DNA of 64,000 bases from Bolinopsis microptera (Eukaryota > Ctenophora > Tentaculata > Lobata > Bolinopsidae): contig NC_087076.1 in assembly GCF_026151205.1 (NCBI RefSeq), forward strand, positions 17,843,419 to 17,907,418, given 5' to 3'. This document shows, piece by piece, positions 1 to 64,000 of this stretch. The notes under the pieces were generated by a model. It searched no databases and had not been told where the DNA came from. It was given only the letters and a program-made list of their open reading frames with translations. Within the stretch, counting starts at the first letter, position 1; the number at the start of each line of letters is the position of its first letter. The position numbers and the translations under genes were made by a program.

Positions 1-61
1 CGCGCCTACATTGTAGACTACGACCTGAACGTAGCGCCTTAGACCACTCGGCCACCCCACC
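1..61 (-). tRNA. tRNA-Leu (anticodon CAG), 3' part cut by window edge
   Basis: Read on the minus strand from 61 down, the sequence gives a 7-nt acceptor half (GGTGGGG), the D-arm typical of leucine and serine tRNAs (TGGCCGAGTGGTCTAAGGCG), and an anticodon stem CTACG/CGTAG closing the loop TTCAGGT, hence anticodon CAG. The start of a long variable arm follows. The T-arm and the 3' acceptor half lie beyond the left edge, so the cloverleaf cannot be completed here. No intron is seen. The long variable arm, anticodon and D-arm together make leucine the firm call. Confidence 0.9.
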
Positions 62-1736
62 TCTGGAACCAACGAGTTTCCGCAATATCAATACACCAGA
101 TGCACTTACTTGGGTTAATAACCGCAGGGAAGCCCAATTTTCGGGTAATCATATTTCCGGGAGCGACAGAAGGCTTCTTGAAAATGTGGGGGTTTTGTTG
201 CTTGACTAACTCTAGCGGTCCAGGAAACACTTTAATGTTGGAAATGTACAGTCCTGCAATAGTTCATCATAAGTGATGAAGAAATATGAAAACTGTAATA
301 TTTGAGTTCAGTGCTAGCTAACTACAACTGTAAAGCCTTTAATATATATAGGGTGGTTTAAATGATTTGCATACCTTGTGTTCGATCTAGCTGTTGGAAT
401 TGTGCCTTTTCGCCCATGATAACCTTTCTGTGTAACTCACTAAAATTGTTTTCACTTTTGTCTTTACTCAACCTGAACGTATGTTCTTAAAGTTTGATAT
501 TATTATACACAACTCACAAGATAACTTTGTAGCAGAACCAGCAGCTAACGGCAGCGACGCTAGGTTATCACATAAGTACAAAGATTACAAGCAGTAATTA
601 TAGTTACACTGGTAATTATTCCACAATCACATAACATCGTGTACAAGTTAAATGTCTTAACCGGACCGGAGCTCATTTTGTTAATGTGCGTGTTGAAAGA
701 CCAGGTATTTGAGTAAAACCGTATCTCACATTTTTGGAATATATTTTATCAGAAGTATAAGTGTTTTACGTGTAAATGTCGAGCCGGTTGATGTTGTTAT
801 CGGATCTCACTCCGAGATTAGCTTCCACTGTATCGATATGCGTCTTAATTGAAATGTCTGAAACATAACAGTCAACAGTCAGTTTTGACTGTATTATGTA
901 CTATTTCGCACGTCTGCAAATAAATACTTAACAAGTTAAAAACTGTCTGTCACTTCAGCCAAATCGTGTGATCACAAGTAACCGTAAATAGAATAATATC
1001 ATAAATTTAGTAAACTCACAAGAAAGCCCCAAAGGTCTGAGATATTCCACCGTGTTTCCACCAGCCTTGTTATTATTACCAGATGACTCCAGTTTAACCG
1101 GACCTGAGAGGAGTAATTAGTTGTACACCACATACCAGGTAATTAGCAAATACCTCTAAGTATGACAAGTTGTTTAGCAAGTATACTCAACAACGCTGAC
1201 AACTTCAATGAGGTCAGGTCTATATTTGTTCCTCGCTGCTGACTTTCAGCCACTGACACTTTGACTGATGGAGGTATTTTTTAAATTAAGGGTTAAGATT
1301 ACCAGGTATCATCGCCCATTAATTTGACAGATTTTGGTTCATTTGCTACACTTGGAGGGCCTTTACAACCGTTCCCACCGTGCGTTTTAAATTTCTGCAG
1401 ACTAAATAGTGGAGTATATTCTGTGTTACTAGCGATAACGCCCCGGAGCGGCGTGATCCAAAAATTATATCAAAATAAGTACCAGGCCGTTCTGACCACG
1501 TGAAATGAAAAAACTATCTGAGTACTTTGGTACTAGACCATAGGTGCAGATTTCGTTTTGAGGTGAACTTTTAAGTTCCCGAGAAATTTTCTTAAGTTTG
1601 CTTTTTTTTCCTCCTCGGGCACATTCGTAACCTACGGGCCAGGTAAACCTAAACTACATATTGACCGTTATGTACGTCGGTATCTGTTGAGGAGCCAAAT
1701 CATCTGAAAAGCCCTAAACCTATATTTTGCTCAGGC
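62..1736. other. Intergenic DNA with no recognisable gene
   Basis: AT-rich sequence without a convincing exon, RNA gene or transposon end on either strand. Only short chance reading frames are present. Confidence 0.5.
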
Positions 1737-2160
1737 ACGTAGCCAGGATTTTTCTTTGGGGGGGGGGGCTGTCGGTGAGCGAAGCTCACCGACAGTCCTG
1801 GTAAGGGGTGGACCCCATTGGCGGGGGCTAGGGGGGTGCAGCCCCCCGGAAAAATTTTGCGAAATATGGTGTTTAAGGCTAAATTGAAAGTTTAATGAAT
1901 TTACAAAAATGTATGGTTTGGCATAATCATTGCCTACAATCCTGACCTGAGTAATTTACCCCTTTGAGACTTTATTTTGGGTTGAAAATTGAGTTTATCG
2001 AGAGGAAGTGAAAAATCTCTGGTTCAAATTTGGATTTTAATTTTTTCTGTTGAGGTCAATTTTTGGCGCAGAAAGCGTTCGATTTTAGGGGGAAAATGTA
2101 TGTTTGCTTTTAATTTTTATGGTGCCGACGGCACCTGAAATCGACGAAATCTGCAGGGGT
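1737..2160. repeat. Interspersed repeat with G-run and perfect hairpin
   Basis: Starts with a 'cacgtagccagga' motif followed by a G11 run, a form common at the ends of dispersed elements in invertebrate genomes. A perfect 12-bp stem (CTGTCGGTGAGC / GCTCACCGACAG) with a 3-nt loop lies at 1770-1796, then a block rich in G and C runs. No matching inverted end or target duplication could be found, so the right border near 'ggtgccgacggcacc' (about 2120-2135) and 2160 is approximate and the superfamily is not assigned. Confidence 0.5.
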
Positions 2161-2488
2161 GTACTAGACAATAGCAGCTATAACTATACATTCATTATAT
2201 TGTGTTAACTGTACTTCAGAATTTACAACTTTACAAGTGAGAAATGAGAATACAGATACCAGAAATACTTGAGAAAATTATTCATAAACCATGACTATTA
2301 TTATTCAGAATGATAAAAGAAATGCCGATACAGTAATAGCATTGATCACCAGGCCAATTACGCAAACTGGTATATTCTAAAGATATGGTGCGTGAACCGT
2401 GGTATTGGCAGCAGGAAACTAATTACTACTTGACTAATTCTAATTATTATTTGTTCCATAGTGCCACGTTTGGGAACATTATTGCGAG

Positions 2489-3025
2489 CGATATAAATAA
2501 GTAAATATGAATAATAATCTAGTTAAAATAGGCTATGTTTTCACTCGCAAACTACTGTGGAGTTCTACTCGTTCGTTATACTTGTTCGTTCATTTGAACC
2601 CTTTGAAGCATGTTCTTGAAACTAAGAACTTTAAATCTTTGCTTTAAACTATCCGAACACAGATCCCGCTCTTAACAAGATTTGACCTTTTAGTGGTGCA
2701 CCTTTTTTTTGTTTATTAAAATGATAACTTTTCGGATCTTATGTTTACATTTGGAGACAATATACAGCATGGTAGAAATAATCGTGACACACAACGTTAA
2801 TTCCCACAAACATTATTTAGATTCATTGTTCACATTTCACAAATTTCACCTAACTAATTCCTCCATATACACTATTAACTATAATGCCACCATGATAACA
2901 GTAATACATATTAAAAGTACTGATAACTCATAACACGACAATCAGATAAGTCTAGAAGATGGGTATTAAAGTCACTGGCTGGTAACAATATGTTAGTCTT
3001 TATCAGACCTGTTATCTAATTATAC
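2489..3025. repeat. Long direct repeat, copy 1
   Basis: Begins 'cgatataaataagtaaatat' and ends 'ttatctaattatac'. Copy 2 lies at 8395-8805 in the same orientation and is clearly homologous along its length, but lacks about 130 bp near the middle (after 'cccgctct'). The ends are not TG...CA and no reverse transcriptase lies between the copies, so they are not obviously LTRs. The copies flank a 5.4 kb interval holding the hAT-like element and the repeat-protein gene. Confidence 0.75.
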
Positions 3026-4579
3026 TAATAACTAATATCAGAAATTATATTATAACATAAAAAATGAGAACAACCAGAAAATGCAACCAAAAAATAATAA
3101 CATAAATACATAGAAATATAACATCAGATCATAAATAAAAGGAGAAAGTAAAAACTTAAAACAGTTGATAGAGTTGAACGCTTGAACTGAGTTAAAACTC
3201 ACGACGAAGATCATTTTAGATGCAACCTGAAGCAACCTTTCAGCGGAATACTGCAAAGAGTTGAAGGAACTAAGATCTTTCCTAGAATCTAAGAAACAGA
3301 CAATAGAGCACATCATTGGAAAAGAAATTAAACTGATTATCGCTAACAGAATAGGCAGCAACCTTAGCGATCAGTTTTGAATAAAGGAATTTATAGGTCT
3401 TTATAGAAGTATAATGGTGAGTGATAATTAATTGATTTTGATTTATTTGAACTTTTGTCTTTTACCGTTACGGTAATTTTGTCAATTATTGCCATTTTTA
3501 AAAAATCAATATATTGTTTTTTTTTGTTTAAATATTTTGAAGAAGGAGTATTTTGGTTATAGTTGTTGTAGTTACGATTAAGAGTTTGTTTCGTTATGTT
3601 CATATCATCAGCTCCAAGTACCCGTTTCTTGGCCGTTCCAATTATTTTATTCAGTCATCGCTCATCATCTCAACTTAACTTGAAAGTTCATTCTATCGGG
3701 ATTCCGCTTAACTTTAATGCTTACTGCGTAGTCTCACACAATAACTCACACATCAGCTCGCCGTTTTAGAAGACTCATTTCTTTTAAAAGTTCTCATCCT
3801 CTAAAAAAGCATCAATAAACGAATGGGAAGTGGACGGAAATGATACCTGAATAGAAAAATACATACTAAGGTTTGAAAATCAGGAGGACGCTGCAACCCA
3901 GGAATCAACTACAAGTACAATGCTATCGACGCTCAATAATTGGTTTGGTATCGACATTACATATTTTTCTTTTCCGACTCCAAAGCTGACTAAAGCAACC
4001 AGGGAATAAATTTACATTCTGCAAAATTACATCGTTGATTTTATATTTTATTTTATTCACTAAAATAAAATATTTGACTTTATACGTAGCTGTTTCAGAT
4101 AGAGGGGTAATCTGAGTGATATCTATCAGCTGCTTTTGGTCCTATGGAAAAATATTGTTGAATTTTGACAGAATTTTTGAATAGGCCTTTAAAATGTTGT
4201 ATTCGGCTTTGAAAATCTTGGACCTCATTTTTTGACGATTTTTCCTAGAACATAGTGAACATAATATTACTCTCTTTGTAACATCCAAGTACATTTTGCA
4301 CACATTTTGCAAATTCAAATTTTGAATGTATGTAGAGCCTAGAGGTATGATGTATGTAGATGTATATGTATGATATCGATCAAAACAACATGAACTATTC
4401 CAGCACAATTGGAAGTACAGTTTTACCGAACTCTAAATCCTTACGGTAATGAATACCCTTGCAATTTGCATGTACCACCCGTATTCACATTCAGTATTGA
4501 GTCGGGTCATTTTCGAATGCGAGATTGGGGACGGGTTCTATACAATAATATTAATAAATTGAATTTTAATAACACCCCT
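3026..4579. other. Intergenic DNA, nothing recognised
   Basis: AT-rich. Reading frames at 3050-3361, 3391-3603 and 4142-4408 (minus) are low-complexity and match no family I know. Confidence 0.4.
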
Positions 4580-4833
4580 ATTAAGATTAGGCTATCCACT
4601 CCGATAATCGTAACCGATAATTATCTCCGATAATTCGTTAAAAAAGGTTATCTGTTTATCTAGATAAAACATATTTTTATCGGTATAAAAATTCACTAGA
4701 TATTACCGAAAATACTTCCACAATACCGTAAAATTGTAAAGAAATATTAGTGTTTTTGCCTTCCTAAGTAATCCAAGAAACAGTCCCAAACGTCTTCTAG
4801 TATGATAGAAGAGGTAGTTTACTTAGATGTGAG

Positions 4834-5312
4834 CTTAAGGCCAGAGGGGGGGGGGGGTAAATTGGTTTTTCCAGTTTTCACATATTTGATCAGAGCTGCT
4901 GGAGACAAACAAGAAGAAAAAACCTGGACCGAAATCTGACCTTGCGTTTTTAAGATATCGCGCGCCAAATATTGAGGTTTACATGTAATTACATGTAAAA
5001 CTTTAACTTAAACTGTAAAAAGTTAAAAGTCCCTTAGTTGAGAATACTGGCCACACCCAGAAGCTGAAACTTGGCACAGTTGTTCCTTGGGCTGTCACCC
5101 ACAATGAGGTTAACTTTACCCCAAATTCGACAATTTTTCGAAAAGTGTCGAATTTGGGGTAAAGTTAACCTCATATTTCGAGAACAGAGGCAAATATCAA
5201 AATTTTGTACAATAGAATTGTGGGTGTTTGTCTCCAGCAGCTCTGATCAAATATGTGAAAACTGGAAAAACCAATTTTACCCCCCCCCCCCCCCCCCCCT
5301 CTGGCCTTAAGA
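4834..5312. mobile_element. Foldback element nested in the hAT-like element
   Basis: Nearly perfect inverted repeats of about 78 and 88 bp (4834-4911 and 5225-5312) start with CTTAAGGCCAGAG and contain long G or C runs. The centre (about 5104-5174) is itself a palindrome, with roughly 29-bp arms around a short loop. TTAA occurs at both outer ends (4835-4838, 5307-5310), which would fit a piggyBac-type target duplication. Because TTAA is palindromic and lies within the repeat, that assignment is tentative. No coding capacity. Confidence 0.7.
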
Positions 5313-5593
5313 GGTTTATTTACATTTGTATACCTTTGGAACTGTAGAACTGTATGAACTGTAGAAATCCAGAGAAGGTTATTGACATTGTTCTCTTGAT
5401 GGTGCTGGCGTTTTACCTTATAATCATTCTGGAGACGGGAACGAGCATGTTACTGTTAACAAGAGTCAAAAATACCGGCAGGGCACTCGATTGAATTCCG
5501 TAAGTGTTCTGGGCGTGAAACATTGTCCTCAGGAGTAGGAATCTGTTGCTCCAAGTTATCAACAGGATAAGAAAACGGTTCACTGAATCACTT

Positions 5594-6130
5594 TAAATGC
5601 TTTACTGTTTCGAGGAGAATTGGTATTTGGTGCACTACTGTTCTCAGGAGAAGGAAACCGTTGGTCTAGTACTGCTTTGAAGAGAACTGGTAGTATACTA
5701 CTGTTCTCAGGAGAAGGAAACCGTTCATGGTCTACTGTTTTGAAGAGAACTGGTGCATTACTGTTCTTAGGAGAAGAAAACCGTTGGTCTACTGTTTTGA
5801 AGAGAACTGGTAGTACACTACTGTTCTCAGGAGAAGGAAACCCTTGCTCAGATACTGTTTTGAAGAGAACAGGTGCACTACTGTTCTCAGGAGAAGGAAA
5901 CCGTTGGTCAACTGTTTTGAAGAGAACTGGTGCACTACTGTTCTCAGGAGAAGAAACCGTTGGTCTACTGTTTTGAAGAGAACTGGTAGTACACTACTTT
6001 TCTCAGGAGAAGGAAACCCTTGGTCTATTGTTTTGAAGAGAACTGGTACACTACTGTTCTTAGGAGAAGAAAACCGGTGGTCTACTGTTTTGAAGAAAAC
6101 TGGTGCACTTCTGCTCCCCGGAGAAGAAAA
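5594..6130. repeat. Minisatellite, unit 57-63 bp, about nine copies
   Basis: Degenerate head-to-tail copies of a unit containing 'ttctcaggagaaggaaac' and 'ttttgaagagaactggt'. Spacing between successive 'ttctcaggagaa' motifs is 57 to 63 bp. Both strands read open for about 120 codons only because the unit is often a multiple of three; I do not call these genes. Confidence 0.85.
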
Positions 6131-6554
6131 CTGATGCTCTAATATTTTCAAAAGAAAGGAAGTGGTACTTTAGCAAGATAACTGGTAAACAGTAATAAAA
6201 GTCGACAATTAGTTTTTGCGAAATTTGGAAAACATTTAGGCTTTGGCCTTCAGCAGAAAAATTATCGGTTTTATCGGTTTTATCTAGATAAAACCTAAAT
6301 CTTTATCTGTTTATCTAGATAAAAGATTTCATACCGATAATGGATAGCCTAATTAAGATACAACCTATACAAAAAAAAGGAAACAAAATTAGGATTAAGA
6401 TGGCATCGATGTCCCTGACGAATGATCATACTTTGCCTTGTGTATCTCACACTGCATTAAATAGCATTACCATTACTTGACAAAGTGTTGTACTGTAACA
6501 CTGTTCAATAATTAATGAAACAATAACTTAATTACAACTTTATTTTTAGGTAAT

Positions 6555-8068
6555 ATGGGGATCGGAATTTCAAGTCCAGAGCCCGAAGCATCAGAGGCAT
6601 ATGTAATGTTGTTAGCACATTTAAAAAAACCCCTCCAGATGTGGCCACAATTCCTGATTCCTATATTGCAATCTCAATATGTTTGCAATCCAAGATAAGG
6701 GTCATGAATGTGACACCAGACGTGAAAGAAATGCTTACAAGACTTGACCAAGAAATAACTGCCAAATGTGGATCCACTCGAGGTCCTCTTATTGAATACT
6801 ACGGTACTTTAAAGATGTATGTTGGAGATCGTCGCACTTTTACAGCTGGGGCAGGAAAAGATAGAGCTACTCTTGGAAAGTTCTTTGCTCTACGTCTGTT
6901 AGAAGAAATGTATAATTTAGGCTACAACATGCACATAAGTAGTGATTTAGCAAGAGAACATGACCAGGCTACTTGGTTCTTTTCAAAGAGTGCGATACCG
7001 AACGAAAATAGAGGTCGATATAGAGTTTGCTGTATTGCTCCTGGGGGATTAAGAAGCAACAAACTTGTCCTTCTACATCATGATGAGTATATAAAACAAG
7101 CAGTTATGCTAGCTCTTGGAGATGCTTGGCCCAAGGGTGTATCTAAAACTGAGGACATTATGTCCTACGGTGAGTTGCTGCATGAGATTTCTTTAAATGG
7201 ATACTGGGGTCAGACTAAAGAAGATGGAATCAACACTCGAAAAGCAATATGCAATTTGGTTGGAAGGATGGGTGGGCTGAACTGGAAGCTTCTTGCTTCA
7301 AGTAATTTAAAAGGAACTGCTGACTCCTTCTTTTTTGTATACGATCCAACTTTTTCTGCTCAACCGAATGATTTCTGTATGCTGTCCCTGTCTAAAAATG
7401 ACAGGTTTAGGTTGATTAACTGCAACCACCTCATTGAACCCTTGAAGACGGCTATTACTGCTGCTGGTCTTTCTATTCAAGAACAGCTGATTTATTACGG
7501 TAGCCAAGAGATCAAGGTACGTGGCAATCCTTGGCGTTCGGGCTCGAATCGTGAAGCCATTGCTGCACGAAGAAGTATTTCACGAATTATGGAAGTTTTT
7601 GGTAAACATGGATACACTCCACTCTACGCGATCGACGTAAGCCGTAGTTTGACTGACAAAGCCTCTATTCTCTTCTGGAAAAATCCATCACCTATGAACT
7701 GCAAATATGCTTGCTTGTCATTGACCAGCACGAAAAGGCTTCGGCTACTTGATTTTCCCATTGATGTTGGTGCCGCAATGAGGGATTGTATCCACCAGTT
7801 CTATCCGTTTGGTGTTCAAAACGAGGTCAAATTACCAGACTCCAACCTAGAAATAAATATCAAGGGGTGGCCGTGGATTGTTCATGCACTGTCCAAGGGT
7901 GCTGCTTTCTATCACATGAGAGCTGTTTTGGGCAAAATGATGGCTATTGCGGCCCAGCACGGATGGTATGTTTCTATTTCAGCAGATGTTTCGTCTAAAG
8001 TAGGTGGAGATGACAACAATCAATATCCTTTAGATGTTCATAGCATATATTTTGTGAAGATGCAATGA
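6555..8068 (+). CDS. Unrecognised protein of four internal repeats, frame split near the N-terminus
   Basis: The large frame ends at 8068 and its first ATG is at 6704 (454 aa). It holds four units of about 110 aa with a shared pattern: a strand ending in a 'G.PW' or 'GWPW'-like motif, a helical segment, a 'GW/GY.....D.S' motif, an 'FF/LFW' strand, then a 'rLrLin' segment. Unit 3 reads EIKVRGNPW and unit 4 EINIKGWPW. Codons upstream of ATG 6704 still match the tail of a unit, so coding starts earlier. An ATG at 6555, 5 nt after a 3' splice site, opens a second frame starting MGIGISSPEPEASEAY that has an N-myristoylation consensus. It meets the main frame by a -1 shift at the T3A7 run 6620-6629. 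The family is unknown to me. Without the shift, translation from 6555 stops near 6692. A sequencing indel, a pseudogene or an unseen upstream exon are alternatives. Confidence 0.6.
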
Positions 8069-9121
8069 TAATTTTTCTCAGATTTTTAAACAAATAAGGA
8101 CTTTAATACCAAACTCAAAAAGAGAAGATTATTCAATTCTGATATTTTCTGCTATTGTTTATTCTTTCAAGAAAATTTCTGATTTTTTCTGAATAGACTC
8201 AGTGATGTGCTTATTATGAAGGTAAATACTAAATAGATACTAATATAGTTGCTCAATAAACTGATGAGATTCTTAAATATTAGAGAACTGAAATTGATAA
8301 CTGGGTAAATCATAGTCTGAAATTTAATATTTAAGTTGTTCAGCTTAAGTGGTCTATACTAATTTTATAGTAATATCGTCTAAAATATTGTAGACGATAT
8401 AAATAAGTAAATATGAATAATGATCTAATTAAAATAGGCTATGTTTTAGCTCACACTATTATACGGTGCAGTACTACTTGTTTGTTATTTAAAACATGTT
8501 CTTGAAACTAAGAATTCTAGATCTTTGCTTTAAACTGTCCGAACACGGATCCCGCTCTAAGCTCACAACGTTAATTCCCACAAACAATAAACATTATTTA
8601 GATTCATTGTTCACATTCACATCTAACTTATTCCTCCAAATACACTATTAACTATCATGCCACCATGATAACAGTAATATCCATTAAAAGTACTCATAAC
8701 TCATAACACGACAATCAGTGTCAGATAAGTCTAGAAGATGGGTATCAAAGTCACTGGCTGGTAACAATATGTTAGTCTTTATCAGACCTGTTATCTAATT
8801 ATACCACACAGTTACTGACACATGTCCTATCTTTATGGAGACTGATAGCCAGCTACCTCCTGCTTTTCTTACAATACATGATGTGTTCAGCGATTAATAG
8901 TATTTGGAGCTTCCTGATTTTATTGTTAATTATCATTACATGGTAGTCAGGGATTGTTAGCTTTTACAACAGTTGCAGTGTTTTGCAGTTGATCGCATTG
9001 CTTAGAAAATTCTGGAGATAAGACATTATCACTTGTGATAAACAGTTTAGGGTTATTTTATAAATTATCTATAATTATTTATTAAACCTATCTCACGTTT
9101 ACATATTATTTAGTCTCTGTT
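8069..9121. other. Intergenic DNA apart from the second direct repeat
   Basis: AT-rich DNA between the repeat-protein gene and the GPCR. The only structure seen is the direct repeat copy at 8395-8805. Confidence 0.4.
8395..8805. repeat. Long direct repeat, copy 2
   Basis: Homologous to 2489-3025 in the same orientation, with an internal deletion. Both copies end at 'ctgttatctaattatac', after which flanking sequences differ completely. Confidence 0.75.
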
Positions 9122-11660
9122 ATGGGTTACCACATTTTTGAGTCCCACAATAATACTTGTCTCAACGAAATGGCAGTCTGTACCTTCCGCTTAATCAACG
9201 TAAGTTATGCTTTTTTAACGGCTACTTTTAGATTATCTCGAATGAGACGAGCGTGGAATGTTTTGAATTTATTGATCTACCACATTATAAATAAATATAA
9301 TACTATTATAATGAAACGGTTTACGTTTCCGGAACTTTTAGGATCTGATCTAATCTATATAATCTAAGTTTTGTACCACCGTGAAAAACAAATTCAGTAA
9401 AATAACAGATCTCTCCCCCCAGGGATCAGTGATAGTGTTAATTGGAGGAGTGGGGTTTGTACTGTGTGTAACGGTAGTGTGCTGTATCACATTCAACATC
9501 ATACACCTCTCTGAACAGCAGGTTATCTAGACTCTAGTAGATCTACTCACTCTAGTAGATCTACTCACTCTAGTAGATCTACTCAATCTACTCAATACAG
9601 GACCACGTCCTCTTCTTATCATAGCTACTTAACGTACTACTAATATACTTAACGTACTGTACGACTAGTGTTGGTCCTACTTACAGTTTACTATATGAAA
9701 TAAATCTACTCTTCATCATGCTAGATAATGGTTATTTTCCACCCGAAAGGCCGGTTTACTGTAGAGTTATTGCAGTATGTGTCTTCGTTGAAATGAGATC
9801 AACGCGATTAAAGTTTATGTTTTCTAAGACTGCACTTAGGAAATAAGATTAAAATAAACTCCTAACATGTCGAAGTAAGATAAAAACTAAACATGCAATG
9901 TCTCCCATCCCTCAGAACGTGTTCGTGATGAACGTGCTGGTTTGTGAGAGTTGTATTGCAGTGATAGGACTACTCAGAGGTATGGGGATAATATCAAGGA
10001 AGTGGGCTGGTGTGGAGGAGGAGCCTGGAGGCAGGGAGCTTATATTTTGTCACATTTACCCTCTCGTATCTAGAATATTTTGGTGAGTTTGTACTAAGAT
10101 CGCACCTACCCTCTTGTATCTAGAATATTCTGGTGAGTTTGTACTAAGATCGCATTTACCCTCTTGTATCTAGAATATTCTGGTGAGTTTGTACTAAGAT
10201 CGCATTTACCCTCTCGTATCTAGAATATTCTGGTGAGTTTGTACTAAGATCGCACCTACCCTCTTGTATCTAGAATATTCTGGTGAGTTTGTAATAAGAT
10301 CACATTTACCCTCTCGTATCTATAATATTTTGGTGAGTTTGTACTAAGATCGCACCTACCCTCTTGTATCTAGAATATTCTGGTGAGTTTGTACTAAGAT
10401 CGCACCTACCCTCTTGTATCTAGAATATTCTGGTGAGTTTGTAATAAGATCGCATTTACCCTCTCGTATCTAGAATATTCTGGTGAGTTTGTACTAAGAT
10501 CCTTGTTGCCAAATGTTTTGAGTGATAGCAGGTATTTTAAATTGCTGCGCTGCATGCAAAATGATTCGAGGGGTTTAATTTGATAAATAAAAAATATGAC
10601 TGTTTTTTTGTTGTTGTTGTAAGATTTGTGGATCTGGACGCTGTAACTAGTAGACCTATTTTCTTAATTTGCTCACATCACTCACAGTCAGCCGCTCTGT
10701 CATGGTTAACCACCTTCAGGCTTCATTGTGTTGTTGGTTAATCATATGAACGGGATATAAATACCTCATTTTATTTCAAGAAAATACTGATATTCCATTG
10801 TTTCAGGTATTCTAAAGTCCCGGCCCTGCTGCCCCTAACAATTGACCGGTTTGTAGCGGTGGTGTTCCCTTTGAGGCACAAATCATGGATAACACGCAGA
10901 ACAAGCCTTGTGATGATAACTGCTCAGTGGACTCCCTGTATCTTACTGGTTATCTATCAGATTATCAACTTTTATCTTGGAAACAGCCAGGTAAATATAA
11001 GAAAGCTTACAACCATCTTGCCCTCGTGCCGTTTCGTCTTGTCTTATCTGGCTTCAATATTTATTCGATGAAAGGATCACTCGAGTATCATGCGCAATAT
11101 GCAACTATGCGAACTGATTATTTCAGATAAGATATCAGAAGTTCTACCACCGCTGTGTGTTATACGGTGAAAACAAGTTGATCAACAGACTAGACGCAGT
11201 CGTCTTCACCATCACTCCCTTCATCGTGATAGCAATCCTGTACGCCATCATCATCTACAACATCATCAAGAGTGGGAGGAACTGCACCAAGCTCCTCTTC
11301 AGATCCAGTATGATAGTAATAATGTGTGTAGTGGCCTACACTCCAACCTTCATACTAGAAGCGGGAGTTAGGATGAGTTACACGTGCGCGCAAGTGTCCA
11401 CCGTCACTCTCTACTACGTAAACTGTGTGTTTGACCCTATTATCTACGTTTACTCGGATCCCAATGTGAGGGGGAGTCTGAGGTGGAGGGTAGGTGACAG
11501 GAGGAGGAGGAGAGGGGCTGTTTTTAACAGTACGATTAGAAGGAGCAGGTTACCAAGCTATCAAGCAGGTTCCCGTGGAAGTATAGGTACAAGGGTGACT
11601 AACTCCTCACGTGGAAGTATAGATAACTCTTCTCGTTATAATCTCATGGTCTCGAAGTGA
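9122..11660 (+). CDS. Class A (rhodopsin-like) G-protein-coupled receptor
   Basis: Five exons (9122-9199, 9423-9521, 9916-10082, 10807-10990, 11127-11660) join in frame with GT-AG introns to give 353 aa. Exon 1 encodes an extracellular N-terminus with an NNT glycosylation site. Exon 2 is TM1 (about 29-55). TM2 follows from residue 60. Cys104 (FCHIY) lies exactly 24 residues before D128-R129-F130, the DRY-equivalent, as in rhodopsin-like receptors, and can pair with Cys186 in the second extracellular loop. TM5 contains the usual proline, TM6 reads CVVAYTP, and TM7 ends in DPIIY (279-283), the NPxxY equivalent. The tail is rich in Arg and Ser. It should be a plasma-membrane receptor; the ligand cannot be inferred. 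DRF instead of DRY and Glu in TM2 where Asp is usual are departures from the consensus. Exon 1 is the least certain part. Confidence 0.88.
9531..9590. repeat. Short palindromic tandem repeat in GPCR intron 2
   Basis: About three copies of a 20-bp unit containing the palindrome AGTAGATCTACT, directly after the exon 2 donor. Confidence 0.7.
10033..10500. repeat. Nine-copy 50-bp array duplicating the exon 3 splice donor
   Basis: The last codons of GPCR exon 3 plus the first bases of its intron are repeated head to tail. The donor GTGAGTTTGTA recurs at 10083, 10133, 10183, 10233, 10283, 10333, 10383, 10433 and 10483, exactly 50 bp apart. Units differ mainly at cac/cat and ctctcg/ctcttg. Only the first unit sits in the open frame: it ends ATTTTG and the others end ATTCTG. 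Confidence 0.95.
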
Positions 11661-14255
11661 ACTGGTACTCTACAGCGGGAGATACCAAATCACTTCTAAT
11701 ATATCTTAGTTCTGGACACAACTCGGCCTTTCAAAGCAGTAAACTTGTTCGAAATGAAGTTCAAATAATGTGTCCAATAATCGAGAGAAATAATATTCTG
11801 CGATTTGCACCGCGATTTTAGTACCATGAATCTTTCAAGCAGAAATAAGACTCGAACCCTATCGCTTTTTCCTTTTGTCTGGTAAATATGTTCCAGCTAG
11901 ATTAAAAATATTGTACATTATTTCGAATATTTCTATTAGATAATTTCCAGCTAGATTACAAATATTGTGTAATACTTCGAATATTTCTAGTAAACAATTT
12001 CCAGCTAGATTATAGATATTGTATACTCCAAATATTCAATTCATCTGCAGCTCTCTGCAGGATTCATGTTTAACAAACGTTAAACTAGCTCATGCTATGT
12101 TAAATACTAGACACACACCGCACTTTTGTAAACATGTAGTCTAGCACAAAACCACACGATATTCATTGTACTAATATTTGTAAGTCAGGGAAATACCTCA
12201 ACAAAACACGTCTCATTATGACGTGCTGGAAGCATTGTAGGTGTGTCAAAATCACGGTGCTTTGTTTCCAGCAATCATTACATGTAGTCACATCATATCC
12301 GGCTGAATACATGAATGCTTTTAGAATGTAGCACAGAAATCAAGTACAGCTGTTAAATGTAGATTTTAAAATTCTTAAAATTTTGTTACAGACTCAATTT
12401 TAACATTTTGATTCTCTAGTACAGCAATTACAAAGCCGTTTAAGCAGGATCCTCATTTCAGCAGCACAAGATTTTGTAGGTTTGGAACAGTATTTGACAG
12501 TTTATTGACAGTCGACTTGGCCACACACACATATTCTCTCAGCCACAAACTAAGTGTTGAAATATTACCACGCTTCCGACGGTCAGACCGACGAAAGAGG
12601 GAATTTTTTTAAATTAATGATTTAATTTATTTAGGAGGGGCTCCCAGAAACTTTTCATTTTTTACGGAATACGGGTACGAAAATTACATTTTCACAATTA
12701 TTTCTCAATTGCTGGTTTCGTTAAATCGTCACTTCTAGGTGAAATACTCAGCAAGCTTAGCCTCTCTTCGAAAATACTTCAACCTCAAGGCAACTTTTAT
12801 TCCCCAATGACCCCTACTTTATTTAAATACAAGTTTAAACAGAAGCTTTAACATGATTAAGTACACTATAATCATTGATCTTCAGTTCGTGATTCAATAC
12901 CCCAGTAAAGTAATTTAATTAGTACTACCTAACTATACTTTGCAGATAACAATCTAATAATCCATGATATCATGATGTATGAAAATGTATACTTGTTAGT
13001 TGACTCCCATCTCACTGAAACAAACCCGACACCCCAAAATGTATAATGTACATACTGCACCATGCTAGAAGTACAATTTCAGTATAGATCTGATACACAT
13101 GCAGCTCAACAATTCCCGGTATTTCCCCGTGTAGGATGTCAAATATCCCGTACATGTGATAGTGTGTTACTGATTACACCTAGATGTACACTGTGCACAC
13201 ATCATCGAGTATGTAGCGATCGTTTTACAGTATGTGTGTGTGTAGTGTGTGGTGATTCGTCCATTATCTGATATAATACTAATCAACGTCTTTGCTGTCA
13301 GTCAGTCTGATGTATGTACAGAATGTAGAATGTAGGGACCCATTTTTTAATTTGTATATTACAGAGATTGTAAACAATTTAAAATGTATTCCGTAATAAT
13401 GTTATGAACCATCTTGATAAAGTATTGTAATAAAGTTGTGTGTTGTTGACCTGTTATCAAGCATTACAAACTGTGGTAAACAGTTTAATAGGGCGTGGTA
13501 ACTGGTAACTTGACTACTGGAGTGCTGTAACATAATATGCAGTCATGATGTAGTTATTACAAGCAGCTCCATTCTTTTGATGATGGAACTATTTTAAAAT
13601 TGTTACCGCTCTAGAAGCATTTTGGAACGAGCAGTGCAACTGTTGAGGATAACTGTTGAAGTTTATTACAATGATGTTAAGCAAACCATGCAGACTGCCA
13701 TGTTAAACAGTCAAAAATGTCAACATTTATCAGATTCCTAAGGATATTTACCTCGCCGATAGTATCGGATAATAATGTAAAGATTAACGAGATCATCTCG
13801 GCAGATATCCTGAAAACATTTGGGCTGTTAATATGTTGCATTAGATATTTAAATAATCTCCAATATTTTGAATACCGATCATGCCAATGTATAAATTAGT
13901 AAGTCAGAGTTCAGACCTCCAAAAAGGGAGAAGCCAGTAAACTCAAAAACCGAAATCTTAAAATTCTCAGTCGTTCGTCCACATAATAATATAATATTAT
14001 GTATCAGTATTATTATGTTATTTTCGATATTATGTTACATAGCTAAGCATATTTCAATAACGGTGTACTGTGTAGTATCTCATGGACTAGTGGGTGGTTC
14101 ATGTTTATTTGATCTCCTTGTTAGATTGTGAGAGTATAAAGTCAATACATTACAACTAACTTACATAATACTAAAACTCACAACAAACTAACTTTATTAG
14201 ATTACAAACTAAAAGGTTTTAAGTTACATTATATACAAGGTATTAAGTTACATAC
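11661..14255. other. Intergenic or intronic DNA without recognised exons
   Basis: Lies between the GPCR stop and the last DOCK exon seen. I searched the minus strand for the expected next DOCK segment (start of the C2/DHR-1 region) and found none. The only structure noted is the small minisatellite at 11890-12030. Confidence 0.5.
11890..12030. repeat. Minisatellite, about 57-bp unit, 2.5 copies
   Basis: Three occurrences of 'ttccagctagatta' followed by 'atattgta' and 'cgaatatttct' at a spacing of about 55-57 bp. Confidence 0.8.
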
Positions 14256-17176
14256 CGTAAAAACGGTGCTGATATCGTTTAACCGTTCCCTGTCCTCAGG
14301 TAACCCATTCTTTGTTAGAGGAGCAAGAAACCTCTCACTGAAAAGTATTGTGACATCATTTTTTATAGTGTTATAATAGACATTGAATCTCAGAACTTTG
14401 GGAGAGATCAAGAAAATGGTTCAAATGTTCCGGAATGTTAATGGCCCGGGAATTAAATTCCTTAAATATTTGTAAATTTACATCATGTTATGTATATTTT
14501 GTGCTCTGTGCCAATACTCAGTGGGTAATGTATACAGAGTATTATTCCGTAATTTAATCATATTCAGCGGCAAGAATATTATTTAATATCACTGTCATCG
14601 CGGAATGGAAGTAAAGTTACCGGTCAACATTCCCATTTCCCAACCTTCCAGTTCTTCATAACATTATTGATATGTTGAGGAATGCATATTAGATATAATA
14701 AATAATAATATAAAAAAATTACAAATCTCGTACTACCTTCTTCAAATTGATATTGATATTGGGTTACTAAAACAACAGCTGCTCAGATATATCTAGCTAC
14801 AGTTTAGATGTAACATTTAGAAGGTCTAACCTGATCATTTTGTTATCGTCGAAGTTGTAGAGGGTAGCGTAGACCTCTAATGGAGTCTGGTTAAGCAGCA
14901 CACACTGGCATATTCCCAGGAACAAGTGAACTGGTTCGTTTGTTCTGGTTGCGTCTGATCCTTTGTGGGCCCGGTGTATGTTAACTTTCTTATGCTGAAA
15001 ACAAGTATCTTAGCATCTCTTAAGTTAACAATAACTCAGCTTAAGTTAACAATAACTCAGCCCCCAAAACAACAGAGGAACTGAAAGAAAGTCTAGTACA
15101 GAAACTCACAATATTGTACAGTTCCAGAACTCCCTTTTGATCGGGAGATATGTCCGAGCAGGTGACGGGGTTTACTTTGTTGCCATGCTCATCACGTGGT
15201 ACAAGATCCAGGCTGAGCAGCTGGTTACCGTTATCTATACTCTGTGTTATCTTCACTTTCTTTTCTTCCAATTGGTTCTGGTGGAATGCACAGATTTAAC
15301 TATGAGGGATCTAAAGCTGTACACTTTGTAATTTGACTGGGTGAAAGCAGATTTTATCGATCATCGATTCTTTTTTCGCATGCAGTCTTCTCAAAGATAA
15401 TGCTGCTCAGAATATTCAGAATCACACTTACATTTTTTAATCCTTGTTGTTACTTTATTAGTGTTGAAAGAGTTTAAAAAAATTAATTTTCGGCGAATAC
15501 AATCCCAGTGATAAAATGCATTGCATGCCCCCAGCCCCCCCCCCCCCACTCTATTACCTGTCCTAGGACGCCCAAATAGCTGGAACTCAAGCACTTGATG
15601 ATATCCGTCATTATTCCCTTGATCGAGCAGAAGAGATCTATTCTTGCTTTGTAGTTAAATAACTGGGAATCTTTGTATGTTTCCTGAAACGCAAACATTC
15701 TTATTAAATATTGATATAAAGTAGGCATACATTACATTTACTTTAATTCATAAATTAATATACTACTTTACTAAGTTCCCGACCAAATGGAGAAGATATA
15801 AACTGTAATTGTAAACACACGATACTATAACATAGTGCTACCACAAAGTTATAATCAGCTGAGAAGCCACTATATTATGACATGTCAGATGATTATCTTA
15901 CAGGCTGGAGGCAGTTAGGCTGTCAAGAGGTGGAGCACTATATTATCAGGTCCTATTACTTTCATTAACGCCGAGAGAGAGAATACGTAAGCAAAGCATT
16001 GCAATGAGCTCCAGTCAGGTGTATGAGAGCCAGTTCATTAAATTATATTCATCAGATTCATCAGATTCATCATATTCGTGAACTTATTTATTATCAGTGC
16101 ATCCTTTATTCATTTATGAAGCTCTTACCTGAACAAAGCATGTACAGCGTAGAGATAAGCCATTTGATTGTGAGTGGGATTATTAAAAGCCACCTATTCA
16201 GTGATTCTATGTTCTAAGTCATGAATTATGGGATCCTAACATACCGTAAACAAGTCCTTCCATAACTCATGCCATTCCCGCAGAACACTCTTCGCTTCCT
16301 CAGTTATGGGATCCTCTATGGGGATTATTGTGATCTGATTCCCGACAACTTCCCGTACCGAGGGCTTTATTTTAACGAAGGATTTGGGAAATATACCCTG
16401 AAGGATGAGAATGTTATACAATTCAGTCAGTGGTCATGACAAATTCTTATGAAATAGTTCAATCTGCCCTACTACTTTACTAATAACAATAAAGTTTCTG
16501 ATAAAATAGAAGTTACAATTAAAGATCAAAACTCATGCTATTTCAAGCGCATTTTAATCACTTTTAAAATAATTTATCCCATATCCAAATTGTAAGCAAA
16601 AAGAATTTCTAATTAATTCCCCGCTCGAACACTGCAATAACTCCACCTTAATGTGCTGTTTGCTGGTTGAACATCCTCTGTACCACCCATCACATTCCTC
16701 GTATATGTACACTCGCTCACCTAGCTCAAGTAATAAGCATTGTGGGTGATCACGGTGGAGGTTGTACTCGAAAACTGCTGTTAAACGTTATAGATGTGAG
16801 TATCAGTTAAAACTGATGTGGCAAGAGATACAATCACGCAATACTACCCTATTTAAAAAATACTTTCAACTTTCAACTTCATCAAGCTCTTATTTCTATA
16901 TAATTCATTATAGTTATACGTATACCAATGAGTAATAAGTCAATATAAAATAGTGTACAAAAGTGTTATATAAAGCTAGATGATTTACTCAATTGTTAGT
17001 AAATCAATTATATAAATTTCATATTATTTTCGTTGCCTATTTTTTGTTTGTTTGATATTTTAGCCATCAACACACATAATGTACACTACTAGGGCCGATT
17101 AGGGAAGAAATTACGAAATTATCAACTTACCAACTCCATAACAATTCTCATCTGGTGCAGGAGCCCATCTGCCCAT
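14256..17176 (-). CDS. DOCK-family guanine nucleotide exchange factor, N-terminal exons only
   Basis: Seven exons on the minus strand, 17176-17131, 16777-16647, 16397-16245, 15683-15558, 15277-15110, 14994-14831 and 14337-14256, join in frame to 290 aa. The start MGRWAPAPDE mirrors the DOCK1-type N-terminus. An SH3 domain follows (about 12-66, with EECDGWYRG and ending GIFPKSF), then the DOCK N-terminal helical region (LREWHELW, a 'DLVPRDEHGN' block, ISERFLAPLTKNGLP, DISTVFT). DOCK-A/B proteins bind ELMO through this part and activate Rac through a distant DHR-2 domain. The last exon ends at a good donor (gtatgt) in phase 0, yet no C2/DHR-1, armadillo or DHR-2 exon follows in the remaining 14 kb. 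Either the next intron is very long and contains the GPCR, or the gene is truncated. The family call is firm; the intactness is not. Confidence 0.9.
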
Positions 17177-17669
17177 ACTCTCCTCTTTTCATTCAGTCTT
17201 CAGCATAATATTCGCCATCATTTTATATCCTAGCAAATTTAGATAATCATTATTAAAGTCTGCATTATATTTAAGTAAATTATACAATGAAAACTTTTTT
17301 ACAGTTTATTTCTAATAGATGTAGCTACTTTAAAAATTGTTTTTCTAGTTTTAACATAATACTATGTAATACTTTATTATATAGTATATATACTAGAGAT
17401 TCTGATTGAGAAACAGGGGCTTGTGATATCGTTGATAAGTTTGTTTTATTGAATTTTTAAAATCAATGAATACCAATATAATTCTAAATCATATTTTTTC
17501 GATACATTACTCAACAAATTCGTGCAATTAAATTATGCACCATTAATAAATATCAATGATTTGAATAAATAAGATTAAAATGATTAAAAAGTTCAAATGT
17601 ATTACGCCAGTTATCCTGACATAAAATAGAAGTCATAATGACTGATAGAAGCTTCTTGAATCCAAGATA

Positions 17670-19607
17670 TCAATATCCTAACAGAGATAATTTTGCCACA
17701 TGATCAGTTTTTCGTTTAGTGGGCTTTAGATAACCCATGAAATGCAGCTCAGAGACAGCAGAGATGAACTGAGCATGAGTATCGCTACTGATCTTTTTCT
17801 TACCCAACATCGTATTGAAAGATTGAATCCAGTCATGAAGCGATATCAGTTTACCATGCTCATGAAACAAGTCATACAAATGACAAAGATCGGGTTTGGA
17901 TGTTTTTTCTGAACCTTGTAAGTACAAATTAGGATTGGTCAAACCCCTATGGAGAGCAGTTCGACATTTCCCTACCAACACGTTCTGAAGTTCAATGTGG
18001 TTTGAATACCAAACAATTTCATTCATTGGCCATGAAGTTGGAGCTGTAAGGGTGCTGAAATAATTTTCTAGTCGAGAAATGAAAGACAATTGAATTTCTT
18101 TCAGTTTTTCAAGAGATGCTTTTGTTTCATCCTTGTCGGTTTTTCCTTCAGGCATATTTCCAAAGATAGCATCCATTTCGTCAATTTGTAGTTTGATAAC
18201 TTTCATGAGAAGCTGTATTTTGGTGCTTGGACTTTTGATGTTTTGGCATTCATGGTATGTACTTTTCAAGCGCTCAAGAAAGGTAGAACTTTGAAGCATT
18301 CCAAAGCATTTTAATGCAACACAGACTTCCTTCTCTTCATGGACACAACCTTGCAGACAAAATGAATACAGCTCCAGGGGTTTACTCACAAGATTACTTC
18401 CAGGAATGTTTTTTATCAAATTATGTAATACTTTGAAACTGTAGAATAGTACCAGATAATTTTCATTACACTCTTGAAACATTTGATCGATTGCACTATT
18501 ATCTCCTTGCAGAAGTTTAAGAGCATAAGTCTTATTTGATACAACATTCTTTTCTACATGCTTTTGAACAGATGGCAATTGCAAAAAAAGTGCCTTTTCT
18601 TCACCACTAAGATCAGTTGTTTTGAATTCCAAACCATTTGCAGTTGCTTGTAAGTATTTGAATAGAGGCTGTTGCATGCTATGAGTAAGCAAAGCTACAT
18701 CAATTGTTTTCATCACATCATGGAGGCTATAACTCGAGAAACTAAACCTACTTAGAAGAACTTCAAACGTTCGGTATGACAGCTTGAAAGGAGTCTCAGT
18801 TCTTAGAAGAGAACTGAACAGTACCCTCTCCAGAAGCAGAGTTGGTGATGGTGGAGTAATTGTTGCAATATTGAGTTGACTTATTGCTGTTGAAGACATC
18901 CATTCTGCAGAAAGTTCTGTCCCAGTTGATAAACCCAAGACAAAGAATAGAGGGAATCTCTTATTTCTAGAAGAGCATACCTCAATAAGTTTGTCCATAA
19001 CGGATGATGGAAGAACATCAAAACGTGGAATGAAAAATACAATTCCATTACTAATCTGGCTTTCCATGACATGGTTGAACAAACCTTTCATGGAGAGGGT
19101 TTTACCCAGGATCTTGTTGGCGTCATCATCAGATGTCAATATCTGATTAAAAACATCTTTCAAGACAGAAGTAATTTCAGAATTCTGGGATGAATTTATG
19201 GTTGCACATTGCAAGTTTAAGCTTTCCTTTACTTTCTTTGAAGCAAGCTCATAAATGGGTGAGAATTCCTGAAAGTTAACACCTATTTTAAGAGTTAATG
19301 TTGGGATACCAATGTTTAGAGAAGCTTCAAGTCCATTTTGGATGAAGGTTACAATTTCAGAAGCCATGTCTTTGTTAACTTCATCTAGGATAATCTCAAT
19401 GGCATCTTTGAATTTCCTTTTGGTTACAAGGTACTGATCATATCTTGTAGATAATGACATTTTTGATTCCTCAGTAAATAAGTAGGGAAACTCAGGAGAG
19501 CGCTCACGTCTTTTAGAAGGTTTCTTTACAAAACATCCAGTTGATAGAGAGGTAAAATCATCCATTATTTTACAACCTGGATGTATATTGTTAACAATGA
19601 AGTTCAT
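17670..19607 (-). CDS. ORC3: Origin recognition complex subunit 3 (ORC3), intronless
   Basis: A single uninterrupted frame of about 645 aa. The N-terminus has the ORC3 signature after a short leader (STGCFVKKPSKRR, like the GCFV.KP of vertebrate ORC3). The centre has the degenerate AAA+ fold with FPLFFVLGLST and LLLERVLFSSLL. The C-terminal winged-helix region ends AVSELHFMGYLKPTKRKTDH, almost identical to other animal ORC3 proteins. ORC3 pairs with ORC2 in the complex that loads MCM helicase at replication origins, and it does not bind ATP itself. The first ATG is at 19607, but the methionine at 19565 (MDDFTSLS) is the better homologue start. The vertebrate protein is about 65 aa longer. Lack of introns contrasts with neighbours and could mean descent from a retrocopy that stayed intact. 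Confidence 0.93.
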   Translation of the reverse strand: MNFIVNNIHPGCKIMDDFTSLSTGCFVKKPSKRRERSPEFPYLFTEESKMSLSTRYDQYLVTKRKFKDAIEIILDEVNKDMASEIVTFIQNGLEASLNIGIPTLTLKIGVNFQEFSPIYELASKKVKESLNLQCATINSSQNSEITSVLKDVFNQILTSDDDANKILGKTLSMKGLFNHVMESQISNGIVFFIPRFDVLPSSVMDKLIEVCSSRNKRFPLFFVLGLSTGTELSAEWMSSTAISQLNIATITPPSPTLLLERVLFSSLLRTETPFKLSYRTFEVLLSRFSFSSYSLHDVMKTIDVALLTHSMQQPLFKYLQATANGLEFKTTDLSGEEKALFLQLPSVQKHVEKNVVSNKTYALKLLQGDNSAIDQMFQECNENYLVLFYSFKVLHNLIKNIPGSNLVSKPLELYSFCLQGCVHEEKEVCVALKCFGMLQSSTFLERLKSTYHECQNIKSPSTKIQLLMKVIKLQIDEMDAIFGNMPEGKTDKDETKASLEKLKEIQLSFISRLENYFSTLTAPTSWPMNEIVWYSNHIELQNVLVGKCRTALHRGLTNPNLYLQGSEKTSKPDLCHLYDLFHEHGKLISLHDWIQSFNTMLGKKKISSDTHAQFISAVSELHFMGYLKPTKRKTDHVAKLSLLGY

Positions 19608-20773
19608 CAATAAACATAACTATCCTATAATTTAGTATAATATACATTTAAAAAATAAGAATCACAAAGTATATTATTGTAATCATTGAGATAAATCCTT
19701 CTTATATCTTGATTAAGTCTATATGTTTCTATTTTTTTAAATATATAATATACACATGCAACAGACTTCAGGTTAACTTGGCTGAATGATCGTTCCCAGA
19801 TGATCATGGGGCCACTGCTCTCGACTTCGGAACCCCCCCCCCCCCCCCCCCACTGTTTACCTTGCAGCAGCTGTAGCAGCCTGACATACTCTCAAAATAT
19901 GATCACATTTCTTTCTAATGAACAACTGGGTCCTTTTACCAGCCACAATAAAATTGATCATGCCAGTACTGTCATAAACTGTAACCAACTATTTAAAAAT
20001 TAGATATCTTTTGCTAAATTTTAAATTTTAAGTCATAGAGCAATCTTCTCAATTTTAAAATTTTTAAGAATTATATTTTAACTATGATGTGGTGGCATTT
20101 CATACTTAACTAAATTTCAACTTTGAAAGTAAATAGATTATTAGTGACAACAAAATTATAGTTTAAGACATCCATTCTGCATTGTGTTTCCAATATTAGA
20201 ATTTATGATATGTATTGATTGAATAATTGGTAATAAATTTAACTTTTGTTTTATTACTTTTGTTTTATTAATATACTCATTTTAAATCAAGTTCTCGTCC
20301 ACTGTCAACTCGGCTGCGGTATTTTGTCCATATGTTGCATTGTCTTCCTGTGTCCCCGTCTTCCTGTCGATGCATTCTATCGAACCTGGTCCATACTTCA
20401 AGCAATTTTATGTTTGACTTATCGTCCAATGAAATCGCTGCATTTTGCAAGTCATTATGTATAATTAAATCAATTGTTACAATTTTGACTTATTGATAAC
20501 AACAATTATTGCTCTTAGAGGAGAAAGAGGGATAAAAAGTGGTAGTGCAGTTAAAATATAGTGGATTAAGATATAAATTTAGAACCAATAAACTGAATCG
20601 GCTACTATTTTACTACTTAAAGGGTTTTTATCAAATTTATTTATTCAACCTATGTCCCTCGTATGTAAAAGAGCGGAATGGAATCATGAATAGGACAGCA
20701 GGATGTGAGAATGCAAAAAAAACTGGTACGTACAGAAAACAAAAAAGACCAAACTACGCCTAGGAAGGGTTAA

Positions 20774-20893
20774 AAGATTGGAACGTTCAATGTTAGATCC
20801 TTAGTGAACAAAACAGTCGGAGTGTTAGAGCATCGTCGAGAAGTTGATTGTGACATCTGTTTTGTACAATGTACAAGAAAGCTTCTTTCGTGA
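20774..20893 (+). pseudogene. Decayed LINE (non-LTR retrotransposon) endonuclease fragment
   Basis: A 39-codon stretch reads KIGTFNVRSLVNKTVG, then LEHRREVDCDICFVQCTRK and a stop. This is the start of an apurinic-type endonuclease of non-LTR retrotransposons (pattern 'GTWNVRSL...L.RR.IDI..LQETR'). The catalytic Glu of the 'QET' motif is Cys here and a stop follows, so it is dead. No reverse transcriptase was found around it. Confidence 0.7.
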
Positions 20894-20955
20894 TGGAAAC
20901 ACATCTCAACGAAAAAACACAGAGAAGGAGGAAATATAGCTGTGCTATTTTGTGA

Positions 20956-21638
20956 TTTGTAGCGCGATGCGTTACTGTGCCGCGCCGCGTACTCAATGAG
21001 GCTTCTCACGCCTCGCTAGATCGGCAAAATGCGCTATACTGTTGACTGTGCCTCGCAGAACTGCGATGAATTGACATCGTCAACTAATTTCGTGATATGC
21101 AATATAAATAGTAAGGTCATGAAATACATTGTCATACGTTGTATGACCCGCCACGCACAAGTGCGCGGCTCCCCTGTATCGTAGGAACTCTATAGTGAAG
21201 CGACAGTGGGGGTCACCACGTGATACAAAATACAAATCCTTCCAAGTTTGTGAAACTTGTGAACTTGTATAGCTAAATTGTAAATTATATAAATATTTTA
21301 TGGATTTGCTTTTTATAAGATTGATTAATTTAAAGGAGCGCGCACTATATCTAGTCTTCACAAAAATTACATTTAATTTAAAACATACGTCTCACTGCTA
21401 AGAAGTTTGCAAAATAAAAATCCCAAATTTCGTACCCCGAATTAAATATTGATTTAATATGTAATAGTATCCGAATTATTAATGGTAATTATTAGTCGGT
21501 TACTACTATTGATTCACGATGTCAATCCTTCGTAGCTCGGTGAGGCACAGTGGTGCATTTTGCCGATCTACAGTGGTTGCGAGAAGAATTATTTGATGCG
21601 CGGCGCGACCCAGTAGTGCATCGCGCTACAAACTACTA
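20956..21638. mobile_element. Foldback (MITE-like) element with about 110-bp inverted ends
   Basis: Both ends read 'tttgtagcgcgatgc' inwards, followed by conserved 'cgcgccgcg', 'tagatcggcaaaatgc' and 'attgacatcgt' blocks, giving diverged inverted repeats (20956-21085 and about 21515-21638). No coding capacity, and no target duplication that I can read with confidence. Confidence 0.7.
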
Positions 21639-22702
21639 TATCTCCTATAAGTATATAGCTAAAAGAGGTAACGCAAATAAGATATATCTTTGTTCGAATG
21701 TGCGTACTCTCAAAAAAAACATTCTCAACAAAAATTTTCAATGCCTCAAATCTTATTGTTGTTTTCTATACTTTCTTAATTTATAAGGTCAAATCCCGAA
21801 TCTCGGCGAAAAAGGTTTTGGTATATGTCCCCTTAAACTGCCAGTCACTTTTGGAAATAAATGTTGCTATTTAAAGTATTACCAAATACACTATTTGAGA
21901 AAAGTTCGTTATTTTGGTTTAAAAGTACGTTAAGTGTGTACTAACTAACTATGCTCGTGCGAGCATAAAAATTGGGTCTAACCTAATAACTCAACAACCT
22001 GAAGTCTGAAGACTTTAAAACCATCCTCTACCCCACTCAATGTATCTCAGAAATGTGTTTTTGTTAGTTACAATTCTGTCCGTCCAATTTCCTATCTGCT
22101 TGTCTTCTTCTTTTTTCTTATATCAGTTGTGACGGAATTGTAATGAACAAAATGCTTATAATTATTTATGATATGTTTGATTTCTCGTTATTGTTTGTCA
22201 TTCAAATTTGGTAGACGGCCCCAACGTTAATGTGGCTCTTGCTATGTGTTGGTTCAGCCGAATTAATTATTATGTAATCAAGTTTTTTCTCTTTTAGTTA
22301 GTTGTCATCCGGCCAAACATTAAGCAACTTATATTGCAGTACCATTTATCAATTAGTATATCAATTTTTAAAAATGATGATTATGACCATTCTAATGCCG
22401 AAGATGATCGCTTAACTCCAATCAAAAGCTGAGATATCTTGAAATAAGTGTGATAATTGTTACTCGCGATACTTTTAATGTAGTAAAATCGGGTTTTTGA
22501 TGATTTCTCAAACACTAAGTCTCTTAGGCCTTAACTATGTTCATAGTACTAATACTAATTCATAGTACTACTAATTCATAGTACTCTATGTAATATAAAT
22601 CAAACTTGTTTGAACCCCTCTAACTGACCAACTTCTGACCCCAAAAATTAAATCTTAGAATGGGACAAAACATCTAATTAACCTTTTTGTGATCTCCCAA
22701 GG

Positions 22703-25700
22703 ATGAGACAAGGTGGGCGCAAATTCCAATTTCTTGATTTTCACAGACATCATTTGAACAGAAAAACTTTTGAAAGTTGTGTCTGGGTGAACAAGGAAGA
22801 AGGAATATTTAAAGTGCGATGGCCGAAGGCACCAAAACAATCAAAACCTGAAGATTTGGGTATTATGTTTGAATGGTGGAATCTTAGAATGGGAAATACT
22901 AAACAGTACGATGAACCTTCCATGATCAAGAATAACTACAGGTAAGAATTTGTAATTTATTGTATGCAGATCGTCGGAGAGGTGAAATGTGTTTGCATTG
23001 TTTAATGACATTTATGATAACACAGAACTCACAATTTTGCTTACAAATTTTCGTTTTAGCAATAACTACTTCTTTCCAATGATATCTGCTGTTTCCAGAT
23101 CTGCCCAGAACTCCAAAGGTAATTCAAAAGGATTAAAGAGACGAAAAGATCTAGAGTATGGTGATGGAATTGGCACACCCTGGAGAGTACTCCAGTTTAC
23201 GGATATAGTTGTGGAACCTAAAGAGCCTGATGAAACTGATCCCAGGTAAACTCAAAAAATCGTTTCCACGGCATTCAGCCGTGATCAGAGTCAATGAAAC
23301 AATAAGTTTTCAATAATAATTTCAAGAAAAGAATTCGTATTTTAAGAGAATAAGTTCTCACTTTAGATTATTTCCAAGTTTTCAAGCAATAAAATTGATA
23401 GAAACCTTGATAAAAAATCCGGAAAGATTAAAATGATAAATTGTAATGTGATCAATAAGTTTAATATGGTCTCTACGTTTTATAAGTGATCTGAAATGTC
23501 TGAGAATAAGTTAGTTAGATTAGCTGTTATTTACTACTTCACTTTTCAGTATAACTGATCCAAACGGAGGTATAGCTGTTTTTGATCCAGGCGAAGCATA
23601 TGCTGATATTATTGTTGATGGGGAGTTTGAAGAGGTGAAGAATGGCAACCAAAAGTGGGAAATCACAGTCACGGTATTGCTATGTTTTCTTTTCATTATT
23701 TAACATTGTTGTTATCGTGTTTCACGATCATTAATGATAGTACAAATATCAATTTAGTGGTCTTACATGTTGAATTATGAAATTTAACTAGATTACACTC
23801 TACTAAATATAATCGCACTATAGGACTTAGAATTTTTGCCCTAAATAACCCAGTAGGAACTTCCAGTTTCTCACAACAGTTTGTTCTGAGAAGGCATGTA
23901 ATGGCTTCCAGAGCACTTCAAAACTCTAAATAACTATATATACATGATGATTCAGTAAATCTAGCAGTATTTAGCAAAGTTTTTTCGGCCCTTTACAAGG
24001 ATAAAATGAGCAAGGAATATATACGATTCTTGTCTTTCCCACTTTTAAACAAACTGACATAGCAACACTCCTTTCTACCTCAACAGGCGTTTGGTAAAAA
24101 CCGAACAGAGCTCTGGAGTTATACTTACGATTTTGCAAGGGAAGGATTTGGAAAGAAGAAACTGCTTGTTTATGTCAATGGTATGTAACTTTAATCCTGG
24201 GAATCTTTACTATGCTACTTAACTGATGTTTTGACGTTGCCTTACGTTGTCTAACGATTGAACTGTTACATTATTTGTTGATCATATACCAGTAGTGGTC
24301 ACTAAAACATGCTTTGATCAGGTAAACGGGCAAAAAATCTTGGAGAAAATCTAAAGAAGAATATCCATAACTTAGATATTGAAAATCTCAATTTGGACTA
24401 CCCTATTGATCCATCTTTACATAAAATGTTTAGTGAGGAATTTTTCGATCCCAGGTACCCACATGATTACAATATTAGATTAAAATCTTTTTTATTAGGA
24501 TGCCAAATAATTGGTATAAAGTTATAATGTCAGACTTTGATAGCTTTACTGGTTATATAATTTGTATATTTTTCAAGCATCTTCAGTTTTTATTTTTCAG
24601 GGATACCAAAAAACCGTTAACTACTCAAGATACGTTTTGCCCTGGTTTTATTTTGGAGGTTGACAACTGCTTCAACGTTTTTGTTACCAGGTAGATTATC
24701 ATGGTTTAGCATGAAAGTAATGTGATTTTTCAATCCAGTACAACTGACATGACTAAAAATTGAAAAAAGGACAACTTCTTCACAATGCCATATTACTTTT
24801 AATACTCTGATTCTCAATGTGCTAATCATGTTTACTATTTTTCTGCAGGTTGAGCATGGCACGAATTTACTATGGGCACCATGGTGAACAAAACCAGTGG
24901 CAAAAACTAGAATGGATGAAAGATGGTAAACGATACCTAGATTCTATGGAATCGCAAGGTCTGTAGTTAAACATATTTATCAATTTTTTATAGTTCAATT
25001 ATCTTACTTATAATTCAAAAAATTATTTTTGTCTGTATGTACGACCGCCCACGCGCAAATTAGATGAGAAATAAGAATTTGCAAAGTAACCATGGTAACG
25101 AGGGTTATTACACGCACATGCACGTGCAATGACTGTTTTAACGTCATTTTGATCGGTTTTGTTGATAGTACGCTGTGTTTAGTACGAACATCATTATAAT
25201 TGGCTTCATCTTCGGTTGTGTAGGATATTTTTTGACGCGATTTAAACTTACTAACAAAAAATACTATTAGCTTCCTCCCTGTGACCACGGGTTTTCTAGT
25301 CTCTACTATAATTCAGAAAATTCTTTTTGTTGTACGACCGCCCACGTGCAAATTAGACGAGAAATAAGAAGTTACATAATAACCATGGTAACGAGGGTTA
25401 TTACACGCACGTGCACGTGCAATGACTGTTTTAACGTCATTTTGATCGGTTTTGTGAAAATTACGCTGTGTTTAGTACGAGCAACATTTTAATTGGCTGT
25501 ATCTTCGGTTCTGTAGGATGTTTTTGACGCGATTTAAACTAACTAACAAAAATACTATCAATATTAGCTTCATCCCTGTGACCACGGGTTTTCTAGTCTA
25601 TATTATAATTCAGAGAATTATTTATGTAGAATGTACGACCGCCCACGTGCAAATTTGATGAAAAATAGGAATTTAGGTAACAACCAAAAGGTTCCATAGC

Positions 25701-28444
25701 AACGGTGTTTTAATGCACACATGCACGTGCAAAGATTGTTTTAACGTCATTTTGATCGGTTTTGTGGTAATTACGTTGTGTTTAAAGTGTTTTATATTTA
25801 AATCGGCTGTATCTTCGGTTGAGATGGATATTTTTTGATGCGATTAAAAATTCTTTCAAAGAATACTTCTAGCTTCGTCCCTGTTACCACGGGCTTTCTA
25901 GTCTTACTTATAATTCAGATAATTATTTATGCTGTATGCTGTATGCTGTGCGACCGCCCACGTGCAAATTAGGCAAACAAATAGAAGTTGCATAGTAACC
26001 ATGGTAACGGGATTCAAAAGCGCACGTGCACGTGCAAAGATTGACGAGCGACATTTTTATCGTTTTTTTTGTTATTACGTGGTGTTTAGTGCGAGCTAAA
26101 TTTGATTCGGCTGTATCTTCGGTTGTGGCGGATATTTTTTGATGCGATTTAAACTTATTAACAACAAATACTATTAGCTTCCTCCCTGTGACCACGGGTT
26201 TTCTAGTCTATATTATAATCCAAAGAATTATTTCTGCTGTGTAAAAATAATGTATGATGTACGACCGCCCACGTGCAAATCAAACGAAAAATATGAATTT
26301 CCGTAGTATTCATGGTAACGAGGGATATTATGTTATTACACGCACGTGGAACTTGCAATGATTGTTTTAACGTCATTTTGATCGGTTTTGTTGATATTAC
26401 GCTGTGTTTAGTACGAGCAACATTTTAATTGGCTGTATCTTCGGTTGTGTAGGATATTTTTTGACGCGATTTAAACTTTCTAACAAAAAATACTATTAGC
26501 TTCTTCCCTGTGACCACGGGTTTTCTAGTATTTATATAATTGTATGTACGACCCCTTCTACAAGAATGTACGACCTCTCTTCTGCAAACTCATTTAACCA
26601 TTCCTTCCTAATTCTTGCAGTATGAGTTCCCTCTTCAGCCCTCTAAATACCAGCCAGCATAGTTGATGTTCTAGGTCCTGAAAAATTGAAATCATTGTTC
26701 AAATCATTTTTTGAAATCATAATAACTGTAATGTCAAAAAATCTTCAGATGGTGTAAAACAAATGGTATTTTCGTACAAGAAGTTCATTCGTACCTCCAG
26801 AGTTTACGAAAATTGGCTAGAACAAGGTCAGTTTCCCGCTCAGTCAGCTCAGAATGAACAGAAATTCTCAAATTTATTTTAACTTTTCTGGTTCAGTAAT
26901 TTTTCTGTTTCATTATGCTATTTCTTACGATCAACCTCAACCACTCAACCAGGCAAGCCTGAGATAAGCCTGGTAGACTCAAAGGTATTGATGCCGGTTG
27001 ACAATGTACCAAGCATGCAAAGGGGATGCGATTCTGGATGTGACTTCTTCTTCGAAATAGAACACAAACCTGCAAGAAAGATATATAAGCAGATAAGACG
27101 CAGGGAAGAACAAAACCCGCCTTCAATATTCGTAAGAGGATAATATTTTAAAAGAACGGTAATCATAGTTTTGCGCTCAGAAAACGGGTCAATATTTCCA
27201 TGCTACCCAAATTCACAAATTGGTATTTGATGCAAAATGCACGTTACTTGTAACTCGCTCACATATTGATTATTTGTAGCTCAAATTGCAGGTGAGTGAC
27301 CCATTAGACGATCTTTTTGGGAATATGACAGTTAACAATGAAAACAACGGAGTAAACAACGTGCATTATGGAGCAAACAACGTGCATTATGGAGCAAACA
27401 ACGTGCAAAATGGAGCAAACAACGTGTATTATGGAGCAAACAGCGTGCAAGATGGAGTAATAAGCGTGCATTATGTAGTAAACAACGTGCAAAATGGAGT
27501 GAACAATGTGCAACATGGAGTAAACAACGGGGATTATGGAGCAAACAACGTGCATAATGGAGCAAACAACATGCAAAATGGAGTAAGCAGCGTGCAAAAT
27601 GGAGCAGGCTTCGTGCAAAATGAAGTAAACAGCGTGCAAAATGAAGCAGGCACCGGGAAAACTTACTCCATTTCTCAGGTTATCTTCTATGCAATTTTAA
27701 TTGAACAATCAACATAATATTGTTGTCATATTATGATATGGCTATTCTCATCTCTCGACATGATCGTTATTCGTTATTGTAGTTTGCGTGTCTGACTTAG
27801 GTTTGTTACCATCCACACTCCACAGGCAAATGCAATGGATACCAACACCTTCGGTAAGTTTTATCAAATTGAGAAATCGTTGACGTTTAGCTAGACATCT
27901 ATCATAAATAACTATTTCCCTCAGCACTTTATTTCGACTATTTCACCAAATGCATTTAGGATGTTTGCTCATATGGAAACTTTAGACCACCTCCACCTGC
28001 TTTACCAAGAAATAAAACGAACTGAGTGATAATAATTTCAGAAAATTGATCAATGAACCTTGAACGGTACAAACAAACTCTGTTGGAACCCCTCCAACTT
28101 TTACGCAAAAAAAGGAAACTTTTACGCAAAGCTTTTACGTAGAAATTACATTAGCTTAAACGTAGGCCTACGTAGGCTACCTACGTAGGCTACCTACGTA
28201 ATATGCGTCATGCGAATGATCCGTATTATAATATTTTCCGGGAACAAACAAAACTCTGTTCATAATACAGGTCTTGATCAGACTTTTCTTTTTACTGTTC
28301 AAGTTTTCTTGTCGCTTGTGTTTTTATATTACTATACTGATATCTGCAGGTATTTGCAATCTGTGTAACTGTGTCCTGTGTAGCTGTAGAAAAGGCTTTC
28401 CCTTCGAAATCAGCAATGAACTCAGGACATATTATCAGATATAG
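22703..28444 (+). CDS. Interferon regulatory factor-like protein A with heptad repeats and Cys-rich tail
   Basis: Twelve exons: 22703-22941, 23099-23245, 23550-23673, 24087-24180, 24322-24454, 24601-24690, 24849-24958, 26749-26826, 26953-27131, 27292-27678, 27826-27853, 28350-28444; 567 aa. Residues 1-115 are an IRF DNA-binding domain: CVWVNKEEGIFKVRWPKAPK aligns with the W..K....F.IPWKHA block, FEWWNL with the LFRSWA helix, MIKNNYRSA with the DNA-reading helix, and PWRVLQF with the last strand. Three of the five family tryptophans remain. About 171-398 is the IRF-association domain (GFILEVDNCFNVFVTRLSMA resembles the 'L.L.....Y..RLCQ' core). Exon 10 encodes about 15 heptads (NNVHYGA type), and the tail has a C-x2-C-x-C-x3-C-x-C cluster. 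IRFs are nuclear transcription factors. A splice acceptor sits 1 nt before the ATG. It is the tandem partner of the gene at 29679. Confidence 0.88.
25005..26535. repeat. Five tandem copies of a ~300-bp unit in IRF-A intron 7
   Basis: Copies are anchored by 'acgaccgcccacgtgcaaat' at 25041, 25334, 25635, 25950 and 26261. Each contains 'taacgtcattttgatcggtt' (partly altered in some copies), a TGCACGTGCA-like palindrome, and ends with 'tgaccacgggttttctagt'. The periods are 293, 301, 315 and 311 bp. IRF-B intron 7 lacks this array and is about 160 bp long. Confidence 0.95.
27337..27651 (+). repeat. Coding minisatellite, 21-bp unit, about 15 copies
   Basis: Within IRF-A exon 10 each 21-bp unit encodes one heptad of the form N-N-V-x-x-G-A/V, with a variable pair HY, QN, YY, QD, QH, DY or HN at positions 4 and 5. 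Frame is preserved throughout, so changes in copy number would change protein length only. Confidence 0.93.
28095..28245. repeat. Palindrome-rich repeat in IRF-A intron 11, shared with IRF-B
   Basis: Starts at 'acttttacgcaa' and contains the near-palindromic run 'acgtaggcctacgtaggcta' with repeated 'cctacgta', then 'ttccggga'. A nearly identical copy lies at 33093-33217 in the matching intron of IRF-B. Confidence 0.85.
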
Positions 28445-29678
28445 TATGGATTATTTTCAAATGGACAGATACTACTTACCTCTCTGATGGTGTAATGTTG
28501 AATTGTATACTTTTATTTAGAATTGTTTAATAAAGTAATTACATTACAGTTTCTACGAGAAGAATAATATTCTTTTTGGTATTGTGGATCTGTTTTTTAG
28601 TCGAATTGTCTCCGTCATTAGATTATTAAATCGTTTATTTGGGTGAATTGATTTTAAGTTATTCTTAATTTACATATTTTGTGTTTTGCAAAAATTAACC
28701 ATAGTTATTTATTATTTAGCTACAATGATAAGTTGGCTATCTTTCATTTAAATTAGTTATCTAGATAGGAATTTATTTCGGTGGTTTACTTCAGATTATT
28801 TTGGGATGTTTCTGTACTCTTAAGTGAATAAATTAAAACCAGCTGGAAAAAGAAATTGTATATGTAGAAGTAAGACTAATTGTCTTTTATATATGCCAGA
28901 AAATTTAACCAATATATGATAATGTTTTAGTCGAATCGTTTAGATACTTTTATTTAGATGGGTGGGGGAGGGGGATGATTAATGCTGACAGTTGCTGACG
29001 GAGAGGGGGGGGGGGGTGGGGGTAACAATTGGCAATTGGCAAAAATTTGCTGACGTAATATGAGAACGCTCCCATATAATTGTTTAATATAATAATTACT
29101 GTACAAATTTTTATGATGAGATATTCTTTGTAATGTCGTGGAACTGTTTTATAGTCAAACTGTCGCAAACATTTATTTTTATAACTTCATTGGTCATTAT
29201 TAGTCCAGTCAGTGCCCTTAAATAATTACATGAAAATGTTTGTTTCACTAATAGTACAGTCAAATACGTCTTTTTGTCGGACATAATTCCCAACAAAGCG
29301 ATTTCCACGGGAAATGGTCGAGACAGGTCCCAGGAATCATTCCAGAGAGTTCCCAAAATTTCTGACTTCAGCAAAATCCACAATTACCACTTTTTTAAAG
29401 TAAATGTCCCTGGTATTTTTGATCATCTTAAAAATCATTTAACAATGTTCCTATTCAAATGAATAGCTAACGAACAGATTAATTTTTATATGTAATTTCA
29501 TGATAGAAATATACTCAAATAATATACACAGATAAATTCGGCAGTGGTAACTGTCTAATTATATGGTTATACACCCACTAAAGTATAATTCAACTAATAA
29601 ATTAAAATGATAAAAATTTAGTAAAAATCTTAACTGATTCATTGAAATGTTTTATCATAAGTATTTTTCCTCCTTAGT
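28445..29678. other. Spacer between the two IRF genes
   Basis: 1.2 kb. It holds the IRF-A polyadenylation signal and a G-rich tract at 28960-29020. No further exon is recognised. Confidence 0.5.
28529..28534 (+). terminator. Polyadenylation signal AATAAA of IRF-A
   Basis: A canonical AATAAA lies 85 nt after the IRF-A stop codon. This is the first one downstream. Confidence 0.6.
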
Positions 29679-32600
29679 ATGAGACATCAAAGACGCACAC
29701 TCTCGTTTCTTGACTTTCACAGATTCCATTTGAACAGAAAAACCTTTAAAAGTTGTGTCTGGGTGAAGAAGCAAGAAGGAATATTTAAAGTGCGATGGCC
29801 AAAGGCGCCAAAAAATTCGAAACCTGAGGATATGGGCATATTGTTTGAATGGTGGAACCTCAGAATGGGTAATACTAAACAGTATGATGAACCTTCTATG
29901 ATAAAACAAATTTACGGGTATGTTTTTACATTATTGCGGCCTATGGGCCAAATCTTGGGTTTTAGGGTAGACCAATTTATCGCTGTGAAGAGTATACTAA
30001 AAATGGTCTTGTTTTTCTTATGACCTTCACAATCAGGCGTATACATTGATTCAATACTGCTTTATAGATTGTAAGCAGTAACTAGGTACCTTGCTGCCCA
30101 AAATTAAAATCTTAACTGTTTGCAGGTCTGCTTTGTACAATAAGATAACGAAATCAAAAGAATTGAAGAGGCGAAAAGATCTAGAGTCCAAAGATAGAAT
30201 TTGTCCATTCTGGAGAATCCTCCAATTTACTGATGAAACGGATATAACTACAGATATGGAGATAGGTGATACTGATTGGAACACTAGGTAACCGTTTTAA
30301 AAGATTTCCCTCAAGTTTACAAGAATTATGTTATGTCTATTTAGAACCTACCAAAAAACTGCCTGTTTTCTAATTTGTACTAAAATTGGTTCCAGATAAT
30401 AATACATTATTATTTCAGTATAACAGATCCAGATGGAACTCTGTTTGATCCAGGTGACAAGTATGCTGAGACTGTTCTCAACGAAGAGTTCCAAGAGGTG
30501 ATACTTGGGAATCAGAAGTGGCAAATCACCATCACGGTATTTAAGTAATTTCTTCTTTTATATTATTACTAGACTTGATTCGTAAATGTTTGTTTAACCA
30601 TATGTCACGTCTGATACTATTTCATTATGACTTTATGAGGGCGAGGTACACTTAATTTTCTACGAATTACGATCTTGATACCTTAGATTGTTTATGTCGG
30701 TCAAGAGATAGGTTTTTCAACTATAAAATAGAAATTACACAAAGGGCAGGACTCGGACACTTACTAAACAAATACACCCGCAGTGTATTCTCCCAAAACC
30801 TATTGTGAAAATGTGACCATTAGGTCTCCACAGGCGTTTGGTAAAGACCGGACAGAGCTTTGGAATTATACTTACGACTATGCAAGAGAGGGATTTGGGT
30901 CTGGGAAACTTCTTGTTTATGTCAACAGTGAGTGAATGTAGTATATTTATTCGGTGTAAGGGTATTTCTAACTTTATATAGGCTCTGTGAACATTTTTTG
31001 AAATTTAAACTGTGAATAACTAAACTGAAATGTTTCATTATTTTTTGATAGTAGCTGTGATTAATTTCTACTTTTCTCAATTTCTCAGGTAACCGGGCAA
31101 AAAATATTGGAGGACATCTTGGGAAAAAGATTAAAAACTTGGATGTTCGAAATCTGAACACACACTGCCCTATTGATCCTAGCAAACATGAAATGTTTCG
31201 CGAGGAATTTTCTGATGCAAGGTACGTTCGTGAATTGAATAAGTATCCCTCTCCTTATTAGTAAACTAGTATGCCAAAAATAAAGGCTGAGTATTTTACA
31301 TTCATAGCTCCGGTATTATAACCATTTATTTTATAGTATATACTATATTATCAGTTTTTCTACTCTCAGAAATCTTAATACGAAGTTCACAAGACAAGAT
31401 ACGTTTTGCCCTGGTTTCATTTTGGAGGTCGACAACTGTTTTAACGTTTTTGTTACCAGGTAAATTATCATGTTAGACTGACTGAAAATATTATGCCTGA
31501 TTATTTTGCTAATGCTCTTCCAAATGAGCTCATAATATTTACTAATATATGTGGTTTACAGTTTGAGCATTACAATGAGCTCATAATATTTACTAATATA
31601 TGTGGTTTACAGGTTGAGCATGGCTCAGTTATTCTACGGGCACCATGGTGTACAAAACCAGTGGCAAAAACTTGAACGGATGACAGATGATAAACGATAC
31701 TTAGATTCTATGGAATCTCAAGGTCTGTAGGCGATAATGATCTATTTTGTAAAACGTTATTGCAACTGCATCATTGAATACATTTTGATACAAATTCTGG
31801 GAATGTTGATTTCGTGCAAAAAGATCATGTTGATCCGTGATTTATCATTATTCACCAGTAAATTGATATAAAATATTTCAGATGGCGTAAAACAAATGGT
31901 ATTTTCGTACAGAAAGTTTATTCACACATCCAGAGTTTATGAAAATTGGCTAGAGACAGGTTAGTTTCTGCCTTATATACCTAATCTTACCGAATATACT
32001 CATTATTCGCTCACTTGGAAAATAAAAAAGGGGGAAGTATAAGGGGAAATTTAAACAGGAAATGCAAAAGGGGAACTGTAAAACGGGAAATTCAAAACGG
32101 AAATATATAGCGGGAATGTATAAGGGGAAGTCTAAAACGTGAAATGGAATGAAAGCGGTATCTTTTGGTTATTTTATGGGATGAATGTATTTGCCAATAT
32201 TCACGAACTGACAATAGAATTAAACCAGGAAAGCCTGAAATAAGCCTGGTAGACTCGAAAGTATTAATGCCGGTTGACAATGTACCAAGCTTGCATAAAG
32301 GGTGCGATTCTGGATGTGACTTCTTCTTCGAAATAGAACACAAACCTGCAAGAAAGATATATAAGCGGATAAGACGCAGGGAAGAACAAAACCCGCCTTC
32401 AATATTCGTAAGAGGATAATATTTTAAAAGCTGATACTATGTACTATGAGCACTTCACATTCGCCCTAAACAAATATTGTGGTAGACATATTTCATTTGG
32501 TGGCTGCATATACGTTTGAATTTTCGGCAGTTCAGTTAACTTTATGATCCATTAATAAGAAACCCTGCATTCTCTTCTTGTGATAGGTAGATTTCTATGA

Positions 32601-33414
32601 TAAAATTTTTTACAATGCCTTTTTTATCATTACAATTTACAGATAAGTGACCCAAAAGATGATCTGTTATCGGAGTCTTTCAAGAAAATAGCACTGACCG
32701 ACGAACCGAGGATCGTGCAACCTGTCTGGACAACTTGGCCACTTCCACAAGGTATTTAAATCGTTATATTCTTCAGACTCATTCTCCAGTTCCCTGTTTC
32801 ATAAAATTGAACTGTGTGTATTATAAATAATATTACATTTAAATCTAAAAGATACCACTCACTGGTCCACTCAGGCTGGGAGAAAAGATTTGATAATAAT
32901 TCTAGACGACATCATTTTGTGAATCACCACACTCAACAATCCCAATGGGATGATCCTAGAATTTCCGTCTATGAGGAAGAACAACGAGAGGTAAATTATA
33001 AATAGCGTTTTTTTGCTGTAGTAACCACTAATTCGCTTATTACTATATATAGTAGTCGTAAACCAGTTTTCGGCCATTCATAACCCCTCCGCTAAAAACT
33101 TTTACGCAAAGCTTTTACGTAGAAATTACATTAGCTTAAACGTAGGCCTACGTAGGCTACCTACGTAGGCTACCTACGTAATATGCGAATGATCCGTATT
33201 ATAATATCTTCCGGGAATTGTTTCCCCGAAAAGTCGTGGAAGCGTCGGGCATTATCGCCCGTAGCACTCAACAGCCAAGGTATTATTGTATTATACTCCC
33301 TTACAAACAACGTTAAGTGCACAGAACCCTGCATACCTCAATATGAAATATTATCGTTTAGTGTCCCAGAAACTGATCAGTGGCGTAACGAAGGGCCCCG
33401 CTGATCCCGCTGTG

Positions 33415-33451
<37 letters not shown>

Positions 33452-34428
33452 TCTTAGGGGGGGGGGGGGGGGGGGGGCGCCAAATCGTCGTTTGAATGTG
33501 GGACAGTTTCGAAAACTTAACTAAAGTACTAGCAAAACTGCGCGTTTTGCTCTAGATACACAATTTTTTAGAGATTTTACCGGCGTATCGTCTAAAATCA
33601 CCTAATATGTTCAATTTTAGGGAGGGGCACCAAAAGGGTAGGGGCGCCAACAGGGGGGCGCTTTTTCGGCGGGGGGCGCCAACAGGCAACGTTACGCCAC
33701 TGAAACTGATAATCGCAGAAGAAGACTGATAGTCGTAATATCATATTTGTAGTGCTGTTGGGGTTCTTGTTAACTTCATCGGTCGGCGCGGTCCTTACTG
33801 TTGACCTTAATCCAACTTATCTGGGGCCTCTAAAATAGAGGCGATGTCGCTGGATTATTGATCGGTATAAAATTTGTTTTATTAATGTCTTATCGTATCA
33901 TGACTGCACTTGTAACCTGATAACAATAAAATGTCTGTCGATGAATAAACTAGAACCAGCTTCGCTGCATATTACATAATCACTTTTTGAACAATTTTTA
34001 CCCCCCACCCGTAATCATTTGGAAACCCTCCTCCCCCCTCGGCTGATTACGTACTATGTGAACAACCACTATAGTGCATAAAATGGATAATCATCAAATA
34101 ATAATTCAAAACCATTACCACTTAACACTTTTCAGGCTAAAGCTATCGAGGAAAGCGCAATTGATCATGGTAAGCAATCTTAAACAATAATCTCAGAATG
34201 TAAGCAATACTTTATAACCCCCTCTTCTGAACATACAGTTGTTATAAGATAGAAAAGAGAGGAAGCAGTTAAGGCGACCATCCAGTCATGGGTTAGAAAC
34301 ATTTCATAATTATAACTGATACTATTTTCATATTTTAATTCTAAATTATTTCAGCTCTTCGTGATTTGGGTGACGATTTTCTGTTCAACGAAATCATGTG
34401 CATCCCCGAAATCATGTGCACTCCCTAG
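29679..34428 (+). CDS. Interferon regulatory factor-like protein B with C-terminal WW domain
   Basis: Thirteen exons: 29679-29917, 30126-30287, 30419-30536, 30834-30927, 31089-31221, 31370-31459, 31613-31722, 31882-31959, 32229-32407, 32643-32751, 32875-32990, 34136-34169, 34355-34428; 511 aa. Exons 1-9 match IRF-A one to one with the same phases: IRF DNA-binding domain (1-120) and IRF-association domain (about 173-401). Exons 10-11 encode a WW domain at about 434-466: PLPQGWEKRF, then HHFVNHHTQQSQWDDPR, with Trp439, Trp462 and Pro465 and the hydrophobic-Phe-Val-Asn core intact. WW domains bind proline motifs such as PPxY. An acidic stretch and a duplicated EIMC motif end the protein. Continuity is supported by matching phases and by exon 10 starting ISDPKDDL, parallel to VSDPLDDL of IRF-A. 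The acceptor lies 1 nt before the ATG. No cDNA is available to prove the last four exons join. Confidence 0.87.
31522..31612. repeat. Tandem duplication of the IRF-B exon 7 acceptor region
   Basis: A segment of about 48 bp, 'gagctcataatatttactaa' through 'tgtggtttacag', occurs twice in a row (ending at 31563 and 31612). Both copies end in a usable AG. Only the second continues into the exon 7 reading frame GTTGAGCATGG; the first is followed by a near copy, TTTGAGCATT. Confidence 0.9.
33093..33217. repeat. Palindrome-rich repeat in IRF-B intron 11
   Basis: Partner of 28095-28245, with near identity across 'ttttacgcaaagcttttacg' and the repeated 'cctacgta' block. Presence at the same intron position in both paralogues suggests it predates the duplication or was spread by conversion. 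Confidence 0.85.
33378..33702. mobile_element. hAT-like MITE in IRF-B intron 11, 8-bp target duplication
   Basis: A 13-bp inverted terminal repeat, CAGTGGCGTAACG at 33378-33390 and CGTTACGCCACTG at 33690-33702, is flanked by the 8-bp direct repeat AAACTGAT (33370-33377 and 33703-33710). The interior is dominated by poly-G runs of about 30 and 18 bases. The end sequence CAGTGGCG and the 8-bp duplication are typical of hAT elements. No transposase. Confidence 0.92.
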
Positions 34429-37400
34429 TGGTTTCCCATTTGAATTGAAATTAAAGCTCAGAATAAGATGGAAATTTACTGTGGAGATGTATAACTGTCT
34501 TTAATAATACCTTGTGAAATACTTTTAATGATCATTGTTAAAATAAGGTAATAACTGATAACTGATTTTATGATAACACTTTTGATCTAGCTGTTTTTAG
34601 AACTGTTTTATGATTTTTTATATCTTTAAAATCCGTTTTATAAGTTTAAAATAGCCAGAATTAGTAATTTATCATTAAACTATATTGCAGATAGAAGTAT
34701 ATTTTAGAGTTTTGCATCATGTAAGCCAGGAAATTGGAGCCATTCTGAACCGCAGTTTTAACATCGTAGCTTAGATTTATAATTAATAATCATATATGGA
34801 GGATTTAGTCAGCCTATTAGTACTGTGATCAGTGAAAAAGCAAACTCAAAATCTACCAATCCATCCTTTGGCCCTCTGCCCATTTCACAAAATGAAATAT
34901 ATTTCTTGGCTCATGTTGTGTTATAAAAATTCATTCGACCCTTAGCTTACGGACATGCTGCGTTACATTGTACATCTGATAAGGGATTACGTCACCCCTG
35001 CATATTGCATAAATGGTGTTGCTCGTTTTTAAGCAAAAATTGTGGTAAACTTGACCATGAACTTTCTTTCATGTTAGTATGTTTTACAACAAAATTTCGT
35101 TTTTCTTCTTCATTAAACTTAGATCTGGAAAGAAACTGCTGTGTGTGATTTTTGCTGAGTACATAAATTTCTTTCAAAGGTAATTGTAGACAGATAATTG
35201 ATAAAACGAATTTCCCCGGATGATCTAACGTGCATTTCAGATGATTTAATGTTTTACTTTTGACTTTCGAATATTTTGTACTTGTTATTGTTCAATTTGT
35301 AAGGCGCGTAGAGATAATTGTAAGATATTGTAGCGCAAAACGGACGCGCTCGTGCATAAATTTAAACACATGTTACGTTCGTTCGCATAGCTTATACAAA
35401 ACAAAAATGTTAACATAATATGTTCGTGATCGTAATTGTAACTTACCTTCACCGCATCATCATATCACCAGATTTCATGTAAAATTGAACATAGTATAGC
35501 AAATCATGACAATTTCAGTCACCACTTCACAGGTAAGGTTAGAACAGAGCAATTGATCATAACTAAACACAAAACACGATTGAGGTATATCACAGAATTC
35601 AAGATTACCGAAAAGCTTTCATAAACTGAAAATCATAAGAATAAAAGGAGAAATGTCAGAAGATTTTTGAAGAGAAGCTTTAGCTTTTCTGCCGTTTCTT
35701 TAACCGAAATTTCACAGTTTGATTGAATTTTTACCAGTGACCAATCAGTGAGGTCGGTTAGAGTGACACAAGCCGCCATCAAGGGACTGGAAGCAGTATA
35801 TCCGGAGAAAACTTTGATGCAATGAAAATTTTGAATATGTCCTACCGGTACGACATATTCGAATTTCAGCTTTCCACGACCCAAATTTCACTGTTTTGAC
35901 TGAATGTTTCTGGAATGACCATCTTACAATGTCACTGAGGATGGCACAAGAGGTATTCAAAGTTTTACTCTCAAAGAAAGCTTTGGTAAACGAAAAATCA
36001 TCAGAATATGAAGAGATTTTGGAAGATTTTGAAGAGGAGCTTTTCTGCCGTTCCCTTGACGGAAATTTTGGCCAGTGACCAATCAGTGAGGTCGGTGAGA
36101 GTGACCTAAGTCGCTATCAAGGTACTGGAACCAGTATATCCGGAGAAAACTTTGATGAAAGGAGTATTTGAAAATGTCCTTCTGGTAGGACATTTTCAGA
36201 TATCAATTGTGACTTGATATTGTGACTATATATATTATATCGATCCATTTTGTTGTTTGTTGTGCAAACTGATGGTAAAATGTTTTTCAACACTATATTC
36301 GCTAAGTGAAGTCGATGTAATGCCTGGTCGGTGGAAACTAAAGCTATCTTGTGAGAAAAATATTGATCATTGAAACGATTTTGTCATAAAAAAGTAATAT
36401 CCAGATTTTCAAAAGAATCAAACTGCGCCTGCGCAGATTTTACAATTAAAGTTACAAAATCAAATGTAGACTATTAATATAGTCTACAATCTCAGCTATA
36501 TTAGTATAGTCAATCAATTTAAAATCGTCACTCAACTCGAATCCGTGAATTCATATCAGATTAAGTTTATGTTAATCAATCTGACCAGCAAATCTATTAC
36601 TCAATAAGATGACAAATCTAAGACAATGTCGTAATTCGAGAGAGAAGCAGTCATAAGTCATTAGAAATTCGACATTAGCGAATTTAAAATCCGTGTAAAA
36701 CTATATCCAAACTCGAAGCAAGCTATGAACTATGTATCTACACATTCTACAGTCTTGTGTTAGGTCATTCCCTTAAGTCGTTAATCCTCCCGAGGGAATA
36801 ATCTTTCCACGTTATCTGAAGTATTAAACGAGTGTTAATTTATCATAAATCATAATAATAATTGTAATCATCTATCAATAATCCTATTATTTTTTACGTT
36901 TCTCGTGAATATGAAAAAATCACCATCGAAAATTTGATCTCCTCTTATCTTTGGAAATATTTCATCAAATGTGACTTTAAAGAAGAATAGGAGAAAAAAT
37001 TTCAATCATGTTCTGTCATGTTAGTTGTTACGATAGAGAAAGCAGTAGATTTAGAAATGTTCTGTTGTAGATTTAGCTGTCTACGCTGCAACTGTTAGGA
37101 TTTGTGATTCATATCACAGCAAATTTGTCATCTAGCAGAGCAGTTGGGTTTCTTTAAAACTCACATAGCTGATAGCGTGGTGAAGTGGATAGCGGTAAAA
37201 ACACTAAATCATGAAAAAATGAACATGGACAGGTGCCACTTCTCCTTCCCCTTCACCGACAATTCGAGAGCTGACGTCCGATCCAAACATCGATGAATCA
37301 TGAACCGACGTACTAGATGACTGGATCGACATGCACGTACACAACGTGCGACACGATAAATAATTAAGCGCGTGACGCGCGTGCACGGAAATAGCTCGAT

Positions 37401-37583
37401 GACAGATTATTTGATTTGTTGTAATACGTCTGAACATGCGTCTTACGCAAAGTTGTGACAGCCAAGCAATAAAGTGTAACAGAACCTGTAAGCCAATAAT
37501 TAATTTACAACTAACGTTTTCTACACAATTCAAAATTTACAAATACATTTTTTTCATGATAAAATCGATAACATGTTGATAGC
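34429..37583. other. Intergenic DNA between IRF-B and V-ATPase C
   Basis: The two genes converge here. Apart from the duplicated block at 35650-36205, nothing is recognised. AATAAA was not found close to the IRF-B stop; ATTAAA occurs near 34674. Confidence 0.5.
35650..36205. repeat. Two direct copies of a ~200-bp block, each ending in a palindrome
   Basis: Copies at about 35658-35866 and 36012-36202 share 'cagtgaccaatcagtgaggt' and 'ccggagaaaactttgatg'. Each ends in a hairpin, AATATGTCC...GACATATT in the first and AAAATGTCC...GGACATTTT in the second. The stems differ in sequence but both pair, so the hairpin rather than the letters seems preserved. Element type unknown. Confidence 0.75.
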
Positions 37584-38545
37584 TTACCAAAATTCTCGAG
37601 CTGCTTCGACGAACGCAGTGTTGATGTCGAAATAAACGTACGGATAGTAATCTCCAGCCATGAACACACCAGGAATATCGCCCATCTGAATCATTGTACA
37701 GTGTTACTTGTTAGTGTGTCTTATTATCATAGAACAGAATCAGTTTTAATTAGAAGATAGCAAATGATGCAAATTAGCCGGGGACTGACTACATATCAGG
37801 ACCAGTAAACTGATTACTGGTAGGCCTAGCGGTCCGATATCAATCTTACTATATATAAAGCGAGACGATATATATGGATATATGGATCCGTGCCATTTTA
37901 CTGACACCAGGGCATCAACTTTAACGCGACTTTCCGCAAAAACCGTAAAAGATATACAACTGAAACTTTTTTGACTGGGTCAAATGCTTTAATGGCCTTC
38001 AAATCAGCATGAAAAAATTAAAAATTGGCCAAGGAATAAGAATTTGAGTGCCCCAAATTTGGACTCCCAAGTGGTGTCAAAAACGCGAATTAAATAGGTA
38101 ATAATTATTTTATTCTCTCGAGTCTTGACACCACTTTAGGGTAAACGGGTTCCTGCTAGTAACTATAAACTATGATGTGACACTGACGTGTCATAAATTT
38201 TGTGCTCATCAGTATTTAGCAATGAATAGCATTTACATAGTCATTTTATCAGTAAACGAGATGTAGTTATAATATCTCAAAATGATAAAGATCTTTACAA
38301 AATTAACCTCCGGTCCCTCAGCAGCACTTTTGTCCAGATTACTGTACAAAACGTGCAATTTCTCTCGTAGCTTCTTTTCTGACTTTTTGTTTGGTTCAAG
38401 CACGGCTGTCTAAAAGTAATTAAATTGTTAACAAAACTTATGAAATTTTAAATGAGTAATAAATATCTTTGCAACAGTGGTACTGTGTACAGTTCGTTAC
38501 ATTTAGCCCAACTCAGAACTACAGTGAAGCTGAAAGTACCACAAA

Positions 38546-38584
<39 letters not shown>

Positions 38585-41500
38585 CCCCCTCCCCCCTGGC
38601 CCCCACAAACCATGAACGTTGCAGGGAGACCGTATCTGAGAACCGACTCAGTGAACAGTCTCAAAGCTTTGACGTGAATCCAGTTAACAAAAGCTTCGGA
38701 GAAGTTCCCTTTCAGCCATCTTATCAGCGGAACATAAGCTTTTATTTTAGCTTTCTGTAAGTTGGTAATTTCGTTTTGCTGCTGATTTATCTTATCTTTG
38801 CTGTACTGGAAATCTCTGAAAATATTGCACATCTTACATAAAATGGCTAGAACCGACCATCTGTTGTGAAAGTTCAATAAAAACAATTCAAAAAACCACA
38901 TAGATGAACAAAATGTCATCAATACCTCCAAAAAACACCTCCACCATCCAACTAACCTGACAACAAACTTTTTCTCCCTAGCATTGTTCTTGAAAGCGTC
39001 TAGCGTCTTCCTGAACATGGTGACAGTGTAGAGAGCCTGGTCTCCCTCTTCAAGGATACGTTTGGAGGATTCAGGCACGACAAAGTCTGCTAACTTCCAG
39101 TAACTACCCTCCCATTCCTTGTATCCTTGTTTGGGAACAACCACACAGACTGTTACTAGATACTCCGATGATGTCACGAAATCCTGGAGATCCGATGGTC
39201 AATATCTGGATAAACTGTCAAATAGTTCAGATAAATTTTCGGATCGTTTTAGACATTTGCCGACAGAGTACCTAATTCAAATTGTCCGCCAACGTTCGAA
39301 AATCTGAATCACAAAGCGAGAATCTATAAATGACTCCTTGATGCTTTCATGAAATAATGTGTTGGTTAGTATGCTGAAATTAGTTAAACCGACAGACTAA
39401 CCTCCTCATTAACAATGGGTCCCAAGTTTCTGGTGACCAGACTACCTGTTTCTTTCTTCTCGTGCTGAGCTAGATTCTGAGCAAATGAAGTTAGTTAAAA
39501 CTGAGGCCATCGCGTCACTGATGATGCGGATAAAGACAATTGTTTAAAATTATAAAGTTATTTGTGAAAGGCTGACTAAGATTCTTTCATGTGAATTCTA
39601 TAATTTAGAACAATCAAAGAAGCGATACAAAAAATGTTAACTTTCTTACGCTTCTCAGATTATTGTAAGTAGTCGATTTCGTTTTAAAATCCTTTTCAAT
39701 CTTTGTCATGTTCTTAGCTATGATGTCATGGATGTCTTTGATGGAGACTTTGGTTGGGAACTTTGCAACATCCCAAACAAACGAATTACAGTAGCTTCGG
39801 AGGTCCTGCAGAAATGAGAGGCTACATCACGAGTAAAGAACTGTATATAAACTTTAAACCATGTTTTATGATCAGATTTTTAATATGGAAATCGATTATG
39901 CGTGATGATTAAATATCACATTACTGATTGATACACAGAGGCACGTTTAAACTAATCCATTAAGGTTAGAGACTGTGCACGACATCAACTTCCCATCAAA
40001 TGATACGATCGGTGACCGACAACTAGGAACCTCTCATTTCGGCCTCCCACAGGTATCACATCACATGGCCCAATCAGTGACGTATCATTTGTGATGTGAT
40101 CCATATTATAACCATCCTAACAGCCGGACAACCAAGAACCTGGGTAGGGTTCACATGACAGTTTAGTAAGTAGCTGTGTATTATGAAGTTTGAGCTCTCG
40201 GTATGTGTTCACATTACGGATGTGAGCCGGGTCCGAAAGGGGCTGGTTCTCGTATCCAAGGATGTGAGCTGAGCATGCAATGGGAGTGATACGAGACATA
40301 CAATCACAAGTGCGAGAGTTGATCAGCTGTTAATATACAACCGCACTTCTGGTATATATACTGAAACGAGAACATGAAGAGTATCGGTTTCAATTCAACA
40401 TGCCTGCTTTCTCCAAATTCATCTAAGGACAGAGAGGATCTCAACAGCTGGTGGACACGGATGACGGACGGGTACATCTACTCGGGTACATCTACTCCAA
40501 ATAACATACTACATCCAAGCTAACTATCCTCAGTTAATGGTTGTGGTAAATTATTTCGAGAAAATCTACCTTGGGTCAGTAACTGTCGACAGTGACGAAA
40601 GGGTTCCTCCCAAGTTTCCTTTGACGTTCTGGAATCACTATTCCAAGACGTTGGAGGATCCGGAGTTTCCCCGGACCTCTCACATGGTCGAGGGTTTTCA
40701 TCGTGGATTTAAATCCAAGGTGAATCGACCTAAGCCGACCGTGCAAGAGTACTTCCGTGCTATTCGGGAGCAGCAGGTGATCATTGATTACCATATCGAT
40801 CGACTGGGTGTTGGAAAAACTCCGTCTAAGAAAAGGATTAGAAGGAAAACTTCCAATGACCAGTTGTTCCAGATCTGTTCCAAATACTCGGATTGCTCTA
40901 GCAAGGTTGACTATCTGTTTGAGATTGCCAAATACTTTGGCCATGAGATTGATATTGAGTAATGTATTCTGTATGTAATTATTATGTTGGGTTTGAACTA
41001 TCATTATCTTGAAAATAATCTTTGTCTTAATTAATGAGTGCAGAAATATATACAGCACAGCTGTGAAATCGGTGGACACCTGAATGTTTAAAGTATCTCC
41101 AGAGGTTCCTAGTTGTCGGGGATATGTCATGATTGGTTCCTAGTTGTCGGAGCTGATTGGATTTCCCAAGCTTGCATGTTAATTAGTTAACAAGGTAAAA
41201 TTGAAAGGTTCCTAGTTGTCCGTCAGCCGATACGATGCACTCTCATAATCGAATTTGTGCTGGAATCTAGTAAAAATCAGAAATTACCAACTAAAGGCTG
41301 CTAGCACTGAAAGAAAAACATTAAAATTGCAAACCCCAAACCTTGTTGTTAGCCTTGGTGTACTCAGGAAGTTTCTGTAGGTCGTTCTCCTCCAGCGCAT
41401 TTGCCATGTAGTTGTAAACTTTTACCATTATCAACTCTGTGAACTGGTCCAACTTAGCCAGATCATCTGACAGGGACATCAAAGCATCTAGAGTACCAAC

Positions 41501-41934
41501 CTATTACCGGATATATAAGTTAGCAATGCTAACATGCTAACTTAGCATCTAGAGTACCAACCTATTACCGGATATATTAGTTAGCAATGCTAACATGCTA
41601 ACTTAGCATCTAGAGTACCAACCTATTACCGGATATATTAGTTAGCAATGCTAACATGCTAACTTAGCATCTATAGTACCAACCTAGTACTTGGGTTATT
41701 CCTTAGCATGTCGGATATCGTATTTAATACGAACTTGTGCAATAGCAAATCTGTTCCAGATATCAGGTCCTCCGCAGTGAACGGTACAGTAACAAAGTTG
41801 TGGTAAAAACATACCTTCAAGTTAGGTAGGTTGAATTTCATCACGTTAGCCATTGGTTTTGTGTTCTCTGCCAGCCTGCTCCATTGCTGCTGATGAGTCT
41901 CGTCCTTCGGAGTCGAGATCAGCCAAAATACCAT
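37584..41934 (-). CDS. ATP6V1C1: V-type proton ATPase subunit C
   Basis: Eight exons on the minus strand (41934-41815, 41500-41342, 39805-39650, 39476-39402, 39183-38957, 38815-38611, 38409-38308, 37685-37584) join in frame to 381 aa, the normal length of the animal subunit. The protein starts MVFWLISTPKDE, has the family blocks VGTLDALMSLSDDLAKLD, SEYLVTVCVVVPK and FRKTLDAFKNNAREKKFVVR, the highly conserved NFSEAFVNWIHVKALRLF, and ends with DYYPYVYFDIN. Subunit C belongs to the cytosolic V1 sector and clamps the peripheral stalks; its release accompanies reversible V-ATPase disassembly. A 3' splice site lies 5 nt before the ATG. Intron 2 carries a MULE transposon and intron 1 carries a minisatellite that copies the exon 2 acceptor. 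Exon 6 is followed by a long G/C-run intron (about 38549-38600). Confidence 0.96.
40010..41228. mobile_element. MULE-type DNA transposon in V-ATPase C intron 2
   Basis: Ends carry 22-bp imperfect inverted repeats sharing CGACAACTAGGAACC-like sequence (19 of 22 positions match), flanked by the 8-bp direct repeat GATACGAT at 40002-40009 and 41229-41236. The motif GACAACTAGGAACC or close variants recurs inside both ends (about 40125, 41103, 41135), resembling subterminal transposase-binding sites. It encodes the C-terminal part of a MULE transposase (40537-40962). The element is 1219 bp, so most of the transposase has been lost. Confidence 0.85.
40537..40962 (+). pseudogene. C-terminal fragment of a MULE transposase
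   Basis: The 141-codon frame reads VVNYFEKIYLGSVTVDS, then PPKFPLTFWNHYSKTLED and RTSHMVEGFHRGFKSKVNRP. This is the region after the DDE core in animal MULE transposases, often seen with FLYWCH fingers (pattern 'YFE.TYIG....P.FPI..WN.......RT.NS.EGWH..F'). The catalytic core upstream is missing, so it cannot transpose itself. It lies antisense to the host gene. Confidence 0.82.
41491..41690. repeat. 61-bp minisatellite duplicating the V-ATPase C exon 2 acceptor
   Basis: On the minus strand each unit contains the acceptor 'ccggtaatag' followed by the exon 2 start GTTGGTACTCTAGATGC. Unit anchors on the plus strand are at 41491, 41552, 41613 and 41674 (the last is diverged). Only the unit at 41491 runs on into the exon 2 reading frame. 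Confidence 0.93.
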
Positions 41935-42782
41935 GTCCCCTAAATAAGATAACCCTTTTTAGCGATCAGCTAAACAGCTAATAAACTCAGTCAACTTAAG
42001 GTATCAACTATTGAACCGTCCTTTTCTTCAGCTTGAACATGCTAATATTATTATTATTATCTGTCGGCTATATCAAGAGGTCTAGTTTAAACACGATACA
42101 AATTAGATATGGAAAGAGGAGTCAAATAGATACATAAAAAAGACAGATTATATATTATTATATCAATTTCTAATATTATAGGGATCAAGAATAATGTGAT
42201 TCTTGATTGTCTTTCGATTAGTAAATCTATGTAAATTTTTCCCCAAAAACAAGCCGACAAAAGCTCTAAAGAATTTCCTATATTCTTACTTGTGTTTGAT
42301 AAGATTATAGCCCCTAATAATATACAAGAAATTTCAAATTATGTACAAAATTGTTAATAAACATCATATATCTATAATCAGGATCATGCACTTTTAAAAA
42401 ATCACAAGCGGTACAAAAGTGATTGAACAAATTGACCACCATAAAATCGCATTTCTACAATACCTAGTTTCTTTATAGGATAGATCAGATATAAGATAGA
42501 TCATACCCATCATATTATGACATATCAGATCCCCATCTCAGAACTTCAGAAGAGGGCATGGTTGGTTTATCGTGATTACCATAATTACCATTATAACATT
42601 ATAAAAGATATTACACAGACAGCATTTAAATGAGCCTTATTAAAACATCACAACGCACATTATCTTAATGAAACAAATTTGTATATATAATAATCCAGTA
42701 TTTTCAAATTCAAACTTCTTGCCCAGCGTTAAATTTTATACAATTATTCATCAATATTCGAACAACACATACATTTTCAACA
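41935..42782. other. Intergenic DNA, nothing recognised
   Basis: AT-rich spacer between V-ATPase C and RIC1, with a short ATT microsatellite at about 42047-42060. Confidence 0.5.
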
Positions 42783-45700
42783 CTAAGAAACAGTGCATGA
42801 AGACTGACTATCGTCCGTTACAGAAAGACTATTCATATTGTTCTCCAGGTGAAATACCGTCTCTTTATTCTCATTCAGTGGCCAGTGTTCCTTTCCTTCC
42901 TTCTTGCTTGACAAGCTGGTTACAGGTGGTTCCTTCTCCTGGCTCGCTGAGTTGGATGACGTCACAGAGGAGAGACTGCTGATTTTAACAAGAGGTTTGA
43001 GTTTGAGGTCGTTGACTGAGGTGGGGAAAAGGGGGGCTATGAAGGGTTTTAGAGATTGGAGGAAGAGTGAGTATCCACCACTTTCCTGGTGGCCCCAACA
43101 ATCTATAGCCATCAAGATAGACAGCATCAATGAGGAGGGGTCCTTTCTTACAACCTTATTAATTGCCTCAACGTCTCGGAGGACCAGAGCAAACAGTAGC
43201 GCATAGTTGTAAACCTCAGCATCCATAAACATGTTAAGAAAGTGTGCCAGTTTATCGTCGCTCTCAGGAGTGCCCCGTTTCAGGGCCTCTGCCAGGATGG
43301 TAGGGTCTATCTCAACCCTGCACTCAGAGTAGACTGATCCCTCGTATATACTAACAGTATCGGAGATAAAGTCTACTCTTTCCTCGTAATCGTGAGGTTC
43401 TGCCATGAATTTGGAGTCGGTGTCAGAGTTAACTGATATCACATTGATGTTGGATGATACCTTGGGGTGTGATAGAATTCTTGGGATAATATCGGGATAT
43501 GGCCAGTGGAATTCCTCGTGTATTGACATAAAAACATGGGCTGGATCGTCTATATCACACATATTCTGACGCTCGTTCTGCAGGAACTGAAGCAAGTCAA
43601 ATTTGAGATAATAGCACATTTCACCCAACCTAACAAACTGACAGGACTTGAGGAGTTTGTGCGCATGGTGCGTGATAATGCGCTGCGCACGTTTCTTGTC
43701 ACTGAGTCCTTCTTCGTCGGGAGGGTTGGTGAGCATGTCATATGTTGCATTCTCGATACCAGGTGTAGCCGGTGATAAGGGACACTCGTCATCAAAGCTC
43801 TCCGATGATCTGCGTAACCTGTCGAATATTTAATATTCAATATTCAATAATCAATAACCAATAACGGCAAGTTCTAATAATCTATATTCTACTATATTCA
43901 TCAACAGAAACTAAATTGCTTTTGAAAATGTCAAGTGATTTGACACCCATGATATTCCTAATAGCAAATAGTACATAGTACATAGTACATAGTACATAGT
44001 ACATAGTACATAGTACATAGTACATAGTACATAGTACATAGTGCATACCTAATAGCTAGCTCTGAAGGTCCAGTTAACTTCTTCTGCCTGACTCCGGGGT
44101 ACTTCTCACTCTCGTTACTTATAGCGTGTAAGAACCGCAACAGGTCCACCCCCAGGTCCCATCTGTTTTCTTCTATGGAAGCTTCTAGAAGTTTGACGAT
44201 GTAGTTTCTGCTGACTTGAAGAGGGTGGAGGTTCTGGAGTATGACAAGGTAAAGGATAGCTGTGTCTAGTGAGTGTTGCTCAAGACATTCGTCAAGAAGA
44301 TCCTGGTGGAAACAGCATTTAGAAAGTTGTTTATTGCGAACTCTGACAGAAAGTATGATAAGTAATATTATAGATGTAAAACATAAAACAAAATTCCGCC
44401 GAAAAGAAAATATTTTCTAACCCCTCTATATTACCCAAAATGACGTTATGTTGAATATTTTAAAGATGCTAACCCAGTTCACTGATTGCGTTAATTATCA
44501 AATCAAAGAAGATGAAAGAGTGCTCAAGAAATGTCCAAATATGGACATTGTCTCAAAGAAATTTGGTCATTGTCTGTGGAATTAGACATTCGTTTAAAAG
44601 ACTAACTGTAACAACGCCGGTTGACTGAAAAAGGTATTCCCATTGCATCATCTCGGTTTTGCGCGCGCAGTGCGCCACAGCTGATAGATAGCGGGGGAGT
44701 GGCCTCATGAACCGTATTACGTGAGGGAGCACAGCATCTTCCAACATACCATTGGGGTAATGTGACATGTCGGACTCCAACGCCTGGGTCAGAACAATAA
44801 TTATGAGTTTAATGTCATGTTTCATTATAGTCTCAATTTAGCTCACCTGATTTATTTTTATAAAGGTTTTGTCCAATTAACCTCGCTACCATTTTATTCC
44901 TTACTCCCTAATTATTTCATGATTATTATCTTTTCAGCTGATTGGTCCCCCAATACAACTGAACACAGAACAATTCATACCTTGTGTATCATTAGCTCTA
45001 ATGTGTGATGGAAGTAGGGCAACTTTTCACACATCTTGGCGATGGAGTAGGCGTGTTTCTCAAGGTTTTTAACGACCAACTCATGTAGCATAATGTGAAG
45101 GAAGGTTTCAGATCTACACCGAAGAGAGTCGACAGGGATACCTGGCAGTAAAGAATAAATTTTCTACAAAATCTCCAATAGAACCTTAAAAACTAAGCAT
45201 AGATTAATTGGCAATACTACCAGACGCAAAAGCGTGGCACGGTAAAGTTAGCTCGTTAAATGATTGCCTGAATAACTCCTTATATGGGGATCTTACTGTT
45301 AAGCAGTTATTGCAATATTATCATGATAGTACGAAATACAGCAGTGGAAAGGGGGGGGGGGGGGGGGGTTGGTGCAACCCCATCTATACCCATGTCCATT
45401 TGACCATAAGCTGAGGAATAAATGAGCAAATTGGTCATCATTTTTATGATTAACATCACGGTAAAGCCTTAAACACACCAATGCTCATTGAAGCCCATTT
45501 GACCAAAAGTTGAGGAATAAATGGGCATGCAACCCCCCCCCCCTGCCCCCCAGTGCAGCAGTTTTCAGACTTCAGAGACAGGAAATACCTCCTCCATTAT
45601 GACAAACCTAAGATGGCTGCCTCGTGATGGTGAACCACCAGAGGATAAACGTTTTGCTTCACGGTCACCAGAGTCCTTCTGGAACTAAGGTCCTCTTTAG

Positions 45701-48259
45701 AGCCGTGTAGAGGGAGCCAGACACGCATTCCACGCGCGCCACAGTTCAACCAGAGCGCGGCTCCCAGGTATTTACTAGATCTACTGGGACACGAGACAGA
45801 CTCCACGTTTGTTGCGATTGTGATCGGTTTGCCAACTTCGCTGGTATCTGGCGATTTGCGGTCGTGAAGGGTGATGTAGCGGAATGATATCAGAGAAGCA
45901 ATGTTTTACATTGATGCTTATATTGAAAATATTTGATGTTTTACATTGATGCTTTTGCAGTTTCACAGTAAAACTAAATACTAATTACATATAATATCGC
46001 GTAACTAAAGATATGTTAGCTGCTATAGTCAGTATATTAAATAAGAATATAAATAACGATTTGAATAGGGCACTTACCCGTAATCTCAAACATAAGAAGT
46101 TTCCCAGCTACATTGATTAACACTGACTTGAGACCAGTAGAAGGAATGCTTGCGTCCGACAGTAGGGGGGACACGTGCACACTCAAAACCGCGCAAGGGT
46201 GTGGCGTGTACTTTGCAATGGAAAACTCTAGAATCTTCTGGTGGCTCATCTCAACATCAAGAGCCGGGGAGACGGACATGGCAAGAAGGAAGACCGCAAC
46301 CTTGCTCGCTCCGGTCACCACGATAAGGTAGTCCTCGTAAGTATTGATAGCAATAATAGATGAAGGTATGGGAATACTGCACACCACAGAGTTCTGATCT
46401 ATACTGTTGTGGTGAGGGTACATGTAGATACAGCTCTGTTTATCATCAGGGTGATAAGCAGCCACTATCAGGATGCCATGCCACCACAGCATTCCTCCCC
46501 GGACTATCATTGATTGTTCCTGAGCTTCGTTCCCGAAACATCTCCATTTGTGTTTCGCTGATATATAAAACGCAAATCCCCGTGTTCCAGCAACTGCAGT
46601 GCATTGGCCCGACGCACCAATAGCGACAAATCTCAGGGGACAGTTATTATTAGAGTATATATCGGGAACTTGGATAACTTGCCAGGGCCAGTTTTCTAAA
46701 GGGCTGCCCAAGGACGCGATGAAGGATTGATACGGAGTATCATAAACCTCAGACTCTCCCAAGTAAATACTACCGTAGACGGAGAGACCTGATTTTGGCG
46801 GGAATCTGTTAGGTAGAATAAAGACCTGGCTAGAAGACTGGAGGATAATGTGTTCCTGATTGTTACTGACGTTGTTGACAGTTAACGGGCTCTTTAAAAA
46901 GGGGATCTTATAAAGCTGGACCCCAGAGATAGCCCACAAATTGTAGCCCTCAAGATCAAAACATCCCAAAGAGATTGGAACTGAGCAGGTGTACAGGAAC
47001 GTACCATACACTGACCACATGTACATGGTACCGGAGGCGTACACAGCACACAAACAGCAACAATCTGGCGTCCAGAACAGTTTCAGTACCGCACTCTGGT
47101 CGGGGGTTCTACCTCCTTCTTCTCCATCCAAATATCCTATCAGCTGATGTGACAAATTTAGTAAACCATTATCGTAGTTCAGAATGTTGACAAACACATC
47201 TCCTGATTCTGTTCCGAACACTATGAGATGATATCGGGGATTTATGGAGGCACAGGTTGCGTTCTGGACGTTTGTGGCCAAAAGAGCGTGGACTGTTCGG
47301 GGTTTGAAGAAATCATTCGAAGACAGGTACGCTCCTCGACCATTGGAGAAAGTCACAGCAGCGATGTCAAGAGCATGAGAATAACACAAATTTTTCACAT
47401 AAATATCATTCTCCGGAGCATACGAATGTTCGTTTGGGTCAGTAAAATAAAACTGAGAGATATCATGTGTGTAATCCTCCAATATGAGCCCGTCATCCCA
47501 AAAGAACTGCTTAACAGCCCCACCAGCAGTTGTAAACAACATCAGTTCATTACTGAGCCCTGTCAGTGACGTCACTTCCTCCTCAGCGTTGACAACAGTT
47601 GTTGCTTCCAGGATAATAGAGGGGACCGTGCCAATACTCTCGTGAAGTGGGTTCCCGGTTCTGTTGTCAGTGCAGCGGTAGGAGGAGGGGACCGCCAGGT
47701 CTAACCTGATTTCAAAGAGAATGATGTAGCCGGTGTGGGTGACCACTGCTAATCCTGAACCATCCGCTCGGAAGTAGAGGAACTTGTTTTTACCGTACTC
47801 TGTTACGGATTCTTCTGATCTCTGGTAACGGAATAACCTGTAATTTGGAACATTTTACCTGTCGCTGACAAAATAATTAATCTCTTGCTTCAGCACAACA
47901 ACGCCCAATTCCATTGTTTAAATATTACAGATTATTAACTCCCCAAACTATACCTGGTAGTGGAGTGAGACCGCCATAAGTCAAGACAAGTTATAGAACA
48001 GCAAGCAATGAGGAGTCGGTCTGAGCTGCTTCTAATGCATATCAGTGCCTGAAAAGGAGAACTTTTAGCAAAGATTGAAAATAATGGCTTTACAATTTAA
48101 CGGTATACATTCGCAAGTTGGCGTTACATTTTGGTGCTATATGTCCTAAAGATCTAAACTACAAGCCCGGCAAAAACTATGATTAGAACAACAATTTGTC
48201 ATTCGAATTACCTCAGTTGATTGGAGTAGGACTGCAAGCTGGCCATGTTGAAAAAACAT
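42783..48259 (-). CDS. RIC1: RIC1 homologue, Rab6A guanine nucleotide exchange complex subunit
   Basis: Eight exons on the minus strand (48259-48212, 48048-47954, 47837-46078, 45847-45608, 45141-44981, 44783-44607, 44302-44049, 43818-42783) give about 1256 aa. The N-terminal half is a WD40-like propeller: LWRSHSTTRLFRYQ, VVTHTGYIILFEI, DGFAVV-like repeats, and a block RGGMLWWHGILIVAAY that matches 'VTGGLAWWNDFMVLACY' of vertebrate RIC1. The helical C-terminal half has AALWLNCGARGMRVWLPL, AHCARKTEMMQWEYLF, DECLEQHSLDTAILYLVILQ and HFLNMFMDAEVYNYALLFAL, and the protein ends SSCTVS, close to the vertebrate CSVS end. With RGP1 it activates Rab6 at the Golgi. It is shorter than the vertebrate protein, mainly in linker regions. 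The exon 1 start (MFFQHGQLAV) and the exon 4 acceptor at 45847 are the least certain borders. Confidence 0.94.
43968..44046. repeat. Microsatellite, 7-bp unit AGTACAT
   Basis: About eleven perfect copies of the 7-bp unit in the last RIC1 intron, beginning just 2-3 nt inside the exon 7 donor at 44049. Confidence 0.95.
45340..45565. repeat. G/C-run block with duplicated 35-bp motif in RIC1 intron 4
   Basis: A G18 run near 45351 and a C13 run near 45533 bracket two copies of 'ccatttgacca.aag.tgagg' with 'aataaatg'. It looks like a decayed element with G-rich ends. No target duplication seen. Confidence 0.55.
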
Positions 48260-49140
48260 TACTCTCAAACCATACCGCTCTGTATTGTTATGTACCAGCT
48301 AGGAGTCCAGATCTTTATCAATTCATTGCTTTTTAAGAATAAATGTTCGTGTAGTATGATGACAAAACAACGCGGCTCATTTGTCGAAAGTAAAATATGA
48401 AATCAGCGATAATTGAAATATACGATTTGTGTGACAAGTGGGGCACAAAATAAAACGAGTTTGTAACATTGAAAAACACAACGGTAGAAAATTTAAATAA
48501 AAACAGAGAAAAAGTTTTTCAGTGATTCGCTGAGCAGTTTGGATTACATAATTTACACATCTCAACCGTTTTCAAGTTCTTGATGAAAAAATTGTGCCGT
48601 TTACAAATTTACAGTACGACTCAGTAGAATGATAACGATGTATGGATTCGGTTGACAGAATATTTGAATACCGAACAGCAAATTCAAAGATACTCGACTT
48701 ATCAAGACGTGATGTTAAGACCAAAGTAGCAAAAGAATTATCAGAGTAAGCTTTAAAACTGAATAAATATTAAAATATAATTCCTTAATAATAAGTCTAT
48801 AAGTCGTGATATCCCAATTTTTACCATATAATATTAAAATTGTTCTATAATTGAATAAAAATTATCAAATCCCAGTTAAAAGCAATCAAAGAGAGTTATA
48901 CCACTTAAGTAGAATAGCAGTGTAATTTGTTTGTGATATTCCAAACTTAAGTCATCCATAAGCCATAAAAAACAATGATACAATAATTGTACCTTATCAA
49001 CTTAATAGATAAGTAATTAAAATTTGTTTAAGCATAAAATTACAAAATTCAGCAGACAAAGCAGATGAAATTATTATAAATATAATATATATCTGGTTGA
49101 ATAAAACAGAAATGACAAAAGCAGCATTACCCTGGTTATG
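48260..49140. other. Intergenic DNA, nothing recognised
   Basis: AT-rich spacer upstream of RIC1 and downstream of the AF9-like gene. It holds the presumed RIC1 promoter, without a clear TATA box. Confidence 0.45.
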
Positions 49141-52100
49141 CTATGACAAAACACTGTCAATGGTATTCAGAGTCTCCATGTCACAGTTCACTAGATCAAA
49201 CGTTACATTCTCGTCTTTCAATTCCATGTTAGTGCTACCGTTAGTAGATAAAATGTTGACAACTTCTGATATGGCGCTTTTATCATCCGTTTTCTGCAAC
49301 TGATGGATCTTATTGTAAATGTTCAGCATGAAACGAAGGTGGTCCGGTGACATTATGGAAGGTTCCTGTCTTAATGGAGCAACCATCTCACTGGAGTAAG
49401 ACTGGTCGGGTCTGTAGGCGTGTTCCTGGTCAAGGGATGACTCAGAGACTCGCTGTCGGAGAGGAGGTGAGGGAATGTCGGGCATGTGGGAAGAAGATGG
49501 TGGACTGTGCAGTTCTGGTTTTGTGGCTTCGTGCTCTGGTGCGGATCTGTGAAACTCTGGAGGTTTTGAGTAGGATTTTGATTGCTTTGAAGCAGAACTT
49601 TCAGAAGAATTCTTTTCTTGTTTCAAATTAGAACTGTCAGGTTGCATGGGAGAGGTCGAAAACTTTGAGGAACCATCACTCTTCATTTTAGGAGGCTCTA
49701 CACCCTCATCCTTAATGTCGTAAGGCCTCCAAGCTTCTGGATCTTTCTTAAGAGCTTTGTGCTTGTTCTTCTTTTCTTTAGATTTAGTTTTCTGTGGAAC
49801 CCTCTCATCTTCTTTAAACGCTTTCTCCTCAGGTTCCATGCTTAATATTCGAGCGACTTCCGCTTCATCAGCATCAATATCCACATCAGAAGAGGGGGTC
49901 CTGATCTCACCGTCCTCCTCAGCATCGTCTTCAGTGTCGCTAGAAAGAGAACTTGATCGTTTTCTTGGTTTTTCCGGTTTCAACTCTTTTATGTGTTTGG
50001 ACTTATCTTTCTTTTTACTTTCCTTACTTTTGATGAGGTCATCATCTTTTTCTCTTTTTTTCGATTTTTCATGATGCTCCGATTTTATTTGAGATTTTTT
50101 CTTAGGCTTAAGAGTGCTTATGTTATCAAACTCCATGAATGTGTCATCCGTTTGTTTCGATGATCTATTATCTTCGTCTGAATTGGAGCTTGAATATTTT
50201 TTAGAGTGCTTGGCTTCATGGTGTTCTGATTTGATTTGAGGGGTTTCATGAGGCTTCTTTTTAGGCTTAAGAGTGCTTATGTTATCAAACTCCAAAAATG
50301 TATCACCTGTTTGTTTCGCTTGTTTACTGTCTTCGTCTGAATTTGAACTTGAATACTTCTTCGAGTGCTTTGTTTCTTTTTCAACTTTGACAGTTTTTGG
50401 AGGTCTGGGTTTTTCTGAATCTTTGTTGAAAGTGACGGGCTTCCTGTCTGAGTCAGACTGAATCTTTCCTGATGATTTCTCTGGTTTAGATTTAGATTTT
50501 TTCTTCACCTTCAAAGCATCAATGCTATCAAATTCCAAAAACGAGTCCTCTGGTTTTTGTCGTTTTGGTTTTTCTTTCTGAACAGGTTTAGATGGACACT
50601 TCTTGGAACTCTGGGGTTCTGTTTGTTCATGATGTTTAATTGGTTCTTTTTTAGGCGATTCCTTGAAATATTGTGAATTCTCATCGTCTGAAGATTCAAC
50701 ATCACCAATCGCAGCTAGTACGGACGAGATCTTTTGTTTTTGCCTGTCTTCTGATTTTGGTTTTCTTTCGGCTGAAATAAAATTGTATCATTTCAAAGTT
50801 GCAATTGTACATCATAAATAATATATGACACGAAGCCTTATCATATGACATTATATTTAAGAACTGTTGATAAGTTAATGACAGCTACAGGGAAACTTCT
50901 ATGACAGTTTAGGACATAGGTTCGCCAACATCGAAGATTATTCGAAATTTAATAATCGGTAAGGTATTTAAATGGGTCGTAGTTCGATTTGAAATTCATA
51001 AAATTATGTTCTGAATTAGTTTGTCAGACAGATGATTTAAGATAGACCAGATGCTCAAAATTGGAGATACTAACAGAAAGTTCATATCAACTTTTATTGT
51101 ATTATTCCAATTTTCTCATTCTTTACTTATAATTTCTGAAACTGTTATGAGCTTACCTTTATTCTCCTTATTATTAACGACTGGGGTTGTAGATGAGGGA
51201 GGCCGACTACTCTTCTTATGTTTCTTGGAATCTTTAACCACCGCTTGACTCACATCCGGCTCTTTCTGTACAACCGGTCTTTGCTCCACATTTTCCTCTT
51301 CTTCGACTGAATTTCGTTCCTTCTTTTTCTCTTTCTTTCTGACCCTAACATCCTCCTCGTTCTCCTCCTCTTCTTCGTTTTCGACCGCTCTCTTCTCTTT
51401 TCTCCTCTCTTCTTTTCTTTTCTCTTTCTTTCGCGCCCTAACATCCTCATCATCCTCCTCCTCGTCTTCTTCTTCGACCGCTCTCTTCTCTTTTCTCCTC
51501 TCTTCTTTTCTTTTCTCTTTCTTCCTTGCCCTAACATCATCATCATCCTCCTCCTCCCCTTCGTCCTCGACCGCTCTCTTCTCTTTTCTCTTCTCTTCTT
51601 TTCTTTTCTCTTTCTTTCTTGCCCTAACATCCTCATCATCTTCCTCCTCCTCTTCGTCTTCGACCGCTCTCTTCTCTTTTCTCCTCTCTTCTTTTCTTTT
51701 CTCTTTTGCTGCGCGTCTCTCTTCTTGCTCCTTGGAGGGTTTTGGAGTATGTTCCCTGTTTTTATTGACTGACGGACTAGGGACATTTGATTCTTTAGGC
51801 GGTTCTATTTGGGCAGGTTGTTTTGGAAGGGATGTTGATGGTAAGTTTTCGTGTTGCAAGGCCCCGCCACCGCTGAAATTGTGTTATTAGTTTGTCAGAA
51901 AGTGATATGGACAGAGCTCCGAAAACTTAGGGAAAGTGATAGATGAAAAAATAAGTCCAGCTATATTATATATACAGAAGGAGTTAATGTAATGTAGTCC
52001 GAAAAGTCCAAATCCTCCTCGCGGCCTAAAATGGCGTTTCTATAGTATCATATTACACAAGCAACTACTATTCTTAACCATTATTCTTACTCGATGAGTT

Positions 52101-53089
52101 TTGTCATGAACTCCTTGTTGGGATTAGTGAACGTCAATATTTCTTTCCTTGCTCTATTGATCGGTGGAACCCCATCTGCAGGCAGAACTAGATCGTATTT
52201 GTACCTGGAGATAAATTAAAGCACGGTCATTATGTGTTTTGCTATTGGCGAAGTGACTTAAATTTGTTTTGGCACGCAAAATTGTACTTTAGATTTCATA
52301 ATTTTCTGATCACACTCAAGTAAACCTAATCTTGGAGCTTGACTTCATAATTCGTCAAAATACGTCATCAAGCATCGCATCAGGGATTTATAACTGAGCT
52401 GTTGTTGAACGGTAATATTTCAAATCAATCCACAAACTTACTCAATTTGTTTTGGGTTACGTTTGTTCTTGAAATTCACCTCCACAAACAGGATGAATGT
52501 TCCGTAACCTTGCTCATGGATCTCGTACGGTGGTTTCTTGATCACTAAAGAATACGATTTTACATAAAATTTGCAATTCAGTCATATGGAAACTCGGGTC
52601 ATAGTCAAAACTAAACTGGATTAGATTGGATATGATTGGATAAGAGTTGAGATTACAACGGTCAACATTACGATGATCGCTGAATTTACCTTGAACAGGA
52701 TTCTTAAAACTCTCATGCAACTTGAAGACCACTCTCTCTATGTAATGATGTATTTTACAGCCGTGGTCGCCTCTAACATAAAAGCTCCAGTCGTGGGTAA
52801 AGTCATCGACAGAGCTCGCTGTTTTTGCTCTATGAGATGCGGAGTGTCCAAGCGTTAGGGCTACTTTCACTTTGGAAATCTGAGAATTGAGACGTAATAA
52901 AATTCTCCTGAATCTCGAAAAAGCATATATAACTTAATTAGTTAAATTTGAATACCGTACTAGAAATGCAGTATCAGATAAGAATACGGTATTGTATATA
53001 ATTAACTTAGCTAGCTGGTACATGGATCTTACTCGTTTACGTGAATCCACTGACACGTTATCATTCTGTTTGGTAAGTTCTTCCTTCAT
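49141..53089 (-). CDS. YEATS-domain protein of the AF9/ENL (MLLT3/MLLT1) family
   Basis: Six exons on the minus strand (53089-53033, 52879-52690, 52544-52442, 52204-52091, 51872-51157, 50771-49141) give 936 aa. Residues about 20-150 form the YEATS domain: VKVALTLGHSA, FTHDW, ERVVFKLHESF and GYGTFILFVEVNFKNK. The three aromatic-cage residues that read acyl-lysine in AF9 correspond to Phe46, Phe77 and Tyr96. The middle is a very long charged linker with four 31-aa Lys/Glu repeats and three copies of a FLEFD-like motif. The C-terminal ~50 residues are the ANC1-homology domain (SEVVNILSTNG, VTFDLVNCDMETL), the site where AF9/ENL recruit AF4, DOT1L or BCOR. It is a nuclear protein, expected in the super-elongation or DOT1L complexes. 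One gene may represent both vertebrate paralogues. It is longer than human AF9 (568 aa) because of the linker. A 3' splice site lies 5 nt before the ATG. Confidence 0.95.
51330..51715 (-). repeat. Coding minisatellite, 93-bp unit, four copies, in the AF9-like gene
   Basis: The unit encodes 31 residues of the type RAVEDEEEEEDDEDVRARKK followed by EKRKEERRKEK. The anchor 'cgaccgctc' recurs at 51382, 51475, 51568 and 51661, exactly 93 bp apart, so frame is kept. The result is alternating basic and acidic blocks. Confidence 0.95.
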
Positions 53090-54420
53090 GACATCTGAAC
53101 TAAGAAATTATTGTAAAAATTACTGTTACCATAATAATATGTTAATATGACGAAGAGATTCTTTCTTGTAACTACAACAGTAATTATAAGATCCAGGAAT
53201 TTTGGGCGAACTTTTTAACTTTCTTTCCATCGGAGAGAAAGTCTCCATGATGAAAGAAAAGGCGAGGGATGCGAAAAACTAACCATTACCATGTTGATTA
53301 AAATATATTAGTGGTTTTCCTCACCTAACCTTTTGATTATGACGTCATAGTACTGCATGGCATGGTGTCGGTATTCAAACAAATCATAGCAAGGTTACTT
53401 GCTACACGATACGCTCTACAGTCTACATACACAAATAAAACTTCAGAATAAGTTACTTAATCAAAAGATACTGCACTGGAACGTGAATTATTAATAATTT
53501 AAAGAATAAATTAGATAACTACCACACAAAATGAGAAAATACAACTTATTATTATAAACTTATTAAGGAAATGTACACTAACGATCATTCATTTAAATTT
53601 GGCGACAAACACTAGAAATAGATATTGGAATCAAGTTATTAGGAAAGTAAGTTATGAATAATGGCATAAAATTGTCAACTTTTTGACTAAGAATCATTTG
53701 TATAGCTTTACACATGTGCTAAAATAAGAGAGTTTCAAAGATCTTTATTTCCCACATAATACGAGACAATTAAAGCCTTTGAACGTGGAGATTGCTTCTT
53801 AAATCCTTCATTGAAAAACTATGCAACAAGAACACATTTTATAAATACAACTAAGCACTGACACCAAAAATTCTATAAAAAAACAGTTTCAAGATTCTGC
53901 ATAAAAATAGTATGAGGATTCAACTAAAAAACAATAATTTAAATTTGTACAATACATGACAACATTTTATAATCATCATTATATTCAAACTAATTTAAAT
54001 GATTTATTCAAATTAATTTAAATAATTTATTCAAATTAATTCAAAAAATTTATTCCAAACACACTTCTGTTGCTTAGAAAGTAAAAGGGTGATATTTCAC
54101 GGCACCAAGGTCAATAGCACAAGAATGATTTTATTAGAAAAGAAAAAGCGGGAGAATCATTTGGTTTCGATTACAATTAATTCACCCTTCTTGATAATAT
54201 ACCCCCCCCCCCCCCCCAATATAGTGTTAATTGTAATTAAGCCATCTTAAAACCATTGTATAAATGCCCTCTGATCTACAGATTACGAGATTACAGATTA
54301 CGAGATTGTTTTGAAGATGTAAATGGATAAAATCAGGGGTCACAATCACTGAATCACGTCTGTCCACAACATCCTCCACAAAAGTTCACAAAGCTCCAAA
54401 TGTTATTAAAAATGTCGGTC
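53090..54420. other. Intergenic DNA, nothing recognised
   Basis: Very AT-rich spacer with a C-run of about 14 at 54203. No exon or RNA gene seen. Confidence 0.5.
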
Positions 54421-56569
54421 TCAGAAAGCTAGAATGTTATCCTGATTGTAGCCAAGTGCCTGAAAAGCGGGCAGACAGGCCTGTTTGATAAGACCCGGAG
54501 GTCCACAGAGGAGAATAACAGTGTCGTCAGCTGGAGGAGGCATGTACTTCTCTATCATTGCTTTGTTAACTCTACCGGTTGCGTAGCACCAATCTGGGGA
54601 GCCAGGGATTGGTTACTAACTGGTCACTAATTGGTAACTAACTGGTAAATAATTGATTAGTAACTGCAGATCACTCCTACTATTATATTCCTATATTACC
54701 CTACACTCCTACTGTTACCCTACATTTTATGATGCAATTCGCTTGATGAACATTGTACCACTATTTAGATTTCATGGAAATAATGGAAAAGCAAACCTTT
54801 AGGAATGGGAGCCTGGGACAGGGTATGACAAATTTTAAACTTGGGACAACACATCTCATCCAGTGCTCCTCTACAAAGGATGTCGTTCTCAGTCTGATAT
54901 TATAATTTTTTTAAAGTTACACCATGAACATTATGTAAATTGTAAGTACAATTATTCCATTTTTAATACTAGACACATTGAAATTAATAAAAGCAACGGA
55001 ATTAGGTTTCGTGACGGGTTCTTGTCAAATGACAAATAATAACCTAATTTTAAAATTCTGGCCTATATTCTTCTAACATTGAAGACTGAAAATCTTGAGA
55101 AACGCATCAAACATGATATTTAGTCAATCGAAAACATACCTTGTTAGAAAATAAAAGCGTCATTTCAGTGTTGTCATTACGGTTCTTAACCACATCTCTG
55201 ATCAACTGCAACATCGGAGTTATCCCAGAACCTCCAGCTATCATTCCCATACGTTTGCAGTTTAACTTGATGATGTTATCTCTTGATTTCTCCACTTCGA
55301 AAACTCCTGGGATATGCCATGATTAATAATCTACAAATAATCCGAGTGACGAAAATTACAGCAATGTAATATAAAACGGGAAAAAATCTTAAGTTCCTAT
55401 TTCGTATACTCGAGATCTCAAAGTAAGTACCTTTTCCAAGATATCGTATTTTGCCGCAGGGTCCTCTAACTTTAATTTCATCACCAATACTTAAAGAATC
55501 CATGTAGGTCGACATTTTTCCGTCTTTGTAAACTTTTATCATGAGGTCCATGTATCCGAATTCGTCGTCACTGGTAATTGGAGTGTAAGGTCGAACTACT
55601 AGTTTTCCATCAAGTATAGCTGACACATTGATGAAGGAACCTGTGAAGCAATTGCGGGTGTAAATTGGAAACCCCTAAGCCCTAAGGTTATATTTCATGG
55701 ATTTTGAATAATTTAAACTTTGAAGTATAAAAATTAGTATTATTTGGAGAGTTTGCCCGGATGAAAGATTTTTAGGAAGACCTACCTACAGGAAGTCCAA
55801 GTATGTGGTCAGAGCTCGGAAGAGAAAACCGAAACTTTCTCGTATCATGTGACACTATCTGAATTTGAATTTATAATTACGATAAACCAATAAGAAATGT
55901 TTCTTCATCAGACGATTCAATGGTTGAACAGAGATTTTGTTGGTGAATAGTGTCTGATTGCACGAAACTTGACAGCTATATATTTAACACCAAGGGTACA
56001 AACGCTTCTAGAAGATTTACATACTGTTTTTGCGAGCAGAGTAAGGGCGACTTTGTCACTCTTATTGAGGGTAGCATAACTTTTCTTCTTCCGAGATAAA
56101 CACCACATCGTAATCACAACACCAACCAGCGCTACTGTCACCCCGACAACCTGGGCTACAGTTTACTCCTTAATCAATAAAACTCCTTAATCAAGATTAG
56201 TTCCATCATAAAACATTTGGTAAGTTTTCAAATAGATGATAGGTCTATGAGCCAAGGATAACTTTAAGTAGGTTCTTCAGCAGAAAAAGGCTCGATACAT
56301 ACAGTGTGCAGCATGCATAAAATCAGTTACAACAAAGGCTGTTTCAAACTGAAAGCAGATGTTAATGAAGTTCCTTTGTCTTGTTTGTATGTACTGTGTA
56401 TTGAGTTAGCAATTAAGTGTAAGTTGCAGAGGTATTCATCATGTTGTGCTCGATATTACGAGATTGTAAACAATCTGTAATGCATTATCGGATATTACAT
56501 CTATAGAACAGTGTTTATAACTATCCCAGCGATGCCATTCACAATCTTACCGTTGGCCAGGCGTTCCAT
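54421..56569 (-). CDS. NADH-cytochrome b5 reductase, membrane anchored
   Basis: Seven exons on the minus strand (56569-56551, 56155-56025, 55858-55786, 55640-55431, 55306-55140, 54893-54797, 54593-54421) give 289 aa. Residues about 8-25 are a hydrophobic anchor ([16 protein letters not shown]) followed by RKKK. The FAD-binding motif RPYTP is at 91-95, the NADH-binding motif GGSGITPM starts at 169, and LLCGPPG is near 260, where CGPPP is usual. The enzyme passes electrons from NADH to cytochrome b5 for lipid desaturation and related reactions on the ER or outer mitochondrial membrane. It resembles vertebrate CYB5R1/2/3 without favouring one. Exon 1 is only 19 nt and was chosen because its phase fits; this part is tentative. 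Confidence 0.94.
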
Positions 56570-57210
56570 AGTTTGATGACACTAGTTGGATTAGAAATAT
56601 TATAATAGATGTGTACATTTAAATTTGAATGAATGATTCATCGCGCTATTGCCTATAACATAGATAAATTAAAAACATAGAGTTTGGCTTGCCATAATAT
56701 CTACAACGATTCTTAGTTTGTAAAACATTCTTACTTATTGTTTCGATTTATTTTAATAGACAAATGATACATCGTTACATTATAGAAAGACAGTGTAATC
56801 TAAAATGTTGTCAGAAAATAACATGCATTATTAAGTAGAATGCAAATTTAAATACAATATAATATCAAAAGCAAAAGTTGAAATAAAATAATAATACTAA
56901 CATTTTTAAGAGTCAAAAAATATTTACAGCTAAAATTATGTAAAAATTAAAAATAAATCTTATTAGTCAAACAATTTTTAATCCAATTTTATAAATAAAA
57001 AATATTTTGTTGTGTAGTTACTAAAAATCTAAATTTAGAAACAAATTATTTCCTTAATTATAGCAAAATTTGGAATAAGCATAGAACATGTTAAATTTTA
57101 TTCAAGAAAAAATATTTTAATTTTTAATGTAATGAAAATATCAATATTACTACAACTTAGTATGAAAATCTTAGTATGACAATCGTTGCAGCTGTCCAAT
57201 TAAAAATATA
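56570..57210. other. Intergenic DNA between CYB5R and the NERD-helicase gene
   Basis: Very AT-rich. It holds the likely polyadenylation signal of the NERD-helicase gene (57097-57102, minus). Confidence 0.5.
57097..57102 (-). terminator. Polyadenylation signal AATAAA of the NERD-helicase gene
   Basis: AATAAA on the minus strand, 108 nt past the stop codon at 57211. Confidence 0.5.
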
Positions 57211-59553
57211 TCAGGTTGGCGGGACATAGACAAATCTGCATGTACCAGGTGCTTCCTCCAGTTCTTTCTTCAACTCACCCATAGTGTAGTCATTCCTACC
57301 GACCAATATTATTGAACAGTAAACTCTGGCTCTCGACACAGCCAAGTAAAGTGCTGGAATCAATTTCATCTTTTCTACAATTACAGCAACCACAGCTGGC
57401 CATTCCATTGACCTGCAATTATCATTGCATTCCACATCAATTCTACCTTTTATTTCATTCTTCTCCAACATTTCTTCAACTGTTTTGGTGATTTTATCCT
57501 TATGCTTTTCAGTGAATAAGTATGAAGTTTTCTTCATGTCACCCACGTTTTTTTCTGATCGGATTTTGGCAAATCTATCACTGCATACATCACTGTAAAG
57601 CAAACCAATATCACTGATGTCAAGATGGCTTTCATGACCTGCAAGCTTCCTCAACTCATCAGCTAAAACAACAGTATAATCTATATCATCATCAATCAAG
57701 TAAATCACAGGTATGGTGCCTCTGTAAAAATGACCAATCTGCTGTTTGGGAAGATAACTCGGCCACTCGGTTGCCAAATTGTACCATGGTCTTTTCTCAA
57801 AATAACGCCTTATACCTTCTAAAAAGCTAGAAATATCAAAAGTGTTTCTGAGATTGACTGACAATGTTTTGACCTCGAATATCAGCTTCAAAGCATTTAA
57901 TTGTTTTGAATGTACATTGGTTTGATGAAACATTTCATGCCCATCTTGCTGAGCAAGATCACAGAGTATCCATATCCAGCTGCTTGCATCTTCCTGATTT
58001 TCATAGATGGACATGGCCAGTTCATAGATCATATCTATGAAATTAGATTTTAAGGGCGATTGAGGATTAACCAAGGTGGTAGGACCAGATTGTGCAGCCC
58101 ACCATGCAAATATGTCCAAGTGAAGATCATCGATGAAGATGTGGTGACCACCGGTTTTAGTGAGACTGCAGAGCAAATTCACTAAATAGTCAACCCCTAA
58201 AAACCGTGTTTTTAGTAGGATGATAATGCTAGCACATTGAGTAATCTTGGGCAGTGGATCCTCTAAATCAATGACTGATATCATTTCACATAAGTCTTTC
58301 TTTAGGTTATTGAAAAATGTTTGGTGATATTCTTCAACATTATTTTCAACAAAATCTGGAAGCACTAATATCACCTTTCTGTTCAGTGATGTAGTCACTG
58401 GATCAAGAGCAAGCTGAATGATTTTGCCGATCATAACAACAGTCTTGCCTGAACCAGCAGGACCATCAACCCACAGAAGTCTGTTTTTACTCTCAAACAT
58501 CTCCTGTTGATGGCTGGTGAGGCAATTGACGTTCAGATATTCTGTAAATATGTCTGATGCTTTTCTGATCATATCATTTTCAGGGTAATTTTTATTTTTC
58601 ATTTTATTTTTTCCTGAAGAATTTTTCAGCTTTAATTGACTCTCTTCAATTGATCTTCTTGTAACATGTGCTTGTCTTAGTTTTTCATCTATATCTTTGA
58701 TGCATTTGGTTAAGCTGCATTTTGTAGCATCCCATTTATTGTCAATATTGATGCACCAAAGTCCAAGTAGAGCGGATTTTAAATTCTCCATTTTGGCATT
58801 CTTGTCATCAGATGAGGTTGGCAGAGATGGGATATTGTCATCAAACCACTTAGCAAAGTCAATGAGATCATCTTTAAATATAAGGTTGCCATATGATCCA
58901 GCAGCTTCTTTCCTTGAAATGTTACAGAGTACTGTGAATTCATGGACAGTAACAGAATGATCAATAGCAGTAATCAGTTCAACCATTCTTTTTCTTTGTC
59001 TAAGCGCATCATTGCAGCATCCATCAAACTTCTTTCGGATCATTTCATCATCAGAGGTACTGGACAAATTTAGTCCTTTGACCTCAAAAACAGCAACAAA
59101 ATAATTCCCTATCACAATGAAGTCACACTCCCCTTCATTGTTCTTCAATTTGTTGTGGCAAGAATGTGGCTGTTGAGGGTGTTCAGAACAATCTTTTGGA
59201 CAATCTTTCCTGCAATTTTTTCTGCAATTCTTTTTGTTGCACAAGTGACTCGGCAGGAACGCAGAATACTGTTCATGTGAATAATCTAACTGATGCAAAA
59301 CTAATATATCTCTGTCAACCCCCTCCAAACATCTATACAGTATAACTTCAGTCTCAAAACCTTCTTGAAGCTCCTTTTCTGCAGCATTTTGGCCTTGAAG
59401 TGGTATGCCATCAGGTAGTTTGTCAATAAATTTTGATTCCGGTATTGGAGGCATCATAAGGGGTCCTTTCAATTTGTCATCTCTCAGAATATAACTTTGA
59501 AGGATTCTTTTTCCCACTTTCGACTCGATTAACTCCCTCAGTTTTGAGGTCAT
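57211..59553 (-). CDS. NERD nuclease / superfamily-1 helicase protein, intronless
   Basis: One exon, 780 aa. Residues 142-160 (GECDFIVIGNYFVAVFEVKG) form a nuclease-related domain core of the PD-(D/E)xK type, with Asp144 and Glu157-Val-Lys159. A Cys/His-rich insert (105-132, CNKKNCRKNCRKDCPKDC...) just before it may bind zinc. The SF1 helicase part has Walker A GPAGSGKT at 364-371, Walker B FIDD at 473-476, motif III CDLAQQ at 531, motif IV LSVNLRNT at 564, motif V SMEWPAV at 715 and motif VI YLAVSRAR at 736-743. All key residues look intact, except that motif II is DDLH rather than DEAQ. In bacteria such fusions occur in defence loci; animal members are poorly characterised. The lack of introns in an intron-rich region could reflect retroposition or transfer. 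The acceptor AG is 1 nt before the ATG. Specific function is unknown. Confidence 0.85.
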   Translation of the reverse strand: MTSKLRELIESKVGKRILQSYILRDDKLKGPLMMPPIPESKFIDKLPDGIPLQGQNAAEKELQEGFETEVILYRCLEGVDRDILVLHQLDYSHEQYSAFLPSHLCNKKNCRKNCRKDCPKDCSEHPQQPHSCHNKLKNNEGECDFIVIGNYFVAVFEVKGLNLSSTSDDEMIRKKFDGCCNDALRQRKRMVELITAIDHSVTVHEFTVLCNISRKEAAGSYGNLIFKDDLIDFAKWFDDNIPSLPTSSDDKNAKMENLKSALLGLWCINIDNKWDATKCSLTKCIKDIDEKLRQAHVTRRSIEESQLKLKNSSGKNKMKNKNYPENDMIRKASDIFTEYLNVNCLTSHQQEMFESKNRLLWVDGPAGSGKTVVMIGKIIQLALDPVTTSLNRKVILVLPDFVENNVEEYHQTFFNNLKKDLCEMISVIDLEDPLPKITQCASIIILLKTRFLGVDYLVNLLCSLTKTGGHHIFIDDLHLDIFAWWAAQSGPTTLVNPQSPLKSNFIDMIYELAMSIYENQEDASSWIWILCDLAQQDGHEMFHQTNVHSKQLNALKLIFEVKTLSVNLRNTFDISSFLEGIRRYFEKRPWYNLATEWPSYLPKQQIGHFYRGTIPVIYLIDDDIDYTVVLADELRKLAGHESHLDISDIGLLYSDVCSDRFAKIRSEKNVGDMKKTSYLFTEKHKDKITKTVEEMLEKNEIKGRIDVECNDNCRSMEWPAVVAVIVEKMKLIPALYLAVSRARVYCSIILVGRNDYTMGELKKELEEAPGTCRFVYVPPT

Positions 59554-60547
59554 TCTGAAAGAGACAGGGTTTGGAAAAATTACACTAGCTATGTATGTAT
59601 AACATGGCTAACGAGGAGGATGGGGTCTAAAACTGTCAAAGTCTGGCTTAGGAAACGTGTGAAAGGTCCTTTAATACTCTGGATCGAAATATTATCATAA
59701 AAAGACATTTAGATAAGGACACGTTCATTGAAGTTTGAGGATATTGGTAAATATTAGTGACCCTACTAAATGGCACGATGATGTAAAATGTGTCACACTA
59801 TAAAACTATATAAACCCTCAATGGTTAGGATAATCGTTTCATCCTCTAGATAAACTTTGTCGCATAACGATATCTTTATCAGACGATAAGATATCGCTTA
59901 AATGCGGCCGGCAGTGAGTTGTAAACTTTGTCACACTATAAAAATGTGACAGAGTTTATATGGACCACTTGTTGCCGTGTTTGACCAAATTTTCGAATTT
60001 CAAATTTATAGGATAGTTGCATATGACTATTATCTACATATTTAGCGACTTTTTTCGTTAAATGGTAGCACCATGTAAAAACCGTCACACATTTAAGAAA
60101 TGTATATGAGGGATGTTTATGACATCCTGACAAGAAATGCCGAATAGTCTAGCATTATTTTGTGAGCTGAATGTGTTTGGAATTGTTCACATATTTCATT
60201 GTTATAGGCAAATACAAATACAGAAGGCAGAAATAGGTAAATTTAGTCACATAAATTTGTATGATATCTCAACACATGTGTGAAATTGAGTAAATATTAG
60301 TATACCAACTTAAACACCCTATATTACGTACTATGGATCAATTAACAATATTTCAACCATACGCCGGTCACATAAATTATTATATGGCAGTGATATGTTA
60401 ACATTGGCAAAATTTCAACACCTGAACAGGGTAAAAATTTGTAAATTTCGTCACAAAAAAAATATTATAACTTTATTTGCTCCGTGTTAGCAAAATAACT
60501 AATTTATCGACATAGTGATGGTGATAAAGTAACATTATATACTAATT

Positions 60548-61230
60548 GAGGTATGATTCTTCAAAATAGGGGCAAGAAATGTAAATTTCGTCACATCAGC
60601 CATAGCATTAGTTAGATAGATTTTCTTTCATATCAATAGTCCTTATTATAGTTAGAATGGATTTATACAGGAAATATAGAAACCCATGCCAATTTTTCAT
60701 CACATTGAAATTATACTGTTGGGGCAGGAAAAGTGAATTTCGTCACATTTCAGTAACTTAGTAAAATTAAACTCAACATTGTTAAACTTGAGTTCTAATT
60801 TGCTGAACAATAACCAACCAATAATTCCTGGAAGAAAATTGAATTTTAACCGAGGTATGGTTCTTCAAAATAGGGGCAAGAAATGTAAATTTCGTCACAT
60901 ACGTCATTTTAAAATTTAGATAGATTTTCTTTCATATCAATAGTCCTTATTATAGTTAGAATGGATTTATACAGGAAATATAGAAACCCATGCCAATTTT
61001 TCATCACATTGAAATTATACTGTTGGGGCAGGAAAAGTAAATTTCGTCACATTTCAGTAACTTAGTAAAATTAAACTCAGCATTGTTAAACTTGAGTTCT
61101 ATTTTGCTAAACAATAACCAACCAATAATTCCTGAATTCTAACCGAGGTATGGTTCTTCAAAATAGGGTCAAGAAATGTAAATTTCGTCACATACGAGTA
61201 CGTCATTGTAAAATTTAGATAGAATTTCTT
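60548..61230. repeat. ~300-bp tandem repeat inside the TIR element, 2.3 copies
   Basis: Anchors 'gaggtatg.ttcttcaaaat' at 60548, 60852 and 61145 (periods 304 and 293). Each full unit holds two copies of the GTCACA motif. Confidence 0.9.
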
Positions 61231-61374
61231 TCACGTGAACAGTCCTAATTACAGTCCGAAATGATTAATACAGAGATACAGGAAATATAAAAACCCCGGC
61301 CCATTTTATAATGTATGTAATATGTTAATCACAGACTATTTCATTCTATAATCATTGTTTCCAAATTTAACCTA

Positions 61375-61805
61375 TTTATGATGTCTTATCATTTCGTGAC
61401 GATGTGTACATCAACTGCCCTATACTTGAATCAACTGTATCCGTGTATCGTCCTAATATAGAGTTTTCCCGCAAAATTTAACTTATTTACGATGCCGTAT
61501 CATTTTGTGACGATGTTTACATCAACTGCCCTATACTTGAATCAACTGTATCCGTGTATCGTCCTTATATAGAGTTTTCCCGCAAAATGTAACCTATTTA
61601 CGATGTCGTATCATTTTGTGACGATGTTTACAACAACTGCCCTATACTTGAATAAACTGTATCCGTGTATCGTCCTTATATAGATTTTCCCCGCAAAATG
61701 TAACCTATTTACGATGTCGTATCATTTTGTGACGATGTTTACATCAACTGCCCTATACTTGAATCAACTGTATCCGTGTATCGTCCTTATATAGAGTTTT
61801 CCCGC
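61375..61805. repeat. ~111-bp tandem repeat inside the TIR element, four copies
   Basis: Anchors 'attttgtgacgatgtttaca' (or near copies) at 61391, 61502, 61612 and 61724. Each unit also has 'ctgccctatacttgaat' and 'tatagagttttcccgc'. Confidence 0.93.
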
Positions 61806-62379
61806 CTTCCAAACCAAAATCAGATAAAAATGATTTCGGAAATTCACCCAGAATTTCAAATTCCATATAATGTGACAGAATTTACATCATTTCCCAATAA
61901 CCAAGTGCATGTATTAGCTAACTTTTCAAAACAACATATTTTAAGGCTATGATTGGCAGAAGAACCATCAAATAATGAGTTGAAAGGGTTTTGAGGACAC
62001 CTCACAGTAGAAAAGAGGTCTCGTATTCTGAGTGTGACAAAGTTTACGAAATATTGCCTTAAAGCTGTTCGATCCGTGCCCTTTAACCAATGTTGTATCA
62101 TAATTGTTAGATTGACCTAATCTACTATATTTCAGACCAAGGAATGATAATTGGGCAGCTATGGTAAACAATGTCACAAAAATGTGACATTTTTTACATT
62201 ATAGTGCCTAAAAGCAATACATTTTATTTCTGAGCAGTGCATATGGGAGTATGGGTCACGTGGCTAATGTTCAGAACTTATGAACACGCTAGATTAATAG
62301 ATGCTAAAATTAAGCCACTATCGTCGAAAACGCTATTTTAGAAATTTACCAATATCCTCAAACTTCAATGAACGTGTCC

Positions 62380-64000
62380 ATAAAGAGTTTTATCGACAGT
62401 CTAGTGCTGCTGAGATATCTAACTACAGATGCATGAAACAGGAGGTTTGGTTTGTCTGTTATAGATTCGAGGACAGTCAGTTCTATAGATTTCTGTGGTG
62501 AGCCTCCATATTTGACTCCGCGGAATAAGCAGGAAACCATGATTGAGGGTACTACTTTTGGTCTAGGGTATTTTTCACCACAGATGTAATAAGCAGTCAT
62601 ACCTTTCATGTCTACAAGAAGCTATATCTGAAATTAATCGCGTCTCCTGTAATCTCCTGTAAAACCAATGAAATCGGCCCTGCAGATGAACCCATTCTAG
62701 TCATTATGATGAAAATATGAAATGTGCTAACTGCTAGCTGGAATTACATATATTTATCAACAAATTTCAGACTATAATTGCCTATAGAAAATTATGCAAT
62801 AAAATTATACAACATGGGCAGGTTACAAACAATTATATTCTATACAAATTACAATATCCCTTATAAAAACAGATGTTTTGCCCGATCCCACTAAATCGCT
62901 CACCCAAATTAAAAAAAATTCTTGTGAATAGGCCCTGAGGGTATGAAGTGATCTTAATCAGCGTATTTTTTATGCTGATTTCAAATCACCCCCATGACGT
63001 GGGGTAAAAATGCTTCCCTGGAAAGTTCATATTATAAGGCACAGCACCCATACTCGAAAAAAAGCTTTAAAATCGTACAAGAAAAATGTATGGTCAGGAA
63101 CAGTGAAACAAATTTTTTTGAAACAAATTTAAAATTTTATCCTTTATTTTACAATCATAATATAATAATATTTATAAGCCTCCGTTTTGAAAGTTTTAAA
63201 TTTTAATATATTCACATTTCTATTTAAAATTCAATTTAATGTATAAGTCAACAGGTCGTAATAATACAGAATGTTTAATATATTTTTTTAAAGGGGGAAC
63301 CCCCAACCCATGTAGCTGAGACACCTCACAGCAAATTGACCAAAGTGGCTCTTGCTTGTGATCGGTGCATCAACTACCCGCCGAAGCTTTCGTCCGTAAA
63401 ATTGTATACAATATAAAATAGTACAGTAAAATATTTACAAAATTTACATAAACATACAGAATAAATTTACATAAATAATACAGAATATTGAAACTGTCCC
63501 TTTGATCACGAATCAATACGAACAAAAAGGTATAGTAGATTGATAACAGCGTGAATATGAGGTAAATAAGATGAGCTATAGGAATTATGAATAGACATGT
63601 TTCGCTCTATAAGGCAGCTGACCCAGGCCGAATCTATCGAGCACAAAATAAAACGATGAAACATTTTTCCTGTAAGCTTATAGGAAAACTATACTAGCTT
63701 TTTACTTTATTTTACTTTACTTTATATATCACATTATCCAATCGTGTCCTAACATTCCCTATTCGCAAAGTCAATATCCCATTCACTGTAATTGATAAGC
63801 TAAGAAGGTACACGAAAGTCGAAACGTGTGTGAACAATGTTGTGTTATCAAGCTATCGTCGTGCAAAGTACCTACAGCTTTACACGTCACGAGGCACACT
63901 GTTCCTACTCAAGTTAAGTATAATTGCATCCTACGGGGAGCAAATCCTACGGGGAGCAAATCCTGGGCAACGAATTCTACAGAAAAGAGCATACTAAACC
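62380..64000. other. Right-end DNA, nothing recognised
   Basis: AT-rich DNA with short frames that match no family I know. A 16-bp unit 'tcctacggggagcaaa' is repeated twice at about 63929-63960. Confidence 0.45.

What the first reader, a model, noticed from the sequence alone, without database searches (positions are those of the whole stretch)
29679..34428. IRF transcription factor fused to a WW domain
IRF-B carries an IRF DNA-binding domain, an IRF-association domain and then a complete WW domain (Trp439, Trp462, Pro465). Described IRFs have no WW domain. This would join an interferon-type transcription factor to PPxY-ligand recognition of the Hippo/NEDD4 kind. Frame and phase are continuous through all thirteen exons, and exon 10 starts like the paralogue exon 10 (ISDPKDDL vs VSDPLDDL), so the fusion is not simply a neighbouring gene.
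Basis: partly seen in the sequence, partly recalled or inferred. Interest (0 to 1): 0.88.

Follow-up and report, generated by a model that had tools for sequence, protein, structure and literature searches.

The report
Comb-jelly IRF gene with WW domain
In a comb jelly, one of two neighbouring copies of an interferon-regulatory-factor-like gene carries a WW protein-binding module in its tail and has also lost a key DNA-reading amino acid, a combination not found in the searches made here.

Summary
The architecture is real. IRF-B's 13 exons splice cleanly (GT-AG) to 511 aa and equal, from Met52 on, NCBI's Bolinopsis microptera protein LOC134814807. Pfam WW scores 39.9 bits, cut-off 26.9; W439, W462 and P465 are as stated. 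The WW is not a neighbour's: exon 10 alone carries the paralogue-like SDPxDD start and the first WW residues. Exons 12-13 match IRF-A's exons 11-12 in phase, and exon 13 matches IRF-A's tail in another frame. A second such WW exon exists in an unnamed ENA contig. The IRF DNA-binding domain is genuine but divergent: IRF-A 36.8 bits, IRF-B 26.7, cut-off 27. The IRF-association domain was not convincingly detected. PPxY recognition is doubtful: the usual Tyr/Phe is His, and the usual His is Tyr in the relative. New: IRF-B and B-type exon P0001 have Gly for recognition-helix Arg82, which IRF-A and Mnemiopsis keep. Best reading: a paralogue turned from DNA reader towards WW-guided partner or adaptor; function untested.

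The parts
29679..29917 (+). IRF-B exon 1: most of the IRF DNA-binding domain
   Evidence: pN/pS to IRF-A 0.28 over codons 8-51
30126..30287 (+). IRF-B exon 2: rest of recognition helix (Arg82 position is Gly, its codon split between exons 1 and 2) and linker
30419..30536 (+). IRF-B exon 3
30834..30927 (+). IRF-B exon 4: start of conserved central domain (IAD-like by position only)
31089..31221 (+). IRF-B exon 5, central domain
31370..31459 (+). IRF-B exon 6, central domain
31613..31722 (+). IRF-B exon 7, central domain
31882..31959 (+). IRF-B exon 8, central domain
32229..32407 (+). IRF-B exon 9, central domain; within a 208-bp stretch 94.7% identical to IRF-A DNA
32643..32751 (+). IRF-B exon 10: paralogue-like SDPxDD start and first WW residues (PLPQG) in one exon
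32875..32990 (+). IRF-B exon 11: bulk of the WW domain (W439, W462, P465)
34136..34169 (+). IRF-B exon 12; same phases (0 to 1) as IRF-A exon 11
34355..34428 (+). IRF-B exon 13 and stop; counterpart of IRF-A exon 12, read in a different frame
22703..28444 (+). IRF-A, tandem paralogue in 12 exons, no WW (NCBI LOC134815216): the comparison gene

Best explanation
IRF-B is one intact gene, one of two tandem ctenophore IRF paralogues, whose tail after the conserved central domain is a WW domain where the paralogue has a repeat-rich tail (shown at the level of gene models). In the same paralogue the recognition helix has Gly for Arg82 and one extra residue (shown by alignment). Inferred: IRF-B no longer reads the standard GAAA element by itself. 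It works as a partner, adaptor or decoy that keeps the IRF body, perhaps pairing with IRF-A, and uses the WW to bind a proline-rich partner. My odds: about 0.93 that the architecture is as stated, 0.37 for the partner/adaptor mechanism. I lowered the latter from 0.4 on recheck, because positions 86-87 of IRF-B look like IRF4's.
For: Clean splicing, and identity with NCBI LOC134814807 from Met52. WW 39.9 bits. Exon 10 contains both the IRF-A/Mnemiopsis-like SDPxDD start and the WW's first residues. Shared introns have the same phases in A and B; B exons 10+11 take the place of A exon 10, and B exons 12-13 that of A exons 11-12. One of three frames of B exon 13 matches the IRF-A tail, 0 of 2000 shuffles reaching the score; only IRF-A itself scores higher in the window. 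dN/dS between A and B is 0.25 over 396 codons of exons 1-9. WW exon P0007 has the same apparent splice borders and passes the Pfam cut-off (31.1 bits). Residue 82 is Arg in IRF-A, Mnemiopsis and P0002, Gly in IRF-B and P0001. That R82, C83, N86 and S87 touch GAAA in IRF1 is from passages of PMC7819612 and PMC6543449.
Against: No transcript was seen, and NCBI's evidence class for its model is unknown to me. That model starts at Met52, inside the DNA-binding domain. P0001 and P0007 come from unnamed sources and are not shown to lie in one gene or even one species. P0001 and P0002 are single-exon ORFs ending at position 82, so their last codon is read into the intron: Gly is safe there, P0002's Arg depends on its exon 2. 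As aligned, IRF-B has Asn at 86 and Lys at 87, as the IRF4 chain has, and Ser at 83 as IRF-A has; so only Arg82 and the insertion set it apart. The central domain has no convincing IAD similarity, so pairing with IRF-A is a guess. The WW ligand is unknown.
Confidence: 0.53

Rival explanations
1. The WW exons belong to a separate neighbouring gene and the fusion is a gene-prediction artefact.
For: Two models can share one error; no RNA was examined.
Against: Exon 10 carries both parts; downstream exons 12-13 are the counterparts of IRF-A exons 11-12; no other WW found in the window.
Confidence: 0.04
2. IRF-B is an ordinary DNA-binding IRF; the WW adds recruitment of a co-activator or of a NEDD4/Hippo-type partner through PPxY.
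For: Group-I His is present in IRF-B's own WW; nearest PDB WW domains are ITCH, NEDD4L and WWP1; positions 86-87 as aligned are IRF4-like.
Against: Arg82 is Gly in IRF-B and P0001. The groove Tyr/Phe is His in IRF-B and P0007, and the group-I His is Tyr in P0007.
Confidence: 0.27
3. The WW is ancestral in ctenophore IRFs and was lost in IRF-A and Mnemiopsis, whose tails became repeats. (A question of origin, compatible with the others.)
For: Tails of IRF-A and Mnemiopsis P0006 are repeat-rich and differ from each other; only three full-length proteins were available.
Against: IRF-A and Mnemiopsis share a Cys-rich tail end (GICxLCN) and IRF-B has an out-of-frame counterpart of the IRF-A tail, so the non-WW tail end looks older; not decisive.
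Confidence: 0.2
4. IRF-B is a decaying copy and the WW has little function.
For: Exon 13 is out of frame relative to IRF-A and has an 18-base duplication; WW specificity residues differ in P0007, and its WW exon is no better conserved than the intron beside it.
Against: All 13 exons open, dN/dS 0.25 to IRF-A over exons 1-9, both Trp and the Pro kept in P0007.
Confidence: 0.16

Closest known systems
IRF family transcription factors (Pfam PF00605; IRF1/IRF4 DBDs in the PDB)
   Same: N-terminal DBD; Trp26, Trp38 and Trp58 columns kept; 19 of the 20 PDB profile hits up to E 10 are IRF chains, matched in their DBD; IRF-A and Mnemiopsis keep Arg82, Asn86, Ser87
   Different: IRF-B has Gly at 82 and one extra helix residue; no convincing IAD1; C-terminal WW
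WW domains of ITCH / WWP1 / NEDD4L
   Same: LPxGWE start, NH, second Trp, DP end; best PDB matches
   Different: One extra residue near loop 1; His in place of the groove Tyr/Phe; a single WW on an IRF body, no other Pfam family matched in IRF-B up to E 1
YAP/TAZ, WW-bearing transcriptional coactivators (YAP from passages of PMC4301871; TAZ recalled)
   Same: WW joined to transcription machinery
   Different: YAP is described there with a TEAD-type binding domain and, as listed, no IRF DBD; Pfam found no such binding domain in IRF-B
Mnemiopsis leidyi ACHWQZ_G010614 (P0006) and IRF-A LOC134815216 (P0005)
   Same: Same central domain and SDPxDD element, same DBD type
   Different: Repeat-rich, Cys-containing tails without WW; Arg82 kept

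Membership tests
IRF | IRF DNA-binding domain by profile | tested here: met
   DBD-only IRF-A 36.8 and Mnemiopsis 29.2 bits pass cut-off 27; IRF-B's own DBD 26.7, just under, full-length 22.8; PDB profile of five ctenophore sequences best 1if1 E 2e-4
IRF | Tryptophan cluster | tested here: inconclusive
   Trp26, 38, 58 columns invariant; Trp46 absent, but the IRF4 chain has Tyr there too; Trp11 lies outside the PDB fragments aligned
IRF | GAAA-contact residues R82, C83, N86, S87 | tested here: not met
   IRF-B: 82 Gly, 83 Ser, one inserted residue, then Asn and Lys as aligned (the IRF4 chain also has Asn, Lys). IRF-A and Mnemiopsis: R, S, N, S. Contact list from passages of PMC7819612
IRF | IRF-association domain (IAD1, PF10401) | tested here: inconclusive
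   No Pfam or PDB hit; hhalign no better than shuffles; of 15 pairwise tests two (Mnemiopsis against two IRF4 chains) reach z 4.5 and 3.6, the one alignment inspected being out of register. Profiles are shallow: IAD against SMAD3/2 MH2 gave only E 0.0055
WW domain | Profile score over cut-off with both Trp and the terminal Pro | tested here: met
   39.9 bits, cut-off 26.9; W439, W462, P465
WW group I (PPxY-binding) | Aromatic residue in the xP groove and His of the Tyr pocket (residue identities recalled) | tested here: inconclusive
   Groove position His in IRF-B and P0007; pocket His present in IRF-B, Tyr in P0007
WW group I (PPxY-binding) | Binding of PPxY peptides | not testable with these tools
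   Needs an assay

The most novel reading that the evidence does not exclude
A ctenophore IRF paralogue has been rewired from DNA reader to signalling adaptor: it lost the arginine that reads GAAA and has a WW module where vertebrate IRF3-type factors carry their phosphorylation-controlled tail (recalled), so that a proline-rich partner rather than DNA directs it, tuning IRF-A next door.
Probability: 0.3. Interest if true: 0.75.

Novelty: new variant of a known kind. Interest (0 to 1): 0.56.

Why it matters
Ctenophores are often placed as sister to all other animals (abstract starts listed), so their IRFs bear on what early IRFs did before interferons existed. An IRF that traded GAAA recognition for a WW module would show that IRF bodies can act without reading the usual site, and would offer a natural separation-of-function copy beside its DNA-reading twin.

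Tried and rejected
Rejected: neighbouring-gene origin of the WW.

Tried without result. IAD by Pfam, by PDB profile, by hhalign local against 60 shuffles and global against 80. Of 15 pairwise tests, 13 were at chance; Mnemiopsis against two IRF4 chains reached z 4.5 (0 of 200 shuffles) and 3.6 (1 of 200). I discount these because the one alignment printed (5bvi) is out of register with the strand motif I expected. A 25-residue IAD motif profile gave best scores reached by 806, 297 and 69 of 2000 shuffles for P0004, P0005, P0006; only in the first two is the best place near the expected one. MH2 comparison did not beat the best of 60 shuffles. NCBIfam gave nothing relevant. A viral-contig scan found nothing. 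DNA alignment of the last exons of A and B was not significant (69 of 300 shuffles reach it), although the protein-level test in one of three frames was. Dating the WW gain failed for want of named relatives.

Literature searches: 17, 20, 24, 25, 27, 28, 53, 58, 65, 70 (10 of 10 used). 
Full report
Origin. A protein search with the spliced IRF-B (residues 1-432 scored; candidates limited by the tool to about 0.55-1.75 times its length) returned 3 proteins with E up to 1 among 2319 candidates. They are P0004, NCBI 'uncharacterized protein LOC134814807 [Bolinopsis microptera]'; P0005, LOC134815216 of the same species; and P0006, a Mnemiopsis leidyi hypothetical protein. P0004 equals IRF-B from Met52 to the end, and P0005 is the C-terminal part of my IRF-A model. 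The window is thus from the ctenophore B. microptera or something extremely close to it.

Gene model. All 13 exons of IRF-B at 29679-34428 join with GT-AG borders into 511 codons and a stop. IRF-A lies upstream at 22703-28444 in 12 exons with the same phases at every shared intron. Over exons 1-9 the two share 75% of aligned residues, dN/dS 0.25 over 396 codons, so both look maintained. The N-terminal 51 codons that NCBI leaves out also look translated: pN/pS 0.28 over codons 8-51 and 0.37 over codons 1-51. The ORFs P0001 and P0002 and the Mnemiopsis protein start at about the same Met.

The WW is inside the IRF gene. Pfam gives WW 39.9 bits at 435-465. Exon 10 starts with ISDPKDDL, the counterpart of VSDPLDDL in IRF-A and TSDPSDD in Mnemiopsis, and ends with PLPQG, the start of the WW; exon 11 holds the rest. 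B exons 10+11 run from phase 0 to phase 0, like A exon 10; B exon 12 runs 0 to 1, like A exon 11; B exon 13 starts in phase 1, like A exon 12. Of three frames of B exon 13, one matches the A tail (CxxxxC...GFPFE...LR): none of 2000 shuffles reaches the score, and across the window's segments only IRF-A itself scores higher. The frame used by the model (ending IMCTP) does not match (826 of 2000), nor do the DNA sequences align better than shuffles (69 of 300). The WW therefore sits between IRF exons. No other WW was found in the window.

A second copy. The WW exon as query gave 1 candidate and 1 hit, P0007, 60 aa, on an 841-base ENA contig. Counted by eye on the alignment, 32 of 39 exon residues and 15 of 16 residues of upstream intron translation are identical, and the apparent borders coincide. 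P0007 passes the WW cut-off (31.1 bits). Its species, and whether it sits in an IRF gene, are unknown. The exon is not more conserved than the flanking intron, so selection on the WW is not shown.

DNA-binding domain. With the A3 profile, 19 of the 20 PDB sequences up to E 10 are IRF chains, best 1if1 at E 2e-4; the other is unrelated and at E 1.3. By Pfam, DBD-only IRF-A 36.8 and Mnemiopsis 29.2 pass the cut-off of 27 and IRF-B at 26.7 does not quite. Aligned to the IRF1 and IRF4 chains, the ctenophore proteins keep Trp26, 38 and 58 and lack Trp46, as does the IRF4 chain. IRF-A and Mnemiopsis have R-S-N-S at positions 82, 83, 86, 87. IRF-B has Gly at 82, Ser at 83, one extra residue, then Asn and Lys; IRF4 has R-C-N-K. 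So Arg82 and the insertion are what sets IRF-B apart. P0001, a B-type exon, also ends in Gly, and P0002 in Arg; both end at the exon border, where P0002's Arg depends on the next exon. R82, C83, N86 and S87 are the residues that touch GAAA in IRF1 (passages of PMC7819612, and PMC6543449); PMC7819612 also says these elements are well preserved in invertebrate IRF1-like genes. The WW-bearing paralogue is thus also the one with an altered recognition helix.

Central domain. It is strongly conserved among the three ctenophore proteins and lies between DBD and tail, where IAD1 lies in vertebrate IRFs (recalled). By eye its end (ISDPKDDLLSESFKKI) recalls the IRF5 end (ISNPDLKDRMVEQFKEL, printed). 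Tests do not bear this out. No Pfam hit and no PDB hit. hhalign E 0.32 with several shuffles scoring higher, and global hhalign near the shuffle mean. Pairwise alignment was at chance in 13 of 15 pairs; the two exceptions, Mnemiopsis against IRF4, are discounted because the one alignment inspected is out of register. MH2 likewise fails. The profiles are shallow, so absence is not shown either.

WW chemistry. Nearest solved WW domains are ITCH, NEDD4L and WWP1. Aligned with seven of those WW stretches, IRF-B and P0007 have one extra residue near loop 1 and His where all seven have Tyr or Phe. IRF-B keeps the His that all seven have after Asn/Asp; P0007 has Tyr there. The role of the second Trp in the xP pocket and of a Tyr-specific second pocket is from PMC4301871 (passages); which other residues line them is recalled. 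PPxY recognition is therefore possible in IRF-B but not safe. Neither IRF-B nor the NCBI IRF-A and Mnemiopsis proteins contain PPxY or LPxY, so they are not obvious ligands of each other through these motifs.

Mechanism. Shown: one gene model, WW in an IRF body, changed recognition helix. Inferred: weak or no GAAA binding; action through a proline-rich partner; possible pairing with IRF-A through the central domain.

Literature. One search (four terms including WW domain) listed 0 papers. One search listed 1, not read, a review of DNA sensors by its title. One search matched 280 papers with at least 3 of 4 terms, of which 10 were listed and none was about an IRF with a WW by title or abstract start. 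One search (ctenophore plus interferon regulatory factor) listed 10; of these, passages of PMC11193209 were seen. Passages of PMC11251625 and PMC6321704 from other searches were also seen. None of these passages speaks of ctenophore IRFs; the other papers were not opened. The Mnemiopsis immune-genome paper PMC11797021 has no occurrence of IRF or interferon in its main text (word search). PMC2885996 (passages) reports IRFs in sponges, placozoans and cnidarians; ctenophores are not named in the passages seen. Most subscription papers are not held, so a description elsewhere cannot be excluded.

Verdict. Function untested.

Noticed in passing
window 34355-34503 (+): Exon 13 read in another frame continues as a Cys-containing GFPFE...LR tail like IRF-A's; by phase, skipping exon 12 would use that frame (the skipping is my inference).
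   Followed up: partly
window 32223-32430 and 26947-27154: Exon 9 of the two paralogues lies in a stretch 94.7% identical in DNA (dS 0.19; exons 1-8 0.45-0.97), suggesting recent gene conversion.
   Followed up: partly
window 27349-27648: IRF-A exon 10 contains a 21-base, 14-copy tandem array that codes for NNVxxGA-like repeats; Mnemiopsis has a different repeat (SNSGQYS) in its tail.
   Followed up: no
window 33096-33217 and 28116-28244: A roughly 125-base element, 93.8% identical, with a partly self-complementary core (CCTACGTAGG), in non-equivalent introns of both paralogues; perhaps a mobile element.
   Followed up: no
window 25029-26541: A 293-base tandem repeat of about 5 copies fills most of IRF-A intron 7.
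   Followed up: no
P0004, P0005: NCBI models of both paralogues start inside exon 1 (Met52 of IRF-B, Met55 of IRF-A), cutting off about half of the DNA-binding domain, although the upstream codons look constrained.
   Followed up: partly
window 17673-19619 (-), 38506-39198 (-), 46040-47854 (-), 49144-50787 (-), 55279-55674 (-), 57214-59607 (-): Neighbouring open frames by Pfam: ORC3; V-ATPase subunit C; RIC1; an AHD (ANC1 homology domain) protein; an FAD-binding oxidoreductase; and a large ORF with a weak NERD match below its cut-off.
   Followed up: no
window 6554-8065 (+): A 504-codon open frame without any Pfam match up to E 0.01.
   Followed up: no
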